From a virus: 63,523 bases of DNA. Every line of letters starts with the position of its first letter. The first letter of the stretch is position 1. The DNA lies in the IMG/VR virus record IMGVR_UViG_3300044712_001865, positions 1 to 63,523 of that record. One strand, 5' to 3'. This document shows positions 1-63,523 of the stretch, piece by piece. The translations under genes and the position numbers were made by a program. The notes under the pieces were generated by a model that did not search any database, was not told the DNA's origin, and saw nothing but the letters and a program-made list of their open reading frames with translations.

Positions 1-127
1 TGGCACATTTCTTTAGTTTTCAATTCATTAGGAACATATTGAAAATTATCGCTACTATCTTTAACAGCCTGTTGACACATTTCTTTAGTTTTCAATTCAT
101 TAGGAACATGTTTAAAATTATCGCTAT
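1..127. repeat. 127-bp terminal overlap, left copy
   Basis: Bases 1-127 are identical to 63397-63523. The length equals a common maximum assembly k-mer, which suggests an assembly overlap of a circular (or circularly permuted) genome rather than a biological terminal repeat. The same 127 bases also occur at 62893-63019, so the overlap lies inside a tandem repeat array and cannot prove circularity by itself. Joining the ends keeps the reading frame and the 24-residue period of the repeat protein, which supports closure. Confidence 0.85.
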
Positions 128-191
128 CTTCTTTACATAGTTGTAACAATCTTTGTTTCTCTTTTTCTGTTAGTAAATTAAAATCTTTCAT
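1..191 (-). CDS. 24-residue-repeat protein (DUF4116-like), N-terminal part across the contig join
   Basis: The gene starts at the ATG at 191, runs off the left edge and continues at 63396 down to 62364. The joined product is 407 residues. This part gives a 32-residue head, MKDFNLLTEKEKQRLLQLCK and onward, whose end already matches the repeat (SDNFKHVPNE), followed by the first repeat units. It is preceded by the U-rich leader shared by many genes here and by the left promoter of the module at 222-358. The 24-residue units with K-E-x-C-x-x-A-V-K and Y/H-V-P-x-E resemble DUF4116 repeats; function is unknown. Confidence 0.75.
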   Translation of the reverse strand, partial: MKDFNLLTEKEKQRLLQLCKEDSDNFKHVPNELKTKEMCQQAVKDSSDNFQYVPNELKTKEMC

Positions 192-221
192 AAAATAAAA
201 ATAAATAAATAAAACTATATC

Positions 222-358
222 AGTATAATAAACATTATTTTCTTATTGTCAAGAATTATTTTAAATATTTTTAAAATATTTTTTATTATTATAATAAACT
301 CTAGATAAAATAAAGAGTTTAGACTATAAAATATTTTAAATAAATATTTTACTTGACA
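222..358. promoter_or_regulatory. Bidirectional promoter module, copy 1
   Basis: The left, leftward promoter has its -35 (TTGACA) at 247-252 and -10 (TATACT) at 222-227, spacer 19, and serves the repeat gene at 191. The right edge has an outward TTGACA at 353-358 with no convincing -10; it points into the 3' end of the methyltransferase gene. Between them lies the conserved core AGATAAAATAAAGA (about 303-316) next to an inverted AAACTCT/AGAGTTT. This gene-free stretch (192-372) holds nothing else that I can see. Confidence 0.7.
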
Positions 359-372
359 ATGAAAAAATGAAT

Positions 373-1077
373 TTAATATATGTTAAATAACATTTCGTTT
401 TGTTTTTTTAACAAATTTTCTATTCTATTGTTTGCAATATCAAAGTATTCTTTATTTGCCTCACAACCTAAAAATTTTCTATTTAATTCTAAACTTGCAA
501 TAGCAGTAGTACCGCTTCCCATGAAACAATCTAAAACTATATCATTTTCTATTGTTGTTGGAATAATTAATGTTTTAATCAATTCAAGAGGTTTTTGACA
601 AATATGTAATTTCTTATCTTTAATAAAATTTGTCTGTGGTATTGCATATTCAAAAACATCTACATTTTCTTTATTAGAAAAACTTGCATTAAATTTTGGA
701 TTACCTTTTGTTAAAAAAAATATCGGGTCGTAACTATAAAGATAAGATTTACCAGTAGGATTCAACTTATTTTTATGATGCCATATTAATGTTCTATTTA
801 CTTCTTTAAATTTCGTTTTTCTTATTAAACTATAAAATAAATGCATATACTTTTGACTAAAGAATACATAACAAGCCGTATTATCTTTTAAAACACGATA
901 AAATTCTTGTAAATATGTTATTGTGAAATATTTGAAATGTTCTTCATTTTCAAATCTATCCCAGTCGCATTTTAAAACATTGTAAGGTGGATCGATAACT
1001 ATACAGTCAATACTATTATCTTTTAATGACCTTAGATATTCAAAACAATCTTCATTTTTTATTTCATTTAATTTCAT
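373..1077 (-). CDS. DNA N6/N4 methyltransferase (beta-type motif order)
   Basis: A 234-residue protein with DPPY at residues 29-32, the catalytic motif IV of amino-methyltransferases. The SAM-binding motif I, CFMGSGTT, comes near residue 184 and is followed by LGCEANKEYFDIA. Motif IV before motif I is the beta-class order of compact phage and CcrM-like enzymes. It would methylate adenine or cytosine amino groups in DNA; the target sequence cannot be read. It is the last gene of a leftward operon (3073 to 373) launched from module copy 2. Its 3' end lies against the orphan right arm of module copy 1. Self-protection from host restriction is the likely role. Confidence 0.9.
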   Translation of the reverse strand: MKLNEIKNEDCFEYLRSLKDNSIDCIVIDPPYNVLKCDWDRFENEEHFKYFTITYLQEFYRVLKDNTACYVFFSQKYMHLFYSLIRKTKFKEVNRTLIWHHKNKLNPTGKSYLYSYDPIFFLTKGNPKFNASFSNKENVDVFEYAIPQTNFIKDKKLHICQKPLELIKTLIIPTTIENDIVLDCFMGSGTTAIASLELNRKFLGCEANKEYFDIANNRIENLLKKQNEMLFNIY

Positions 1078-1109
1078 ATAAAATTAATATAATACTTAAA
1101 CTAAATCTT

Positions 1110-1469
1110 TTAATATAATTCACTATTCTCATAAATATTTCCTATGATTTCTATGTCTTGTATTTTATTAAAATTTTCACAACAAAAATCATATTCTATA
1201 TTTTCAATTTTTTTATTATTAATATATCTTATTACAAAACCTGCATTTTCTGTTTCAAAGTTTATAATAAATAAAACATCACCACTAGGTTTTAAAATAT
1301 CTCCTTCATAAACCAAATTACCATCTTTATCCCTCAATCCCGTGCATTGCATTAAAACCAAGTTATCTTGACTTAAAACATATTCAAAATCAAGTTGTTG
1401 TTCCTCGTAATACATTCTGTTTTTCTTTTTATCAAAAACTCTAAACTTAAATCTATCTTTATTAATCAT
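1110..1469 (-). CDS. YopX family protein
   Basis: A 119-residue protein with the YopX pattern: an N-terminal K-F-R-V-F-D-K-K, central MQCTGLRDKDGNLVYEGDIL, and a C-terminal IEIIGNIYENSEL. YopX proteins are common in tailed phages and prophages of many hosts; their function is not established. It sits 32 bp upstream of the methyltransferase and 9 bp downstream of the P-loop gene in the same leftward operon. The start is the ATG at 1469, just after an A/T leader without a Shine-Dalgarno sequence. Confidence 0.9.
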   Translation of the reverse strand: MINKDRFKFRVFDKKKNRMYYEEQQLDFEYVLSQDNLVLMQCTGLRDKDGNLVYEGDILKPSGDVLFIINFETENAGFVIRYINNKKIENIEYDFCCENFNKIQDIEIIGNIYENSELY

Positions 1470-1478
1470 AAAATAATA

Positions 1479-2171
1479 CTATAAAATACTAAAATCATTA
1501 ACAATCATTTCAACAATCTTGTCTTGCTCTTCTTGATTAACAATAACAACATTTTCAAAATATTCTAAAAATAATTTATGTATTTCTAGTTGTTGTTTTT
1601 TGTCTGTCATTCTGAAGCCGTCATTTTCTATTTCTCGGTCGGAAGGTTCTATGAGGTAGATTTTTGAGTAGGTTGTAATATATTCAAAGCTATTAGTAAG
1701 CAATGAGGCATATATTGGATTTTTATCGTATAAATCATTATAAAAATTACCAAGTTCAAAAATAATATTTTGGTCTATTATATCTTCTATTTCTAAGGCT
1801 ATTTTATTAAAATAATTATAATAAACAAAAGTATCTAAAACACTTCTATCACATAATATATTCTTACCTTGTGCCGTGTATAGATTTTCAAGATATAGTT
1901 GTTTTCCATAAGTTGCTAAAGTTATTTCTTCTGTTTGTTTTGTAAAGTTTGGAATATCTTTTGCAATTTCACGGAATTGTTCTGGGATAAAAGCAAATTG
2001 ATTTTTAAAAGCATAATGTATTTCAGTCGGTCCGTAAGTTGACTCTGAATTTATTTTTAATTTTTCTTTTGTAAAGAAATTATTGTATAAAACATTTTTA
2101 ACTTTTTCACAAATCTTACTCTTACCTGTTCCATGAACACCTACTACACAAATTTTTTTTAAATCAGACAT
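1479..2171 (-). CDS. AAA_28/NadR-like P-loop kinase or ATPase
   Basis: A 230-residue protein with Walker A GVHGTGKS at residues 11-18. It then has an FIPEQFREIAKDIP segment, a TLATYGKQLYLEN segment and CDRSVLDTFVYY. This order (P-loop, E-x-x-R-E, then DRS-x-x-D) is typical of AAA_28 proteins and of the ribosylnicotinamide-kinase part of NadR. A nucleotide or nucleoside kinase role is plausible, but the substrate cannot be assigned. It is preceded by the shared U-rich leader and is in operon with YopX. Confidence 0.75.
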   Translation of the reverse strand: MSDLKKICVVGVHGTGKSKICEKVKNVLYNNFFTKEKLKINSESTYGPTEIHYAFKNQFAFIPEQFREIAKDIPNFTKQTEEITLATYGKQLYLENLYTAQGKNILCDRSVLDTFVYYNYFNKIALEIEDIIDQNIIFELGNFYNDLYDKNPIYASLLTNSFEYITTYSKIYLIEPSDREIENDGFRMTDKKQQLEIHKLFLEYFENVVIVNQEEQDKIVEMIVNDFSIL

Positions 2172-2213
2172 AAAAAATAAATAATAAATAAAACATCAAT
2201 TTCTAAAATTTCA

Positions 2214-2236
2214 AAACTCAATTGATTAAAAGTTTA
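2214..2236. repeat. 23-bp 3'-end element, copy 1
   Basis: These 23 bases recur exactly at 62335-62357. Both copies lie just past the 3' end of a minus-strand gene and just before the leader of the next one. Read on the minus strand they contain an AAACT/AGTTT inverted repeat followed by T-rich DNA, so a weak terminator or RNA-end element is possible. Confidence 0.45.
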
Positions 2237-2241
2237 ATATC

Positions 2242-2562
2242 TTACCATCTTGTAGAATTAAAATCATGGTTTAATTTTTTCTGATCTGAAGAGTATTCGT
2301 AATCTTCTATTATTTTTTCTTCTATAAATTTGTTTTTGAAATCTTGTAATTCATTTTCAGACAATTTGATTAACATTAAAATATCTTCGCCATCAATTAT
2401 TAAACTTTTAATCTTTTTCTTATCTTTATATAGAAATAGTTCGTTACTTGTTGTTAATTCTAACCAAAACCCAGCTCTTTTTTCTTTACTAAGATTATTA
2501 AAAACATATTGAACGAATTCATTGAAATTAAAATCAATTTCACTACTGTCAGCAATAAACAT
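2242..2562 (-). CDS. Hypothetical protein, acidic
   Basis: A 106-residue protein I do not recognise. It is acidic and soluble-looking, with no membrane segment or clear motif. Its ATG at 2562 follows the shared leader of A/T only, and it lies between the DUF262 gene and the P-loop gene in the same leftward operon. Composition and spacing support a real gene. Confidence 0.6.
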   Translation of the reverse strand: MFIADSSEIDFNFNEFVQYVFNNLSKEKRAGFWLELTTSNELFLYKDKKKIKSLIIDGEDILMLIKLSENELQDFKNKFIEEKIIEDYEYSSDQKKLNHDFNSTRW

Positions 2563-2581
2563 AAATAAACATAAAATAAAA

Positions 2582-3073
2582 CTAAACTAACTTTTTCACA
2601 CTATCTAAATGTTCTTTAGACATAACAGTCCCGCTTTCATTGATAGTAATAAAAAATTCAATCATTTCTCTTTCTGTTTGTAACTTTGGGTCAATAACAG
2701 GTATAGTTTTCCATTTTATTGTTTTCATTAAATCAATATCTTTATTTGTTAAACCTAGTAATTCTTGTTTTACACCTACTAAAGAAAATTCATTATTAAC
2801 AAATCTTTTTATTGAAGTTAATCTTTGCAAACCGTCTATTAATACAAGATGATTATCTTTATTATTATAATCAAATATATAATTAATAACTAACGAACTT
2901 ACTGGTAAATTTAATAATATAGATTGAATTAATCTTGAAGCTTGCTCATCTGTCCAAACATAATTTCTTTGCCACTCAGGAATTTTCATATTATTAAATT
3001 TCTCCATTATATCTTCTATACAACAATTATAATTTTGATAATTTAATTGAAACTTTTTTAAATTTTCTAACAT
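2582..3073 (-). CDS. DUF262 (ParB/GmrS-like) domain protein
   Basis: A 163-residue protein if started at the ATG at 3073, which directly follows the conserved U-rich leader. An upstream in-frame ATG at 3109 would translate the leader itself and is rejected. It carries the DUF262 signature: IPEWQRNYVW, then IQSILLNLPVSSLVI, then LVLIDGLQRLTSI. DUF262 is the ParB-like nucleotide-hydrolysing domain of GmrSD restriction enzymes and relatives. Here it stands alone without a nuclease half, so a regulatory or counter-defence role is possible. It is the first gene of the leftward operon from module copy 2. Its first residues MLENLKKF match those of the gene at 5370-5759. Confidence 0.8.
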   Translation of the reverse strand: MLENLKKFQLNYQNYNCCIEDIMEKFNNMKIPEWQRNYVWTDEQASRLIQSILLNLPVSSLVINYIFDYNNKDNHLVLIDGLQRLTSIKRFVNNEFSLVGVKQELLGLTNKDIDLMKTIKWKTIPVIDPKLQTEREMIEFFITINESGTVMSKEHLDSVKKLV

Positions 3074-3095
3074 AAATAAAATAAATAAAACTAAT

Positions 3096-3233
3096 ATTAT
3101 AATAAACATTATTTTCTTATTGTCAAGAACTTTTTTTAATTATTTTTAAAATATTTTTTATTATTATAATAAACTCTAGATAAAATAAAGAGTTTAGACT
3201 ATAAAATATTTTAAATAAATATTTTACTTGACA
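3096..3233. promoter_or_regulatory. Bidirectional promoter module, copy 2
   Basis: The leftward promoter has -35 TTGACA at 3121-3126 and a perfect -10 TATAAT at 3096-3101, spacer 19, and feeds the DUF262 operon. The rightward TTGACA at 3228-3233 faces the gene at 3288, with TATTAT at spacer 17 as a possible -10. The interior is nearly identical to copy 1 and includes the core AGATAAAATAAAGA and the AAACTCT/AGAGTTT inverted repeat. Confidence 0.7.
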
Positions 3234-3287
3234 ATGAAAAATATTTATGTTATTATATTATAATTATTATTATTTTAAAGTTTATTT

Positions 3288-3650
3288 ATGAAGTATTTTA
3301 AAGAATTTTTATTAAATGTTAAACTATTTATTGATTTAATGTATTCAATTACCAGATTATCAATATTATTATTTTTAATCTATTTTTCTTATAATAGTTA
3401 TCAAAAGATAATTCAAGTTAAGAATTCTATTATCATTGAATTACAACAAGTGAAAAATGATTATTTAAAACATATAGAAAATGAAAAGCAACAATTTAAT
3501 AAACTATACGATACAATAGAAAAACAACAAAATTTTATCAATAAACAAGTTAATCAACAAGAATTTACAATTGACGGTTCAAAATTAATAATGAATATTA
3601 TTTCCGATTTTATCTTGCCGTCTTCGTTACGGAGGTTCTTAAAGAAATAA
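3288..3650 (+). CDS. Signal-anchored coiled-coil protein, possible i-spanin or holin accessory
   Basis: A 120-residue protein with one hydrophobic segment at about residues 20-38. A Q/K/E-rich coiled coil follows (about 45-95), then a short basic tail. One N-terminal membrane anchor plus coiled coil is the shape of Rz-type inner-membrane spanins, and a GH24 lysozyme gene follows two genes later. No lipoprotein partner is seen here, so the spanin reading is less certain than for the 12.5-13.2 kb pair. Confidence 0.5.
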   Translation: MKYFKEFLLNVKLFIDLMYSITRLSILLFLIYFSYNSYQKIIQVKNSIIIELQQVKNDYLKHIENEKQQFNKLYDTIEKQQNFINKQVNQQEFTIDGSKLIMNIISDFILPSSLRRFLKK

Positions 3651-3680
3651 TATGTTTTTATCGTTTTTAAAGGTTTTTTT

Positions 3681-3884
3681 ATGATTACATTTGATTTATA
3701 TACAAAACAAAATAATTTTTTTCAAGGTAGAGAATTTATTTCTTATAAAGATTATTTTAATAAAGTTAGAAGTGAAATAGATTATTTAAAAAGACAAGGT
3801 TGTAAAAATAAAAATTATTATGTTAATTATATTAAAGAAAATCATAAGAATATCAATGAAAATGATATTGATAAGTTAATTTAA
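3681..3884 (+). CDS. Hypothetical small protein
   Basis: A 67-residue polar protein between the anchored coiled-coil gene and the lysozyme gene, all on the plus strand and closely spaced. No motif or membrane segment is recognised. It begins with an ATG after a T-rich stretch, like its neighbours. Confidence 0.55.
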   Translation: MITFDLYTKQNNFFQGREFISYKDYFNKVRSEIDYLKRQGCKNKNYYVNYIKENHKNINENDIDKLI

Positions 3885-3903
3885 TGTATTTTTTAGTTAT
3901 TTT

Positions 3904-4533
3904 ATGAGGAGTTTATTATTTATCTTTTTACTTATTAAAAGCAATATTTGTTTTTCTTATAGCGACCCTAAAACTTGGGACCCTAAAAAGAGTAAATCTA
4001 TTGAATTTTCAATGAATTTGATAATGAATAGAGAGAAATTTGTGCCTTATTGTTATTCTGATGCTTCTGGTTGGAGTGCAGGATGGGGTGACTATACTTG
4101 GTGCGAAGAGACTATAAAAAATATGCGATTTAAAAATCCACTTTTAAAATATATCCCTGATGAAATTCTAAGAAAACAAGTAAAAATAACAAAAGAGCAA
4201 GCAAAATGGCGATTAAAGAAGTTTGTTATTAATGTTTATGATAAACTTGAAACTATGATTGATTTAACGAATTACGATGAAATTGAAATTGCAGGCTTGA
4301 TTGATTTTATTTATACCATAGGAGAGACAAAGTTTTATAACAAAACTACTTTATTTAAAATATTGCAAGATAAGAATCTAATTTTTGATATTAAAACTTG
4401 TGTAAGAATAAGAAATAACTTTTTAGAGTGGAGTAAAATGAAAAAAAATGGTAAATATATTATTGCAAAAGGAGTTGAAAATAGAAGACACACAGAATAT
4501 GAATTTTTCTTATATAGAAAATGTGTGTTTTAG
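3904..4533 (+). CDS. GH24-type endolysin with N-terminal signal sequence
   Basis: A 209-residue protein starting with a hydrophobic signal or signal-arrest segment (residues 1-18). The T4-lysozyme-like active site follows: Glu44, then Asp53 nine residues later, then S-A-G-W-G-D where most relatives have T-I-G-Y-G-H, so the catalytic Thr appears replaced by Ser58. The C-terminal A-K-G-V-E-N-R-R-x-x-E matches the family's G-L-x-N-R-R-x-x-E block. It would cleave peptidoglycan in the periplasm. It is one of three wall hydrolases in this genome. Assignment to the lysozyme family is solid; activity with the altered motif is inferred. Confidence 0.8.
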   Translation: MRSLLFIFLLIKSNICFSYSDPKTWDPKKSKSIEFSMNLIMNREKFVPYCYSDASGWSAGWGDYTWCEETIKNMRFKNPLLKYIPDEILRKQVKITKEQAKWRLKKFVINVYDKLETMIDLTNYDEIEIAGLIDFIYTIGETKFYNKTTLFKILQDKNLIFDIKTCVRIRNNFLEWSKMKKNGKYIIAKGVENRRHTEYEFFLYRKCVF

Positions 4534-4584
4534 TTAAAAATTACTTGCAAATTAATAATTACAACTAAAAATTAAACTTTACAA

Positions 4585-5310
4585 ATGAAAAAAAAAATTA
4601 AAAGACTTTTAGAATATTTAATCTTCGGCAGATTTATTATTTTCAATAAATTAACAAGTGGAATTGAAAAAGAATTGTTATTAGTTTTTGTAATTTTAAA
4701 TATTACTCTTTGCGGTTTATTAGTTAAAGAATATAAAACTAAAGACTGGGACATTAATTTAAATAATCATCAGTCTTTTAGACAACAAGACAAGATAATT
4801 GATAAACAATTTAATATTGACAAAGTTCCGAGACTATATGGAATGATAATCAAATATGATTTTTTAAATTTTGATTATTTCTTTAAACAAAAAAAATTAT
4901 ACAATATTTGTTTGTGGAATTCTAAAGATATAGGCGGAATGATTAACAAAGAGCACCAAAATATCAACCGCTCAACTATTATCAATTATAACAATTCAAG
5001 TTGTATTAATTTGATTAATGAAATTATTGAAAAGAATAATAGAAATCAATTTTATTTATTAAAAAATGATAAATATTTTTTCACACAATGTAGCTCGCTA
5101 CATAAAATAATATTCAATACTTACAAAAATACTTTTAACAAAAAAACCGCACTTATTCTATTAACAAAAGGAGAACATTATGACCAATTAATATTAAAAA
5201 TATACATAGGGCTTGAAAAAATTCAAAATGAAGAGTTTGTAATAAAAGAAATAAAAAAAAATATTTCACATTATAACTTCACTAGTTTTGTAAGTAAGTT
5301 TGATAATTAA
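4585..5310 (+). CDS. Single-pass membrane protein of unknown function
   Basis: A 241-residue protein with a basic N-terminus, a hydrophobic segment at about residues 31-48 and a large soluble part expected outside the cytoplasm. The soluble part has alternating beta-like hydrophobic stretches (for example ALILLTKG and LILKIYIGLE) and a helical end. Layout and some spacing resemble the proteins at 43358, 44447 and 48106, which may be a family. It is the last gene of the short rightward run after the endolysin. Confidence 0.55.
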   Translation: MKKKIKRLLEYLIFGRFIIFNKLTSGIEKELLLVFVILNITLCGLLVKEYKTKDWDINLNNHQSFRQQDKIIDKQFNIDKVPRLYGMIIKYDFLNFDYFFKQKKLYNICLWNSKDIGGMINKEHQNINRSTIINYNNSSCINLINEIIEKNNRNQFYLLKNDKYFFTQCSSLHKIIFNTYKNTFNKKTALILLTKGEHYDQLILKIYIGLEKIQNEEFVIKEIKKNISHYNFTSFVSKFDN

Positions 5311-5369
5311 ATTCAATTGGTTACAAATTGTAACAAGTTCATCGGAACCTTCTTTATTTCATCTTGTTT

Positions 5370-5759
5370 TTAAAACTTTTTGTAGAAACCTACAAAAGCA
5401 ATAGTTTTATCGTTTTGATTATATGGTTTTAATATCATTTTATCATATTTATAATCAGTATTTATGTTATTATCGGTAGAAATGCAAACAGCAATAATTA
5501 TATATTCAATATCATTTTCTGTAATTTTATAATCAAATAATGGAATTTGGTTGTAAAAACTTTTCGCAAATTCTTCTATAATCAATTTATTTTTTGTCAT
5601 TATATCTAGTAAAAGACAAAATACACCAAGATTAGTAATAAATAATATATATCTTGCAACCCAATAATCAGATGCAAAAATTTCTAAAGATATAATACTA
5701 ATACATATAATGATATATGATTTATAATTTTGATAAAACTTTTTTAAATTTTCTAACAT
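5370..5759 (-). CDS. Membrane protein with two N-terminal hydrophobic segments
   Basis: A 129-residue protein from the ATG at 5759, right after the shared leader; an upstream ATG would translate the leader. Residues 1-8 (MLENLKKF) and the leader repeat those of the DUF262 gene. Two hydrophobic segments (about 15-30 and 36-55) are followed by a soluble domain. Function is unknown. It is the last gene of the leftward operon from module copy 3. Confidence 0.55.
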   Translation of the reverse strand: MLENLKKFYQNYKSYIIICISIISLEIFASDYWVARYILFITNLGVFCLLLDIMTKNKLIIEEFAKSFYNQIPLFDYKITENDIEYIIIAVCISTDNNINTDYKYDKMILKPYNQNDKTIAFVGFYKKF

Positions 5760-5769
5760 AAACAAAATA

Positions 5770-6153
5770 TTAAATAATACTATAATACTCACAAATTTCT
5801 TTTAAGTCTTTTGTTAAAGTATTTTCTAAATTAGTCAAAAAAGAACCCATTGCTTTAGCTCTGTCAATATCAAAATAATCAAAATTGTCTCTTATTGAAT
5901 ACTCGATACTATCTTCTGTTATTCTAATTTCACAATTAAAATCTTTTATATGAGCCCAGTGTTTAAATACAATAGATTCTAATTTATTTTCGTCTGTTTT
6001 TTCTATATCAAAATTATATGCAATCATTTTATTATAAACAATGTTATTTTTATTGTGATTAATATCAAATAAATATTTTTCAAAATATTCAATATCATCT
6101 TGAATATAATCAATCAATTTTTTAATATAATTTTTGTAAGGTTTTTCAGTCAT
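5770..6153 (-). CDS. Hypothetical protein sharing a C-terminal domain with the 61.8-kb gene
   Basis: A 127-residue protein from the ATG at 6153, placed after the conserved leader. The last ~50 residues (TEDSIEYSIRDNFDYFDI and onward to NLENTLTKDLKEICEY) are clearly homologous to the end of the protein at 61762-62307; the N-terminal parts differ. Function is unknown. It lies between the paralogue at 6168 and the membrane protein at 5370 in one leftward operon. Confidence 0.6.
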   Translation of the reverse strand: MTEKPYKNYIKKLIDYIQDDIEYFEKYLFDINHNKNNIVYNKMIAYNFDIEKTDENKLESIVFKHWAHIKDFNCEIRITEDSIEYSIRDNFDYFDIDRAKAMGSFLTNLENTLTKDLKEICEYYSII

Positions 6154-6167
6154 AAAATAAATAAAAA

Positions 6168-6812
6168 CTAAAAACTTAATAAAACTCTTAACTCCTCCCA
6201 TTTATTCTCTTCTTTACGAAGGAATTTAGAGTATTCTTGGAAGATATTGCAATATAATATTTCATAAAATATTAGATAAACCTCTGGATCTCTTATTTGA
6301 ATATTATCAATTATGTCTAACATACACATTGTATTAAAATTCATCTCATAGTCTTTTCGCTTTATAGCTAAATATTTCTTTAATTCGTCATCTTGAAAAA
6401 TATCACCACAGAAAACCGTAAAATCTTGACTTTCACATGCTATTTCAGTTTCTATCATAACTTCAGTGATAGCAGAGTCTAGAACAACATAATCCACATA
6501 CATCTTAGCTCCTGTTAGCTCGCAGAGTTTAGCTAGGATTGGGTCGGATGGTGTGGATTTTTCAATAAAATTTGTAAAATCTTTATTATCAATTATTCTG
6601 CTAATATTTCTTCTTGCGTCTCCGTAGCCACCATGCATAGAGGTGGAACTAAAATATATCTTTAATGAATCTTCATCTAAAGAGTTATGTATGAAATCTA
6701 ATACATTATCTTTTATATTGCATATATCATCTTTGAATATAACATAACTTTCATCCAAACTAATCATTACATTTTTTTCTTCCCAAGTTGGAAAATAAAA
6801 ACATTTTTTCAT
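6168..6812 (-). CDS. Hypothetical protein, inverted paralogue of the 58.2-kb gene
   Basis: A 214-residue protein starting MKKCFYFPTWEE. The N-terminus, a central block (STPSDPILAKLCELTGAKMY) and the C-terminus (YCNIFQEYSKFL, then WEELRVLLSF) nearly match the 246-residue protein at 58226-58966 on the other strand. The stretch between N-terminus and central block is unrelated in sequence and shorter. A 64-bp block is identical at DNA level (6497-6560 and 58574-58637), as are the first ~34 bp and the end of the gene through the stop. No function is recognised. It is the first gene after the left promoter of module copy 3. Confidence 0.65.
   Translation of the reverse strand: MKKCFYFPTWEEKNVMISLDESYVIFKDDICNIKDNVLDFIHNSLDEDSLKIYFSSTSMHGGYGDARRNISRIIDNKDFTNFIEKSTPSDPILAKLCELTGAKMYVDYVVLDSAITEVMIETEIACESQDFTVFCGDIFQDDELKKYLAIKRKDYEMNFNTMCMLDIIDNIQIRDPEVYLIFYEILYCNIFQEYSKFLRKEENKWEELRVLLSF
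6497..6560 (-). repeat. 64-bp inverted repeat, copy 1
   Basis: Identical in inverted orientation to 58574-58637. It is far richer in G and C than its surroundings and encodes the conserved centre of the two paralogous proteins. Such long exact inverted copies could support inversion of the ~11.3-kb arc running through the contig join. Confidence 0.8.
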
Positions 6813-6836
6813 AAAATAAATAAATAAAACTATATC

Positions 6837-7010
6837 AGTATGATAAATATAAAAAATTAATTGTCAAGTAAAATATTTATTTCTTTTTAAATAAAAAATA
6901 TTTATAGTTTAAACTCTAGATAAAATAAAGACCTTATTACAATAATAAAAAATATTTTAAAAATATTTAAAAAAAGTTCTTGACAATTAATTTTTTATAT
7001 TTATCATACT
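6837..7010. promoter_or_regulatory. Bidirectional promoter module, copy 3
   Basis: The leftward promoter has -35 at 6862-6867 and CATACT at 6837-6842; the rightward one has TTGACA at 6980-6985 and CATACT at 7005-7010. Both spacers are 19. The interior carries TATAGTTTAAACT followed by AGATAAAATAAAGA. The outer arms read ATTAATTTTTTATATTTATC on both sides, so this copy is symmetrical. It serves the 6812 operon leftward and the clamp-like gene rightward. Confidence 0.7.
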
Positions 7011-7027
7011 GATATAGTTTTATTTTT

Positions 7028-7912
7028 ATGTTAATTTCTAAAAATTTTATTCATTTATTAAAAGAATGTCCTCGTGATTTGTTGATAAATCATTCCGTCG
7101 TTGGATTGGGTTTTGAAACTGAATCAGAATTATTAAATTTATCTAAAATTGCAACTATTAAAAAAGAAAAATTTGTTGATTTAAATCAATTGAAAGGTTT
7201 TAGAATCTTTAATAAAAAAGTTGTTAAAAATGTAGCTGAGTTTAAATTATCAAAAAATCATATTAATGATTTAAATTTCTTACTAACTGGTTGTCATATT
7301 TCAAGATTATCTTTAAAATCATTTAATTTTAATTTTAATAAAGATAATCTTGAAATTGCAACAACAAACGGTTCAACATTAAATGTTATAAGTTATGATA
7401 TTACAAATGAATATAAAGGTCAGTTTTTAGTACATAGTGATTTTATGAAATTTATAATTAAAGAATTAAAAAATAATGATATTACAATGTATTTTAGTGA
7501 AGAGTATGTAAGTGTAATAATTAATGATACAATACATAGTATGAAATTAATTGACGAAGAATTCCCTAGATACAAAAGTGTAATATCTACAAAAAATATT
7601 CATAATTTTACTTTAGATAAAAATGATTTCATCGTGAATAAAAATGATATTTTAATCAATTTTTTAAATAATGATAATTATATATTTTCAATTAATAACA
7701 ATTCTTTATTATTAAAGTTAAATGATAAAAATATTCAATTAAATTCTATTATAAATAATAATTGTAATATTGAATTTATAATAGATAAAAAAATATTTGA
7801 TATTGTATTAGAATATTTTGATAATATTAAAGTTGAATATTTTAATTACAAAAGTCCGTTATTATGTAAAGATAAAAATAAATTAAGTCTTTTTATGCCT
7901 AAATTTGAATAA
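7028..7912 (+). CDS. Beta sliding clamp-like protein (DnaN-like)
   Basis: A 294-residue protein with DnaN-like landmarks: NLEIATTNGSTLNVISYD (compare L-x-x-V-A-T-D-G-x-x-L), a lysine/phenylalanine-rich central segment, and SMKLIDEEFPRYKSVI (compare the I-D-G-x-F-P-x-Y-x-x-V-I block). Sliding clamps tether DNA polymerase to DNA. It is shorter than bacterial DnaN (about 366 residues) and divergent at both ends. No polymerase is encoded, so it would work with a host polymerase, compete with the host clamp, or serve another role such as late transcription. Promoter: right arm of module copy 3. Confidence 0.75.
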   Translation: MLISKNFIHLLKECPRDLLINHSVVGLGFETESELLNLSKIATIKKEKFVDLNQLKGFRIFNKKVVKNVAEFKLSKNHINDLNFLLTGCHISRLSLKSFNFNFNKDNLEIATTNGSTLNVISYDITNEYKGQFLVHSDFMKFIIKELKNNDITMYFSEEYVSVIINDTIHSMKLIDEEFPRYKSVISTKNIHNFTLDKNDFIVNKNDILINFLNNDNYIFSINNNSLLLKLNDKNIQLNSIINNNCNIEFIIDKKIFDIVLEYFDNIKVEYFNYKSPLLCKDKNKLSLFMPKFE

Positions 7913-7959
7913 TCATTCGTATTGACTGCAGAGAATTTTAATAATCATTAAAATAATTA

Positions 7960-7990
7960 TTGACTATTAGTTTTTTGCAGTTAATATAAT
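7960..7990 (+). promoter_or_regulatory. Promoter with 19-bp spacer
   Basis: TTGACT at 7960-7965 and a perfect TATAAT at 7985-7990 separated by 19 bp, followed by GATATTG and a U-rich leader up to the ATG at 8022. It drives the small-gene cluster 8022-8924. A further TTGACT at about 7923 has no clear -10. Confidence 0.7.
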
Positions 7991-8021
7991 GATATTGTTT
8001 TATTTATTTATAGTTTTATTT

Positions 8022-8288
8022 ATGAAAGTTAGATTAGTATTACATATAAATGATGACAATTCATATTATGTATTTGATAATATCCCAGAAGAATATTCTA
8101 AAATGCTTTTAGAAGATAATGATAGTTTTTGTTATGCTGATGAAGAAGATACAGAGGCTCAAAAATTTGTTAATGATGATTTAGTTCCAAATTTAGAAAA
8201 ATATGATGGCAGAGAGATTGATTGTAAAGAATTTTGTGATAAAAAATACAATGATTATCAATTATTGTTTTATAATTATTGTGTTTAG
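8022..8288 (+). CDS. Hypothetical acidic protein
   Basis: An 88-residue protein from the ATG at 8022, which follows TTTTATTTATTTATAGTTTTATTT. An earlier in-frame ATG at 7989 would lie inside the -10 box. It is Asp/Glu-rich with no recognised domain, and is the first gene after the 7960 promoter. Confidence 0.55.
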   Translation: MKVRLVLHINDDNSYYVFDNIPEEYSKMLLEDNDSFCYADEEDTEAQKFVNDDLVPNLEKYDGREIDCKEFCDKKYNDYQLLFYNYCV

Positions 8289-8335
8289 TGGATAAAAGAA
8301 TATGCAAAAGGTTTCAAAGAAAATATAATTTAAAT

Positions 8336-8539
8336 ATGAAAAAAATAACACTTGAAAAATATCTTTATTTAAAAGGTTTTACAAAAAGAGGTACTTCTTA
8401 TCATAAGATAAAAACAAATAAAGGCATTGCAAAGGCTTTTGTTGAATTGTTTTTTAATAATTTAAAAGACGGTAATGTTTTAGAATTGCAAAAATTAGTT
8501 AATGAATTTAAAGATTATGATAGAAAAAAATCTATTTAA
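8336..8539 (+). CDS. Hypothetical small protein, HicA-like look
   Basis: A 67-residue basic protein from the ATG at 8336, starting MKKITLEKYLYLKGF; an upstream TTG at 8279 is possible but less likely. The pattern of a short N-terminal helix, then TKRGTSYHKIKT, recalls small double-stranded-RNA-binding folds, but similarity is too weak to name it. It overlaps the next gene by 23-38 bp. Confidence 0.5.
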   Translation: MKKITLEKYLYLKGFTKRGTSYHKIKTNKGIAKAFVELFFNNLKDGNVLELQKLVNEFKDYDRKKSI

Positions 8540-8924
8540 TATAATATATGATTTATATTTAAATTCAAGATTAGAATATTATCCATTATGGAGTAAATTT
8601 CAATTACAAGAGATTCTGAATTATAATTGCTATTACTTACATTATATAGATAATAAATTAATAGGTTTTATTGCAAGTAAATATGAAAATAATATTGCAT
8701 TTGATACAAAATTATATATTGCTACAGAATATCAAAGGTGTGGACTTAGTAGATTATTTGTTAGAAAAATAGAAAAAATACATAAAGAATTAGCAATTAA
8801 AAAACATATTTTTGAAGCACCGCAAGAATTAGTAAAATTTTATAATGTTTTTAAATATCAAACCTACTGTAAAACTATATATAATGACAAGGTTTTTTAT
8901 AAAATGTATAAAAATTATGATTGA
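8502..8924 (+). CDS. GNAT-family N-acetyltransferase
   Basis: A 140-residue protein (125-135 if an internal ATG such as 8517 is used). IATEYQRCGLSRLFVRKIEK matches the acetyl-CoA binding motif A of GNAT enzymes, with Q-R-x-G-L-S in the pyrophosphate loop. LIGFIASKYENN upstream fits the usual beta strands before it, and a C-terminal F-Y-N-x-F-K-Y-Q segment fits motif B. It would acetylate a small molecule or a host protein; the substrate is unknown. Confidence 0.8.
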   Translation: MNLKIMIEKNLFNIIYDLYLNSRLEYYPLWSKFQLQEILNYNCYYLHYIDNKLIGFIASKYENNIAFDTKLYIATEYQRCGLSRLFVRKIEKIHKELAIKKHIFEAPQELVKFYNVFKYQTYCKTIYNDKVFYKMYKNYD

Positions 8925-9053
8925 AAAACTATATTATAATGGTAAATGATTTTACTTAATTTTTTTTACTTTTACTTGATTATTTAATTATTTAATTATT
9001 TGATTACTTATTATTACTTGATTTTTAAAAAATGATTAGTATTAATAAAGATT

Positions 9054-10124
9054 ATGGCAGTTAAACTTGATTTAAAAGAATTTTTAAGAAATGAAGTCTG
9101 GGATATATTAAAAGATATAACAGCAGGTCAATTTATTGAAAGATATCCACATTTATGTCAAGAATTAAAAAGTAGAGATTTTAAATTACAAGATGAAGCA
9201 AAGTTAAAGAAATTCTTAACTAATCAAAAAGATATTATTAAAAGTAATAATAAATTGGTAAAAATTAAGCCGCAATTAAATTATCCAAGAAAAATGAAAA
9301 CTATTAAAAAAGAGGAAATTAAAGAAGAAGAAGGAATTAAAGAAGAAGAAAATAAAGAAATAAAAGAAATAGAAGAAATTCAATCTACAGAAATAGAAGT
9401 TTTTCATAATCAAAATAATGAAATTGAAAATCCATTAAAAGAAGAAATAAAACAATACTTTATTAATAAGTTTAATAAAGATTACAGAGAAGAAAAATCA
9501 AAAGAATTAACAGAAGAATTAATGAAAAAATATAATAAATCTATTGATATATCAATTAAAAATGAATACAATAAACATTTTATTATATTTGAAATTGAAA
9601 ATGATGAACTTAATAGTAAATATCGCAATACAATTTTAAATGCAAAGCAATCAAAAATTAATCAAGATAATATTTTCTTAAATATTGTTGGTAATAAACA
9701 TTTTTATCTTTCACAAGAAATTAATAATATTGAAAAAGAAATTGCGGATAAAAGAGCAAATAACGAAAATAAAGAATATATCGATCCAGACTATAAAATG
9801 AATAAAATATTATCATTAGTGAAACAAACTGGTGGCAAAGAAATAAAAGAATTATGTGAAAATTATATGCTTGAAAATAAGATATTAGTGAATATCATTA
9901 ATCAGCACTTCTATGAGGCTAAAAATAAACATATCTTAGAAGATTTAAAAACAAAAGCAAAATTACAAGAGACACAGACTAACAGAATACAGCAAGATAT
10001 TACATTAAAAGAAAATGACAACATTAAAGAAGTTACCCCTGATGACAACTCCGATTTATTGCAACATTTATCAGAAGAAGACAAAAAGCAAGTTCTTGAA
10101 AGTGTTATAGAGAAATTAAGTTAA
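9054..10124 (+). CDS. Highly charged hypothetical protein
   Basis: A 356-residue protein with an ordered N-terminal ~75 residues (LKEFLRNEVWDILKDITAGQ), then a Glu/Lys-rich low-complexity linker (about 80-125), then a mainly helical Lys/Glu/Asn-rich remainder. Position before the lysis and terminase genes would allow a DNA-packaging or DNA-binding role, but no motif supports that. The 129-bp gap before it holds only T-rich direct repeats (ATTATTTAATTATTT). It ends 4 bp inside the convergent gene at 10121. Confidence 0.55.
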   Translation: MAVKLDLKEFLRNEVWDILKDITAGQFIERYPHLCQELKSRDFKLQDEAKLKKFLTNQKDIIKSNNKLVKIKPQLNYPRKMKTIKKEEIKEEEGIKEEENKEIKEIEEIQSTEIEVFHNQNNEIENPLKEEIKQYFINKFNKDYREEKSKELTEELMKKYNKSIDISIKNEYNKHFIIFEIENDELNSKYRNTILNAKQSKINQDNIFLNIVGNKHFYLSQEINNIEKEIADKRANNENKEYIDPDYKMNKILSLVKQTGGKEIKELCENYMLENKILVNIINQHFYEAKNKHILEDLKTKAKLQETQTNRIQQDITLKENDNIKEVTPDDNSDLLQHLSEEDKKQVLESVIEKLS

Positions 10125-10528
10125 TTTCTATACTCTGATAAATCAATTTCTTCTAAAGTTTGAGTATTATTTTTATAACATTTCCATTGATTATTTTCAA
10201 AAACATAAGTATAGTCATTGTATCCTAAATCATTAAAATTATCATAAATCTGAGCTTTTGTTGTATCTTTATCTTCGCCTCTATCTCTATGATAGAATAC
10301 AGAATAGCCGTCAATTCTATTGTTAAAAGAATGTCCGTCTGGTTTCTCAATACTTTTATCAATACAACTTGCATCACCTAAAGCTAATAAACTTTCAGCT
10401 TTTTCTAAAGAATTATAATGTTGAACTAAGATTTTACCATTGAATTCTGGTTCGCCATCATAATGACAATATATACATTTAAATTGATTAGATTCGGTTT
10501 TTATACATATAAAACTATTAGTACTCAT
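10121..10528 (-). CDS. Conserved phage protein of unknown function (MSTxSxIxI family)
   Basis: A 135-residue protein starting MSTNSFICIK, then KCIYCHYDGEPEFNGKILVQHY, then LLALGDASCI, then VFYHRDRGED. This series is a recognisable family in phages of many hosts (MSTRSxIG, YCHWDGYPEYNG, LGDLS, YHRDRGE), usually annotated hypothetical. The ATG at 10528 follows the conserved U-rich leader. Confidence 0.75.
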   Translation of the reverse strand: MSTNSFICIKTESNQFKCIYCHYDGEPEFNGKILVQHYNSLEKAESLLALGDASCIDKSIEKPDGHSFNNRIDGYSVFYHRDRGEDKDTTKAQIYDNFNDLGYNDYTYVFENNQWKCYKNNTQTLEEIDLSEYRN

Positions 10529-10549
10529 AAAATAAATAAATAAAATAAA

Positions 10550-10855
10550 CTAAAATTGAATATAAGTATAACCACCTATTGTAAATTTTGATTTTACAAC
10601 ATAATTTTTATTATTTTCCCTTACTGATTTTAGAAAATATTTAGAATAATTGCGATCAATCATATATATATCTAAATTTGCATCATAAAGTGCATCAATA
10701 AAATCATAATTCCTTTTTCCAAAAATAATTTTAAAACAATTTTCTTTTCTTTGAAAATTATAATTACAACCTTCTAAATCATTTGCAATAAAAACACTTT
10801 CTTCTAAAAGATTAAAATCTTTATGTTTTTTTAAACTTTTTAACATTTCTTTCAT
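10550..10855 (-). CDS. Hypothetical protein
   Basis: A 101-residue protein, Lys/Asn/Tyr-rich, with no recognised motif. It is the first gene after the leftward promoter of module copy 4 and begins directly after the conserved leader, which supports expression. Confidence 0.55.
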   Translation of the reverse strand: MKEMLKSLKKHKDFNLLEESVFIANDLEGCNYNFQRKENCFKIIFGKRNYDFIDALYDANLDIYMIDRNYSKYFLKSVRENNKNYVVKSKFTIGGYTYIQF

Positions 10856-10884
10856 AAAATAAAATAATAATAAATAAAACTGAT

Positions 10885-11046
10885 ATTATAATAAATACTT
10901 TTTTCTTATTGTCAAGAATTATTTTAAATATTTTTAATTTATTTGATTAAACTCTTTATTTTATCTATAGTTTAAACTATAAATTATTTTTTATTTAAAA
11001 AGAAATAAATATTACTTGACAATTATTTTTTAATATATTATATATT
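10885..11046. promoter_or_regulatory. Bidirectional promoter module, copy 4
   Basis: The leftward promoter has -35 at 10910-10915 and a perfect TATAAT at 10885-10890 (spacer 19), serving the gene at 10855. The rightward TTGACA at 11016-11021 has TATATA at 11039-11044 (spacer 17) or TATATT at 11041-11046 (spacer 19). The latter places the transcription start at the first base of the structured RNA at 11051 or a base or two after it. The interior has CTTTATTTTATCT and the 16-bp palindrome TATAGTTTAAACTATA. Confidence 0.75.
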
Positions 11047-11050
11047 TATT

Positions 11051-11285
11051 GCTAGTAGCTTAAGAGCATGAGGAGTCCGTTAGCTTGAAAGGGTCTAATG
11101 GCTAGTGTTGCGTTATTAAGAAACTGTATGCACTTTCATATATAAAAGTCCTGATAAGATGAAAAAATATATGTCAATTGTATGTATATAAGCCTTAAGA
11201 TAGCCAAGCGAAAAACTAGACAACGAGGCGTCCATCATACGCCTACAGTCTTGACTCTATATATTAAAAATATATGGCTACTAGC
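11051..11285 (+). ncRNA. Structured noncoding RNA, ~235 nt, class not recognised
   Basis: The ends pair perfectly: GCTAGTAGC (11051-11059) with GCTACTAGC (11277-11285). Further helices seen by eye are AGGCGT/ACGCCT (11226-11231/11239-11244), CATATAT/ATATATG (11137-11143/11167-11173), ATATATT/AATATAT (11259-11265/11269-11275) and TTAAG/CTTAA (11060-11064/11194-11198). GGCTA at 11100 can pair with TAGCC at 11201, or CTAGT at 11102 with ACTAG at 11215, so alternative folds exist. G+C is about 36% by my count, well above the surroundings. There is no reading frame longer than ~15 codons. A promoter ends just upstream. I compared it by eye with RNase P, tmRNA, 6S, group I introns and hammerhead cores and found no convincing match. 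Confidence 0.75.
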
Positions 11286-11529
11286 AAAAAAAACTTGACT
11301 ATTATTTTAATGTAGTGATATTTATTTAAAGGTTAAAGTTATTCAAGTTCAAGATACTAAAAGAAATACCAATTACTGAAGATAAAGATAAAATGAAGTC
11401 TTTAGTAATGAAACAAAATATTTTTGACAAAGTCTTATTACGAGTGAGTAAGAAAAAAGTTGAAAATAAGAAAAAGACTACTTCCATAAATAGAAGTAGT
11501 ATTATAATAATGTTATTTACTTTGTTTAT
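11286..11529. other. Gene-poor stretch after the structured RNA
   Basis: It starts with A8 and a TTGACT box at about 11295 with no good -10. A reading frame with ATG at 11393 would give 46 Lys-rich residues (MKSLVMKQNIF and onward), ending inside the next gene region at about 11533. The frame is open upstream without an ATG, so it may be a small gene or a remnant. A hairpin at 11477-11500 interrupts it. I do not call a gene here. Confidence 0.4.
11477..11500 (-). terminator. Hairpin terminator, best on the minus strand
   Basis: ACTACTTC (11477-11484) pairs with GAAGTAGT (11493-11500) around an 8-nt loop. On the minus strand it is followed by CTTTTTCTTATTTT, a good U-tract. On the plus strand the downstream bases are only moderately T-rich, so it may also end the RNA or small-gene transcript weakly. 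Confidence 0.55.
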
Positions 11530-11691
11530 ATGATTAAAAGAATTAAAAATTTAATTAATGAAATATTGTTTGCACGAAAAAGATATACAATATTAGAAGT
11601 AAAGTATAATAATTTACAAAAAAGATATAATGAATTATGGAGTCAAAATATTAATGATTTTGCAACTTTTATGAATATCAATAATCATTGA
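11530..11691 (+). CDS. Small basic protein, 53 residues
   Basis: ATG at 11530 to TGA at 11691. The product starts MIKRIKNLINEILFARKRY and continues with an amphipathic helical stretch (LEVKYNNLQKRYNELW) that looks like a short coiled coil. It lies between the structured RNA and the GH19 endolysin gene. Only composition and position support it. Confidence 0.5.
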   Translation: MIKRIKNLINEILFARKRYTILEVKYNNLQKRYNELWSQNINDFATFMNINNH

Positions 11692-11881
11692 TTTTGTATA
11701 TATGTTTCATATACCTCAAATATTGTTAGATAATCTTCTCTTCTAAAGTTAATTTTTCTATCCGACAAATCTTTGCCATTTGTATTATCAATGATATAAT
11801 TTAATGATTTACAATATTCTTCTATTAATTTATTTTCAAGCTTTTTGTTGAATATTATTTCTTCACAAATAAAACATATAT

Positions 11882-12484
11882 ATGCTAATTCAATTAATAG
11901 ATTACACTAAAAACAAAGATATTATTGCAAATAAGGATAATATTATTGAAATATTAAATAAATATGAAATAAATACATATCTAAGACTAATACATTTTTT
12001 TAGTCAAGTGCACCATGAAACAAATGGTTTTACTAGGTTCTGTGAAAATTTAAATTACAGTGCAAAAAGATTAATGCAAGTGTGGAAGTCAAGATTTAAA
12101 ACAATAGAATTTGCAAAAGAATATGAATATCAACCTGAGAAGTTGAGTAATTATGTTTATGCAGGCTACCACGGCAGAGGATGGTTGCAAATATCTTTAA
12201 AAAGAAATTATGAATATTATTCTAAAATATTATTCAATAATATGCGGTTAGTCAACAACCCTGACTTATTACTTAATCATTTATATGGTTGTGAATGTAG
12301 TTGTATTTTTTGGAAAGAAAATAATATCAATAAATTTGCCGATGACAATGATTTATTTAATGTTTCAAGATTAATTAATAATCAATCTGCTAAGACTGCC
12401 GATAAAATAGTTGGCTACAATGCTAGAAAAATAATACTTGACAATTACAATAAACACTTTATAGAATTCGCTAATAACACCTAG
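11882..12484 (+). CDS. GH19 (chitinase-like) endolysin
   Basis: A 200-residue protein with the GH19 active-site block FFSQVHHETNGF (general acid Glu46), then ENLNYSAKRLMQVW, then GRGWLQISLKRNYEYY, then LVNNPDLL and a C-terminal SRLINN. Most phage GH19 enzymes carry a loop with N-G-D-E-x-S-G-D-G before G-R-G; here it is shortened to YVYAGYHGRG, so the second acidic residue is not visible. It degrades peptidoglycan. It leads a lysis cassette with the two spanins and two putative holins. No signal peptide is seen, so a holin is needed for export. Confidence 0.88.
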   Translation: MLIQLIDYTKNKDIIANKDNIIEILNKYEINTYLRLIHFFSQVHHETNGFTRFCENLNYSAKRLMQVWKSRFKTIEFAKEYEYQPEKLSNYVYAGYHGRGWLQISLKRNYEYYSKILFNNMRLVNNPDLLLNHLYGCECSCIFWKENNINKFADDNDLFNVSRLINNQSAKTADKIVGYNARKIILDNYNKHFIEFANNT

Positions 12485-12539
12485 AAAACATAAAATAAAA
12501 TAATAAATAAAACAATTAATTATTTGTATCTAGGTGTTA
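12475..12539. other. 10-bp inverted repeat around the GH19 stop codon
   Basis: TAACACCTAG (12475-12484) and CTAGGTGTTA (12530-12539) form a perfect stem that includes the GH19 stop codon; T-rich bases follow. The ~45-nt loop holds a minus-oriented copy of the shared leader (a CAT followed by AAAATAAAATAATAAATAAAAC). It may be a terminator-like hairpin limiting readthrough into the spanin genes. Confidence 0.5.
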
Positions 12540-12550
12540 GTTTTTGATTT

Positions 12551-12907
12551 ATGTTAGAAAAAATAATTACAATAATAATTTTAATTATAGCATTGATTCT
12601 AACAGGAGTTGCAATGAAGTTAGATATAGAATTAAAACAATGCAATAAACAATTTCAAGAATATAAAATGGCTAATTTACAAATTGCAAATGACAATCTT
12701 AACAAAGTTATTGATAAACAAGACAAAGCAATAAACAATCATGTTAATAGAGAGGCACTCAAAAATAAAATTAAAACTATTAAAGATAATAAGATTGATA
12801 TAAATAAATTGAATACTCAATTTAATTGTTTCAATAACAAAGCAAATGAAATGCAGGAGTTTTTAAAAGATAATAAAGAATTTGATATAGATTTATGTTT
12901 AAAATAG
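12551..12907 (+). CDS. i-spanin (Rz-like) inner-membrane lysis protein
   Basis: A 118-residue protein with an N-terminal membrane anchor (about residues 5-22) and a long Lys/Asn/Gln-rich helical periplasmic part. Its 3' end overlaps the start of a lipoprotein gene by 13 bp in another frame. An anchor plus coiled coil overlapping a lipoprotein, just after an endolysin gene, is the classic Rz/Rz1 arrangement, in which the pair bridges the envelope and disrupts the outer membrane. The family is identified by architecture and context, not sequence identity. Confidence 0.75.
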   Translation: MLEKIITIIILIIALILTGVAMKLDIELKQCNKQFQEYKMANLQIANDNLNKVIDKQDKAINNHVNREALKNKIKTIKDNKIDINKLNTQFNCFNNKANEMQEFLKDNKEFDIDLCLK

Positions 12908-13164
12908 TCATTGCATTATTAGTAATTGCTTCTTGTACTAAAACACAGAACATTGCAACTCCGATTAAAAATGTCAATTCAGTTCAAGCTAATGTTAGTG
13001 AAATACACTATTGTGATATTAAATTTGAGGCAGGTGTTAGTAATGTAAATCCAAATAAAGACGGAGCTTTTATTGATTTAGAAAATATCAATAAATTAAA
13101 ACAATGCTTACCAACGGAGTTCATTAATGAATTTTATTTGAAAAAAGAATTATTGAATAAATAA
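12895..13164 (+). CDS. o-spanin (Rz1-like) outer-membrane lipoprotein
   Basis: An 89-residue protein with a short signal peptide ending in the lipobox LLVIASC, giving a mature lipidated Cys at about residue 14. The rest is polar. It overlaps the i-spanin gene by 13 bp. Lipid-anchored o-spanins link to the i-spanin for the last step of lysis in Gram-negative hosts. At 89 residues it is longer than many Rz1 proteins. Context makes the assignment good. Confidence 0.75.
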   Translation: MFKIVIALLVIASCTKTQNIATPIKNVNSVQANVSEIHYCDIKFEAGVSNVNPNKDGAFIDLENINKLKQCLPTEFINEFYLKKELLNK

Positions 13165-13165
13165 G

Positions 13166-13558
13166 ATGACTGATGAAAATGATGTTGCATTGCAAGAATT
13201 AAAATTAGAAGAGAAATCTATAGAACATTCAAATCAATTTGCAAACGATTTATTAAAAGAATTAAGCCCAAAATTTAAATTTATAATTATTTACTTAGAA
13301 AAATTATTATTTGTTTTAATATGCTTTTTAATTGTTTTTGCATTAGTTAAATATCAAAATAAGATTAATACTATAGATAATCATTATACTGGCTTGATTG
13401 TATTATTATTATTATTACCTATATTAACATTTGCAACATTTATACCTGAGAGGTATTTATTGCATAAAGTATTCAATGCATTGATTGAGTTAGTAATATC
13501 TTTAATCAAACTTCCAATGAATATTTCACAAAAGATTTATGATAAAATTATTAAATAA
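13166..13558 (+). CDS. Membrane protein, candidate holin
   Basis: A 130-residue protein with two strong hydrophobic segments (about residues 48-65 and 78-95) and a possible third near residue 110. The N-terminus is charged and a basic tail follows. It starts 2 bp after the o-spanin gene and overlaps the next gene by 20 bp. Position in the lysis cassette and topology suggest a holin or holin partner; no family signature is visible. Confidence 0.55.
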   Translation: MTDENDVALQELKLEEKSIEHSNQFANDLLKELSPKFKFIIIYLEKLLFVLICFLIVFALVKYQNKINTIDNHYTGLIVLLLLLPILTFATFIPERYLLHKVFNALIELVISLIKLPMNISQKIYDKIIK

Positions 13559-13856
13559 ATATAAAGATTTAATTATCAAAGTTATTGCAGGTGCCGTGTT
13601 TGCAATTGTTAGTTATCTTTATAATAGTTTGAGTAATTATTTTAATAATCATTTCAACAATATTGAAAATCGTTTTAGGAGTATTGAAAATCAATTAAAA
13701 GAAATTCCCGAAATAAATATTAAAGTTGAAGAACTTGAAAAAAAATACAACATTAAATCAAAAAGAAATAATGATAAATTTGACGAATTGAATAAAGAAA
13801 TTAAAGAATTGTATTACAAAGTAGGTAAAACTGAAGGGAGAGTATTTAAAAGATAA
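13539..13856 (+). CDS. Single-pass membrane coiled-coil protein, candidate holin or antiholin
   Basis: A 105-residue protein with one hydrophobic segment (about residues 10-28) and a long charged coiled coil (about 38-95). It overlaps the previous gene by 20 bp, which suggests coupled translation. The layout resembles some class III holins and phage membrane proteins near lysis genes. It is the last gene of the lysis cassette before the terminase. Confidence 0.5.
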   Translation: MIKLLNKYKDLIIKVIAGAVFAIVSYLYNSLSNYFNNHFNNIENRFRSIENQLKEIPEINIKVEELEKKYNIKSKRNNDKFDELNKEIKELYYKVGKTEGRVFKR

Positions 13857-13967
13857 AATAAATAAAATAATATCATTATTATAATTACAAAAAATCAATT
13901 GTTAATAGTTTGACAATTAAAAAATAATAAATAATCATATAAATAAGATTGTTGCAAAAATAGATCA

Positions 13968-15440
13968 ATGAATAAAGCATTAATAGTAAATAAATTGATT
14001 AATGATAAGATTATAGAAAAAGCAAGAACAGATTTTAAATTTTTTTGTAAAATAATAGGAAATGCAATAGATCCAAATCATATTTTTAATGATAAATATC
14101 AAAAAATATTAATTGATAATACACAATATTTTTTAAATAATAAAGATTTATTTACATATTTTATTGAGGCTCCTATAAGGTCAGGTAAAACAGAAATTAT
14201 AACAACTTATAATATTGCAAGATTACTTACAATACATAAAGATAAAAAGTTTTTAGTTGCAACTGGTTCAAAGAAATTGAAAACTAAAATTATAAGAGAT
14301 TTATTAAGATTATTAAATTCTTCAATATATAAAAAATTATTTAATTTAGAAATAGAAATATCAAATCAAGAGCAGATGACTTTTAATAATGGATGTAAGA
14401 TTGATTTTATAACAGCAGGTTCAGCAATCCCAACTGGCGAAGGTTATCATTTTATATTCTTAGAAGATTTTTTAACAAGAACGACTTATTATAGTCTTGC
14501 AAAACGAGAAAATGCTTTTGAACAATTACACGGTGTACTTGGTAGAAAACAACATGACCCAGCTACTAAAATTATTGTTTGCAATCAAAGATTTGGTGAA
14601 GGAGATTTAAGTGAATATCTTGCAAATTTATATAAAGAATTTAATGTGAATGTTTTAAAAATAACAATTCCGTATATTTTTAGAATTGACACAGAGTATA
14701 TATTACCAACAACAAATGAAATTATACAATTTAAAGAAAATGAATTTTTAGTGCCTTGGTTTAATCAAAAAGAAATGCAACGAACTATCGCAGAGCTTGG
14801 AGGAATGTATGCCTTTGAAGCAGAATGTCAGCAAAATCCACAAGTAAAACAAGGTCAGTTCTTTAAAAGAGAACTTATTGAATCGGTGCAAGTTCCTATA
14901 TCTTTAATTAATGAAAAGAAAGGTTATTATGTTATTTCAGTAGACACGGCAAGTGGATTGGATGAATCTAACGATTTTACAGCAATTACAATATTAAAAT
15001 GTATTCAAGAATATCATGGTTATGATATATATGTAAATAATATTATAAGATGTAAATTAACAGGTTATGATTTATGTCAAAAAATTAAAATATTGTCTTT
15101 AGAAACTTATAAGAATAATAATATGATTTTAATAGAAGAAAATCATATTGGAAGTACTTTAATAAACTTTTTAAAGAATGATTTTAATATTGATGCAAAA
15201 GGAATTAAAAGAACTGGTGGAATGAAAACAAATAATAATGAAACTTTAAAAGAAGATATGGCAATGAGTATTAATCTTAAAATGCATGAAAGAAGATTAT
15301 TTTTTCCGCTTGATAATGAAGTTAATTTTATGTATGATTTAAAAAATGAAATGTTTAGTTTTCCATATGGAAAACATGATGACCAAATAGACAGTATTGC
15401 TAATGCAATTTATTATTTAAGAAAAATTAATGTTTATTAA
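13968..15440 (+). CDS. terL: Terminase large subunit
   Basis: A 490-residue protein. The ATPase half has the Walker A-like APIRSGKT (residues 68-75) and a Walker B-type FIFLED near residue 166, followed by a possible coupling motif. The nuclease half has VISVDTASGLDESNDFTA near residue 323, ILIEENHIGSTL and a final HDDQIDSIANAIYYL, giving the acidic metal-binding set of the RNase H fold. It translocates and cuts DNA during head filling at the portal. No small subunit is recognised next to it. A weak TTGACA at about 13912 lies in the 111-bp gap upstream. Confidence 0.95.
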   Translation: MNKALIVNKLINDKIIEKARTDFKFFCKIIGNAIDPNHIFNDKYQKILIDNTQYFLNNKDLFTYFIEAPIRSGKTEIITTYNIARLLTIHKDKKFLVATGSKKLKTKIIRDLLRLLNSSIYKKLFNLEIEISNQEQMTFNNGCKIDFITAGSAIPTGEGYHFIFLEDFLTRTTYYSLAKRENAFEQLHGVLGRKQHDPATKIIVCNQRFGEGDLSEYLANLYKEFNVNVLKITIPYIFRIDTEYILPTTNEIIQFKENEFLVPWFNQKEMQRTIAELGGMYAFEAECQQNPQVKQGQFFKRELIESVQVPISLINEKKGYYVISVDTASGLDESNDFTAITILKCIQEYHGYDIYVNNIIRCKLTGYDLCQKIKILSLETYKNNNMILIEENHIGSTLINFLKNDFNIDAKGIKRTGGMKTNNNETLKEDMAMSINLKMHERRLFFPLDNEVNFMYDLKNEMFSFPYGKHDDQIDSIANAIYYLRKINVY

Positions 15441-15454
15441 GTTTTTAACAATAT

Positions 15455-15482
15455 TTCCGCAACTTATTTCTAAATTGCGGAA
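15455..15482. terminator. Bidirectional hairpin terminator after terL
   Basis: TTCCGCAA (15455-15462) and TTGCGGAA (15475-15482) form an 8-bp G/C-containing stem with a 12-nt loop. On the plus strand TTTCTAAAG follows; on the minus strand ATATTGTTAAAA follows. It would end terL transcription and also the leftward transcript that starts near 15575. Confidence 0.6.
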
Positions 15483-15575
15483 TTTCTAAAGACTATCAAG
15501 TGACACTGACTAGCAGGAGAACACAATAATCTTTTACTTATCAAGTAACTAGTATTTTTTGTATTGATAAGGCAC
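15455..15575 (-). ncRNA. Candidate small RNA, antisense side of the terL-baseplate gap
   Basis: A minus-strand promoter (TTGACA 15604-15609, TATAAT 15579-15584, spacer 19) points leftward into a gap with no gene. The ~120-nt transcript would contain CTTATCAA/TTGATAAG (15564-15571 with 15537-15544) and end in the terminator hairpin at 15455-15482. No start codon with a useful frame was seen. The structure is clear on paper; transcription is inferred. Confidence 0.5.
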
Positions 15576-15578
15576 ATT

Positions 15579-15609
15579 ATTATAATAATCATAAAAAATT
15601 CATTGTCAA
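15579..15609 (-). promoter_or_regulatory. Leftward promoter with 19-bp spacer
   Basis: TTGACA and a perfect TATAAT on the minus strand, 19 bp apart. It faces away from the baseplate gene at 15691-16302 and towards the candidate small RNA. The rest of the 15441-15690 gap contains imperfect repeats of TATCAAGTxAC...ACTAG. Confidence 0.6.
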
Positions 15610-15690
15610 GAATTATTTTACTTTTTAAAGAAAATTAGTAATTTGAGTTGATAATTAAAATTCTATTTATTGAAATAGATAAAATACAAA

Positions 15691-16302
15691 TCAAAAATAT
15701 TTAACATAAACAGTTTTTGTAAAAGGAACTAAATATTCTGCAACTTTTTTTATTTTTTCACCGATATTTTCTGCAAGAATAAAAGGTAAAGTATATGGTA
15801 AAACATCGGCATTTATTGAATTTGGAACATTAATATAAAATTTATTTGCTTGATGAGATTTATTACTACATAAAACAAATGGTAATGTATAAGGCAATGT
15901 TATATTATCCAACCCAGTCTGTATATACCATCCACTTCCAATTAACATAGGAAATAATTTTTCTAATAAATTAATAAAATCAGTTTTCTTAACAATTTTA
16001 AATCCAAATAATTTTAATACAACTAAATTAATTCTATCTTGTAAATTAGTAGGTATAAATGTAAATATTGAATCAGGAAGTCCGACCAATTTTTCCCAAT
16101 AAGATATTGTTTCTTCTGTTGCACTCCATATATCAAGTTGTTTTGATAATGAATCAACTCTATTTATTGTTTCTAAGTTTGCTAATGCAAAAACTCTAAG
16201 AAATTTTCGTAGTTCTGTGTTTTCAATATTTTTTGCTTCCCAGAATTTACCATTTGGAACGGATGATATTAAGATTGCTAATTCTTTGTCTATATTTGTC
16301 AT
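15691..16302 (-). CDS. Baseplate protein, Mu gp48/YmfQ-like (DUF2313)
   Basis: A 203-residue protein. The N-terminal half has the family pattern: an S-x-x-P-x-G-K-x-W segment, LRKFLRVFALANLETINRVDSL, then an acidic/aromatic W-E-K-L-V-G-L-P (YWEKLVGLPD). Mu gp48-like proteins sit at the baseplate periphery and precede the fibre genes in Mu-type phages. It is the last of a run of baseplate genes on the minus strand and begins 1 bp after the gp47-like gene ends. Confidence 0.8.
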   Translation of the reverse strand: MTNIDKELAILISSVPNGKFWEAKNIENTELRKFLRVFALANLETINRVDSLSKQLDIWSATEETISYWEKLVGLPDSIFTFIPTNLQDRINLVVLKLFGFKIVKKTDFINLLEKLFPMLIGSGWYIQTGLDNITLPYTLPFVLCSNKSHQANKFYINVPNSINADVLPYTLPFILAENIGEKIKKVAEYLVPFTKTVYVKYF

Positions 16303-16303
16303 A

Positions 16304-17890
16304 CTAATTTGTTATTACTGAAATTAAATCAGGATATTCGTATATTTGTGTATTTATATTATTTGTTATAATTCCATTAACTCTACAAACAATACTATAA
16401 TCAATGATTTTTTGATTATTATAACTACTTTTTGAGACTATATTGTAATATGTTAGTTCTGAGATATACTGACCACCTTTTACATAATTAGTAAAATAAT
16501 CTATTAAATTATTTCTTATTGATTGTTTCATCCCTTCGTTATTTGGCACAATATCATTAACTTCAAAACTAACTTCTAATTTTTCAAAAGAATTAATATG
16601 ATAATAATTAGAATCTGTAAATGGTAATGTATTTTCATTTATATAATCTTTATATGTTATTAACTCTGTTGGAGACGGATATTTATCAGTTGTATTTTTT
16701 AAAATAAACAATGAATTATAATCTGAGTTTGGAATCATTATAACATTTGTACTGCAAGTTAAGTCTTCCAATGTATTATTTCCAACATATAGAATAATTT
16801 TATTAATATCTAAAATATAATATACTTTAGCATAAGGTTCAAGTCCTGTTGGAATATTTAAAACAGATTCTATTGAATTAAGAATTTTAACATCTTCTCT
16901 TATAGAATTAATATTGTGTGGAATTGAAGTCTCATAAACTCTATATAAATCATTATTATACTGTGGTAACATATTTTTTTCAAATGTTGTTAATTTTCTA
17001 ATTGATGACACAGGAACTCTATAAGAATAATTTTTTACTAATTTTACTTGTTTAATATCGTTAAATTTATCTTTTAATGTATTTTCTATTAAAGATGCAG
17101 AATAATCATTAGTATTGTTAGCAAATTTATTCATTACTCTGTTTGCATAATTTGTTAATGTTTCCTCGTCAGAACCACCAGTAATATCAACAACTAAACA
17201 ATAATCATTAATATTTGTTAATGTTGTAGTAATTTGTAAAGAAATACCATTATTTAAATTAGTAACTGAACCAGATTCATTGCAAATAAGATTTAACAAT
17301 GCAAAATTACTACTATATTGAATTACACCAGTTGCAGTAACAGAACCGCTGTCTTCTACGATGTAGGTAAATTCATCATTATCTATTACAACAATTGATA
17401 TATCGTTACGATTAAAATTATTTTCATTTGCTCCGCTAATTGTTAAAATCGTTCCAGTTGCTAGGTTATGGCTAGAAGATGTTTTCACTGTTGCTATTGT
17501 ACCATTTCTTGTTATTGAAAATATATTTTGCTGATTTAAAGTAATTGTTGCGTCGGAGATAACTCTATATGTATTGACACCATTAGTAAATTGAATTCCA
17601 TTTGTTATTATTGCTCCAATATTTCCTTGAATTAATGCATAACCTATTGCACTTGTTGCTTCGTTTTGAGCGATTCCTATTACATTGCCAGTTAATCTTA
17701 ATTCTTCTATTGTTTGCCTTTCAATAAGTATTTCTTTTAAATATTGTTCTTCTATGTAATTTCTTTGCAAGAATAATGCCTTTGCATATGCATTTAATAA
17801 CCCATAAAATCCACTTCGTTTGTTAATATTTCTACCAGTAATTGATATATAATTAGCTATTAAATTATTTAATATTGTGTCAAATGTCAT
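16304..17890 (-). CDS. Baseplate J/gp47-like protein with inserted domain
   Basis: A 528-residue protein of the Mu gp47 / P2 gpJ family, seen in LIANYISITGRNINKRSG near the N-terminus and DITGGSDEETLTNYANRVMNKF in the middle, then a beta-rich C-terminus. About residues 120-195 insert a compact repeat-like domain (SITRNGTIATVKTSSSHNLA, then FTYIVEDSGSVTATG) that is found in many phage tail proteins. Gp47 forms wedge arms that connect the baseplate to the tail hub. It overlaps the gp46-like gene by 4 bp. Confidence 0.88.
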   Translation of the reverse strand: MTFDTILNNLIANYISITGRNINKRSGFYGLLNAYAKALFLQRNYIEEQYLKEILIERQTIEELRLTGNVIGIAQNEATSAIGYALIQGNIGAIITNGIQFTNGVNTYRVISDATITLNQQNIFSITRNGTIATVKTSSSHNLATGTILTISGANENNFNRNDISIVVIDNDEFTYIVEDSGSVTATGVIQYSSNFALLNLICNESGSVTNLNNGISLQITTTLTNINDYCLVVDITGGSDEETLTNYANRVMNKFANNTNDYSASLIENTLKDKFNDIKQVKLVKNYSYRVPVSSIRKLTTFEKNMLPQYNNDLYRVYETSIPHNINSIREDVKILNSIESVLNIPTGLEPYAKVYYILDINKIILYVGNNTLEDLTCSTNVIMIPNSDYNSLFILKNTTDKYPSPTELITYKDYINENTLPFTDSNYYHINSFEKLEVSFEVNDIVPNNEGMKQSIRNNLIDYFTNYVKGGQYISELTYYNIVSKSSYNNQKIIDYSIVCRVNGIITNNINTQIYEYPDLISVITN

Positions 17891-18306
17891 ACAACTATAA
17901 CTTCTAAAGTATTTTTTGTATTATTTATAAATAATGTAATCAATAAAGTCAATGTTTTTTGTATTAATTTATGTTCAATTTCAATGTTTTCAACATAATT
18001 TTCATTGATTAACCATTTTAAAGAATTTAGTGTAAATGATTTAATAAGTTGTATATCATTTGTTGTTGCCTTGTCTTTTATCCAAATCAGCGAACCTCTT
18101 GAAATATCTAAAAAATAACTTCCACCTCTTTTTATAATTGGAAAACTATTTTCTAATCCAATTCTTTGAGTTTCTAGCAACGATATTAAAATAGGAGTTT
18201 CACCAGTTTCCTCTTCTATATATGTATTTGTTATATTGTCAATTGCAAAATCATATATACCGTTGTTTCTTTCTATCTTAAAATCGTGTATAGGTTTTTT
18301 TAACAT
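17887..18306 (-). CDS. Baseplate protein, Mu gp46-like (gpW/gp25 role)
   Basis: A 139-residue protein with the gp46 layout: IYDFAIDN near the start, ETPILISLLETQRIG, then IIKRGGSYFLDISRGSLIWI. These proteins nucleate sheath assembly on the baseplate. Gene order with gp47-like and gp48-like downstream agrees. It overlaps gp47-like by 4 bp (ATGA type), suggesting coupled translation. Confidence 0.78.
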   Translation of the reverse strand: MLKKPIHDFKIERNNGIYDFAIDNITNTYIEEETGETPILISLLETQRIGLENSFPIIKRGGSYFLDISRGSLIWIKDKATTNDIQLIKSFTLNSLKWLINENYVENIEIEHKLIQKTLTLLITLFINNTKNTLEVIVV

Positions 18307-18344
18307 ATTTGATATTTAATTTATTTTTATTATTTGCAATAATT

Positions 18345-19577
18345 TTATTGTAATATAAATGAAGGACAAATAAATATAGACTGAATGTAACCTTGTTGTT
18401 TATTAAAATTAAATGTAATACCACTAATAATAAATGTATTTAAATTATTTCTTTTATTATCTATAAGTTTTGAGGCAAATAAAATGTCTGTTATATTAAT
18501 ATAAGCACCTATTAAATATTTAATATTTTTTCTATCTTTATCAATAAAATTGTTATTACTGTTTAGTTCGCATATTATAGACAATCCTTGTGAAATATTG
18601 GTCTCACAAATATATCTTCCAATTTCTTTTAATGTTTCATGCTGAACTATGCTTTCTTTTTTTTGAAAGTTTTTATATTCAACATTTAAAGCATTTTTTA
18701 AACTATTAGTTATTTTTTGAATTGAATCATTGTCATTTTTATACCATAATTTATTAACATCAATTTTATGTGTTGCAAATGAACTACTTGATTCACTATC
18801 ATCTAAAGATGAATTTGAATATAAAGAAATTTCATCATACATTTTACTATAATCGCATTCATAATTAAAATCTATTGTATCTTCTTGATTAATACTAGGA
18901 ATTTGATTTGCTAAAAATACATTATTAACATAATATCCAGTATCAAGAAAATATAAATAAGTTATGCCATTGAATGTTAATGTTGTAATGTGAACTGAAT
19001 TTTGATTTGCTAATTTTTCAATATAATCATAAACATACATAGATATTTTAGGTTTTCTTTCCGAACTATCGTCGTCTTCGTTTTGCATTTTAATATTTTT
19101 TCTACTTGGTAATAATATTGCAAATTTTAATTTTCCTATTTGTATTCCATCATATAAACCTATTTTAATTAATGAACCTATATTATCTTTTAAAACATTT
19201 AAAATATGTAAATTAAAACTATTATAAGTATAGGATTCTTTAATTTCCATTTGTTGAATTGTTAAAAAATGTGTTACATCAACAAAACTAATAGTAATTG
19301 TTTTATCTTTAAGTGGATTTAATTTAAATGATAATACATAACCATTCATTTTTACATCATTATCATTAAAATTAATACTTCCATCTTGATTTAATTCGGT
19401 ATAATATATTTTTACTGGCTCAAATTTACCTAATAATAAACCAGTATAATTAAAAGTTATATCAATCTGTCCGTTTGTTTCAAAAATATTATTTCTGCCA
19501 CTAACAGTTTCAATATACATTCCATAATCTCTTAGTGTTTTATTGCTATTTAATAACAAAACTTCAAATATTTTCAT
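18345..19577 (-). CDS. Baseplate hub protein, Mu gp44/gpD-like
   Basis: A 410-residue protein from the ATG at 19577, two bases after the preceding gene's stop; an upstream start at 19640 would overlap that gene by 61 bp. Beta-rich, with N-terminal TLRDYGMYIETVSGRN and VYDYIEKLANQN in the middle. Position between gp43-like and gp46-like genes and the size fit the Mu gp44 hub (T4 gp27-like). Direct motif evidence is modest; gene order carries the call. Confidence 0.7.
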   Translation of the reverse strand: MKIFEVLLLNSNKTLRDYGMYIETVSGRNNIFETNGQIDITFNYTGLLLGKFEPVKIYYTELNQDGSINFNDNDVKMNGYVLSFKLNPLKDKTITISFVDVTHFLTIQQMEIKESYTYNSFNLHILNVLKDNIGSLIKIGLYDGIQIGKLKFAILLPSRKNIKMQNEDDDSSERKPKISMYVYDYIEKLANQNSVHITTLTFNGITYLYFLDTGYYVNNVFLANQIPSINQEDTIDFNYECDYSKMYDEISLYSNSSLDDSESSSSFATHKIDVNKLWYKNDNDSIQKITNSLKNALNVEYKNFQKKESIVQHETLKEIGRYICETNISQGLSIICELNSNNNFIDKDRKNIKYLIGAYINITDILFASKLIDNKRNNLNTFIISGITFNFNKQQGYIQSIFICPSFILQ

Positions 19578-19579
19578 AA

Positions 19580-20788
19580 TTATATTATAACTCTTACATT
19601 TCCATTTAATATTCTTAAATCTGTTTGCTCTGGATTCCATTTATATATCATATCTAAATTATCAATATTATTATAAATTTGATAACAAAATTCAATTGGT
19701 GTAATATTGTATAAATTAAAATTAACAAATGGTCGCAATGTTTCTTTTTTATTTATTAATATTATATTTGTATAATTTATAGTTTGTTGTAAAAGTGTCG
19801 TTAAATCTATATTATCAATAAAAATCATTTTATTATATAAATTGTTAATATCTATAATTCTATTCTCTATTTCTTCTATTGAATTGAAATCTGTAATACC
19901 ACAATTTATGCAAGTATCTATAAATATAATTGATAACATATATTCATTGATTGGATAAGTTGCAAAATAGTTTTCATTTGATAAATCACTTTTATCTTTA
20001 CTAAAATTATCAATTTCAAATTGAGTTATTAGTTTAAATAATAAATTAAATTGCTCTTTTGTATCTTGAGTTAAATTATTAAAATTATCTATAATAATAT
20101 CAAATTGAATTGTTAATTCATTTGGTAAATTGATTAAATTATTTAAATTATTTAAATTAGTTTGTAAAGTATTTTGTAATTCTGTAACTGCACTTAGTGT
20201 ATTATTTACTGTTCTAGTTATTGCTATCATCGTTTCAGATATTTTAGAAATTTTAGATTTTACTGTATCAATTGTATCTATTACTGTATAATATTTATTT
20301 AAAAAATTTTCTAAAATATCTGATTTAATTATTTCTTTTAAACTGTATAAATCATTAACTGTTATTATATTTGATTGTAAAGTATTTGTAGCAATAACAG
20401 ATTCTTCTAATGTTAATATATATTTTGTATATCCAATTGACTGAATATTAAAATATCCCTCTACTTTTTTTTCTGTTAATATTAACGGTTTATTAATAAT
20501 TGCAATATTGTTTGAAACAGTTGGAAAGGTACAGTATAAGTAATCAGATTGACATATATCGTTAAATTTTTCACAATCATTATATGCAACTAATATATTA
20601 ACTATATATATTGATTCTTTCCGTCCAGTCTTTACTATATTTCGTCCAAATCCAGGTATATCAAATTTTGCATAAGTATTATAATTTCCGTCATCATTAA
20701 TACTCTCAATTAATATATTGACTTTATTATTTATTGTTTCTTTATTATTAATACTCGCAGGTATTAATTTATTAATATCGTATGCCAT
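19580..20788 (-). CDS. Tail/DNA-circularisation protein, Mu gp43-like
   Basis: A 402-residue protein. It has a beta-rich N-terminal ~120 residues (FDIPGFGRNIVKTGRKESIY), a helical Asn/Thr-rich middle (about 150-250), and a C-terminal YNNIDNLDMIYKWNPEQTDL with an N-x-V-R-V-I-I end that recalls LysM-like tail hub ends. Mu gp43 (gpN) sits between tape measure and hub in gene order, as here. The assignment rests on order, size and layout. Confidence 0.65.
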   Translation of the reverse strand: MAYDINKLIPASINNKETINNKVNILIESINDDGNYNTYAKFDIPGFGRNIVKTGRKESIYIVNILVAYNDCEKFNDICQSDYLYCTFPTVSNNIAIINKPLILTEKKVEGYFNIQSIGYTKYILTLEESVIATNTLQSNIITVNDLYSLKEIIKSDILENFLNKYYTVIDTIDTVKSKISKISETMIAITRTVNNTLSAVTELQNTLQTNLNNLNNLINLPNELTIQFDIIIDNFNNLTQDTKEQFNLLFKLITQFEIDNFSKDKSDLSNENYFATYPINEYMLSIIFIDTCINCGITDFNSIEEIENRIIDINNLYNKMIFIDNIDLTTLLQQTINYTNIILINKKETLRPFVNFNLYNITPIEFCYQIYNNIDNLDMIYKWNPEQTDLRILNGNVRVII

Positions 20789-20821
20789 AAATTATATATT
20801 TTATTTTAATTTTAATTTTCA

Positions 20822-21358
20822 ATGAATATTATTCAAGCTAAAATAATAAAAATTCAAATTAATCCAAAAGCTAAAAAAGAAAGTGAAAAAAGATGGTTTG
20901 TAAATTGCAATGCTTATCAGAATGGAGACAATGTTATACAATATAACAATATTTTATTAATTCACAATAATCAATTGCCAAAAATTGGAGATGTTGTATT
21001 ATTATTTAGTAGTATATATGAAAAACAATCATTTTGCTTTCCAATCTTAGATTTAAAAAATTTAATACAATCAGGTGATAGTTTTCTCGGAGATTTAAAA
21101 AATAATAATAAATTATTAATTAGAGATGGTAAGATAGAATTAAAAATGAATAATGTTAATATTCAAGATAATATAAGTAAAGAGAGAGAAGAGGATATTA
21201 AAAGACAAAATGCACTAAAAACAGTATTAACAGCATTAATGAGTATTCCTGAACTTGCAAGCATAAATGCAATTATTACAACAGCTATTGAAACAATTAA
21301 TGAATCTATCGCAAATTCAACTACTTTAAAAACTAATTTTGATAAAACTTATTTTTAA
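20822..21358 (+). CDS. Baseplate assembly/spike protein, gp45/gpV-like, on the opposite strand
   Basis: A 178-residue protein whose N-terminal half (IHNNQLPKIGDVVLLFSSI) has the P-x-x-G-D-x-V-x-V-x-F OB-fold look of gpV/gp45 proteins, followed by a helical C-terminus. It fills the gp45 slot of the Mu-like baseplate set but is transcribed against the flanking gp43-like and tape-measure genes and overlaps the tape-measure stop by 4 bp. Inference is from motif and neighbourhood. Confidence 0.55.
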   Translation: MNIIQAKIIKIQINPKAKKESEKRWFVNCNAYQNGDNVIQYNNILLIHNNQLPKIGDVVLLFSSIYEKQSFCFPILDLKNLIQSGDSFLGDLKNNNKLLIRDGKIELKMNNVNIQDNISKEREEDIKRQNALKTVLTALMSIPELASINAIITTAIETINESIANSTTLKTNFDKTYF

Positions 21359-22902
21359 CCATTATTAATATCTCTTTTTTTAATATTGATATTTTTAACA
21401 TCATTTCCTTTGACTTTAATATCTTGTGCTGTTGCTTTAATATTTTTATCTTTTGTATCTATTTCTAATTTTACCGATATTTCATTTTGATTTTTATTGG
21501 TTGTTATTAATTTATTATTTTGAAATGTTTCTAAGATATTATTTTGTTTGATTGGAATAAATGATTGCATTGGATTTTGTGTAATAGGTTTCTTTACTAA
21601 GTTTTCTTTTTGCAATTTTTCTTTTTGTAAAAATTTGTTTTTATTTTCTTCATATTCTATATTTCTTTTTTCTACTTCTTTTTGCCAATCAGCAAATCCT
21701 TCTTTAGTAAATATTTTCGTCCATTTTAAGGACATAATTGACTTTGCTATTTCCCATATTGCAGTTAATGTATTAAGAATCGTAGCCAATGGTTTATCCC
21801 ACATAACAAAAGCTTCTCCTGTTGACATAATAGAATTTTTTAATCGTTCCCATGCTCCGTATGTAGACTGTAAAACTATTGCATTACCTCGTTCTGCAAA
21901 TCTTACTTTATCATGTGCATTTTTATATTCATTCATTTTATCAATTAAAGATGTTAATAAAATTAATGTACTACCAGATTGTGTTGAAAATATTGATTGT
22001 ATTTTTCTATCTTTTTGTGTTTGTGTCATTTTATCTGTTTTATTTTTTATAGCTTCTAAAACATTTATAAATCCTTTAGATTTTATATCTAAGTCTTTAA
22101 AATCTAAACCTAGTGTTTTAGATAATTTTTTTCTTTTATCAACATTACTAAATTCTAATAACATTGCATTAAGTCGCGAACCAGCTATATTTCCTCCATA
22201 ACCAGCCTCTAATAAATTTGCATATATAGAAGAAGCATCTTTTAATGAAATGTTATTTTGTTTTATTGATGCAACTGAATTTTGTATAAAAAATAAATAA
22301 TCAGTTAAATTACCTTTTGTTTTATCAAAAGAATATGCAACCTCGTCAGCTATATCTTGTAATGTAGTATTTCCACTTTTTATACTAGTTGAAAATGCAT
22401 TATATACATCGCCATAAGTTTGAGCCGCTTCAGTAAATCCTTGTTTTGTTGAGCCAGCAATATTTTTAACATGTTCAATAGAATCTGAAACAAGATTAAC
22501 ATTTCTTAATCTTCTTGAAAGTTCAAATGTTCCATGATACATTTCAGACATTGAAACAACACTTCTTTTAGAAACTTCTGACATTTTAGTACCCAATGCT
22601 TCCATTTCTCCGCTTGTTGCATGTAATATATTTTGCATTGAAACTAAATATTTACTTCTTTCTATAAGATAATTAAATGTTGATTTAATGCCAACATAAG
22701 CCAATGCTAATGTACCTAATCTTAAAATTCCATTTTTTGCCCAATTAAACATTCCGTTACCAGATTGCTTTAGTTCGTTATTTGCATCAGCTAATTTTCT
22801 TTCTTTCTTACTCAAACTGTCTGTTGCATTACTAATTTTATTAAGATTTTCACTTGCTTTATCTTGAATTTCTATTATTTGTGTTGCAACTAAACTAGTC
22901 AT
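21355..22902 (-). CDS. Tail tape measure protein
   Basis: A 515-residue protein with a coiled-coil N-terminus (about 10-45), a hydrophobic stretch (MFNWAKNGILRLGTLALAYV) and a TP901-type core: EVSKRSVVSMSEMYHGTFEL, AAQTYGDVYNAFS, ISLKDASSIYANLLEAGYGG and SGSTLILLTSLIDKM. It sets tail length and is ejected with the DNA. At roughly 0.15 nm per residue it implies a tail of about 75 nm (family rule, not measured). It follows the tail chaperone genes in the usual order. Confidence 0.9.
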   Translation of the reverse strand: MTSLVATQIIEIQDKASENLNKISNATDSLSKKERKLADANNELKQSGNGMFNWAKNGILRLGTLALAYVGIKSTFNYLIERSKYLVSMQNILHATSGEMEALGTKMSEVSKRSVVSMSEMYHGTFELSRRLRNVNLVSDSIEHVKNIAGSTKQGFTEAAQTYGDVYNAFSTSIKSGNTTLQDIADEVAYSFDKTKGNLTDYLFFIQNSVASIKQNNISLKDASSIYANLLEAGYGGNIAGSRLNAMLLEFSNVDKRKKLSKTLGLDFKDLDIKSKGFINVLEAIKNKTDKMTQTQKDRKIQSIFSTQSGSTLILLTSLIDKMNEYKNAHDKVRFAERGNAIVLQSTYGAWERLKNSIMSTGEAFVMWDKPLATILNTLTAIWEIAKSIMSLKWTKIFTKEGFADWQKEVEKRNIEYEENKNKFLQKEKLQKENLVKKPITQNPMQSFIPIKQNNILETFQNNKLITTNKNQNEISVKLEIDTKDKNIKATAQDIKVKGNDVKNINIKKRDINNG

Positions 22903-23213
22903 TGTTTATTATTTTTAATATCTTCTTCTATTACTTTTATTAAAGAGTTTTTAATATCAAGAAATTTCATAAAATCCATTAACATATAATCATCCCAATT
23001 GTATCCGTGCAATTCTCGTTGTAATCTTATTATATCGTTTTTTAATCTATCAATATCAAATTTATAACAATATTTAGCAATATTATATATATCCAATCTT
23101 TTAATTCTATTTGCTAATGATTTTGTAAATAGATAAAAATATATTATTTTGAACTGATTATAAAATCTTTTATTGAATTTACAACACTTTGAGTCAATAA
23201 AGTATATGGTTGG
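22899..23213 (-). CDS. Tail assembly chaperone, frameshift extension (GT-like)
   Basis: This is the -1 frame downstream of the T11 run in the gene at 23144-23722. Read alone, the 65-residue frame begins only at a TTG (23096). In the -1 frame it is open without stops from about 23279 to 22899, so a -1 slip at T11 gives a 274-residue fusion. It ends KVIEEDIKNNKQ, overlapping the tape-measure start by 4 bp. A short G protein plus a -1 frameshifted GT upstream of the tape measure is the conserved layout of many long-tailed phages. Confidence 0.7.
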   Translation of the reverse strand, partial: PTIYFIDSKCCKFNKRFYNQFKIIYFYLFTKSLANRIKRLDIYNIAKYCYKFDIDRLKNDIIRLQRELHGYNWDDYMLMDFMKFLDIKNSLIKVIEEDIKNNKQ

Positions 23214-23722
23214 AAAAAAAAAAAGTTTGTTATTAATTCCATAATTGCCATATAGTCTATATTTGAAATAGGCATATTTTCAGTATTAAATATATTTGCA
23301 TTTAAAATATAGCCTTTTTCTGTTGTTAATAAACCCTCTTCTAATATCATCAAATAAACTTCATTTTCTAATTCTGCTTTTATACTATTTTCACTAATTG
23401 CTTTTGATAACATTTCAAGCATTTCTATTTTAATTTTTTCATCAAGTGGTGTATTTGTGTTAATTTGTTTTATTATATTTTTAGAATTTATCAACATTAC
23501 TTTTTCTTCTATTGCAGACATAAAACTAAAAGATTTTCCAGCACTGTTTAATTTAGGTTGTAAATGCCTTCCAACTGGCGGATTGATAATAATTTTATTA
23601 ATTATTTCATCTATTTGTAAATTATCATCGTTAATTATTAATCTAACTGGATTTAATAATGTGTATTCAATAGACTTTGTATATTTATCAAAAATATCTT
23701 TATTTAATCCAAATTTTAACAT
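23144..23722 (-). CDS. Tail assembly chaperone (G-like)
   Basis: A 192-residue protein directly upstream of the tape-measure gene, which is the usual place of the tail chaperone. It is mainly helical in its second half (IEMLEMLSKAISEN, MAIMELITNFFFF). The T11 run (A11 on the plus strand at 23214-23224) codes for FFFF near residue 169. No membrane segment is expected despite that hydrophobic patch. Identity is from position and the frameshift layout rather than from sequence motifs. Confidence 0.65.
   Translation of the reverse strand: MLKFGLNKDIFDKYTKSIEYTLLNPVRLIINDDNLQIDEIINKIIINPPVGRHLQPKLNSAGKSFSFMSAIEEKVMLINSKNIIKQINTNTPLDEKIKIEMLEMLSKAISENSIKAELENEVYLMILEEGLLTTEKGYILNANIFNTENMPISNIDYMAIMELITNFFFFQPYTLLTQSVVNSIKDFIISSK
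23214..23224 (-). promoter_or_regulatory. T11 slippery site (-1 frameshift or transcriptional slippage)
   Basis: Eleven consecutive T on the coding strand (CTTTTTTTTTTTCC). A -1 move here joins the chaperone gene to the following frame without meeting a stop. Ribosomal slippage, polymerase slippage and a miscounted homopolymer would look the same in this sequence. Confidence 0.65.
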
Positions 23723-23780
23723 AAATTATATATTGATTTTAATTTTCATATATTAATATTTAATTATCAAGTTAAAATTT

Positions 23781-23978
23781 ATGTTAAATAAATTAAAATA
23801 TTTATTAATTGCATTATATCCAATTATCATTATAATAGATATATTATTTGCTATTTACTTACTAATAATTTTATTTATAAATGAAATAAAATATTCAAAA
23901 AAATTTACTTTTAAAAATGTTAAAGATATTTGGAAGTATTATAAATTTATAATTAATGTTCAAGATGAAAGAAAATAA
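23781..23978 (+). CDS. Small membrane protein
   Basis: A 65-residue protein that is largely hydrophobic in its first half (about residues 7-35), followed by a basic tail. It overlaps the portal gene start by 14-23 bp. Function is unknown; it opens the rightward structural operon, where a membrane protein is unexpected. Confidence 0.5.
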   Translation: MLNKLKYLLIALYPIIIIIDILFAIYLLIILFINEIKYSKKFTFKNVKDIWKYYKFIINVQDERK

Positions 23979-25446
23979 AGTGATAAAATATTTTAAAAAT
24001 AGTATTAAATCTGTAACAGATTATTTTATAAATAGCGGAGATAAAGAAACAAAAGAATATTTAAGAGGTTTTTTAAATAACTATAATAGATTACAAAAAC
24101 ACGAACAAAATCTTTACAATTATTTTCAACAAAAACTTCCTTACATTCATTGCACCAATGATATAATTTCATTGTGTTTAAGAATTATATGTGAAAGAAT
24201 AAATTCATTTAAAATTAAAGTTTATACAGAAAACGGAGATGATAAAAAATATATAAATAATCATCCATATTTACAATTATTAAAATATCCAAATAAAACT
24301 AATCAAAGAACATTTCAAGATTTTAACAATGATATGATAAAACAATATTATTTTTATGGCACTGTTTATTTGCAATATGATATTTTAGAAAAATCATTAA
24401 AAGTTATTAATCCAAGAGACTGTTTGTTAATAGAAAAACAAAAATATATATTAAGAAATTTAGAAAAAATGCCAATAGATATTGATTTGCAAGTATCTTT
24501 AATAAATGAAAATAATACTATTATAAATCAAATATTACATTATTCATATGATTTTAATAAAAATTATTATATTTGCAAAGAAAATGAAAATTTATTATTA
24601 TATCGTATAAATGATAATAGATATCAAAATGATACTTATCAAAATACTTCAATTGTAAGTTCAATGTATTCATTAATAGTTACTTATGATAATGTATTAC
24701 AATCTTTAAATCTTCATGGTAGCAATGCAACAAATGGTAAGTTAATTTTACCAATTATTTCTCAATTTGGTGGTCAGGAAGCATTAGCAAATTTTAAAAA
24801 AGAGTTTGAATCTGCATTGCAAGGAATTACAAATACTGGTAAAGTAGCATTTTATCCAATTCAGTCAGTTGAAGGTAAGGGAAGCGTGTCTTCAATAGAT
24901 ATAAACACCGCACCAAAAGATATGTTGTATTTAGAAAATATGCAAGAAATAAGAAAATATATTTGTCAAGATTTTGGAATACCTGACCAAATATTAGATG
25001 CAACAAATGTTAATTATAATTCTGGCGGAGGACGAGATTCGGCTAATATAGATTTTAGTGAAAGTATGGTTAGCTTACAACAAAATTTCATGAATAATAT
25101 TGCATTATTTTTAAATTCTATAGACAATAATGAAAAACAATATTTTATTTATTTTGAAGTAGATAGGTTGTCATGTAGTATATTATATGATAAAGAATTG
25201 CAAAAACTTGAAAAATTTAAAGATATAATGAGCCCAGATGAAAGAAGAAAATTAATAAATTTACCTGAATTAGAAGATGGAATTGGAAAAAAAGTTTATG
25301 TTAATGGACTTGTTAGCCCTCTTGGAGAAAATAATATTGAGATGCAAAATGATAATATACAGAGTAATTATATTAAAGAAAATAAAAGTATTTTGTTTTC
25401 TAAAGAAGAGTTAGATAAATTCTTAGAAGACGAATATAATATATGA
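23956..25446 (+). CDS. Portal protein (HK97-type)
   Basis: A 496-residue protein (493 if started at the ATG at 23965). Family landmarks are NHPYLQLLKYPN with FQDFNNDMIKQYYFYGTVYL, NPRDCLLIEK, and a C-terminal ICQDFGIPDQIL followed by SGGGRDSANIDFSESMVSLQ. It forms the dodecameric ring through which DNA enters and leaves and to which the tail joins. The MuF-like gene follows with a 4-bp overlap. Confidence 0.92.
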   Translation: MFKMKENKVIKYFKNSIKSVTDYFINSGDKETKEYLRGFLNNYNRLQKHEQNLYNYFQQKLPYIHCTNDIISLCLRIICERINSFKIKVYTENGDDKKYINNHPYLQLLKYPNKTNQRTFQDFNNDMIKQYYFYGTVYLQYDILEKSLKVINPRDCLLIEKQKYILRNLEKMPIDIDLQVSLINENNTIINQILHYSYDFNKNYYICKENENLLLYRINDNRYQNDTYQNTSIVSSMYSLIVTYDNVLQSLNLHGSNATNGKLILPIISQFGGQEALANFKKEFESALQGITNTGKVAFYPIQSVEGKGSVSSIDINTAPKDMLYLENMQEIRKYICQDFGIPDQILDATNVNYNSGGGRDSANIDFSESMVSLQQNFMNNIALFLNSIDNNEKQYFIYFEVDRLSCSILYDKELQKLEKFKDIMSPDERRKLINLPELEDGIGKKVYVNGLVSPLGENNIEMQNDNIQSNYIKENKSILFSKEELDKFLEDEYNI

Positions 25447-26387
25447 TAGGGAAGCCAACAAAAGAAGAAAAAAAGAAATTTAAATCATGGCTAGAAAAGA
25501 ATAGAAATATAATACATAATAGAAATATTTCAACTTTTAAAGTTATTTTAAATCATATTATTAACGATGTAATTAATAAATATAAATATAGAAATGATTT
25601 TAATTTAGATAAAATATTATTTGATTATCAAAAAGAAATTGCAATTGGAATTAAAAATATTTATAGACAATGTTATAAAGTTTTCAGTAAAACTCTTAGA
25701 CAATCTATTGAAAATAATAAAAAATATTCATTTCTATTATATGAAAAAAAAGATGAGGACGATGATTTTGAGTTAGAAATGACTGAATTATATAATGAAA
25801 TGTCAAACGAACAATCTATATATATTTTAAATACTTTAAAAAATAAGATTTTATTTTATAGTAAAAAAGCAAATATAGAATATAATATTCAATTAAATGA
25901 AAAATTAAAACAATTAAATGATCTGCAAAATTCAATTATTTCAATAACAGCAATTTCTAAAATTAAAGATTTATATAATGAAATACAAAATGATAGAAAA
26001 AATAAAATTGATAATGTTAATAATATATTAAAAGATTTGTTACAAAATAATATAGTTAATCAAACTGCGGATTTCATTGCAAGAGAAGAAATGTTAAATG
26101 GTGAAAGTATAACAAGATATAAAGAGGCAGAATATGTTAATAAACAAATAAAAGAAGAAGTTTATGCAGAATGGAATTCAATGCATTTAGAAACTTCAAG
26201 GACGACACATATGGAAGCGAGTGGACAGACTAAAAAAGTTGGTGAATTATTTATGGTTAGAAATCCAAGAACTTTTATGCCAGAATATGGTAAAGAACCA
26301 AAAGATAATAATTTTTCTCTTGAAAATAAAATAAATTGTTATTGCTTTTTAATTTATTATTTATCAAATATAAAATATATAATATGA
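25443..26387 (+). CDS. Head morphogenesis protein, Mu gpF / SPP1 gp7-like
   Basis: A 314-residue protein that is mostly helical. Its C-terminal block AEWNSMHLETSRTTHMEASG, then GELFMVRN and ENKINCYCFL corresponds to the MuF pattern (W-x-x-x-x-D-x-x-T-R-x-x-H-x-x-x-x-G, then I-N-C-R-C). MuF proteins are minor head proteins near the portal, often ejected. It overlaps the portal by 4 bp and the fibre gene by an ATGA, indicating translational coupling. Confidence 0.85.
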   Translation: MIGKPTKEEKKKFKSWLEKNRNIIHNRNISTFKVILNHIINDVINKYKYRNDFNLDKILFDYQKEIAIGIKNIYRQCYKVFSKTLRQSIENNKKYSFLLYEKKDEDDDFELEMTELYNEMSNEQSIYILNTLKNKILFYSKKANIEYNIQLNEKLKQLNDLQNSIISITAISKIKDLYNEIQNDRKNKIDNVNNILKDLLQNNIVNQTADFIAREEMLNGESITRYKEAEYVNKQIKEEVYAEWNSMHLETSRTTHMEASGQTKKVGELFMVRNPRTFMPEYGKEPKDNNFSLENKINCYCFLIYYLSNIKYII

Positions 26388-27874
26388 CTAGAGTAATTCC
26401 TCCTGTAAAAAATGATGGTAATACAATAAATGGTGCTGAAACAGATATATATACAGCATTTTGTCAATTTTTAAGTACAGAAGGATTAATACCTAATGGA
26501 AATACAGATGGATTAACGGGCGGTCAGGTTGCTGAATATATGAATATATGGGCTTTAAGAAGGTCTTCTAATTTTAATAATGCTACAGCTTCATCATTTC
26601 CGAATACTATAATATTAAATACAAAAGGAACATTTACTCCAATTAAATCATTAGTGGCAGATATGATATTTATTTTTAAAGCAACTGCTAATAATACTGC
26701 AGAATGCACAATAAATATTGACGGTCTTGGTGAAAAGGATTTAAAAACAAAAGATGGTGTGGATTTAACTGCTAATAATATAGTTGCAAATAGTTACTAT
26801 ATTATTCAATATAATGGAACTGAATTTAAAATAATATCTATATTGAAAGCAACTCAAGACGAAGTTAATAGTGCTACAGACAATGATAAATTTGTTACTC
26901 CATTTACATTACAAAACAAACTAGCAACAATTGCAAATAAGAAACCATATAGTGTAAATTCTTCTAAAATGACTTCAGGATTACCTGATTTTATTCAAAT
27001 TGACAACAATAATCAAATTACAATTCTTGCAGATTTAACAAATCCACTAGTAACAACTAGTGCAAGTAATAATACAGAAATATTAACTACAAGTCAAGTC
27101 ATTCCTATTGGAGTTTATGATGGTATTTATACAATTATTAAAGAAGATGGAGGAAATGCAGAAGCATTGCAAACAAGAGGAGACTTTCATGGTAGAATTA
27201 CAGGTGGTACATTAATAGACCAAATTACAGGTTTAGACTGGTCTAAAGTCTCAGTTGGGCAAATTATTACAGGTACTAATGTTGCAACATCTGGAATTGT
27301 TACTGTTGCATCTTTTATTCCAAATGTTTCTATAACGATGTCAATTGCAGGAACTAATTCTGCTGTGTCTGCAAAATCAATTGATTTTAGAAATATACAA
27401 GAAGACAATGCATTACCAACAACCAATTTAGCAGATGGAATGTATGCAGTTACTATAAATCCGTTAAAATGTTATAAAAGAGTTTCTGGAGCATGGCAGG
27501 AGTCAACAATGAAAAAATTAGGTGAAGTTCAAAAAGTAGGTGGTATAATAGGTTCACCAGTTAATTATGCTTTAAATGGTGTTAGCATTATAACTTTAAC
27601 AAATCCTTCCGAGAATACAAATATACAAATAAATCATAACATAGGAAGTGATTTCATTACACATGAGCAATGGAGAAAAGATGTAAATTCGCCAAATAAT
27701 TGGATAAAATATGCTGATTTTACATATCAAAATGGACCTAGTGCTTATGTTAATTCCCTAGGCACTGGATGTGAAGGAATATATATAGATAAAAATAGGA
27801 TGATAATAATTTTTATAGCTTATCTTCCTAGTCCAATTTCTGTCGCAAGATTGTATGTAAAAAGATTGTATTAA
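26384..27874 (+). CDS. Tail fibre protein
   Basis: A 496-residue protein from the ATG at 26384, overlapping the upstream stop as ATGA; a TTG start at 26336 is rejected. The N-terminal ~170 residues are beta-rich (TAENTINIDGLGEKDLK-type repeats near residues 105-130). ATQDEVNSATDNDKFVTPFT near residue 175 is a widespread fibre motif. The C-terminal domain is probably the receptor-binding tip. The DUF4376-like chaperone gene follows. Unusually, it is lodged between head genes. Confidence 0.78.
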   Translation: MTRVIPPVKNDGNTINGAETDIYTAFCQFLSTEGLIPNGNTDGLTGGQVAEYMNIWALRRSSNFNNATASSFPNTIILNTKGTFTPIKSLVADMIFIFKATANNTAECTINIDGLGEKDLKTKDGVDLTANNIVANSYYIIQYNGTEFKIISILKATQDEVNSATDNDKFVTPFTLQNKLATIANKKPYSVNSSKMTSGLPDFIQIDNNNQITILADLTNPLVTTSASNNTEILTTSQVIPIGVYDGIYTIIKEDGGNAEALQTRGDFHGRITGGTLIDQITGLDWSKVSVGQIITGTNVATSGIVTVASFIPNVSITMSIAGTNSAVSAKSIDFRNIQEDNALPTTNLADGMYAVTINPLKCYKRVSGAWQESTMKKLGEVQKVGGIIGSPVNYALNGVSIITLTNPSENTNIQINHNIGSDFITHEQWRKDVNSPNNWIKYADFTYQNGPSAYVNSLGTGCEGIYIDKNRMIIIFIAYLPSPISVARLYVKRLY

Positions 27875-27885
27875 TTATTTATTAT

Positions 27886-28434
27886 ATGTTTATTAATTAT
27901 ATCATAAAAAATGTTGAAACAAATGAAGTTTTAGAAGATTTAATTGATGAAATATTTGTCAATCAAATTTTAGAACAAGGCTATCAATATCAAAAAGATT
28001 GTTATACTCGTTATATAAAACCAACAAAAAAAGAAATTGATAATTATAATAAAAAGAAATCAGATAAAGAATTACAATTAATAAAAGATATTAAGATTAA
28101 TAGATTGAAGGCAATTATAAATATTTTATGTGATAAAGCAATAGTAACAATAAAAAATAAAGAAATGAATGCTGATTGGGAATCAGGCATTAATGTAAAT
28201 GTAACAAAAGAAACAATGAATATGAAGCAATTAGATACTATTAATTGGAAATGTTATGATAATACTTTTATTGAATTAACATTACAAGAATTAATTACTT
28301 TAGGATTATTAATATTTGAAAAACAAAATAATTATAGAAATGTAATAAAAGAAAATTATAGAATACAAATTAATAATTGTCAATCTATTGAAGAAGTCAA
28401 TGCAATTGATATTGAAAGTTTATTAAATAATTAA
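27886..28434 (+). CDS. Tail fibre assembly protein (DUF4376-like)
   Basis: A 182-residue protein with IKINRLKAIINILCDKAIVT, NVNVTKETMNMKQ, INWKCYDNTFIELTLQELIT and a final SIEEVNAIDIESLL. This order is that of DUF4376 domains in fibre assembly/attachment proteins, normally found right after a fibre gene, as here. Confidence 0.72.
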   Translation: MFINYIIKNVETNEVLEDLIDEIFVNQILEQGYQYQKDCYTRYIKPTKKEIDNYNKKKSDKELQLIKDIKINRLKAIINILCDKAIVTIKNKEMNADWESGINVNVTKETMNMKQLDTINWKCYDNTFIELTLQELITLGLLIFEKQNNYRNVIKENYRIQINNCQSIEEVNAIDIESLLNN

Positions 28435-28435
28435 T

Positions 28436-29083
28436 ATGATTACAATAGATTATGGAAGATGGGAAGTAAAAACTCCTGCAGTTAATAAACCTTTGACTTT
28501 AAATGATTTTAAAAGTTTTAGAAATATAGATATTACAGACACAAGTTTTGATATAGAATATCAATTATATATTGATAGTGCTATTAATTTAATAGAAAAA
28601 TATTTAAATTATAATCTATTAAATACTACTTGGTATTATTATTTAAAATCATTTAATAATATTAATAGTCATTGTTTATCGCAAATTAACTCTGAATACT
28701 TTACAATTTATAACAAAGGAAATATTAATCAAATTATAGATATTAATTATTTAAAAAATAATATATGGACTTTAATTGCTGATACTGAATATAAATTTAT
28801 TAAAAAACCTATTAAATGTATAGAATATGATATTTATGCAAAAACGGCATTTCCAAATGATTATGATTTATTTAATAACTTTCAAATTGAAATATTAAGA
28901 ATTCAATTAATTAGTGGATTTGGAATTAATGCAACAGATATTCCAGCTGAAATAAGATTGGCATTAATACAACTTGCATCTAAACTATACGATACAAAAG
29001 GACAATGTGACAAAGATTGTAATTGTATAAATCCAGTTTTGGATAGTATAACACATTATAGAGCTGAAAAATATATATTATAA
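28436..29083 (+). CDS. Head-tail connector (gp6 / phiE125 gp8-like)
   Basis: A 215-residue protein with LTLNDFKSFRNIDITDTSFD, then YIDSAINLIEKYLNY, and near the end NATDIPAEIRLALIQLASKL. This matches the head-tail connector family (paired helices packing under the portal). It begins 1 bp after the previous stop and is followed by adaptor and gp10-like genes in the usual order. Confidence 0.8.
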   Translation: MITIDYGRWEVKTPAVNKPLTLNDFKSFRNIDITDTSFDIEYQLYIDSAINLIEKYLNYNLLNTTWYYYLKSFNNINSHCLSQINSEYFTIYNKGNINQIIDINYLKNNIWTLIADTEYKFIKKPIKCIEYDIYAKTAFPNDYDLFNNFQIEILRIQLISGFGINATDIPAEIRLALIQLASKLYDTKGQCDKDCNCINPVLDSITHYRAEKYIL

Positions 29084-29084
29084 T

Positions 29085-29471
29085 ATGATAAGATTAACAA
29101 ATAAAGATTATTGTTTAGCTGATTTCACTGAACATATAATTTTAAAAAATAAATCAATTAAGCCTGGTTCTTATAATCAAAATAATCCACGAATTGAATA
29201 TTTAGAAGATATATCAACAAGAGCCGGTGTAATATATACTGACGGATATAGACTAAAAAAGCAAATTAATGAATTAGAGGAAATTACACATATTTTTATT
29301 TGTAGTTATGATATAAAAAAATCAAAAGTAGATTCCACTTGGACTATACAGTGGAATTATAATAATCTTGAAATTGTTAAGCAAATGTATATAGAAAAAG
29401 TTGGAAGATATGTTTGGATTGAATTTCATTGTAGATTAAAAGGCGATATTTCTATAAATAGTAATTTTTAA
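29085..29471 (+). CDS. Head closure / head-tail adaptor protein
   Basis: A 128-residue beta-rich protein. DISTRAGVIYTDGYRLKKQ and LEIVKQMYIEKVGRYVWIEF resemble the SPP1 gp16 / HK97 gp9 adaptor layout (A-x-V then I-x-x-V-x-x-x-G-R-x-x-x-I-x). The place between the connector and gp10-like genes agrees. Confidence 0.68.
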   Translation: MIRLTNKDYCLADFTEHIILKNKSIKPGSYNQNNPRIEYLEDISTRAGVIYTDGYRLKKQINELEEITHIFICSYDIKKSKVDSTWTIQWNYNNLEIVKQMYIEKVGRYVWIEFHCRLKGDISINSNF

Positions 29472-29472
29472 T

Positions 29473-29913
29473 ATGATAAAATTTATAATTAAAAAACAAG
29501 GTAAGATAATAAACTTTAGTGAAATTGTAAAAAATTTACAGCCGAAAGTACAGCAATCTTTATGGAGAACTGGGAAACAAATTAAAAAAACAGTTCAAAA
29601 AGATGCACTTATTCCAAAGAGTGGAATTAAATATAAAAATTTAAAAAGAAGAAGTTCATCAGACGAAGAAACATCTGCAAGACAAAGTGGTTCAAAAGTA
29701 AAAGCAACAACTTTTAATATTAGTAGAAATAGAATGACAATTGGAATTGATAAAAATATTAAATATGCAGAAGCTATTGAAAAAGGAACAAAACATATAA
29801 AAGCAAGAAAAGATATTGAAAAAGCAGTTAAAAAGAATTTAACTTTTGCCAAAGATGATTTACAAAAAACATTGAATTTAATAATGAATGATAATACAGT
29901 AAATTATAAATAA
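29473..29913 (+). CDS. Tail completion protein, HK97 gp10-like
   Basis: A 146-residue protein with an N-terminal helix region, a basic loop (KNLKRRSSSDEE), GIDKNIKYAEAIEKGTKHIK and ARKDIEKAVKK. KYAEAIEKGT followed by AR is the signature of gp10-like neck/tail completion proteins (Y-A-x-x-V-E-x-G-T then A-R-P). It joins the completed tail to the head. Confidence 0.78.
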   Translation: MIKFIIKKQGKIINFSEIVKNLQPKVQQSLWRTGKQIKKTVQKDALIPKSGIKYKNLKRRSSSDEETSARQSGSKVKATTFNISRNRMTIGIDKNIKYAEAIEKGTKHIKARKDIEKAVKKNLTFAKDDLQKTLNLIMNDNTVNYK

Positions 29914-29914
29914 T

Positions 29915-31153
29915 ATGACTATAATAAGCGACGAAATTTTATATACATTAAAAAAAAAATGTCCAATCTATACAAATAAATTAACTGATAATTATAAGAT
30001 TGTTTCAATTATTAAAACTATTGTTGATGCAAATACTTTTGATTTTATCATTGAAACAGATAGAAATATTGAAATACAACAAGAAAATCAATGTTATAGA
30101 AATATTAAAGTTGGCGATGCTGTTTGTTTATCAAATATCAAATATCAATTTAAATTAAGTAAAATTAAAAAAGATGAAAGTAACTTGTATTCTTATAGAA
30201 ATCAAACTACTATTACAGCAAACAATATAATAAAATTTTATAATGGAAATGAAATTGAAATAAGTAATGTTGTAACAGATACGGCATACAACGGGATTCA
30301 CGAATTATTACAAATTGATAATCAAGCATTAATATTTCCTAGCGATAAAATATTTAAGATTAATATAAATCCTGCTATTAATATTATAACAAATGAAATA
30401 AATAATGAAGGTTATTATAATCTTAAATTTTGGAACTCAGCACAAGTTTATGGTTCTTTAAATGATTATCATGAAGTAAAAGAAATAATATCAAATACAT
30501 CTTTTAGAATAAGAATACAAAAGAATAATTCAATAGATAAATATTTTTTTACAAATGATTATGATAATTTAGATTTAACAGAAGCAGAAGTGCGAGCAAA
30601 TCCTAGAATTGCCAACTATGCAACAGAAGAAAAAGCAAAAGAAATTATTGAAAAACAATTTGAAGAATCTAACAACAATTGGTTAATTATTACATTTAAA
30701 GAAATTTCACATGGTAGCCAAGGAATTTCAACAGAAGACCAATCAATTTATTTTAATCAAGGTTTTAGATTACAAAGAGACTATATTATCAATATAAGAT
30801 TATATTCAAATACTGGCACTGAGGAAACTTCTGATTATGATTTTATTTTATTACAAGATAATATTCAAATAGCAATTAATATTAGTTTATTAAATCAATA
30901 TATTACAACATCGTTTTTAGAAAATAATAATTTTTCTTATTTAATATTACCATTACAATTTTCACAACCTATTAGAGAGACAAGAACTTTAATTTATCAA
31001 GACTTTCCATTTAAAATAACTACAATGATTAATTCTGATGATTTACAACAAGTTAAAGAATTTGAAGTTCCTTTACAAGAATTTGATTTAAAATTTTATG
31101 CCGATAATATAGAAGACGAAGGATTTAATGTAAGTAATAATTTATTACAATAA
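29915..31153 (+). CDS. Structural protein, likely neck or tail-terminator region
   Basis: A 412-residue protein not recognised by motif. It is beta-rich in the first half, has a charged helical segment (ATEEKAKEIIEKQFEES, about residues 230-250) and a C-terminal part with FNQGFRLQRDYIINIRLYSN that could be a terminator-like fold. Position directly after the gp10-like gene and before the sheath fits the tail terminator slot. Confidence 0.5.
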   Translation: MTIISDEILYTLKKKCPIYTNKLTDNYKIVSIIKTIVDANTFDFIIETDRNIEIQQENQCYRNIKVGDAVCLSNIKYQFKLSKIKKDESNLYSYRNQTTITANNIIKFYNGNEIEISNVVTDTAYNGIHELLQIDNQALIFPSDKIFKININPAINIITNEINNEGYYNLKFWNSAQVYGSLNDYHEVKEIISNTSFRIRIQKNNSIDKYFFTNDYDNLDLTEAEVRANPRIANYATEEKAKEIIEKQFEESNNNWLIITFKEISHGSQGISTEDQSIYFNQGFRLQRDYIINIRLYSNTGTEETSDYDFILLQDNIQIAINISLLNQYITTSFLENNNFSYLILPLQFSQPIRETRTLIYQDFPFKITTMINSDDLQQVKEFEVPLQEFDLKFYADNIEDEGFNVSNNLLQ

Positions 31154-31300
31154 ATTTATAATATATATTATAACAATACTACATAAAATACTCATAAATG
31201 ATTTTACAAATAATGTTTTTTCATTATATATATCATTTACAATAGTAGATACAACATATCCAAAACTTATATACAATAAATTATCAAATAAGTGAATCAT
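31145..31300 (-). CDS. Small membrane protein, 51 residues
   Basis: ATG at 31300 to TAA at 31145. It has two hydrophobic stretches (LLYISFGYVVSTIV and SFMSILCSIVIIYIINLL) and no other feature. It lies downstream of the gene at 31320 on the same strand and overlaps the convergent 29915 gene by 9 bp. Confidence 0.5.
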   Translation of the reverse strand: MIHLFDNLLYISFGYVVSTIVNDIYNEKTLFVKSFMSILCSIVIIYIINLL

Positions 31301-31319
31301 AAAAACAAAAAAAAAAAAA

Positions 31320-31586
31320 TTATTTATTATTTAAATAATGACTAATCAAATTATTTAAATTCTGTATTGTATCTGGTGTCATTTGTTTAATTTTTAATAA
31401 ATCAAATTTAATACCTATTAACTTTAATACAGCACATAAATTAACTAAAGTTTTATCGGTTCCTTGTAATGGTTTATTTCTTTTAAGATTATATTTTATA
31501 AATTTAGATGATGTCTCCAATCTTTGTTTAATTTTAACAAATTCTTTTATTCCAATTGCATTCTCAATTAATTCAATATCATTCAT
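31320..31586 (-). CDS. Hypothetical basic protein
   Basis: An 88-residue Lys/Ile/Leu-rich, probably helical protein, transcribed against the surrounding structural genes. No domain is recognised. With the small membrane protein at 31145 it forms a two-gene leftward insert between connector and sheath genes. Confidence 0.5.
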   Translation of the reverse strand: MNDIELIENAIGIKEFVKIKQRLETSSKFIKYNLKRNKPLQGTDKTLVNLCAVLKLIGIKFDLLKIKQMTPDTIQNLNNLISHYLNNK

Positions 31587-31661
31587 ATAGCTACTTTTAT
31601 AAGTAAAAAGTGGTTATTAAATAAATTGTAATTAAAAATAATAATCAAGATATATTATTAT

Positions 31662-31847
31662 ATGAGTTCAAAAATAGATTTACAAAAAAAATTAGAAGAA
31701 ATTAAAGTTAAATGTATTAAATCTTTTAAAGATTGTGGATATATTTTTGAAGTTAATAAAGAATATAAGTTTGATGCGGATAAAAAATTATTAGAATTTT
31801 TAAAAGAAAAAATTAATAAAAATTATTTGCAAGAAATTAAAAATTAA
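31662..31847 (+). CDS. Small protein before the sheath gene (Mu gp38-like position)
   Basis: A 61-residue protein with an N-terminal helix, then VKCIKSFKDCGYIFEVNKEY and a Lys-rich end. Mu-like phages carry a short DUF2635 protein in this place, right before the sheath; similarity in sequence is weak, so only position supports that. Confidence 0.5.
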   Translation: MSSKIDLQKKLEEIKVKCIKSFKDCGYIFEVNKEYKFDADKKLLEFLKEKINKNYLQEIKN

Positions 31848-31850
31848 TAT

Positions 31851-33419
31851 ATGGCTATTGTTAGTGTAAATATAAATCAAGAGCAATCTGAATTTCAAGG
31901 AAATAACAGTCCTTCAATTTTAGTCTGTGGAGTTAAGAGTACTCTTGGACTTGCAAATGAAGGTCAGGTTATTGAGGTAAATGGAGAAAATGATATTATA
32001 AATAATTTTGGAGCAACTTCACATATAGCACAAGCATTAAGATATCAATTATTAGTCAATGACAATAAATATTTTTTAGGCACAGATAGAGTAAAAATAT
32101 ATGGACTTGCTGTAAATGAAGAATCAACAGGAACGCAATCATCAAGAACATTAACATTAGCAGGAACTACATTCGTTGCACATACAAGAAAAATTACTGT
32201 ATATGATGAATATTTATACACAGTTTTAATAGATGTTTTAGAGATTGATACAATAACAACTCTTGGTGTAAAAATTAAAGCCGCTTTTGATAATTACAAT
32301 AATTTTCCATTTACAACGACAATAAGTGGAACTAGTGGAGAAATTTTAACATTTACTTCAATATTAAAAGGAAGTATTTATAAAGATTTTGTTATTGCAG
32401 TTGATGGATATGTAAATGGCTTAACATTAACAATTGGAAATATTACAAACGGAACTCTTGTTAAAAATACAATGAAAGCATTTATTAAAAATGCAATTGA
32501 CAATCAAACTAAAAGATTTTGGTATATTAATGTTGATGAAGCTTTTTTAACTGCCGATGCTACTATTTATGATTTAATAACAAGTTATAGTAATTATTCA
32601 AGGAATGCAAAGCAATTACAATTAATTGGATGTAAATTTGACACAAAAGAAAATCTAACTTCATTTTTAGCAGGATTTAATAATAAAAATATTTCTTATG
32701 TAATACAATCAACATTGACTGGTAGTAATGCAAAAGGTAAAAATTTAATTAGTGAATTCAATGTTGCAAATATTATAACTGGATGTTATGCAAGAAAAAA
32801 TACAATAGATGCTTCTGTGTCTGATTTAGGATTACAAGGAAGTGGTCAGTTAGCAAATTTACCATTATCAATTGCAGGTTTAGTTATTCCATATATTAAT
32901 ATTCAAAGCGAATTTACTAATGATGATATAATAGCATTAAGTGATTTAAATGCTGGTATTTTAGTAAAGAACAATGATAGCAATTATGTTTCATTATTGC
33001 AAGGAATTCCAGACCATAGAACTACATTAAAAACATTAACAAATGGTGCGAATGCAATATATAAATATTTTGGAGATGTTGATAATCAAGCATATTGTCA
33101 AGATTATTTACAAAATTCATTTAATATTGATTTTTTTAAAAAGACAATAACAAGTCAAAATATTAAAAATGATAATCAAATTAATAAAAATAGAGCGGTT
33201 AATTTAATAATTTATAGATTACAAGAACTTGGAAATTTAGGATTAATTGCTTATAGTGATGAAGTAGAAGAAAGATTAATTAATGAATTAAATAGCTCAA
33301 GGGGCATAATAATAAATTATATAAATAAAAGCATTACAGGTTCATCTAGTATTGCATTTATACAAGAATTATTAAGTGTGATATTTAATATAGTTCCTTT
33401 AAGTAATTATAATGATTAA
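31851..33419 (+). CDS. Contractile tail sheath protein
   Basis: A 522-residue protein. The N-terminal domain (PSILVCGVKSTLGLANEGQV, then a recurrent G-D-R-V-K-type beta block), a variable middle, and a C-terminal NLIIYRLQELGNLGLIAY and final helix-rich region follow Mu gpL-type sheaths. It defines the virion as a myovirus. The tube gene follows 5 bp later. Confidence 0.85.
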   Translation: MAIVSVNINQEQSEFQGNNSPSILVCGVKSTLGLANEGQVIEVNGENDIINNFGATSHIAQALRYQLLVNDNKYFLGTDRVKIYGLAVNEESTGTQSSRTLTLAGTTFVAHTRKITVYDEYLYTVLIDVLEIDTITTLGVKIKAAFDNYNNFPFTTTISGTSGEILTFTSILKGSIYKDFVIAVDGYVNGLTLTIGNITNGTLVKNTMKAFIKNAIDNQTKRFWYINVDEAFLTADATIYDLITSYSNYSRNAKQLQLIGCKFDTKENLTSFLAGFNNKNISYVIQSTLTGSNAKGKNLISEFNVANIITGCYARKNTIDASVSDLGLQGSGQLANLPLSIAGLVIPYINIQSEFTNDDIIALSDLNAGILVKNNDSNYVSLLQGIPDHRTTLKTLTNGANAIYKYFGDVDNQAYCQDYLQNSFNIDFFKKTITSQNIKNDNQINKNRAVNLIIYRLQELGNLGLIAYSDEVEERLINELNSSRGIIINYINKSITGSSSIAFIQELLSVIFNIVPLSNYND

Positions 33420-33424
33420 AATAT

Positions 33425-33802
33425 ATGGGTAATATTAACAATACATCGCCATTTTATGTAAATTTCAATGGTTCTTTTAAATTGCCTTATGCTCAAGATG
33501 GAATTATTCCTCTTGAAAATTCTATTGCAATTAAGGGTATAGTAGGTCATCTTGGAAATGGACAGGTAAAAAAAGATACAATTCAAGAATTAAAATCAAA
33601 TGGAGGTTATAAAGTTAAACTTTCTGTTATAGATTCAACTTTATATAGAAGATTAAAAGCAATATATAATTATTGTCTTACAGGAAATACAATTGCAATA
33701 GAATATGGTTCAAACAAAATAAAAGCTCAACTAGAAAATTTACCAGAAGGTTTCCGTGAAGGTGCTGAAGGTTTAGAATTTATGTTTATAGAAGTTAATT
33801 AA
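33425..33802 (+). CDS. Tail tube protein
   Basis: A 125-residue beta-rich protein directly after the sheath gene, the standard sheath-tube order. GHLGNGQVKKDTIQELKSNG and YKVKLSVIDSTLYRRLKAI are compatible with the tube fold, whose strands alternate with one helix. Its size fits Mu gpM-like tubes. Confidence 0.72.
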   Translation: MGNINNTSPFYVNFNGSFKLPYAQDGIIPLENSIAIKGIVGHLGNGQVKKDTIQELKSNGGYKVKLSVIDSTLYRRLKAIYNYCLTGNTIAIEYGSNKIKAQLENLPEGFREGAEGLEFMFIEVN

Positions 33803-33805
33803 TTT

Positions 33806-34633
33806 ATGGAAATAAAAAGAATTACTACATTACAAAATCAAATGCAAGAAGTTAATGATATCAATCTTAATGATTGGGAAGGTTTTGTTAATGATAAAAA
33901 AGAATTAGAAAATTTTAATACTGAAGAAAAATATTTAGTAACTGGATATGCATCAACTTGGGATTTAGAACATCCAATCAATAATCAAGCCGATAGAGTA
34001 ATGCCGAATGCTTTTGATAATATTTTAAATGATTTTTATCAAAATAAAACAACAATTAAAATGTTATCTCAACACGAAGCTCAGGAGACACCACTAGGAA
34101 GGGTAATAGGATTTAAAAAAGATGCAAAAGGATTGATGTATTTAGCATGGGGATATAAAAATGCAGTAGATGAAAAAGGGCAAAAGTTTTATGATTTATT
34201 AAAAGATAAATTGCTTGACACTTCATTTGGATTTTCTGTTGGTGAATATAAAAATACTAAAGAAGGAAATATTGATGTTAGAAATATTTTAAAATTTGAT
34301 TCAGTTAGAGAAATTTCTTTAGTAACATTCCCTCGTAATAAAGAGGCAAAAGTTTTAAATGTAAAAGCAGAAGAAAACGATATTCAAGAAGGTATGATGT
34401 GTAATGCTTCTAAAGTTAGAAAAGCATTGCAATTGCAATATGGAATGAGTGCAAATAAAGCAAATAATATAATACAAAATATGAAAAATAAAAAATCAAA
34501 CGAAGAAGAAATAAATGAATTAAAGAATCAAATAAATGAATTAAAAAATTCTTTAAATGAATTGAAATCACAACAAATAACTCAAAATAATATAGAATCT
34601 GATGATGATATATTAACAGAATATGGACTTTGA
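33806..34633 (+). CDS. Prohead protease (HK97 type, S78)
   Basis: A 275-residue protein with the S78 pattern: YLVTGYASTWDLEHPINNQ, FDNILNDF, the catalytic His90 in MLSQHE, Ser140 in LLDTSFGFSVG, and REISLVTFPRNKEAKV. A coiled-coil C-terminus (about 225-265) may act as an assembly delta domain. It cleaves the capsid delta domain and scaffold. It precedes the major capsid gene. Confidence 0.92.
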   Translation: MEIKRITTLQNQMQEVNDINLNDWEGFVNDKKELENFNTEEKYLVTGYASTWDLEHPINNQADRVMPNAFDNILNDFYQNKTTIKMLSQHEAQETPLGRVIGFKKDAKGLMYLAWGYKNAVDEKGQKFYDLLKDKLLDTSFGFSVGEYKNTKEGNIDVRNILKFDSVREISLVTFPRNKEAKVLNVKAEENDIQEGMMCNASKVRKALQLQYGMSANKANNIIQNMKNKKSNEEEINELKNQINELKNSLNELKSQQITQNNIESDDDILTEYGL

Positions 34634-34638
34634 TAGTC

Positions 34639-34657
34639 TAGCCCTTTTATAGGGCTA
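34639..34657 (+). terminator. Hairpin between protease and capsid genes
   Basis: TAGCCC (34639-34644) pairs with GGGCTA (34652-34657) over a 7-nt loop. Only a weak T-tract follows, so it may attenuate rather than end transcription and shift expression towards the capsid gene. Confidence 0.45.
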
Positions 34658-34714
34658 CCTTTATGGTATAAAACTAATTTTAATCTTGTATAGATTTTTT
34701 ATTATTATTATTTT

Positions 34715-35953
34715 ATGTCAACAGAACAAAAAAATGAAAAATTAAATCAATTAAAAAATGATTTAAATATTAAATCTGATATTCAAAACGAAATTCAGGA
34801 ATCTCAAACAATCAAAGCTTTACAAGAAGGAATTGAAAATTTGAAAAAACAAAATGAAATTTTACAAAATGAAATGAAATCTTCAAATAACAAAACTTTA
34901 GATATGAATACTAAACAACAAAAAATTGATTTTATTGATAAAGAAGCAAAATCAATGATTTTAGAAAATTATACTGCTGGTGCAAAAGATAAATCTCAAC
35001 AATTTAGTATTAAATGTAATTGGGAGGAAAAAGCTTATAGAACTGATATAAATGCTCTTGGAGGTTTTGGATTAAGACCAACAATGGAGCAATTACAAAA
35101 TATTACAAACTATCCAAATACTGAAAGTTTAATAGATAAAATGGATGTTCAAAAGGTTGCAAATTCAACTGGTGTTTTAATTCCTCAATATAAACATAAT
35201 TACGATGAAGTAGCAACACAGAGAGCAGAAGGCGAGGCTTATACTTTTAGTGATGAGGCTGGTATTTTAAGTTTATTACAAATTGAATTACATACATTAT
35301 CAAAAGGTTTTAAAATAACAAATAAGGCTCAAAGATTGCAACCTGAATTAATGTCTCAAATTGAAAGTCAATTACAAAGAGATGTTAAAAGAATGTTAAT
35401 AAGAAATATTTTATCAAAAACTTCAACATTGAAAGCAGTTGAATCTATACATCAATTTTTATTAACAGAACTTGGTCCAGTCGGTGCAACAGGAAGTCAT
35501 TTAGTTCAAACTGCTTCCGCAACTACATTAGTGTTAAATGATATAGTTGAAAAAATGTTAAATGTTAATACTTTCCGTATGGAAACTGCTCAAAATAGTG
35601 TTTTAGCTATTTCAAAAGGTTTTATTAATAGTTTAACTTCCTATAAAAATGACTTTGATTATATTAATAAGAAATTTATTAAGAATGGAACAATTGATTT
35701 AGGATATATTACAATTCCTTATTTTATAGTTGATGACGAACAAATTATGTCTTCTTCAACAAGTGGTAGTTTATGTGCTATGTTATTTAATCCTTCAATA
35801 TATTCATTAAGAGTAGATTCTACATCTGAAATGTTAACAATGACAGAACCTCATATTTCACATAAAGACGGATTAAAAGAAGTTTTATATAGTGCTGATT
35901 GGGCTGGAAAGTTCACAAATCCATATAAAGCTGTTGGTTTATTAATTCAATAA
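34715..35953 (+). CDS. Major capsid protein (HK97 fold)
   Basis: A 412-residue protein. Residues 1-85 are a Gln/Lys/Glu-rich coiled coil, the delta domain removed by the protease. The body has LGGFGLRPTMEQ, QYKHNYDEVATQRAEGEAYT (N-arm/E-loop area), and a C-terminal KEVLYSADWAGKFTNPYKAVG. It follows the protease gene and is preceded by an 81-bp gap with a T-rich leader, in keeping with strong expression. Confidence 0.92.
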   Translation: MSTEQKNEKLNQLKNDLNIKSDIQNEIQESQTIKALQEGIENLKKQNEILQNEMKSSNNKTLDMNTKQQKIDFIDKEAKSMILENYTAGAKDKSQQFSIKCNWEEKAYRTDINALGGFGLRPTMEQLQNITNYPNTESLIDKMDVQKVANSTGVLIPQYKHNYDEVATQRAEGEAYTFSDEAGILSLLQIELHTLSKGFKITNKAQRLQPELMSQIESQLQRDVKRMLIRNILSKTSTLKAVESIHQFLLTELGPVGATGSHLVQTASATTLVLNDIVEKMLNVNTFRMETAQNSVLAISKGFINSLTSYKNDFDYINKKFIKNGTIDLGYITIPYFIVDDEQIMSSSTSGSLCAMLFNPSIYSLRVDSTSEMLTMTEPHISHKDGLKEVLYSADWAGKFTNPYKAVGLLIQ

Positions 35954-35983
35954 TTATTTTTATTTTTTATTTTTTATTTTTTT

Positions 35984-36433
35984 ATGACTTACGACAAAGC
36001 TTCAATTGAAAAGATTGATATTGAAAAACTTACTGTTGGTGCAACAGCAACATATTCTAAAATATATGATATGAACGATTATGAAGCTTGTACTTTTGCA
36101 TTTATAGCAACTACTTTAACTGGTTCTGCACCAGATAAATGGGCAAAATTAGTTCAAGCTGAAACTTCAAGTTCTTCAACTTTTGCATCTGATATTATAG
36201 AATTTTCTAATCCATCAGATTATTCTAAAAGTAATTCTGCAAATTTAACTGATGATGCATTAACTCAGTTAAAAGTTGATACAATAGATATTACCAAAAA
36301 AACATCTTTAACTGAAAAAATAACTTTAAGTAAAAGATATATTAGATTTAAAGTTCAAGCTGGAACTAATGCTAGTGAAATTATAATAATCATATTGAGA
36401 CAAAGCCCTAAAAAAGCTCCTGTTAATCAATAA
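35984..36433 (+). CDS. Putative head decoration or minor virion protein
   Basis: A 149-residue Ser/Thr-rich beta protein directly after the capsid gene. It starts after a T-rich leader and is followed by a good terminator. IYDMNDYEACTFAFIATTLT with KWAKLVQAETSSSSTF resembles a class of phage structural proteins; decoration is inferred from position. Confidence 0.55.
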   Translation: MTYDKASIEKIDIEKLTVGATATYSKIYDMNDYEACTFAFIATTLTGSAPDKWAKLVQAETSSSSTFASDIIEFSNPSDYSKSNSANLTDDALTQLKVDTIDITKKTSLTEKITLSKRYIRFKVQAGTNASEIIIIILRQSPKKAPVNQ

Positions 36434-36454
36434 ATAAGTAAGTGATTTACATAG

Positions 36455-36473
36455 CCCAGTTTATATAACTGGG
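36455..36473 (+). terminator. Rho-independent terminator after capsid/decoration genes
   Basis: CCCAGTT (36455-36461) and AACTGGG (36467-36473) form a 7-bp stem with a 5-nt loop, followed by TCTTGTTAATTTTTT. It is the clearest intrinsic terminator in the window. Confidence 0.75.
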
Positions 36474-36504
36474 TCTTGTTAATTTTTTATTATTATTTGT
36501 TATT

Positions 36505-36762
36505 ATGGCAAGACCTAAGAAAAATATTCAAGACATTGATATTAAAGAGAAAGTTGAAATTATTAAAACAATTAAAGAAGAAGATAATATTCAAGACATT
36601 GATATAATTGAAATAAAATATCAAATAATAGCAGATAGTGAATATTTAAAAAATCTTTATAAGATTAATGAAATAGTAGATAAAAAAGAATTAATATGTA
36701 AATTAGGTTTGCTTAGTTTCCATATTTTAAGAAGTAGAAATTTAATAAAAATATATGAATAA
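36505..36762 (+). CDS. Hypothetical charged protein (MARPKK start)
   Basis: An 85-residue protein with a basic MARPKKN start and two copies of a NIQDIDI phrase, followed by a helical C-terminus. No function is recognised. It overlaps the next gene by 8 bp. Confidence 0.55.
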   Translation: MARPKKNIQDIDIKEKVEIIKTIKEEDNIQDIDIIEIKYQIIADSEYLKNLYKINEIVDKKELICKLGLLSFHILRSRNLIKIYE

Positions 36763-37096
36763 AATAAATCCAATATCTATTATATTAGTCGCAGGTAATA
36801 ATACTAGTAGAGAAATAGATATTTATCAAGAAATAGAAGGTAGAAGATTATTTTTTATTTCAAGCGGTTTCACTGGCACACAGGCAATTCCAATTGAAAC
36901 AGTAAAAATACAAATTAAAGTAAGTGAAAATACTGGTTGGCAATATGTAGCTAATAATTCGTTAGATTTTACTCATTTTAGTATAACAGAAAATATAGCT
37001 TGTGGATATATAGAATTGCCATCTATTTGTAAAATAAGATTAATTGCAACTGGAATAGTTGGAAGTAATGAAATAAAAATTGATTTATCTTATTAA
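36755..37096 (+). CDS. Hypothetical beta-rich protein, probably structural
   Basis: A 113-residue protein with alternating hydrophobic strands (PISIILVAGNN, GRRLFFISSGFTG, AIPIETVKIQIKVSE) similar in style to small tail or fibre-associated proteins. It lies just upstream of the large fibre gene in the same operon. Confidence 0.55.
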   Translation: MNKINPISIILVAGNNTSREIDIYQEIEGRRLFFISSGFTGTQAIPIETVKIQIKVSENTGWQYVANNSLDFTHFSITENIACGYIELPSICKIRLIATGIVGSNEIKIDLSY

Positions 37097-37100
37097 TAAT

Positions 37101-37253
37101 ATGTTTAGAAGTTTGATAAAAAATTATTTTCAAAATTTAATTAAAAATATTGTTAATATAGAAATTAGTAATTTATTACCATCTGGTAAATATGTTACCT
37201 ATAATGGTAAATATGTTACCTATAATGGTAAATATATTGTAAAAAATTTATAA
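37101..37253 (+). CDS. Small protein with GKYVTYN repeats, 50 residues
   Basis: ATG at 37101 to TAA at 37253. The C-terminus repeats G-K-Y-V-T-Y-N three times (last copy degenerate), encoded by a near-perfect 21-bp tandem (GGTAAATATGTTACCTATAA). It sits 7 bp before the large fibre gene. Function is unknown. Confidence 0.5.
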   Translation: MFRSLIKNYFQNLIKNIVNIEISNLLPSGKYVTYNGKYVTYNGKYIVKNL

Positions 37254-37260
37254 TTTATTT

Positions 37261-40200
37261 ATGACAATACAACAAATTGAATTAATTGATGTTATTAATG
37301 ATTTAACAGAAAAAGATTTAGAAAATAATGACAGATCGTTAGGAATAAGTAATAATAATTTATCTGCACTATCATCAAATTCAATCTTATCAAGATTATC
37401 AAATCTTGAAACTTCACAAGGTAATAACAAGGGTAGTTTTGAAACTTCTTTACAATTAATAACCGCTTATCCGACACCTACACAAGGCTGGTTTGCTTAT
37501 GTTATTGAAACAACTTCTCAATGGCAAGTCAATACAAGTAATGAATGGTACGACACAGAGCAAGATATAAAAGACAATTTTTTAAATAAAAACAATAATT
37601 TAAGTGAAATAGTCAATAAAGATTTGGCAAGAATAAATTTAGGAGCAAATAAATATTTATCAGCAGGTGTTTTTACACAACCAAATTATATTGATAACGG
37701 AGATGGAAGTATAACAATAGGAACAGGAGAATATAATTTTTATAATGACACATTAATTGAAAAACATCAAATAGACGGAAATACATTTACATTAAATGAT
37801 AATACAACTTATTATATAGTTGCAAACTATAATAATGGAAATCCTTCTTTAGAAGCAATTACAAATTCAACTTTAATTAATTATATTACAATTGTCAAAA
37901 TTTATCAAGTTACAAGAAAAGGTAATGTTTTATATGTAATTTCAAATGATGAAACTGGTAAGAATTTAATTGAAAAAATCCAATCTAGAACAGATTCATT
38001 AGAACCTTTTAAAATTAAAGATGGTTTATTATTATCTGTAATTCCAAATAATAGACATTTTTATATTTCTGCAGGAGATGTATATTACGGAAATGCTTTG
38101 AATAGTTTATTAGCAATAGATACAAATGATGATACTGTTAATTTTTGGTACCATACTGCGGGGAATTGGATTACAAATCCATTACAAGTCAATCTATTTA
38201 ATAATACACAATACGATAGTGGATTAAATTTGTTGCCATTGAGTAATAATAGATATACTGTAAATTGGATTTTAAGATGTGTTAGTAATTCAAAACAAGT
38301 ACATTTGATATTAGGAAGTGGAGACTATACTTTAGAAGAAGCTCAGAATAGTAAAATACCAGACTTACCACATTGTGTCGCTGAAACTTCAGTTTTAGTT
38401 GGTAGAATAATAATAAAAAAAGACGATGTTGCGACACCTATTGTTGAAATTATATCAAAATACAACTTTGTGATGACAAATGGAAGTTACGATTCTCCGA
38501 CTCAATTAAACGATATTCAAAGATTTGTAAGTCCAGCAGGTAATGATTCTTATAACGGACAGATTAATAGAAAAAAAAAGACATGGGTAAATGCAGGTGA
38601 AAGTTTTAGTGGAAGTGGTGAAGTTGATTTAGAGGCAGGAACTTATAGTGAAGTTGATGTTGGTTTTACTTACAAATCATTAGGTAATACTTGGAATAGA
38701 AAAACAATAAGAGGAACTCTTGGAAGTGAAAGAACTGTATTTAATAAAGGAATAAAATTAATAGAAAATAATGGACAATTTGCAATAAGAAATATTAAGT
38801 TTGATAATTCAACTGATATTTGTATTGATATACAAACAAGTTATTTAAATGCAACTTATGTTGGCGGTCAGCATGTAATAGATGGAATTAATATCGGCGG
38901 TACTGTTACAAATCCAATTTGGTTAAAAATAGGAACAAATTATGGTGGAAGTTTTATAACAATTAATAATTGTGATTGCGGTAAAAAAATGATATATTTA
39001 TCTGATTTACCTTCAGGACAAATAAGAACTGCATATCTATTAAATACTGCAAACTCAGGACTTTATGCTGGCACTGGTTGGATTGTTGCAATGAATAAAA
39101 ATTCAACTAATATTATTGAATTATCAAATAATAATAATGTATTCAAAGGAGAATTTGCAAACGCACTTATATCAAGTGAAATTGAATATAATGCAATTGT
39201 AGGTCTCGGAGCTTCTGCTTATGGATTTTATCTTGCAAACTATACAAAATCAAATTCTATATCAGCAGTAAATGCAACAACAAACATATTAACAATAAAT
39301 TCACACGGATTAAAAACAGGTCAACCAGTTTATTTCACAGGTAGCTTACCAAGTCCACTTATAGTTAATCAATCTTATATAGTTTATAAAATAGACAATA
39401 ATAATATTTCATTATTAGATATAACAACAAATTTACCTATTGATATAACAACAACAACAAGTGGCGGAAATTGTATTGCTTTTAATAGTGGAGATTTATT
39501 ATATATAACTTCAATTCCATTAATTTATAATAAGAAATTAAGTGCAGAAAATACATTTTTTAATATTTCAGATAATGAATGTTATACAAAATCACAAGGT
39601 AAATGGAAAAAAATTGCAAGTGGAGGTGGTCATGTAATACAAGATTCAAGCAATTCATTTACTCAAAGAAGTAATTTAAAATTTACAGGAGGAGTTGGTA
39701 TTTCCGACGATTCTATTAATGATGCAACTATTGTCAATATACAAGGTGGAGGCGGACTCACAAAAACATTTACTTCTGCAGAAACTTTACCAAAAGGTAC
39801 AATAGTACAAGTTGATAAAACAACTGGTAAAGTTAAGAATATAAAAGAAACAGTAAGTGGAGTTGGTGATAATATTGTTGATATAACCGCTCCTTTTGAT
39901 ATTTCAACTTATTCTTCTATAGCTCAAAGACAACCTATGTCAATTATAATGAATGGTAAAAGAGTTACTGCATTTAAAACAACTGCAGATGGAATTTTAG
40001 TGCAAGCAAGTGAAATTGACGGTTCGCAATATGGTTCTGCAGTTCATCCTGCTGGCTCAGGAACTTATCCAATTACAACATCTTATGAGGTAACTGATAT
40101 AATTAAAATATCTGAGACAAAATTTGTTTTAATTGCATATGCGGCTTTTGGAAGTTCAACAAATAGAATGGTTGTAGGGAATTTAAATGGGCTAACAATA

Positions 40201-41670
40201 ACATTTTCAAATGATAAAACAATTCTAGGTTCTGGTTTTCTTGTTGGTAAAGGAGCATTGCTTGATAGTTCTGTACCTACTTTTGCTATTTTTGGTGCTA
40301 GTAAATCTTATGGAAATACCGATGGAGGTGTATATCATTATACGTGGAGAATAAATGCAGACGATTCGTTCCAAGCTATTGCAACTCAAAATTCAACATT
40401 CGGTGGTACTTTAACTGATACTCAAGTAATTCAAGTAGATGAAAATTTATCTTGTTGGTTAATTGGTGTAGGCGGTGCATATTTAGGATTATATCATAAT
40501 GTACAAAATAGAAATGTAATAAGTTCAACTACAAGCCTAGGTGCTTATGCAAATAACACTTGTGCTATTGTAAGGTTATCGGATAAAAGAGTATTAACAT
40601 TAACTTTTAATAGTTCATCTCAAATACTTTATGCTAATATTTATTTATTACAAAGAAAGGGAACTGGTGAATTAACAGCTGGTTCGACAACAATACAAAA
40701 TGTTCAAGGATTTGAATGGACAGGATTGCAAACTGGGCTTAATATATGTGGATTAGATGGTATCCATGCAAATGCATCAATATCATCTTTTAGTGAAGCA
40801 AATAGAACAATATCAATGAATTATAGTGCATTACAAACAACTTCAGGAGAATTTAGAGTAATACAATCTGCAATGCCGTTGGCTTTGCAAGGAGTATTTA
40901 ATCTATTATCAGGAATTGGAACTATAACTTGGTTATCAGCGAAGAAAGTTGGTGGAAATTATGTTCAATTATTCTATACAACAAATACAGTTGGTGACAC
41001 TCAAAAATTACAAAGTGTGATAATTGATTGTACTTATACGGATATAGTATCTTTAACTTTCACTGCAACAAAAAATGCAAATACTGTATTGACAAATGTT
41101 TCGGGGGTTGATTGGACTAAATTAAAAAAAGGTTTAGATGTAACTGGAACTGGTGTAACTGGCAAAATTGTAGATTTTAATCAATTAGATGCAACAATTA
41201 CACTTAACACGGCAACTATAGGTACTGGTGCGGTAACAATAACATATTATTTGAGACCATTTATCGTTCTTAATAGCAATAAAATTATTACAACAGATTT
41301 TGTTTATCCCGATTACACTCAGCAAGTTTGGAATAAAGATTCAGTTTCACAATATTATTCAGGTAAAACATTATTATCTTATACACAAAATGCTAATTTA
41401 AATAAAATAGGTGCTGTTAATATGACTTTTGGAGATTCTTATTTTATAAATAAATCGTCAGCAATAGGGGTTTTAAATAACGATGTAGTTGCAGATAATA
41501 GTGTTGAAACAACATTACTCGGTGGATTAGCAAGTGTTTTTACAGATTTATCAATAGGATTACCTTACTATATTAATGATAACGGAGGACTGACTACAAT
41601 ACAAAATAATTATCAAATTGGAATGGCATTAAGCCCAACTGATTTGTTGTTAAAAAATAAATACGATTAA
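37261..41670 (+). CDS. Large tail fibre / tailspike-like protein
   Basis: A 1469-residue protein, the largest here. After a helical N-terminus, residues ~420-600 (FVSPAGNDSYNGQINRKKKT, then WVNAGESFSGSGEVDLEAGT) look like a right-handed beta-helix as in tailspikes. Residues ~680-730 hold the short tail-domain repeat with NSHGLKTGQPVYFTG. From ~880 on, repeated blocks (FVLIAYAAFGSSTNRMVVGN, YHYTWRINADDSF) look like a beta-propeller. Host binding, perhaps with polysaccharide degradation, is inferred. An assembly-protein gene follows. Confidence 0.8.
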   Translation: MTIQQIELIDVINDLTEKDLENNDRSLGISNNNLSALSSNSILSRLSNLETSQGNNKGSFETSLQLITAYPTPTQGWFAYVIETTSQWQVNTSNEWYDTEQDIKDNFLNKNNNLSEIVNKDLARINLGANKYLSAGVFTQPNYIDNGDGSITIGTGEYNFYNDTLIEKHQIDGNTFTLNDNTTYYIVANYNNGNPSLEAITNSTLINYITIVKIYQVTRKGNVLYVISNDETGKNLIEKIQSRTDSLEPFKIKDGLLLSVIPNNRHFYISAGDVYYGNALNSLLAIDTNDDTVNFWYHTAGNWITNPLQVNLFNNTQYDSGLNLLPLSNNRYTVNWILRCVSNSKQVHLILGSGDYTLEEAQNSKIPDLPHCVAETSVLVGRIIIKKDDVATPIVEIISKYNFVMTNGSYDSPTQLNDIQRFVSPAGNDSYNGQINRKKKTWVNAGESFSGSGEVDLEAGTYSEVDVGFTYKSLGNTWNRKTIRGTLGSERTVFNKGIKLIENNGQFAIRNIKFDNSTDICIDIQTSYLNATYVGGQHVIDGINIGGTVTNPIWLKIGTNYGGSFITINNCDCGKKMIYLSDLPSGQIRTAYLLNTANSGLYAGTGWIVAMNKNSTNIIELSNNNNVFKGEFANALISSEIEYNAIVGLGASAYGFYLANYTKSNSISAVNATTNILTINSHGLKTGQPVYFTGSLPSPLIVNQSYIVYKIDNNNISLLDITTNLPIDITTTTSGGNCIAFNSGDLLYITSIPLIYNKKLSAENTFFNISDNECYTKSQGKWKKIASGGGHVIQDSSNSFTQRSNLKFTGGVGISDDSINDATIVNIQGGGGLTKTFTSAETLPKGTIVQVDKTTGKVKNIKETVSGVGDNIVDITAPFDISTYSSIAQRQPMSIIMNGKRVTAFKTTADGILVQASEIDGSQYGSAVHPAGSGTYPITTSYEVTDIIKISETKFVLIAYAAFGSSTNRMVVGNLNGLTITFSNDKTILGSGFLVGKGALLDSSVPTFAIFGASKSYGNTDGGVYHYTWRINADDSFQAIATQNSTFGGTLTDTQVIQVDENLSCWLIGVGGAYLGLYHNVQNRNVISSTTSLGAYANNTCAIVRLSDKRVLTLTFNSSSQILYANIYLLQRKGTGELTAGSTTIQNVQGFEWTGLQTGLNICGLDGIHANASISSFSEANRTISMNYSALQTTSGEFRVIQSAMPLALQGVFNLLSGIGTITWLSAKKVGGNYVQLFYTTNTVGDTQKLQSVIIDCTYTDIVSLTFTATKNANTVLTNVSGVDWTKLKKGLDVTGTGVTGKIVDFNQLDATITLNTATIGTGAVTITYYLRPFIVLNSNKIITTDFVYPDYTQQVWNKDSVSQYYSGKTLLSYTQNANLNKIGAVNMTFGDSYFINKSSAIGVLNNDVVADNSVETTLLGGLASVFTDLSIGLPYYINDNGGLTTIQNNYQIGMALSPTDLLLKNKYD

Positions 41671-41683
41671 TTTTGATTTTTTT

Positions 41684-42433
41684 ATGTTATATTACAGAGT
41701 TTGTTTTAATAGTGATGGTAGTTATAAACATCATTTTGATATTAATGAATTTAATGACAAAGAACCTATTATTGATAACGCAGGATTGGATTACTATTAT
41801 GTTGAAACCGATAAAGATATATTACAATGTAAATTAATAAATAACAAGCCTTGTTTTGATAAAACATTAAATGAATTGAAACAAGAAAAGATTAAAGAAT
41901 TTCAACAAGAATACATAAAAGCTCAAAAATGTATTATAATAGATGACGACACTGTTATTGAATTAGATTTGCAAGGAGAGGGTTATAAAAATGGTTTATT
42001 TGGCAGAATAAACGAGGCTAATCATTGTGAAAATAAAATATTAGCTAATTTTGAAATAGCAGGTTTAAATTTAAAAACAAAACAATTGCAAAGATATAAT
42101 TGCACGATTCATTATCAATTATTACAAATTATTTTTAGTCAAGTCAAACCTATTGCAACAGAAAACTATAATATTTATAGTGAAAATGCAGTCAACATAA
42201 TCAAAATAAAAGATAATATAGAATTGATTAATTTATGCAAAATAGAATTATGCAATACTATAGAAGAATTAAATGCAATAAATTCAAAAGAATTATATAA
42301 ATATAATACAACTATTGATTTAAATATATTATGTAATACTTTACTAGAAAATAAAGAAATAAGTAAAGAATTAAAAGACTTCATTAAAAGTAAAGAAATT
42401 AATAATAGATTTGATATTTTTCAATTAAAATAA
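41684..42433 (+). CDS. Fibre-associated/assembly protein
   Basis: A 249-residue protein after the large fibre gene. The first ~75 residues (YYRVCFNSDGSYKHHFDI, YYVETDKDILQCKL) resemble short fibre-assembly N-termini, and the C-terminal two thirds are helical with IELINLCKIELCNTIEELNA. The same place is held by the DUF4376-like gene behind the smaller fibre, so a chaperone or attachment role is likely. Confidence 0.55.
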   Translation: MLYYRVCFNSDGSYKHHFDINEFNDKEPIIDNAGLDYYYVETDKDILQCKLINNKPCFDKTLNELKQEKIKEFQQEYIKAQKCIIIDDDTVIELDLQGEGYKNGLFGRINEANHCENKILANFEIAGLNLKTKQLQRYNCTIHYQLLQIIFSQVKPIATENYNIYSENAVNIIKIKDNIELINLCKIELCNTIEELNAINSKELYKYNTTIDLNILCNTLLENKEISKELKDFIKSKEINNRFDIFQLK

Positions 42434-43350
42434 TGTTATATTACACTTGGTTAGAAAAAAGAAATAATAATAAAGAATACTGGGCTCATATAGAAAAACA
42501 TAACTTGATTACAAATTTAATAGATTTTGTAATACGGAATTTTTCTAAAAATAATAATTTTATATCAACACACTGTTTTAAATTACTATATTATTACTTC
42601 CCGAATAATAAATATAAAATTACAGATATACAAGTAATAATGGCTTTTGTATTGTTGTTGCAAATAATAATTTCAATAAATATCAGTAATACAGTCATTG
42701 TTATATTACTTTCATTGTTATTTATTGCATTGCAATCGTGTTTATTATTTGCAGTTTATCATTATAGTAATAAAAATAAATACATTAAAAGAGGTGAAAA
42801 AAAAGAATGGCTTGTTTTGGAATTATCAAAAGAAAAAGTAGTTCATAGATTAAGTGATTACATACATAGAAATTCAATTGAAAAAATACAAGTATTTGAA
42901 ATTGATAATGTTTTAAAAGATGACAATACTATTACAGACGAATATATTGAAAATCAATTATCTTTATACAAAGGTTTAGATTATGATAATAGATTATTAA
43001 ATTTTGTTTGTAGTTTTATTCAATATCCTATATTAAAAGCCTGTGCAATGATGTATTTTAATAATAGATATATTAATTTATTTTTTGATATTTTAAGAGA
43101 CATTAATATCTTATTCTGTGAAAAAATTATCAATAGAATTACAAAACTATTCAATTATACTGTTTTTAGTGAATTGAACCCTTGTGTAAGTAATTTATGT
43201 ACCGATCATTTGTTTGCCGAAAAATTAGGAATTTTTAAATTAGATAAGAAATTTTATATTAAAAAAAATATGAATATTAATGATTACTTAGAAATAACAA
43301 CACAAGATTTATATAATCTTAATGTTGCTATTGAAAATAATGTTATTTGA
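42433..43350 (+). CDS. Membrane protein with two central transmembrane segments
   Basis: A 305-residue protein. Two adjacent hydrophobic segments (about residues 70-90 and 95-115; QVIMAFVLLLQIIISINI, then VIVILLSLLFIALQSCLLFA) separate two Lys/Asn-rich cytoplasmic parts. It overlaps the previous stop by one base. No family is recognised; it is an unusual neighbour for fibre genes and may act on the host envelope. Confidence 0.55.
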   Translation: MLYYTWLEKRNNNKEYWAHIEKHNLITNLIDFVIRNFSKNNNFISTHCFKLLYYYFPNNKYKITDIQVIMAFVLLLQIIISINISNTVIVILLSLLFIALQSCLLFAVYHYSNKNKYIKRGEKKEWLVLELSKEKVVHRLSDYIHRNSIEKIQVFEIDNVLKDDNTITDEYIENQLSLYKGLDYDNRLLNFVCSFIQYPILKACAMMYFNNRYINLFFDILRDINILFCEKIINRITKLFNYTVFSELNPCVSNLCTDHLFAEKLGIFKLDKKFYIKKNMNINDYLEITTQDLYNLNVAIENNVI

Positions 43351-43357
43351 TTTTTTT

Positions 43358-44248
43358 ATGGAAGTGAAAGCTATTATTGGTTTCTTATTTACATTTGTGA
43401 AAAATTTTAAAGGTATTTACACTGGTAGTAAGTATTTGTTTAAAAAAATTAAATTCTTAAATCCTGCAATTAAATTTATTATTATAGTTTTATTTTGTTT
43501 CTTTATATTTGTTTTAACACCACCTGTATATTTACCATTAAAATCAGAGGGAAGTAAGCAATTAGCAATATCAAAGGCATATTTACAACAAATACAAGAT
43601 GAATTAAATAATAGTATTGTTTTATTAGGGCAAATTACTTGTATAAGTGATTTTTGTATATTTACATTATATGGCAATAAAGTTAATCTTACAATTAATG
43701 AAAATCAATCAACTTCTTTATATAAAAGAGAACCACTTATCGTGTATAACAGTAAAGAAAACAGAAACAAATATACATTTCTCAAAAGATTAAAACAATT
43801 TAAGTCTCCTTCTCCAACTTGTCAAGACGGAGAAATTGAGCATTTATTTACTTGTAATAGAAGTACTTTACACACAGTTGGTCGCGAAGGTTTAAACGAC
43901 GGAGGTTATTTTAAAGAACTTAGTTTTTTATTTAATTTTGAATCAACTAAAGATATGCAAAGCATAGCATTTTATACAACAAAACCAACTAATGAATTAA
44001 TAGCAATGAATACAACAATAGTTGTCATTTTATTAAATCATAATGAATTTACAAGAGTTAATTATCCAAATCTTGAAAATCAATTAAAGAGTTTTATTAA
44101 TGAAAACCGCGACCCTGAGACTATTAATTTTATAATCAAAAATCAAAATCTAAACGACAGAATTTTTTATAATTATGCTGAGTTTGTTGCTAAAGTAAAA
44201 GTATTATTAAATTTTAATACAAAAGTTCATTCTTTTCCAGTGAACTAA
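43358..44248 (+). CDS. Single-pass membrane protein with extracytoplasmic domain
   Basis: A 296-residue protein from the ATG at 43358, after a T-rich leader; an ATG at 43322 is possible. One strong hydrophobic segment (about residues 38-57, FIIIVLFCFFIFVLTPP) precedes a large outer domain containing four Cys, including ITCISDFCIF and PTCQDGEIEHLFTC. It is similar in layout to the proteins at 4585, 44447 and 48106. Function is unknown; surface modification or superinfection exclusion is speculative. Confidence 0.55.
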   Translation: MEVKAIIGFLFTFVKNFKGIYTGSKYLFKKIKFLNPAIKFIIIVLFCFFIFVLTPPVYLPLKSEGSKQLAISKAYLQQIQDELNNSIVLLGQITCISDFCIFTLYGNKVNLTINENQSTSLYKREPLIVYNSKENRNKYTFLKRLKQFKSPSPTCQDGEIEHLFTCNRSTLHTVGREGLNDGGYFKELSFLFNFESTKDMQSIAFYTTKPTNELIAMNTTIVVILLNHNEFTRVNYPNLENQLKSFINENRDPETINFIIKNQNLNDRIFYNYAEFVAKVKVLLNFNTKVHSFPVN

Positions 44249-44322
44249 ACATCCGTCCGTTGCAATAGACAAAATATAGTGAATAAACTGATTACTTGTA
44301 AAACAATAGTTGTGATATCCAT
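44245..44322 (-). CDS. Very small membrane protein, 25 residues
   Basis: ATG at 44322 to TAG at 44245. It is one hydrophobic helix with a basic end (MDITTIVLQVISLFTIFCLL then QRTDV). It overlaps the convergent 43358 gene by 4 bp and lies downstream of a leftward TTGACA at 44389-44394. Short length makes this tentative. Confidence 0.4.
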   Translation of the reverse strand: MDITTIVLQVISLFTIFCLLQRTDV

Positions 44323-44361
44323 AGAAACAGAGAATTACAAAAACTTACAATTAATATAAGA

Positions 44362-44394
44362 ATTATATTTAATATAGTAATCTATAATTGTCAA
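44362..44394 (-). promoter_or_regulatory. Possible leftward promoter
   Basis: TTGACA on the minus strand at 44389-44394; the best -10 candidates are TAAATA at spacer 17 or TATAAT at spacer 21 (44362-44367). It would serve only the 25-residue frame or an antisense RNA to the 43358 gene. Confidence 0.4.
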
Positions 44395-44446
44395 GCTTTT
44401 TGTTTAAAGAAGTGTATAATTGCCAAGTATATAATTACCAGAAGTT

Positions 44447-45241
44447 CTATCTTATTTTCTTTTTTGTTGTTAATAAACTCCAATCATAATCATTTAAACA
44501 ATTTCTTATTTCTTCTATAATTTGTTTTGTAATAACAGTTTTTTCATTTCCAATAATAATAACCCCATTCCATTGATAATAACCGTGTGATATATCAACA
44601 CTTTGTGTATTAAAAAATGCAATCTTATTGTAATCATTTTTATTATTTTTCATAGGTTCAAATCTGTCAAATAAAATATCATAAAATAATTCACTTTTTT
44701 CTTTTACCTCTGCCATTGAATACCATTTTAATATACTATTATCTTGATTAATAATTTCTTTAAAGAAATTAATTGTTTTTAGATTTTCAATATTATATAA
44801 ATCTTTATTTTTAACATCATATCTTACTCTTAACGAGCGAGAGGAGCCTAGTTTATCTTTTTCACTCATTGTCGGGTAACTCCATAGCCAGAATCCATAA
44901 TCTTTTAACGAATTTAATTCTGTATATTTTCGCAACAATGGCATATATACTTCTTGTGTTTGATTTTCAATATTTATAAGAGCTATTACCCCGTGAAAAT
45001 TATATTTTTCTTTCAAGTCATTAACATATTTTCTTGCTCTTGAAACTTCGTCTCCGCCAGTTGATTGACTAATTTTCATTGAAGTAATATTCAATTGTTT
45101 ATGTAAATCAATAATAACAAATAAGAATAGTATAGTAATTAATATTAACATATTTTTAGATAATTTATTTAATAATTTATTAAGAATAAAAGATATCGGA
45201 CTTATAAAAAACAAAACATATTTATTCATTTTCATTTTCAA
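44447..45241 (-). CDS. Single-pass membrane protein with extracytoplasmic domain
   Basis: A 264-residue protein (260 if started at the ATG at 45229, which overlaps the upstream stop as ATGAATAA). A hydrophobic segment at about residues 29-45 precedes a large outer part with GFWLWSYPTMSEKDKLGSSR and a beta-rich end (GYYQWNGVIIIGNEKTVIT). It is the third gene of the leftward operon from 47822. Fold and function are unknown; the arrangement suggests a membrane-tethered sensor-like domain, which is speculative. Confidence 0.55.
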   Translation of the reverse strand: MKMKMNKYVLFFISPISFILNKLLNKLSKNMLILITILFLFVIIDLHKQLNITSMKISQSTGGDEVSRARKYVNDLKEKYNFHGVIALINIENQTQEVYMPLLRKYTELNSLKDYGFWLWSYPTMSEKDKLGSSRSLRVRYDVKNKDLYNIENLKTINFFKEIINQDNSILKWYSMAEVKEKSELFYDILFDRFEPMKNNKNDYNKIAFFNTQSVDISHGYYQWNGVIIIGNEKTVITKQIIEEIRNCLNDYDWSLLTTKKKIR

Positions 45242-47081
45242 AAATAATTTTTTCTATAAGACTTACATTATAACCTTTTGAAATACAATTGTCAATTTTT
45301 TTTTTATATTTTTTATAATCTATATTCTTATCTTTGAGTATTTTAATTATATTATTTTTATGTTTTTCTTTAATTTGCAAAGCAATATTTTCAACTTCAA
45401 TATTTTTTGCAAGACAATCTTTAATAAAATCATCATAGTCTTTTAACAAAATTCCAGTTCTTTTTAATTGATTTTTTATTAATTCTAAATTATCAAAATA
45501 TTTTATTTTTATTTCACTTTCGGTAATTTCTTTTTCTTTTTGTAATTTATTTTTTAATACAATTTCGTCTCTCTTTTTTTTCTCTTCTTCTAATCTTTGT
45601 AATTCTTTTTCGTGTTTGTTTTTCTTTATATTGTTATTAATTTTAATTATATATTCATTAAATTTCTTTATTAATTCCGTTGTGTTTTTTTCCAAAACTA
45701 ATGAAATAATTTCTTTATAAATGCAATTATTGAATGTAGTGTCATCGTAAGATATCAACGGTGTTTTAAATAAGAATTCTATTTTATCCAAATATCTTTC
45801 ATTTAATTCATTATCTTTATAAATATTTGCTAAATCTTTGCATAATGAATTTACAATATTATATTTTTTTTCTAATTTTGATTTTTTATAAAAACTATGT
45901 ATTCTTTGAAAAAAGAATATGAAATCAAAATATGTAAAATTATTGATTTTTGATTTTATCGTCATTTCTATATCTTTATAAAGTTGTTGATTTTTAAAAT
46001 CATAGAATATTTCACCAGTTACAATAAAACAACCGAGCATATTTGCAATATGTATTTGATTTAAATCTTGTTTATTTTCATCTTTTAATTGTATTTTGTT
46101 ATCATTAATAGCTTGTTGTATTTTATTAACAAAGAAATCTAATTTAAAACTAGTTAATTTAAAATAACCTTTTGCTACTAAATCTGTTGCAATGTTTGAT
46201 TTAAATAATGCAATAAAATCAATTCCGTTATCTTTTAGTTGTTGATTATATTGATTATAAACATTTTCTATTTCCCTACAAAAACCAGCTTTTGTAACAA
46301 GTAAATTGTCAATTCTATTACCTCGTATTTGCAATAATTCTATAATATCTTCTTTTTTATGATGTTTTTTATTAATGAAATTTTCTTTTTGTTGTTGTGT
46401 CATTGAATCGGCTATAGTCTCATTTGCAATATTGATAATATTTTCTAAGAATGATTGTTGTGTTTGTTTAACTTCTTTAATGCCGATATCAAATTTTTCT
46501 ATACATTCTTTTGTTAAGTTAATTGTCTTTTGTTTGTTTTCTGGTTTTAATGAATGTTTTAAAAAACTTTTTAACGAATCTTTTACAATCTCTGTTTCAT
46601 TTGATAATCTATTTTTAATAAAATTTATATCTTCTTCTGTTTGATTTTTATTTTTTAAATAAGTCTGATCAGTGTTATTTTCCTTATTATTACTATCTTG
46701 TATATCATTTTTATCTATTTTCTGATCAGTGTTGGGACTTATCATTTTTTGTGTATTATTATTAGTATTTTCAATATGTTTATTGGTAGCGGTGTCTATG
46801 TTAAAGTATTTAACTTTATTGATTTTAATTGTTCTTTTATAATTATCTTTAATGGTAGAAAAAATAAATTCTTTTTTGACAAGATTTGATATTACTTGAC
46901 TAATTCTTTCTGGAGTTTTATCAAAAAATTCTCCAAAATATTCATTTGTTGCAATACATCCAAAATCATTATCTAAACTTGAAATTTCTATTAAAAGAAT
47001 TTTTTCAAATAAAGATAATTCTTTATTAAGCCAAATTTCTTTTGGTATCCAAATACCTTTCCATTCTCTTTTTTCTTCCAT
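45222..47081 (-). CDS. Replication-initiator-like protein with N-terminal winged HTH
   Basis: A 619-residue protein. Residues ~8-75 (GIWIPKEIWLNKELSLFEKI, TNEYFGEFFDKTPERISQVI, then NLVKKEF) are an HTH_36-type DNA-binding domain typical of phage and plasmid replication proteins. The remainder is Lys/Glu/Asn-rich and helical, with a coiled coil near residues 495-530. It lies 3 bp after the HTH_17/GIY-YIG gene and near two 31-bp direct repeats, which would fit an initiator with iterons, but no catalytic motif is seen. Confidence 0.65.
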   Translation of the reverse strand: MEEKREWKGIWIPKEIWLNKELSLFEKILLIEISSLDNDFGCIATNEYFGEFFDKTPERISQVISNLVKKEFIFSTIKDNYKRTIKINKVKYFNIDTATNKHIENTNNNTQKMISPNTDQKIDKNDIQDSNNKENNTDQTYLKNKNQTEEDINFIKNRLSNETEIVKDSLKSFLKHSLKPENKQKTINLTKECIEKFDIGIKEVKQTQQSFLENIINIANETIADSMTQQQKENFINKKHHKKEDIIELLQIRGNRIDNLLVTKAGFCREIENVYNQYNQQLKDNGIDFIALFKSNIATDLVAKGYFKLTSFKLDFFVNKIQQAINDNKIQLKDENKQDLNQIHIANMLGCFIVTGEIFYDFKNQQLYKDIEMTIKSKINNFTYFDFIFFFQRIHSFYKKSKLEKKYNIVNSLCKDLANIYKDNELNERYLDKIEFLFKTPLISYDDTTFNNCIYKEIISLVLEKNTTELIKKFNEYIIKINNNIKKNKHEKELQRLEEEKKKRDEIVLKNKLQKEKEITESEIKIKYFDNLELIKNQLKRTGILLKDYDDFIKDCLAKNIEVENIALQIKEKHKNNIIKILKDKNIDYKKYKKKIDNCISKGYNVSLIEKIIFENENE

Positions 47082-47084
47082 AAA

Positions 47085-47822
47085 TTAAATTTTAATAATA
47101 TTTTTATCTTTTAATTGATTTCTAAATTCTTCACTTTTTATCATTTCAATAAAAATATTTTTATTATCTTTACTATCATTGTTTTGATATTGTTTTATAT
47201 CTACATTAAAACTTAAATCATTAATATAATGTTTAATATTATCAAATGTTGTATTGAAATATTCACCATTAATAAGATATTCTTTTACAGAATTTAATAA
47301 ATATTTTTCATTTTCTAAAAAATTAAAATGTGGTTTAGATAATATAATTTTTTTAATTAATCTTTTATGTGAAATAGCTTGATTTTTTAAATCAGAAATT
47401 CTGTTTGTTGGATTCATTGTTGATCCAATTTTAATATAATCATTATATTCAATAATATAAAAAAAACCTAAAAATTTATTATTATTCTGAAACTTCTCTA
47501 TTTCTTTAATTAAAAACAAACTATTAGTAATATTAAATATTTTATAATCTGATATCATTAATAAATGCATTGGTGTAAAATCAATTTTATTTTCTATCAT
47601 TGAATTTAATATATTATCATCTTTTAATTGTTCTTTAATTTCACTATAAAATATATATTTTTCTATATCTGTTTTTTGATATCTAATACATTTTTTAGAT
47701 AATTTAATATATGGTAAATGTTTTTTTTGATTTCTCCAATTTTGTAATGTACCAACATCTATTTTTAAAATTTCAGATACTTCCGCTGTTGTTAGTAATA
47801 TTTCATTTTCTATATTATTCAT
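47085..47822 (-). CDS. HTH_17 (excisionase/MerR-like) fused to a GIY-YIG/T5orf172-like domain
   Basis: A 245-residue protein. The N-terminus (LTTAEVSEILKIDVGTLQNW, then KKHLPYIKLSKKCIRYQKTD) is an excisionase-type helix-turn-helix. The centre (GFFYIIEYNDYIKIGSTMNP, then TNRISDLKNQ) has the Y-I...I-K-I-G-S-T...R...L pattern of T5orf172/MUG113 GIY-YIG-like domains. It could recognise a site and nick it, or act as a regulator. It heads the leftward operon, starting about 15 nt after the predicted transcription start. Confidence 0.75.
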   Translation of the reverse strand: MNNIENEILLTTAEVSEILKIDVGTLQNWRNQKKHLPYIKLSKKCIRYQKTDIEKYIFYSEIKEQLKDDNILNSMIENKIDFTPMHLLMISDYKIFNITNSLFLIKEIEKFQNNNKFLGFFYIIEYNDYIKIGSTMNPTNRISDLKNQAISHKRLIKKIILSKPHFNFLENEKYLLNSVKEYLINGEYFNTTFDNIKHYINDLSFNVDIKQYQNNDSKDNKNIFIEMIKSEEFRNQLKDKNIIKI

Positions 47823-47843
47823 AATTATATTTCACTATATTTC

Positions 47844-47873
47844 ATTATAACATTATTAATTTTTAATAGTCAA
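47844..47873 (-). promoter_or_regulatory. Leftward promoter of the initiator operon
   Basis: TTGACT at 47868-47873 (minus strand) and a perfect TATAAT at 47844-47849, spacer 18. Transcription would start near 47837, about 15 nt before the ATG at 47822. Confidence 0.65.
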
Positions 47874-47972
47874 GAATTATTTTAAATATTTTTAAAAAAA
47901 ATAAAAAACCTTATATATATATATTACTCATGTTATTAAATAATACTATTATATAATATTATTATCTGCCTA

Positions 47973-48045
47973 ATTTTCTTAACCCCCTACCATAAAAATT
48001 TAAACCCCTTTAAAATTTTCTTAACCCACTACCATAAAAATTTAA
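47973..48045. repeat. Two 31-bp iteron-like direct repeats
   Basis: ATTTTCTTAACCC(C/A)CTACC followed by ATAAAAATTTAA at 47973-48003 and 48015-48045, with one mismatch and a start-to-start distance of 42 bp, about four helical turns. An ACCCCTTTAAA stretch lies between them. They sit between the divergent initiator-like operon and the gene at 48106, so they may be an origin or an operator. The rest of the 47823-48105 gap is A/T-rich with a TATATATATATA run. Confidence 0.65.
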
Positions 48046-48069
48046 TTAATGTAAATATATATATAAATC

Positions 48070-48100
48070 TTGACAATTGAAAATACTTAAGATTTATAAT
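48070..48100 (+). promoter_or_regulatory. Promoter with 19-bp spacer, leaderless transcript
   Basis: TTGACA at 48070-48075 and a perfect TATAAT at 48095-48100, spacer 19. The ATG of the next gene is at 48106, so transcription would start at or next to the start codon and give a leaderless mRNA. Confidence 0.65.
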
Positions 48101-48105
48101 TTTTT

Positions 48106-48978
48106 ATGTTAACATTTGATTTTGGCACATTATCAGATAATATTGCTTATTTAGTTTTTTTTATTTCTAAGATAATAAAAAGAATATGGATACAATTTTT
48201 AATATTATTTTTATTTTTTATAGCAGATAAATTATATAAAAATTATTTTTCAAACAATGCATATAATAAAGAATTTGAACGTTATTATACTACTATTGCA
48301 ACAGATAAACCTATATTATATAATATTTTAAAATATCAATTTAATAACTTTATCGGAGATACTATAATACCAGCACAATTTTTTACAGAAATTGCAGAAA
48401 ATAATCTATTGGTTTATAAAAATCAACAATATACAAATGATATAAAATTTATTAGAATCATTATAAACGAAAGACCTTCTACATCTTTACAATTATCTTT
48501 TGATAATGATGGAGATGGTATAAAAAATAATTTAATAATATTAAATAATATAAATTCTAAAGATAAAAATGAAAGATTTATATTAGAAAGAAAAAGGGCA
48601 AAATTATTTTTAAAAGATAATCCAAACACTAAAACAATATCAATTTATTATAACGAACCTATTAATAAATATAACTTAGAAATAAATTTAAAACAATTTC
48701 CAAATCAAATTATTTTAAAAAAAGTAATACAAGAGCAAATACAAGATAATTGGAAAGGGCAAATTATTATTATTAAATTATTGAAAACAAAATCATATTT
48801 AATTTTTAGAGAAGGCAATGGCGAGCAGTCACATCGGTTGTTAAATAGTAAAAAAGAAAAGAGATTATTTTATTATGGAATTATTACTAATCTTGAACAA
48901 TTGAAATATATTGATAACAATTTTTATAATTGTTTAGATATATTTAATTTATTGAAAAAAATTAGTGAATATAATTAA
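48106..48978 (+). CDS. Single-pass membrane protein with extracytoplasmic domain
   Basis: A 290-residue protein with a hydrophobic segment near residues 25-43 (RIWIQFLILFLFFIADKLY) and a large soluble domain behind it, beta-rich in parts (GQIIIIKLLKTKSYLIF). No family is recognised. It is alone on its strand, divergent from the initiator-like operon and convergent with the helicase gene, and apparently translated from a leaderless mRNA. Confidence 0.55.
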   Translation: MLTFDFGTLSDNIAYLVFFISKIIKRIWIQFLILFLFFIADKLYKNYFSNNAYNKEFERYYTTIATDKPILYNILKYQFNNFIGDTIIPAQFFTEIAENNLLVYKNQQYTNDIKFIRIIINERPSTSLQLSFDNDGDGIKNNLIILNNINSKDKNERFILERKRAKLFLKDNPNTKTISIYYNEPINKYNLEINLKQFPNQIILKKVIQEQIQDNWKGQIIIIKLLKTKSYLIFREGNGEQSHRLLNSKKEKRLFYYGIITNLEQLKYIDNNFYNCLDIFNLLKKISEYN

Positions 48979-49038
48979 TTGCTACTATATATGGGTTTTT
49001 TTGTTGTAATTGTTTTTCGCATTCAATAAAATAATTTC

Positions 49039-50730
49039 TTATTTATAAAAGCTAGATTTCAATATAAACATATTATTACATCTTAATGGATTTGCTAAAA
49101 AATTTTCAAATTCAATATATAACATTTCATCATAACCATCATAAATATAAGCAAAATTATTTCGTAAATTTTTTTCTAATAATGACCTATAAACAAGAGA
49201 TATAGCGTATTTATTAACAATATATTTATCTTTCATTGCTGGATATTTTGAATCTATCATTTTTTTTATTTCATCTGATAACATAGTACGAAATTTTTCT
49301 ATTTTTTCGTGGTCGTAATCAATGTTGTGTTTTTTGACAATATCATTAATAAGTGATTGACACAATTTTACATCATCTTCAAGAATTTTTTGTTTATTTT
49401 CTCTCAATTGTTGCCTTGTTCGCTCAGCTAAAATTAACTCCATTTCAATTTCTTCTGGTATTAACTCACAAGAATTAACATGGTCGCATTCTGGGCATTT
49501 TGATAAATTACTTCTATACTCAAGATTACAGTTTTCACAAGTTCTGTATTTCTTTTTTTTATTTCCGCCTCCGCTAGTTCTATTTTTGATAAGAAAATCT
49601 TTTAATGTATAATTTACAACAGATGTAATAGGGTGCCCATCTTGCTCGTGTCTATTACAATTGTCAGCACAGTCTATAAGAATCAGTGGATTGTTATTTT
49701 TTTTTATTCTTAACCCTCTACCTATTTTTTGTCTATGCAATCTAAATGACCTTGTAGGAGACAAATCAATTATACACTCAATCTCTGGGATGTCTATGCC
49801 TTCAATAAATATTCTAACATTAATAATAATATCAATTTCATTATTTTTGTATTTATTTAAAACATCATTTCTTTCTTGTTTAGATAAGTTAGAATGTATA
49901 ATTTCAGCTTTGTAATTTTTTGCAATAAATTCATCTTTAACTTTTTGACAATGTAATATTGAATTACAAAATACTAAAGTTTTTTTATTCTTTGCAACTT
50001 TTTCCCATTCTATAACTGCATTACCATTTATTTTTAATCTATCAAATGCTTCTGTTATCTTATTGAGTTCATAAACTTTAAAATCTTTTTCATTATGATA
50101 ATCGTCTATTTCAAGTTCTGTATAATTAATATTAGTTGGTTTATTATATAGTTTGCAATCAGATAAATAGCCTTGTTGCACAGCGTCAAATAATTGCATT
50201 CCACAATGTAAATCATCGTAAAATTTACCTAATCCTTTTCCGTTACTACCAATTGGTGTAGCTGACAACCCTAGTTGCTTAACATTTTTATTGCTAAAAT
50301 AATATTGTATTTCTTGCCATTGATTGCTATCTATTCTATGTGTTTCATCAAAAATTATTAAATCAACATTTTTGATTGAATCTAGAGTTGCATCTTGACT
50401 ATTATTTGATAATCTTTGCTGAGCCGTTTGTATCATTGATATATAGCATTTTTTATCACTTTCAAATTTATATCCACTTGCAAGTAATCCGCAATCAATG
50501 CCTGAATTAATAAATCTATTGTAAGATTGCTCTCTCAACTCTATAGTATGTGTAAAAAATATACAAGTCTTACCTTCTTTAATGTATCGTTTAATGATTT
50601 CAATGACAATTTCAGTTTTACCCATTCCTGTTTGTTCTTGAAGTAATAATCTTCTTTTTTGATTATTAAAAAACCATTCTATTACTTCTTTTTGATAAGG
50701 TCTTAGTTCCGTAGTCATATAATTTAACAT
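49039..50730 (-). CDS. SF2 DNA/RNA helicase with zinc ribbon
   Basis: A 563-residue protein. Helicase motifs: Q-motif-like ELRPYQKEVI, Walker A QTGMGKT (33-39), DETH in LIIFDETHRI, GLSATP, then FIEGIDIPEIECIIDLSPTR and QKIGRGLRIK (motifs V and VI). Four Cys (CENCNLEYRSNLSKCPEC) form a zinc ribbon near residues 393-410. It probably unwinds DNA in phage replication or repair. It follows the repeat-protein gene at 51005 in a leftward operon from module copy 5. The start at 50730 is right after the conserved leader; 50718 is also possible. Confidence 0.9.
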   Translation of the reverse strand: MLNYMTTELRPYQKEVIEWFFNNQKRRLLLQEQTGMGKTEIVIEIIKRYIKEGKTCIFFTHTIELREQSYNRFINSGIDCGLLASGYKFESDKKCYISMIQTAQQRLSNNSQDATLDSIKNVDLIIFDETHRIDSNQWQEIQYYFSNKNVKQLGLSATPIGSNGKGLGKFYDDLHCGMQLFDAVQQGYLSDCKLYNKPTNINYTELEIDDYHNEKDFKVYELNKITEAFDRLKINGNAVIEWEKVAKNKKTLVFCNSILHCQKVKDEFIAKNYKAEIIHSNLSKQERNDVLNKYKNNEIDIIINVRIFIEGIDIPEIECIIDLSPTRSFRLHRQKIGRGLRIKKNNNPLILIDCADNCNRHEQDGHPITSVVNYTLKDFLIKNRTSGGGNKKKKYRTCENCNLEYRSNLSKCPECDHVNSCELIPEEIEMELILAERTRQQLRENKQKILEDDVKLCQSLINDIVKKHNIDYDHEKIEKFRTMLSDEIKKMIDSKYPAMKDKYIVNKYAISLVYRSLLEKNLRNNFAYIYDGYDEMLYIEFENFLANPLRCNNMFILKSSFYK

Positions 50731-50759
50731 AAATAAACATAAAATAATACAACAAAAAT

Positions 50760-51005
50760 CTACTCAACTAACTTATCAATATATACAATAGAATTATCAT
50801 CTTCAATATTCAGTTTAGCAAAATATTCTTTTCTTGATTGTGTAACATTCCCTATTATACCAGAAACATAACCACTTATATTAGAAACATCCCCGTATAT
50901 ATTAGAAACATAACCTTCTATAAAATCAGAAACATTATCTTTAGTAATAATAACTTTTACATTATCTTTAAAATAATATAATTCAGCATTTAATCTTTTT
51001 AACAT
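50760..51005 (-). CDS. Protein with GxVSxI heptapeptide repeats
   Basis: An 81-residue protein whose centre repeats a 7-residue unit about four times (EGYVSNI, YGDVSNI, SGYVSGI, IGNVTQS). This G-x-V-S/T-x-I repeat is common in phage and giant-virus hypothetical proteins and should form a small stacked beta structure. Function is unknown. It is the first gene of the leftward operon from module copy 5. Confidence 0.7.
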   Translation of the reverse strand: MLKRLNAELYYFKDNVKVIITKDNVSDFIEGYVSNIYGDVSNISGYVSGIIGNVTQSRKEYFAKLNIEDDNSIVYIDKLVE

Positions 51006-51031
51006 AAATAAATAATAAATAAAACTATATC

Positions 51032-51178
51032 AGTATAATAAACATTATTTTCTTATTGTCAAGATTTTTTTAATATTTTTAAAATATTTTTTATTATTGT
51101 AATAAGGTCTTTATTTTATCTATAGTTTAAACTATAAATTATTTTTTATTTAAAAAGAAATAAATATTTTACTTGACA
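51032..51178. promoter_or_regulatory. Bidirectional promoter module, copy 5
   Basis: The leftward promoter has -35 at 51057-51062 and TATACT at 51032-51037, spacer 19, for the gene at 51005. The rightward TTGACA at 51173-51178 has no -10 and faces the 3' end of the methyltransferase gene at 51195. The interior has GGTCTTTATTTTATCT and the palindrome TATAGTTTAAACTATA. Confidence 0.7.
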
Positions 51179-51194
51179 ATGAAAAAAGAATTTT

Positions 51195-52747
51195 TCAATC
51201 TTTTAAATCAAATAACAAATTTTCTTTTTCTATATTAGTCTTGCAACTAGTAGTGTTATTTTTAATTGTAGTGTCTTTTTGTATATTATTAATATATTTT
51301 TGTTTTTTAATATTTAACTCACTCCAATATTTTATTCTGCCTCTTGCAATTTCACTATATTCTTTATCTAATTCTAAACCTATAAATTTTCTATTACATA
51401 ATAAACTTGCAATACAAGTAGTTCCTGAGCCTGCAAATGGTTCTAATATTATATTATTTTCATTACTAAAAACTGAAACAAGATATGCAAACAATGAAAT
51501 AGGTTTTGCTGTGACATGAGTATTTGGGACTGGATGATTTGGATTTTTATCATCTTGAAAACTTGCCTGAATTGATTTAATTGATTTAAACTCTTCCAAT
51601 CCTGCATTTTTTTCACTTACAGAAGGCTTACTACAAGGCACACAAGGTAAAGTTATATTACAATCATTTTCTAAAGTTAAAGTCTTTTTACATAAATTAA
51701 TATAGACTTTTGGAAAGTGTTTTTTAGTCCATGCATCTAAAGAAAAATATCTTGAAAGATCGCCACTGTCTTTAAATCCATTTTCAGGAGAATTTATTTC
51801 ACCACGAGAACTACCTTGTCTAAAATGACTTTTATAACCTTCACACATTTGTCTTTTAATTTGACTTCCACCAATACTTTTTGTAATCCTTCCGATATCT
51901 ATACAATCATCAGAGACTAAAAGGTTGGGTGCAAATCTGCCCAAAACTCCACCAGTTTTAAATTCGCATTTTTTACTATAAATACTATTTCCAGCAGGTC
52001 TTTGTAAGTTTTCATTATCTTCAATTGCAATTCTGCCATCATCCAATCTAGTTCCGCCACTACAATTTTTAGTATAATAACACAAATCTTCTTCTTTTAT
52101 ACCTTGTTTTAATAGTTCCTGCCTTTCATTATACCATATCAATGCTTGGTCTATTTGACTTTTTGCTTTGTATTTCTTTTGACACAGAATTATTGGTTCT
52201 TGGCATGGTTTTGGTTGGTAACCACCATAAATTCCTTCTATATATTTTGCCGATGGTAAAGTTGGTTTTTCAATATTATAAAATTGTCTATTTTTATCAT
52301 TAAATCCACCATTATCAATTTCATTTGCAATAGTATTGAATTTGCTACCATTTTGTTTTTTTGTTTCAATAACTTCCATCTCAACTCCTTCCCTCTTATG
52401 TATTTGCTTACATAAATTATTTGCTTTGGGGAAACCACTTTGATAAATCCACTGAATAGTTGTAAATTCAATATCAAAATCAGCATCTTTTAATTTTTGA
52501 TATAACTCTAATTGCAAGTCTATTCGGGAAGAAAATGTAGTTACAAAAAACCCACCATGTTTCAATACTCTATTCAATTCTTTAAATGTTTCTAAAGATG
52601 GAACTTTATCCCAGTATTTATTTAAAAAATTTAAGCCATAAGGTATATCTGTAATAATACAATCAACACAATTATCTTGCATTTTTTTAAAACATTAATA
52701 TTATTATCATTAATAATTGTATTAATATTATTCTTTAGAAATTCCAT
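51195..52747 (-). CDS. DNA methyltransferase split by an A7 frameshift
   Basis: The open frame from the ATG at 52682 (495 residues) begins abruptly: MQDNCVDCIITDIPYGLNF already holds motif IV (D-I-P-Y). Motif I (EPFAGSGTTCIASLL) lies near the end, with GLELDKEYSEIARGRIKYW behind it, the beta-class order. Just upstream another frame starts at the ATG at 52747 (MEFLKN, then DNNINVLKK) and reaches a TTTTAAAAAAATG run. A -1 shift there joins it in register, giving ~517 residues with a normal N-terminus. The middle may hold the target-recognition part. It is the last gene of the leftward operon from module copy 6. Confidence 0.85.
52682..52688 (-). promoter_or_regulatory. A7 slippery run at the methyltransferase start
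   Basis: On the coding strand TTTTAAAAAAATGC. In the upstream frame the codons are TTA AAA AAA TGC; a -1 slip on A-AAA-AAA gives AAA ATG CAA and continues into the methyltransferase. Alternatives are a true one-base deletion or a homopolymer miscount. Confidence 0.55.
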
Positions 52748-52749
52748 AA

Positions 52750-52905
52750 TTACAAAATATAACGACCAATTAAAAATCCGAGTATAGAACAAAAAACATA
52801 AAAAAGAATAAGTTGCTTACTATAACCGCTAACAATCAATAAAGCAGTTACAAATAATGATATTACAATAATTGTTAATAATTTTAAAATATTTTCAAGT
52901 TCCAT
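52750..52905 (-). CDS. Small membrane protein, 51 residues
   Basis: ATG at 52905 to TAA at 52750. Two hydrophobic helices (LLTIIVISLFVTALLIV and LILFYVFCSILGFLIG) are separated by a short S-G-Y-S-K-Q turn. It lies between the ribbon-helix-helix-like gene (stop 3 bp away) and the methyltransferase start (2 bp away), which argues for a true operon member. Confidence 0.6.
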   Translation of the reverse strand: MELENILKLLTIIVISLFVTALLIVSGYSKQLILFYVFCSILGFLIGRYIL

Positions 52906-52908
52906 AAG

Positions 52909-53295
52909 CTACAAAACAATATTACCAAGTAAAAATTCATTAAATATAAATTCAAACAATTTATATTTTTTCATTTTAAGTTTTTTGATTTTATCATATG
53001 TTCCTCGTGTTATTTGTAGAGGGCAATTTTTTTTTTCTTTATAGCTTGATTTGCTTTGATATTTGATAATTTCATTTTCATTATAAGAATATTCATTAAA
53101 GAATTTTTCAATAATACTATTCATTAATTGATGTTGAGTCTTACCTTCCATTCTTGCTTTAAGAAAAATTTGTTGTTTGATATCTTTATCAATATAAGTT
53201 GATATTTTCCGTTTTTTATATTGAATCAACTCTTTTCTTAATTCACAAATCTTTTTTTTTAAAGATTCTTCTGTTAAAATCGTACCGTCTTGCAT
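52909..53295 (-). CDS. Ribbon-helix-helix-like DNA-binding protein
   Basis: A 128-residue basic protein with RKISTYIDKDIKQQIFLKAR, then EGKTQHQLMNSIIEKFFNEY, the strand-helix-helix outline of CopG/Arc-type regulators. A second similar segment (PLQITRGTYDKIKKLKMKKY) follows. It may repress the phage promoter modules. It is the second gene of the leftward operon from module copy 6. Confidence 0.6.
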   Translation of the reverse strand: MQDGTILTEESLKKKICELRKELIQYKKRKISTYIDKDIKQQIFLKARMEGKTQHQLMNSIIEKFFNEYSYNENEIIKYQSKSSYKEKKNCPLQITRGTYDKIKKLKMKKYKLFEFIFNEFLLGNIVL

Positions 53296-53304
53296 AAAAT
53301 AAAA

Positions 53305-54060
53305 TTAAATATTAAAAAAACTACAACAATCAATAACTTCAAGTCTGTTTGATTGTTGTATTTCAAGAACTCCTGTTGAGTTTGTAGTGGTGATTTTGTC
53401 TATATATTTAAATATATCATACGTATCAATTTTATTATTTTCTGTTATAAACCAATTATCATCATTTACATCAATAAAACAATGACTAACAAACAACTCT
53501 ATTCTTTCAACATTATACTTCTCTTTTAACTCTTTGCAAACTTTATTAACATTTTCAATATGATAATGGCAAGATTTGTCTTCTTCGTGGAGTTCAGGGA
53601 TTATTATGGAGACTTTTTTATAATCTTTAATTGAAAAATAATCTTGATTAAGACAATCATTTTCACTTTCAAGATTTGGATATGTAAAATATGTACTATT
53701 ATCAGCAATTTCGTTATATCTATCACTATCATCTTCATTTAAAAATAACACTGCATTATCCTCAGGAATATTCCATTTTGGAAGGATGTTAAAACAGCCA
53801 CTATCTAATATATCAAAAGTCATTAATCTTACATCATTATTAAATAAATCTTCACTTATTGAATTGATTAATTTATCACAAACTGGGATATATGGTATAA
53901 ATAATGATTGTATTTTTTTTGTTTCTTGACTTAAATAAACCAACGGACTCAAATCGCCGTCTTTTAAAAAAAGCACAACATCATCACCTTGCTTAATTGC
54001 ATCTAAATTAGTAAATTCTATTTCAAACTTACTATTCTTTTTATAATCTAAAACTACCAT
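53305..54060 (-). CDS. PRPP-synthetase-like protein, divergent
   Basis: A 251-residue protein resembling ribose-phosphate pyrophosphokinase over its length: SLFIPYIPVCDKLINSISED (compare L-x-I-P-Y-x-P-x-x-R), RLMTFDILDS (compare V-x-T-L-D-x-H), VERIELFVSHCFI, then KITTTNSTGVLE and LEVIDCCSFF. The usual D-D-I-x-D-T-G-G-T PRPP loop is replaced by IIPELHEEDKS, so activity is doubtful. The Prs-like link is inference from spacing and motif echoes; a regulatory or inactive relative is possible. Confidence 0.55.
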   Translation of the reverse strand: MVVLDYKKNSKFEIEFTNLDAIKQGDDVVLFLKDGDLSPLVYLSQETKKIQSLFIPYIPVCDKLINSISEDLFNNDVRLMTFDILDSGCFNILPKWNIPEDNAVLFLNEDDSDRYNEIADNSTYFTYPNLESENDCLNQDYFSIKDYKKVSIIIPELHEEDKSCHYHIENVNKVCKELKEKYNVERIELFVSHCFIDVNDDNWFITENNKIDTYDIFKYIDKITTTNSTGVLEIQQSNRLEVIDCCSFFNI

Positions 54061-54086
54061 AAATAAATAATAAATAAAACTATATC

Positions 54087-54258
54087 AGTATGATAAATAT
54101 AAAAAATTAATTGTCAAGTAAAATATTTATTTCTTTTTAAATAAAAAATAATTTATAGTTTAAACTATAGATAAAATAAAGACCTTATTACAATAATAAA
54201 AAATATTTTAAAAATATTAAAAAAATCTTGACAATAAGAAAATAATGTTTATTATACT
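54087..54258. promoter_or_regulatory. Bidirectional promoter module, copy 6
   Basis: The leftward promoter has -35 at 54112-54117 and CATACT at 54087-54092; the rightward has TTGACA at 54228-54233 and TATACT at 54253-54258. Both spacers are 19. The interior holds TATAGTTTAAACTATA and AGATAAAATAAAGA. It serves the Prs-like operon leftward and the Sak4-HNH-RtcB operon rightward. Confidence 0.75.
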
Positions 54259-54289
54259 GATATAGTTTTATTTATTATTTATTTTATTT

Positions 54290-54469
54290 ATGAAAGATAG
54301 TCAAGAATTTTATAATTTTTTAGATAGTTATGAATATAATAACAATGATATTCAATTTGAAAAAGAGTGGACACAAGATAAAATGAAAAAAGTTTTAAGA
54401 AATATATCTTTATTTGATAAAGAAAAAAATATTGATTTTGTAAAAGAAGTCAATGAGTTAGTTTTATAG
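54290..54469 (+). CDS. Small acidic protein, 59 residues
   Basis: ATG at 54290 to TAG at 54469. Polar, with MKDSQEFYNFLDSYEY at the start and a helical C-terminus (FVKEVNELVL). It directly follows the promoter and the shared U-rich leader and precedes the Sak4-like gene by 21 bp, which supports it as a real gene. Function is unknown. Confidence 0.6.
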   Translation: MKDSQEFYNFLDSYEYNNNDIQFEKEWTQDKMKKVLRNISLFDKEKNIDFVKEVNELVL

Positions 54470-54490
54470 TTATTATTATTTGTTTATTAT

Positions 54491-55459
54491 ATGAGTGAAA
54501 TTATTTTTATTGAAAACAAAACACAACCAAAATATTTAAAAGGTATTATTTTTGGAGATAGCGGAACTGGAAAGAGTGTTTTTGCCGCGTCTTTTGCTAA
54601 GATGAGTTGTGAAAAAAGAAATATTAAAAAAATAATGTTAATTGATACAGAACAAGGATGGGGATGGTTAAAAATAAATGATAATTTAAAAGATATTAAT
54701 ATTATTGAACCTAAAATTGATAATATTACAAAACAAAATTTTTTAGATTTATTATCAAGTATTAAAACATATATAGCAAAAAATGAAATTGCTTGTTTAA
54801 TTATAGACAGTGCATCTCATGTAGGGGAGTTAATACAGGATCATGTTTTAGATAACATCAATTCAACTAAAAAAGAAAATCAAAAAATAGAAGATTTAAG
54901 ATTTTCAGATTGGGGAAAGGTTAGAAATATACAAAATAATATTCTTGATATGTTAAGAAATTTAAAATGTGATGTTTTGTTATGTTGTAGAGCAACATCA
55001 GAGAAGGAAACTAAATCCACAGACTATACTGCTGATAATGGAAAAACTTATCAAAAACAAACAATAATAGATGCAACAAATAGAACAGTAAAAGGATGGA
55101 AAACTATAACTTACGAATTTGATTTTACTATATTAGCAGAAGTTGAATTTAATATATTAGAAGAAAATATTAAAAAATTTAATTTTTTAGTTTTAAAAAG
55201 TAGAATTGAAAATGATGGAGAAAAAATACAAAATATTAATCATTGGTTTAATTTAATAGAAGTAATAGACTTTGAAAAAGAAAAAACAAAATTATTATTA
55301 AGTAGCAATGAAGTAGAATTAAAAAATCAATTTACATTTATTTATAATAATAAGAATAGTTTTACAACAGAACAATTTAATGAATTAGAAAAAATTAAAA
55401 ATAATTTGAAAACAGAATTATCAAAAAATACTAATGAAAATCATATTGATAATTGTTAG
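54491..55459 (+). CDS. Sak4-like RecA-fold ATPase (phage nucleotide-binding protein)
   Basis: A 322-residue protein with Walker A GDSGTGKS (22-29), then KIMLIDTEQGWGWL (Walker B-like strand) and CLIIDSASHVGELIQD, followed by SDWGKVRNIQNNILDMLRNL and a C-terminal helical tail. This is the AAA_24/Sak4 layout of phage single-strand annealing or recombination proteins, which work with SSB. No SSB is recognised nearby. Confidence 0.82.
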   Translation: MSEIIFIENKTQPKYLKGIIFGDSGTGKSVFAASFAKMSCEKRNIKKIMLIDTEQGWGWLKINDNLKDINIIEPKIDNITKQNFLDLLSSIKTYIAKNEIACLIIDSASHVGELIQDHVLDNINSTKKENQKIEDLRFSDWGKVRNIQNNILDMLRNLKCDVLLCCRATSEKETKSTDYTADNGKTYQKQTIIDATNRTVKGWKTITYEFDFTILAEVEFNILEENIKKFNFLVLKSRIENDGEKIQNINHWFNLIEVIDFEKEKTKLLLSSNEVELKNQFTFIYNNKNSFTTEQFNELEKIKNNLKTELSKNTNENHIDNC

Positions 55460-55495
55460 TATTTATTTTATTTTATTATTTTTATATTTATTTAT

Positions 55496-55828
55496 ATGGA
55501 AAAAAAAGACGAAAAAATTATTTTAGAAGATAACAATATTGAAATTGTTAGAGCTTTTGAAATTAAAAAGCAGATTAAAAAATTAGAGGAAGAATTTACA
55601 AATATTGAAAATTCTTTACTTGAAAAATATCAGGACGCTAACTATGTTAATAGTAATAATATTCAATTAACAATAAAAGCTGGTAGTAAAAAAGTTATTG
55701 ACAAAGAATATAGATTAAAAGAAATTTCTAAAAAAGAAAAAGAAATTGAAGAATTAAAAAAAAATCTTGATAACGAACCTGAAATTAAAGAGGGTAAAAA
55801 ATCTTTATTATTTAAAATTTTAGATTAG
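55496..55828 (+). CDS. Coiled-coil hypothetical protein
   Basis: A 110-residue protein with two charged coiled coils (about residues 20-45 and 75-95) around a small beta segment ([13 protein letters not shown]). The shape recalls small phage proteins found near Sak4 and single-strand annealing genes, but none can be named. It is in operon with the Sak4-like gene. Confidence 0.5.
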
Positions 55829-55835
55829 TTTGTAT

Positions 55836-56309
55836 ATGATTGAAGTTAAAAATTTAATAGATTATTTGTTAATTGAAAATATTGTTTTAGATAAAAAAAC
55901 TGATTTTCATTATCAAATTAAAAATAAAATATTAGTGAATTTATTTTTTAATAAAAAAGATAACAATGTTAAGATTTATTGTAACGGAGCAAAAAATTCA
56001 TTGTATTTTTATTTATCAAAAGAGCAAAAGAATTTTGAACATTTTAAAAATTTATTAATAAATTGCATTAATGGAAATATGGCTTCTTTTGCAACAGAAA
56101 AAGATAAAAGATTAAGTAGTTTTAAAAAACAAAAAATGAAATTATTAAGAAAAGATAATTTATGCAAAATATGCGGTTGTGAATTAGATAATAAAACATC
56201 AACTATAGACCATATTATTCCTTTAAGTAAAGGTGGAGCGAATTTTTTAAATAACTTACAATTATTATGTAAAGATTGTAATTTAAAAAAAGCTGATTTA
56301 ATAATTTAA
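55836..56309 (+). CDS. HNH endonuclease
   Basis: A 157-residue protein from the ATG at 55836; an upstream TTG is rejected. The C-terminal HNH domain has [28 protein letters not shown] and KDCNLKKAD, so both zinc Cys pairs and the catalytic D-H are present. The first ~90 residues are a separate beta-rich domain with no known match. Homing or anti-host DNA cutting are both possible. Confidence 0.85.
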
Positions 56310-56318
56310 ATAAAATTT

Positions 56319-57401
56319 ATGAAAATGAAAAAAAACTATTGTGAAATATTAGAAGCTGAAGCATTGGAGCAATTTAATAATTGTTGTAATCATATTGATT
56401 TTGTTCAGGGTGCTTTAATGCCAGATGCTCATACTGGATATTCTTTATGTATAGGTGGAGTAATAGGGTTAAAAAATACTATAGTTCCAGCTTGGGTAGG
56501 TTACGATATAGGATGTGGAATGTGTGCTATAAATACAAAAATTACTTTAAATGATATAAATCAATATAAACAATTGATTTATAAAAAAATTAAAGAAGCA
56601 ATTCCAATGGGTGAAAAGTATAATACAATCCCATCGAAAGAATATAGTTTAAATTTTAGTAAAACAAAATTACCACAACTATGTCGCAGAGAAATAGAAT
56701 ACCAAATTGGAACATTAGGTGGTGGAAATCATTTTATTGAAATCGATTATGATAAAAAAGAAAATATTTGGATTGTTATACATTCGGGCAGTAGAGGAAT
56801 AGGTTGGAAAATTGCTGACGCATATATGTCTTTTGATAAAAAAGAACAAGGTTTTTCTTTAGAGAGTGATATAGGTAATCAATATATAATAGACCAAAAT
56901 TTTTGTTTAGAATTTGCATTACAAAATAGGATGTTGATGTTAAAAAGAATTGAGGAAGTTTTTAAATCAATAATTGATTATAAGATTAAATTTGATTGGG
57001 ATAAAGTAATTAATAGAAATCACAATCATGCAGTGAAAAGTCATAATATGATAATACATAGAAAAGGAGCGACGCATGCAGAAAAGGGGATGCTTGGTGT
57101 AATTCCAGGAAATATGAAAGATGGCTCTTTTATAATAGAAGGTCTTGGGAATTCTGAATCATTATGGTCTAGTTCGCATGGTGCTGGCAGAGTATTATCG
57201 AGAGTACAAGCTGGTAAAGAAATTAAATTAGAAGATTTTAAAAATTCTATGGAAGGAATCATTTGTGAAGCATCTGAAAATACTAAAGATGAAAGCGTAT
57301 TCGCATATAAGAATATTTTTGATGTTATAAGAATTCAAGAAGAGCAAGGATTAATAAAGGTATTGAATTATTTAAAACCTATTATTAATTTTAAATCTTA
57401 A
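56319..57401 (+). CDS. rtcB: RNA-splicing ligase RtcB
   Basis: A 360-residue protein with the RtcB blocks in order: MPDAHTGYSLCIGGVIG, GYDIGCGM (metal site, 61-68), LGGGNHFIE, IHSGSRGIGWKIADAYM, NHNHA, then HRKGATHAEKGMLGVIPGNM and SSSHGAGRVLSR. RtcB ligates 2',3'-cyclic phosphate or 3'-phosphate RNA ends to 5'-OH with GTP and Mn. In phages it is thought to repair host or phage tRNA cut by defence nucleases. It is short of the 400-480 typical residues. The start could be 56319 or the next Met codon. Confidence 0.92.
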   Translation: MKMKKNYCEILEAEALEQFNNCCNHIDFVQGALMPDAHTGYSLCIGGVIGLKNTIVPAWVGYDIGCGMCAINTKITLNDINQYKQLIYKKIKEAIPMGEKYNTIPSKEYSLNFSKTKLPQLCRREIEYQIGTLGGGNHFIEIDYDKKENIWIVIHSGSRGIGWKIADAYMSFDKKEQGFSLESDIGNQYIIDQNFCLEFALQNRMLMLKRIEEVFKSIIDYKIKFDWDKVINRNHNHAVKSHNMIIHRKGATHAEKGMLGVIPGNMKDGSFIIEGLGNSESLWSSSHGAGRVLSRVQAGKEIKLEDFKNSMEGIICEASENTKDESVFAYKNIFDVIRIQEEQGLIKVLNYLKPIINFKS

Positions 57402-57415
57402 TTTATTTTTTGTAT

Positions 57416-57634
57416 ATGATTGCTGTAATAAGAAGCTTATTAATTTTTAGTTTATCTGTCTATTTTGTTTGTTTTATATTAAATGTCGAAATAAACTTTA
57501 ATGATTTAAAATCATTAACTGGATGGAATTTGTTAATCAATTTTATTTATGATTTAATGACAATTGTAATAATTACATTATTATCTTATTTATTAGCAGC
57601 TATTGTTTTACAACAGATATTGATATTAAAATAA
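57416..57634 (+). CDS. Small membrane protein
   Basis: A 72-residue protein from the ATG at 57416, which follows the same TTTGTATATGATTG phrase as the HNH gene. Two hydrophobic helices (about residues 4-22 and 45-65). Function is unknown. It is downstream of RtcB in the same operon. An 11-bp A/T inverted repeat (57646-57656/57662-57672) follows it. Confidence 0.55.
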   Translation: MIAVIRSLLIFSLSVYFVCFILNVEINFNDLKSLTGWNLLINFIYDLMTIVIITLLSYLLAAIVLQQILILK

Positions 57635-57703
57635 GAAATCAAAATATTAATAATACTATTAGTATTATTAATGAAGAGTTATTTAATAATTTAAATAAAA
57701 TTT

Positions 57704-58039
57704 ATGAAAATGAGTGAAAAACTTTATAATGCAAGAATTGAATATAATAAGGCACAAGATGAGGCTTTAAAATTTGATTTTATGCGAAAAACTGTATTAT
57801 CAAGATTAATTTTAGAAATGCAAAATCAAGAAAAAGTAACTAATACAAAAGCAGAACATATTGCAAGAAGTTGTAGACAATACGAAGATTTTATTGATAA
57901 AAGGTTAAAAGCAAAAAGATTAGCAAACGATAAATATGCAGAAGTTGAAAGATTGCAATACGAATTTAAAGAAAATGAATCTGAGAGTTATCAACGATAT
58001 CAACAAAATAAACTTACTGGCGGTGGGACTGGTGATTAA
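57704..58039 (+). CDS. Coiled-coil hypothetical phage protein
   Basis: A 111-residue helical protein, rich in Ala/Lys/Glu (LYNARIEYNKAQDEALKFDF, AEHIARSCRQYEDFI). Similar helical proteins occur in phages of many hosts next to replication genes, without known function. The end has a flexible G-G-G-T-G-D tail. It is the last gene of the operon from module copy 6. Confidence 0.6.
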   Translation: MKMSEKLYNARIEYNKAQDEALKFDFMRKTVLSRLILEMQNQEKVTNTKAEHIARSCRQYEDFIDKRLKAKRLANDKYAEVERLQYEFKENESESYQRYQQNKLTGGGTGD

Positions 58040-58065
58040 AAATTTTGATTTTTTCATTTTTTCAT

Positions 58066-58201
58066 TGTCAAGTAAAATATTTATTTAAAATAATTTATAG
58101 TCTACACTCTTTATTTTATCTAGACTTTATTAAAAAAAGAAAATTTATTTTAAAAATATTAAAAAAGTTCTTGACAATTAATTTTTTATATTTAATATAA
58201 T
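58066..58201. promoter_or_regulatory. Bidirectional promoter module, copy 7
   Basis: The rightward promoter has TTGACA at 58171-58176 and a perfect TATAAT at 58196-58201, spacer 19, for the gene at 58226. The leftward TTGACA (58066-58071) lacks a -10 and points into the end of the preceding gene. The interior is shorter and more diverged but still has ACTCTTTATTTTATCTAGA. Confidence 0.65.
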
Positions 58202-58225
58202 GATATTATTTTATTTATTTATTTT

Positions 58226-58966
58226 ATGAAAAAATGTTTTTATTTTCCAACTTGGGAAGAACGAGAAGATGTAATGATTAGTTTGGATGAAAAGACTATT
58301 GATATTCCATTCGCAAAAAATGGTTTTAATTTAACTAAAGATCAGGAATTTGCAAATCATATAGAGGTTGAATTAAGTCATAGTTTAGACTATGACAAAG
58401 TATATCGTGGAAATTTACAAAAAATTGGAGCATCTACCAGATCACAATCAAAGCAAGAATTTGAAGAACACCAAAATAAATATCCAAGATTTACAGAAAA
58501 TTTTGATAAATTATACATGGATAGTAGAGTTGAATTTATAGAAGGATATAGAGCTAAGAATATTAGATTTAATAAATCCACACCATCCGACCCAATCCTA
58601 GCTAAACTCTGCGAGCTAACAGGAGCTAAGATGTATGGTGATTATGTTGTTTTAAGCTCTGCAATTATTAAAAATACAATAGAGACTGAAGATGAATGTT
58701 TTGGTGAAGACGTTACTGTCTTCGGTGGTGATATTTATGAAGATGAAGAATTAACGAAATATTTGGCAGCGAAGCGAAATAATTATGATTTTGATTTTAA
58801 TACAATGTGTATGATAGATATAAATGACAATATTGAAATAAATAATCCTGGTGATTATGCAATAAAATATGAAATATTATATTGCAACATCTTCCAAGAA
58901 TACTCAAAATTCCTTAGTAATGAAGAAAATAAATGGGAGGAGTTAAGAGTTTTATTAAGTTTTTAG
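58226..58966 (+). CDS. Hypothetical protein, inverted paralogue of the 6.2-kb gene
   Basis: A 246-residue protein starting MKKCFYFPTWEE. It shares N-terminus, centre (STPSDPILAKLCELTGAKMY) and C-terminus with the protein at 6168-6812, but its middle (about residues 25-110) is longer and unrelated. It is the first gene after the promoter of module copy 7 and has the same U-rich leader as the paralogue. Function is unknown. Confidence 0.65.
   Translation: MKKCFYFPTWEEREDVMISLDEKTIDIPFAKNGFNLTKDQEFANHIEVELSHSLDYDKVYRGNLQKIGASTRSQSKQEFEEHQNKYPRFTENFDKLYMDSRVEFIEGYRAKNIRFNKSTPSDPILAKLCELTGAKMYGDYVVLSSAIIKNTIETEDECFGEDVTVFGGDIYEDEELTKYLAAKRNNYDFDFNTMCMIDINDNIEINNPGDYAIKYEILYCNIFQEYSKFLSNEENKWEELRVLLSF
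58574..58637 (+). repeat. 64-bp inverted repeat, copy 2
   Basis: Exact inverted copy of 6497-6560, inside the paralogous gene. It is markedly richer in G and C than the flanking DNA. Confidence 0.8.
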
Positions 58967-58999
58967 TTTTTATTTATTTTATTTATTTATTTAATTTTT

Positions 59000-59620
59000 A
59001 TGTCATTATTATTAAAAAGTTTAGAATTTACTTCTCATTTTGCAGATAAGAAGAGAGATACTTTAAATTCTATTTTAATTGAAAAACATCTAAATAACAT
59101 ATTTAGATTTGTTGCAACTGATGGTTTTATATTATCTATAATTGAAATAGATTTTACAGAATTTGAAAATGACTTGTTAATTTTAAATAAGTTATTTCTT
59201 AATAAAGAAGAGGTATTAATAAATATTGGTAGTAGAATATTTGATGAGATAATAGAGAATGAAAGTTTAATATTAAAAAATGTAAAAGAATTAGATTACA
59301 CTTTAAAAGAAAAATATATTTCTGCATTAAAATATAATAATAATTTTGATTTTGTATTAATGTCAATGTATAATTATCCTAAATATAAAGAAGTTATTGA
59401 TATAAAATTAGATAAAAATGAATGTGTTAAGCCTATATTTAATAATAGTTATTTATTTAGATTAACAGAAGCAGTTAATAAATTGGCAGATTTCTTTAAT
59501 AAACCAAGTATTGTTTTTGAAATAATGAATGATAACAGTACTTGTCAATTTAGAATATTATCTAATGATAATAAAATAATTAAAAATTGTTTTGTTATAT
59601 TAATGCCATTGAGACAATAA
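59000..59620 (+). CDS. Second beta-clamp-like protein (DnaN domain II/III-like)
   Basis: A 206-residue protein. RDTLNSILIEKHLNNIFRFV followed directly by ATDGFILSI is the clamp pattern L-N-x-I-L-I-E...V-A-T-D-G-x-x-L. MYNYPKYKEVI (compare F-P-x-Y-x-x-V-I) and the ending VILMPLRQ (compare V-L-M-P-M-R) support it. It would correspond to about the last two thirds of DnaN. With the clamp-like protein at 7028 it gives this phage two clamp relatives and no polymerase. Confidence 0.75.
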   Translation: MSLLLKSLEFTSHFADKKRDTLNSILIEKHLNNIFRFVATDGFILSIIEIDFTEFENDLLILNKLFLNKEEVLINIGSRIFDEIIENESLILKNVKELDYTLKEKYISALKYNNNFDFVLMSMYNYPKYKEVIDIKLDKNECVKPIFNNSYLFRLTEAVNKLADFFNKPSIVFEIMNDNSTCQFRILSNDNKIIKNCFVILMPLRQ

Positions 59621-59648
59621 GTTTTTTAGTATTTTATTTATTTATTTT

Positions 59649-60251
59649 ATGTTAAAAAAAGTTATTTTATTTATTTTAATATCAATTATTGTATTTTTAT
59701 TGTCATTAAATAAAAATGAAATAAAGATTATTAATAGTATAGGTTTTTATAATTATTATTATTATTATGATATGGTTGAATATATTGCAAAAAATGAAGG
59801 TAAACTATTAAAACCTTTTAAAGATATTAATAACAATCAACAACAAATTTGTTGCGGAGACAGGGAATATTATCTTGAACTAAAAAAAGCAAATAAATTA
59901 AATGATATTACAGCTATAGATTGTAAAATTAAATTATATCAAAGAGTAATAGATATTGATAAAATTTCTCGTAAATTATTCTCTGATATTGAAATTCCAA
60001 TAACAAAAAGATATAAATTTTTTCAAGCTATTAATGATATTATTTATATGACTGATATTAGTGGAAGTAGATTTAAAAGAACCGTGACCGCTGAATTGCT
60101 ATTAACGGAAGACTTTATAAACGATTTTCAAATGCAAAAAAAAGTTGACAAAGAATTGCAAGAAATCTATATTACTAAAAACAAATCTTTAAATGCAGGA
60201 ATGTTTAAAAGATATAGAAAAAATGCAAATTTAATTTTTTTAAATAAATAG
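59649..60251 (+). CDS. GH24-like lysozyme with N-terminal membrane anchor, divergent
   Basis: A 200-residue protein with a strong N-terminal hydrophobic anchor (residues 4-20). Then YIAKNEGKLLKPFKD carries Glu50 and Asp59 at the lysozyme E-x8-D spacing, but the following T-I-G-Y-G-H is replaced by QQQICCGDR. IKRYKFFQAINDIIYMTD fits the second helical block. It may be a signal-arrest endolysin, an inactive relative, or a tail-tip enzyme. It is in operon with the clamp-like gene, away from the other lysis genes. Confidence 0.6.
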   Translation: MLKKVILFILISIIVFLLSLNKNEIKIINSIGFYNYYYYYDMVEYIAKNEGKLLKPFKDINNNQQQICCGDREYYLELKKANKLNDITAIDCKIKLYQRVIDIDKISRKLFSDIEIPITKRYKFFQAINDIIYMTDISGSRFKRTVTAELLLTEDFINDFQMQKKVDKELQEIYITKNKSLNAGMFKRYRKNANLIFLNK

Positions 60252-60254
60252 ACT

Positions 60255-60470
60255 ATGACGAAGAAAAATATTGAAATAATTGACGAATTAAAAGAAAAAT
60301 TTAATCATAAAGATTGCAAGAAAATGAATGAATTGTTTGATAAAGAATTAACAAGACATTTTAATAAAAGATATATTTTAATTGATATGCAAAGAAAATT
60401 TAAACAATCGTTTGTTATTACTTTACAACAGCTAGAGAATTACATAGAAACTTATCCAATATTTGCTTAA
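60255..60470 (+). CDS. Hypothetical small protein
   Basis: A 71-residue Lys-rich helical protein directly after the lysozyme-like gene. It overlaps the convergent VRR-NUC gene by 53 bp. No function is recognised. Confidence 0.5.
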   Translation: MTKKNIEIIDELKEKFNHKDCKKMNELFDKELTRHFNKRYILIDMQRKFKQSFVITLQQLENYIETYPIFA

Positions 60471-60804
60471 ACTCTTCAAAAGTTCTAATGATATATGTTT
60501 TAAAACCTTGTTTTTCAAGTGAATTAATAACCTCCTTTTGATTTTCCGATAATTTACCACTTAAAGATTTAAATTCAATAAAAAGTATTTTACCTTTGCA
60601 TAAAATCATTAAATCAGGGAAACCGAGTTTCCGTCCCATTAAAGTAAATTTATTTTGCTGAAACATTACTTTTTTATCAATTATTGATATTGTTTCGTTC
60701 GGTGAATGATGTGAAAAACACAAGCCTCTATTTTCGTATTTTAGTTTTAAATATTGAACACAATTTTGATGTAATTGAAATTCGGGGTTGTTATATTTTT
60801 TCAT
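60418..60804 (-). CDS. VRR-NUC domain nuclease
   Basis: A 128-residue protein with the VRR-NUC core: GRKLGFPDLMIL (G-x-P-D-L) and KILFIEFKSLSGKLSENQKE (E-x-K and the Q-x-x-x-I/L end). These are Holliday-junction-type or structure-specific nucleases common in phages. It overlaps the ATP-grasp gene by 14 bp and may be translated with it. Confidence 0.85.
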   Translation of the reverse strand: MKKYNNPEFQLHQNCVQYLKLKYENRGLCFSHHSPNETISIIDKKVMFQQNKFTLMGRKLGFPDLMILCKGKILFIEFKSLSGKLSENQKEVINSLEKQGFKTYIIRTFEEFKQILDKFLCNSLAVVK

Positions 60805-61732
60805 TTAATAATTGAAAATACTTTAAATAATCTTGATTATATAGAAAATGACCTAAACGATTACAATCTAAGTGAGCTTCTATAATATGCGGTTTATTTT
60901 TTACCAAACATATATCAACATTCCAAATTTTATTTGGAACTTTTTTATAATATTTATCTTTTAAATAATTGCAATAATTTTCTATTATTTTATAAGATTG
61001 TTTATTATGTATTGAAAATTCTGTATAATCAATTCTCTCTGATATAGAATGAATTTTATTTCCAACAAAAATACATCTAAATTCATTTTTATAATTAAAA
61101 TTCTTTATTTCACTTATTATAATTTTATAAGCATCATGTTTAAAATATTTGATAATAGTTTGCAATGCTATTTTATAGTAATCTTTACCTAATTTTTTCT
61201 TAATTATTTCTATAGGTTTGTTTAACAAATTTAAATCTTCTAAAATATAAGAATGCAAGCTATAACTTTTAAATGATTTTAATAAATAATAATCAACTTC
61301 ATCTAAAGAAAATTTAATAGAAAACCCTTTGTCTATTGATTTAATAAATAATTTTTTATGTTTTAATAGATATTTATACAAATCTTTAGTCTCTATTACT
61401 TTAATATATCTATTAATATCTTTTTTAAATATTTCAATCCAGTTTTTATTAGTTTCTTTATTTTTAATATTAAAAATTGATTCAATATTATCATTGCAAT
61501 TGATTTTAAATTCTTTTTTTAATTTAATATGTAGCGGAATGTTATTAACAATACAGTCATTAATTAATTTAATTTTTTCTTTTACAATACATTTTTCAAA
61601 ATCGTCTGCTGAATCTGTTTTATCGTAATTTTCTTTACACCATTTTATTGCATTAAAAGAATCATTATTTAATTCTTTTAACAACAAATCTTCATTTAAA
61701 TCCCTCATAGGATAAATTATGAATCCAAACAT
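60791..61732 (-). CDS. ATP-grasp-like protein (R2K clade-like)
   Basis: A 313-residue protein. The C-terminal half has EFRCIFVGNKIHSISERID, WNVDICLVKNKPHIIEAHLD and a final N-R-L-G-H, matching the E-x-R-x-F-V...W-x-x-D-I...E...N pattern of small ATP-grasp proteins such as R2K clade 3. Such proteins are thought to join amines or amino acids to peptides or proteins. The first half is helical and family-specific. Confidence 0.65.
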   Translation of the reverse strand: MFGFIIYPMRDLNEDLLLKELNNDSFNAIKWCKENYDKTDSADDFEKCIVKEKIKLINDCIVNNIPLHIKLKKEFKINCNDNIESIFNIKNKETNKNWIEIFKKDINRYIKVIETKDLYKYLLKHKKLFIKSIDKGFSIKFSLDEVDYYLLKSFKSYSLHSYILEDLNLLNKPIEIIKKKLGKDYYKIALQTIIKYFKHDAYKIIISEIKNFNYKNEFRCIFVGNKIHSISERIDYTEFSIHNKQSYKIIENYCNYLKDKYYKKVPNKIWNVDICLVKNKPHIIEAHLDCNRLGHFLYNQDYLKYFQLLNEKI

Positions 61733-61761
61733 ATTTTTATTATAAATAAGTTTTCAAAATT

Positions 61762-62307
61762 TCATAAATACTCACAAATTTCTTTTAAGTCGTTTGTTAA
61801 AGTATTTTCTAAATTATCAAAGAATTTTGCCATTTCTTTCGCTTTTGATATATCAAAATATTCAAAATTATCACATAAAGAATATTCAATATCATCTTCT
61901 GTTAATATAACATTACATTCAAAATCAAATATGTTATTACAATATTTAAGTTCAATATGTTTTAAGGTATTTTCTTCTGTCAATAAAGTATTAATGTTAT
62001 AAGCTATAATATTTTTATTTTCATTAATTTTAAGTAATTGTATTTCAAATTCTTCAAGATTATTTTTAGCATAGTCAAATAATCTTTTTTTATAGTCAAT
62101 ATAAAGTGTTTCAATTATATTATTTTTATATTTATTGATTAATTCTTCTTTTTCTTTTTTAATTTTTTTTAATGAATATTCTATTCCATTAAAAACACTA
62201 TTTTTAAAACTCTTTATTCCTTCTTTAACCATACCTTCTATGATTTTTTGTAATTCTTTCTCTCTCTTTTCTAATTCTTGTAATTTAATCTTAATCTCTT
62301 CAACCAT
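61762..62307 (-). CDS. Coiled-coil protein sharing a C-terminal domain with the 5.8-kb gene
   Basis: A 181-residue protein from the ATG at 62307; an earlier TTG at 62313 is rejected. The first half is a long charged coiled coil. The last ~55 residues (TEDDIEYSLCDNFEYFDI, then NLENTLTNDLKEICEYL) are homologous to the protein at 5770-6153. Function is unknown. It leads the leftward operon 62307-60418. Confidence 0.6.
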   Translation of the reverse strand: MVEEIKIKLQELEKREKELQKIIEGMVKEGIKSFKNSVFNGIEYSLKKIKKEKEELINKYKNNIIETLYIDYKKRLFDYAKNNLEEFEIQLLKINENKNIIAYNINTLLTEENTLKHIELKYCNNIFDFECNVILTEDDIEYSLCDNFEYFDISKAKEMAKFFDNLENTLTNDLKEICEYL

Positions 62308-62334
62308 AACCAAAATAATAATAAATAAAACTCT

Positions 62335-62357
62335 AAACTCAATTGATTAAAAGTTTA
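62335..62357. repeat. 23-bp 3'-end element, copy 2
   Basis: Exact copy of 2214-2236, just past the end of the repeat-protein gene and before the leader of the next minus-strand gene. Confidence 0.45.
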
Positions 62358-62363
62358 TAAAGT

Positions 62364-63523
62364 CTAACCTAGAATATCTTTTACAGAAATTAATTTACAA
62401 TCTTGCTTCCATTTATCAGGAACATATTCCAAATTCCAGCTATTATCTTTAACCGCCTCTTGACACATTTCTTTAGTTATAAATTCATTAGGAACATATT
62501 GAAAATTCCAGCTATTATCTTTAACCGCCTCTTGACACATTTCTTTAGTTATAAATTCATTAGGAACATATTGAAAATTCCAGCTATTATCTTTAACCGC
62601 CTGTTGACACATTTCTTTAGTTTTCAATTCATTAGGAACATATTCCAAATTCCAGCTACTATCTTTAACCGCCTGTTGACACATTTCTTTAGTTTTCAAT
62701 TCATTAGGAACATGTTTAAAATTATCGCTATTATTTTTAACCGCCTGTTGGCAAAATTCTTTAGTTATAAATTTATCAGGAACATGTTTAAAATTCCAGC
62801 TACTATCTTTAACCGCCTGTTGACACATTTCTTTAGTTTTCAATTCATTAGGAACATATTGAAAATTATCGCTATTATTTTTAACCGCCTGTTGGCACAT
62901 TTCTTTAGTTTTCAATTCATTAGGAACATATTGAAAATTATCGCTACTATCTTTAACAGCCTGTTGACACATTTCTTTAGTTTTCAATTCATTAGGAACA
63001 TGTTTAAAATTATCGCTATTATTTTTAACCGCCTGTTGGCAAAATTCTTTAGTTTTCAATTCATTAGGAACATATTCCAAATTCCAGCTATTATCTTTAA
63101 CCGCCTCTTGACACATTTCTTTAGTTATAAATTCATTAGGAACATATTGAAAATTCCAGCTATTATCTTTAACCGCCTGTTGACACATTTCTTTAGTTTT
63201 CAATTCATTAGGAACATGTTTAAAATTCCAGCTATTATCTTTAACCGCCTGTTGGCACATTTCTTTAGTTTTCAATTCATTAGGAACATATTGAAAATTC
63301 CAGCTATTATCTTTAACCGCCTGTTGGCACATTTCTTTAGTTTTCAATTCATTAGGAACATGTTTAAAATTCCAGCTATTATCTTTAACCGCCTGTTGGC
63401 ACATTTCTTTAGTTTTCAATTCATTAGGAACATATTGAAAATTATCGCTACTATCTTTAACAGCCTGTTGACACATTTCTTTAGTTTTCAATTCATTAGG
63501 AACATGTTTAAAATTATCGCTAT
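62364..63523 (-). CDS. 24-residue-repeat protein (DUF4116-like), main part, reaching the contig end
   Basis: Fifteen 24-residue units, then a 15-residue end (WKQDCKLISVKDILG). Each unit reads L-K-T-K-E-M-C-Q-Q-A-V-K-D-x-S-W/D-N-F/L-x-Y/H-V-P-N-E with a small set of variants at fixed places. It is continuous with 1-191 across the join (total 407 residues, start at 191). Helical repeats of this kind, related to DUF4116, occur in protist-associated bacteria, giant viruses and phages, and usually bind proteins; no target can be given. The near-identical 72-bp DNA units make it prone to expansion and shuffling. Confidence 0.8.
   Translation of the reverse strand, partial: SDNFKHVPNELKTKEMCQQAVKDSSDNFQYVPNELKTKEMCQQAVKDNSWNFKHVPNELKTKEMCQQAVKDNSWNFQYVPNELKTKEMCQQAVKDNSWNFKHVPNELKTKEMCQQAVKDNSWNFQYVPNEFITKEMCQEAVKDNSWNLEYVPNELKTKEFCQQAVKNNSDNFKHVPNELKTKEMCQQAVKDSSDNFQYVPNELKTKEMCQQAVKNNSDNFQYVPNELKTKEMCQQAVKDSSWNFKHVPDKFITKEFCQQAVKNNSDNFKHVPNELKTKEMCQQAVKDSSWNLEYVPNELKTKEMCQQAVKDNSWNFQYVPNEFITKEMCQEAVKDNSWNFQYVPNEFITKEMCQEAVKDNSWNLEYVPDKWKQDCKLISVKDILG
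62893..63019. repeat. Internal third copy of the 127-bp end sequence
   Basis: Identical to 1-127 and 63397-63523, at 504 bp (seven 72-bp units) from the right-hand copy. It is followed by different bases than the left-end copy, so it marks a branch point in any k=127 assembly graph. Confidence 0.8.
63397..63523. repeat. 127-bp terminal overlap, right copy
   Basis: Identical to 1-127. Removing one copy gives a circle of 63,396 bp with the repeat gene intact across the join. Confidence 0.85.

Follow-up and report, generated by a model that had tools for sequence, protein, structure and literature searches.

A candidate structured RNA gene of about 0.45 kb ahead of the lysis genes of an AT-rich tailed phage

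Lambda 6S RNA is the lambdoid late leader from pR', just upstream of the lysis genes, and phi29 pRNA is a phage RNA with pairing 5' and 3' ends, found in phages that have a different packaging ATPase. The large structured RNAs known from phages are few, and their functions, those of GOLLD and ROOL included, are open. GOLLD and ROOL are covariation-supported, occur in many phages and often lie by tRNA islands; GOLLD is often longer than 800 nt and its levels rise during lysis (PMC12286853). In AT-rich genomes, GC islands are an established pointer to non-coding RNA genes, exploited in the GC-IGR method (PMC6429828).

Here we analyse a 63,523-base IMG/VR virus record (the window) with an overall GC content of 22.9%, in which a first-pass annotation had proposed an unassigned structured RNA of 235 nt at positions 11051-11285. 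We favour, at a probability of about 45%, a dedicated phage non-coding RNA gene of approximately 0.45 kb (about 11051-11503) rather than 0.24 kb, the product of which would act as a structured RNA.

This candidate is like GOLLD and ROOL in being non-coding, of phage origin, elaborate in predicted structure and open in function (PMC12286853), but it is only about 450 nt long, comes from a single genome that has no tRNA genes and does not match the Rfam models of either. Like phi29 pRNA, it has ends that pair and shares a genome segment with terL; in contrast to phages of that type, the phage here has a conventional TerL (phrog_38), and pRNA gives no Rfam match. Lambda 6S RNA and the put RNA of HK022 (PMC9378689) are likewise short structured RNAs located at a promoter that precedes phage genes. 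Relative to these, the element lacks a 3' terminator and no Q-like or put-like sequence has been shown. The whole RNA is also several times longer than put, and a scan of 10800-24000 detected no plus-strand intrinsic terminator that a put-like or lambda-6S-like leader could pass.

The view of the first-pass annotation that the element belongs to no known class is borne out by the covariance-model search that it had suggested as a check. No match reached the gathering score anywhere in the window (Rfam 15, 4227 models), and a relaxed search at E<=10 returned only chance-level matches, all below that score. Bacterial 6S RNA, RNase P RNA and tmRNA resemble the element in size range and paired termini, but none of them matched at the gathering score or at E<=10, and ARAGORN detected neither a tmRNA nor a tRNA gene in the window. 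RNase P, 6S, tmRNA, group I and hammerhead RNAs were therefore rejected for want of an Rfam match. Retron msr-msd RNAs share terminal inverted repeats and a multi-hairpin interior with the element; this identity was rejected on finding no reverse transcriptase (RVT) match in Pfam scans of 40 proteins, a set that leaves out some small ORFs, and no reverse transcriptase was found in the flanking ORFs at 10121, 10550, 11530 and 11882 with the libraries scanned. An abortive-infection RNA partner was likewise rejected, there being no PADLOC match in the ORFs at 10121, 10550, 11530 and 9054.

The 235-nt element lies within a 674-nt intergenic region (10856-11529). The island described by the first-pass annotation is confirmed: the element has 36% GC against 22.9% for the window and 15.9% for intergenic DNA, and only a fraction of 0.0008 of the 235-nt stretches in the window are equally or more GC-rich. 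Those listed first among the other equally GC-rich stretches begin at 6401, within an ORF, and 11051-11285 is the strongest GC island in the non-coding DNA of the window. The absence of a useful reading frame was also reproduced, with codon-usage z-scores of -0.1 to -0.8 in the three plus-strand frames of 11051-11285, compared with +2.4 to +4.9 for seven small ORFs used as controls. The frames tested across the whole intergenic region showed no coding-like codon usage.

The 9-nt ends that had been reported as paired, GCTAGTAGC (11051-11059) and GCTACTAGC (11277-11285), do pair without a mismatch; with one further G-U pair they are predicted to form a 10-bp closing helix, P1 (11051-11060/11276-11285), with a mean pair probability of 0.96. 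A 9-mer inverted repeat that contains five or more G/C and has arms separated by 60-400 nt occurs at just one further locus of the window. Shuffling the 235 nt produced repeats of this type in 14 of 5000 sequences (0.3%), and shuffling the 674-nt intergenic region did so in 4 of 2000. It is thus improbable that P1 is due to chance.

Inside P1 the predicted structure is uneven. The fold of the entire 235 nt has a z-score of -1.57, equalled in 12 of 200 shuffles, and the interior without the closing helix scores -0.47. At least four internal helices had been claimed at the outset. Two of these are firm, at 11226-11244 and 11259-11275, whereas the hairpin at 11077-11101 has a pair probability of 0.63 and the others, at about 0.6, are ambiguous. 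The two firm helices fall in the 3' part of the domain (11211-11275), as hairpins 11226-11231/11239-11244 (probability 0.97) and 11259-11265/11269-11275 (0.86), and the local fold of 11211-11258 has a z-score of -3.1. The hairpin at 11077-11101, formed by CCGUUAGCUU and GGGUCUAAUGG (0.63 being its mean pair probability), is flanked in the minimum-free-energy fold by an alternative long-range helix (11072-11077/11253-11258), and the local fold of 11072-11105 scores -2.1. The middle of the element (11106-11210) folds no better than chance. Within the 235-nt piece, then, only the closing helix and the 3' hairpins are predicted firmly. The motifs proposed to compete for pairing are all where they had been placed, with GCTAGT at 11051 and 11101, ACTAGC at 11280 and ACTAG at 11215; the competing pairings are real as sequence, and their role is putative.

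The element is preceded by one of about seven dispersed bidirectional modules with divergent TTGACAAT boxes. This copy, the fourth (10856-11050), is delimited by repeat families D4/D5/D7, inverted repeats I8/I17 and the promoter list. Its left arm has a -35 box at 10915 (minus) and drives 10550-10855, and its right arm has a perfect -35 box, TTGACAAT at 11016 (plus), that points into the RNA. The resulting candidate sigma70-type promoter (11016-11046, plus) combines TTGACA at 11016-11021 with a poor -10, which is either TATATA at 11039-11044 (spacing 17, 4/6 match) or TATATT at 11041-11046 (spacing 19, 5/6). The earlier claim that this arm starts transcription at, or no more than a couple of bases from, the beginning of the closing helix holds in part: the -35 is perfect and, given the 17-nt spacing, transcription would be expected to begin at about 11051, but the -10 is weak and the promoter is absent from the list of a generic promoter scan.

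The distance from the start of the -35 hexamer to an ATG is 36-62 nt in 13 other module-type arms, whereas the first same-strand ORF of at least 50 aa after the right arm of module 4 is 514 nt away, at 11530. Some right arms look defunct, for example those at 353 and 51173, both directed towards the 3' ends of convergent genes, and so the presence of an arm alone is no proof of activity. Two of the other bidirectional modules, at 6813-7027 and 54061-54289, are long palindromes with fold z-scores of -9.7 to -14 on both strands.

The first-pass annotation had remarked on a missing U-tract terminator, and indeed A8 and no U-tract follows position 11285. It had also missed a hairpin array that continues on the plus strand beyond this point. 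The sequence 11290-11503 has a fold z-score of -3.83 on the plus strand (0/500 shuffles) against -1.04 on the minus strand, and 11355-11503 scores -6.0 against -1.9, with the limits of this 3' domain having been picked after inspecting the fold. Four plus-strand hairpins are predicted: H1 (11292-11349; 7 bp, an internal loop and 8 bp; probability 0.90-0.94), H2 (11372-11409; 12 bp; 0.97), H3 (11419-11468; 10 bp plus 7 bp; 0.96-0.98) and H4 (11477-11500; 8 bp; 0.98). H4 has a poor U-tract on the plus strand; read on the minus strand, it ends in a T-rich tail and is picked up by the scan as a terminator. On the plus strand it is likely to mark the 3' boundary of the predicted RNA. The strand asymmetry of the array arises from G-U pairs, which break on the other strand, and as a feature of the predicted fold it is as expected for a plus-strand RNA, unlike a DNA palindrome. 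By these predictions, 11290-11503 is more convincingly structured than the 235-nt element itself.

Fold z-scores were compared with those of intergenic regions and 24 coding stretches. The lowest value in the coding controls (n=48) was -2.3. The plain intergenic remainder, 11286-11529, scores -2.95 on the plus strand and -1.1 on the minus strand; taken alone the former value is suggestive, since other intergenic regions come close (3110-3287 and 37097-37260, both on the minus strand, reach about -2.9) and the palindromic modules score far lower. The whole 455 nt has a z-score of -3.21 (0/100 shuffles), and the fold of the 5' domain is unchanged in that context. Coding remnants were rejected as an account of the 3' half on codon usage, with z-scores of -0.3 for the open plus-strand frame from the ATG at 11393 and 0.7 for a 53-aa ORF on the minus strand (11326-11487).

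These results bear on whether there is a functional RNA here at all. The locus could instead be a GC-rich captured fragment or gene relic accompanied by chance hairpins in AT-rich intergenic DNA, in keeping with a 5' domain energy close to that of shuffled sequences and with open frames that, by eye, have no proper start nearby and suggest decayed genes. We regard this as quite improbable given the strand-specific stability of 11290-11503, the improbable closing helix, the placement at a promoter arm and the position of the element as the strongest GC island in non-coding DNA.

Because four hairpins continue on the same strand to 11500, the 3' boundary of the 235-nt element is likely wrong, and a clean 235-nt RNA with ends of its own is less likely than either a long leader or an RNA of about 450 nt. 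The most economical interpretation of the predicted folds is likely to be a single RNA of about 450 nt spanning approximately 11051-11503. The same hairpins could alternatively belong to two RNAs, one a processed 235-nt element and the other running from a TTGACT site at 11295 to H4. P1 closes the first domain exactly, the A8 linker comes next, and a promoter-like site (TTGACT, spacing 16, GATATT) is present at 11295-11322. Nevertheless, that site is only a 9/12 match, of a kind found 15 times in the region against 16.7 expected from shuffles, it lies inside the confident hairpin H1, and there is neither a terminator nor a known processing signal at 11285. Two separate RNAs are accordingly an improbable arrangement.

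The genes that follow on the same strand are a 53-aa ORF (11530), a GH19 endolysin (11882), the ORFs at 12551 and 12895, genes for two small TM proteins, and terL (13968). In its codon usage the 53-aa ORF resembles a coding gene (z 2.5). Beside the endolysin, a gene for a TM/coiled-coil protein (12551-12907) overlaps one for a small lipoprotein with the lipobox IASC (12895-13164), and from their sequences the two are likely to be an i-spanin/o-spanin pair. A further small-RNA candidate (15440-15574, minus) is convergent with terL; it has a promoter TTGACA-16-TATTAT at 15609 (minus) and three hairpins, of which the last is terminator-like. Its fold z-score of -3.7 falls to an ordinary -0.8 without the terminator hairpin.

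As there is no clean plus-strand terminator, the transcript may run into the 53-aa ORF and the lysis genes. It could then be a cis-acting leader of a lysis/packaging operon, with a promoter at 11016 and a leader of about 480 nt through which elongation or timing would be controlled, much as with lambdoid late leaders or put RNA. The strand is the same, the lysis genes lie directly downstream, no strong plus-strand terminator occurs in 11285-15440, and the 53-aa ORF, although coding-like, has no good promoter of its own. We nevertheless consider a leader role unlikely, although it is the main alternative: leaders are short in the other module arms examined (-35 to ATG, 36-62 nt), a candidate promoter of the extended -10 type (11773-11800, 11/12 match) separately serves the endolysin, and neither a terminator pair nor an attenuator was seen.

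We prefer the free-standing RNA gene because its 5' half is a GC island in an intergenic region (10856-11529) with no coding-like frame where tested; because P1 would rarely arise by chance and its first base coincides with the expected transcription start of the module arm; because the stability of the 3' half is confined to the plus strand (z -3.8 to -6.0, with -1.0 to -1.9 on the minus strand) and the 455-nt whole reaches -3.2, a value not attained in 100 shuffles; and because arms that drive proteins have an ATG within 36-62 nt, whereas 514 nt separate the right arm of module 4 from the first ORF of at least 50 aa. Points against it are the z-score of -1.57 for the 5' domain alone, the weak -10, the post hoc choice of 3' limits and the lack of a homologue.

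For such a gene, the right arm of module 4 would direct host-type RNA polymerase to begin with the first base of the closing helix. The 10-bp P1 would tie the 5' end of the transcript into a closed 5' domain, and four independent hairpins would follow, the last marking the 3' end. The RNA would most likely act in trans, its stable structure serving as a scaffold or protein decoy whose unpaired linkers are A/purine-rich; the decoy, packaging or catalytic roles suggested by the first-pass annotation are likewise conjectural. Action by coding or self-cleavage seems less favoured than such a structured-RNA role. If the proposal is true, an RNA just before the lysis genes and terL, under a repeated promoter module, would offer a handle on the roles of large structured phage RNAs, and the boundaries given here make the candidate directly testable.

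No homologue of the RNA was found in IMG/VR, INPHARED, PLSDB or GTDB contigs. A search with a 19-base motif of the RNA gave no match, and the five matches to a 16-base motif were dismissed as chance, all being in DNA of 58-66% GC without further similarity. With blastn, the 5' half matched phages and plasmids only through the AT-rich promoter, and the 3' half gave only short matches in phages (E 0.07-0.8). The candidate RNA rests on a single sequence without covariation support. On predicted structure, it is credible as a new family, outside Rfam but within the known kind of phage structured non-coding RNA. More tentatively, it may be a large structured phage RNA of a new class, about 450 nt long, with a closed GC-rich 5' domain, a four-hairpin array and its own module promoter, in a lineage absent from the collections searched.

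The window encodes a portal, prohead protease, baseplate J, a tail tape-measure-like protein, TerL, a helicase and RtcB. The top matches of TerL among annotated phages are only about 24-26% identical, and a TerL search of viral and genome contigs returned nothing usable as a source of homologues. Searches with the MCP and the sheath-like protein gave no usable relative, the promoter-module pattern recovered no related phage, and RtcB led to none among the matches listed. From its genes the phage seems to be an AT-rich tailed orphan, its lineage absent from the public collections searched.

The RtcB RNA ligase is encoded at 56319-57401 (Pfam E 4.6e-83) in a phage without a tRNA gene. It matched at least 80 loci, with no more than 51% identity among the matches listed, where the nearest phage RtcBs are about 50% identical; at the RtcB loci among these matches neither synteny nor the RNA was present. 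The RNA could be circular or end-repaired and kept by this ligase, for which the phage offers no tRNA of its own as a substrate, and P1 would bring the RNA ends together. There is, however, no ribozyme or cleavage signature that would give RtcB-compatible ends, the rtcB gene is 45 kb away, and blastn detected no similar RNA within 10 kb on either side of 82 other RtcB-bearing phage loci. We hold a ligase-maintained RNA to be very improbable indeed.

Several other features of the genome emerged from the analysis. A DUF4116 protein (62364-63523 plus 1-191, minus) has at least 14 tandem 72-nt (24-aa) repeats; its ORF runs off the end of the window and seemingly resumes at the start, where an ATG near 191 follows a module promoter. 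As this protein appears to span the window ends, a circular or circularly permuted genome is probable. A paralogous pair of proteins of unknown identity (6168-6812, minus, and 58226-58966, plus) share 62% identity and each has a promoter module before it; no relative of the pair was found in IMG/VR, and their alignment yielded no usable relative. A GIY-YIG-like T5orf172/MUG113 domain is fused to an HTH_17 domain in the product of 47085-47822 (minus). Finally, a short protein encoded at 2582-3109 (minus) has only the N-terminal domain of GmrSD/DUF262 and also matches anti-phage defence models, and is possibly an anti-restriction or exclusion factor.
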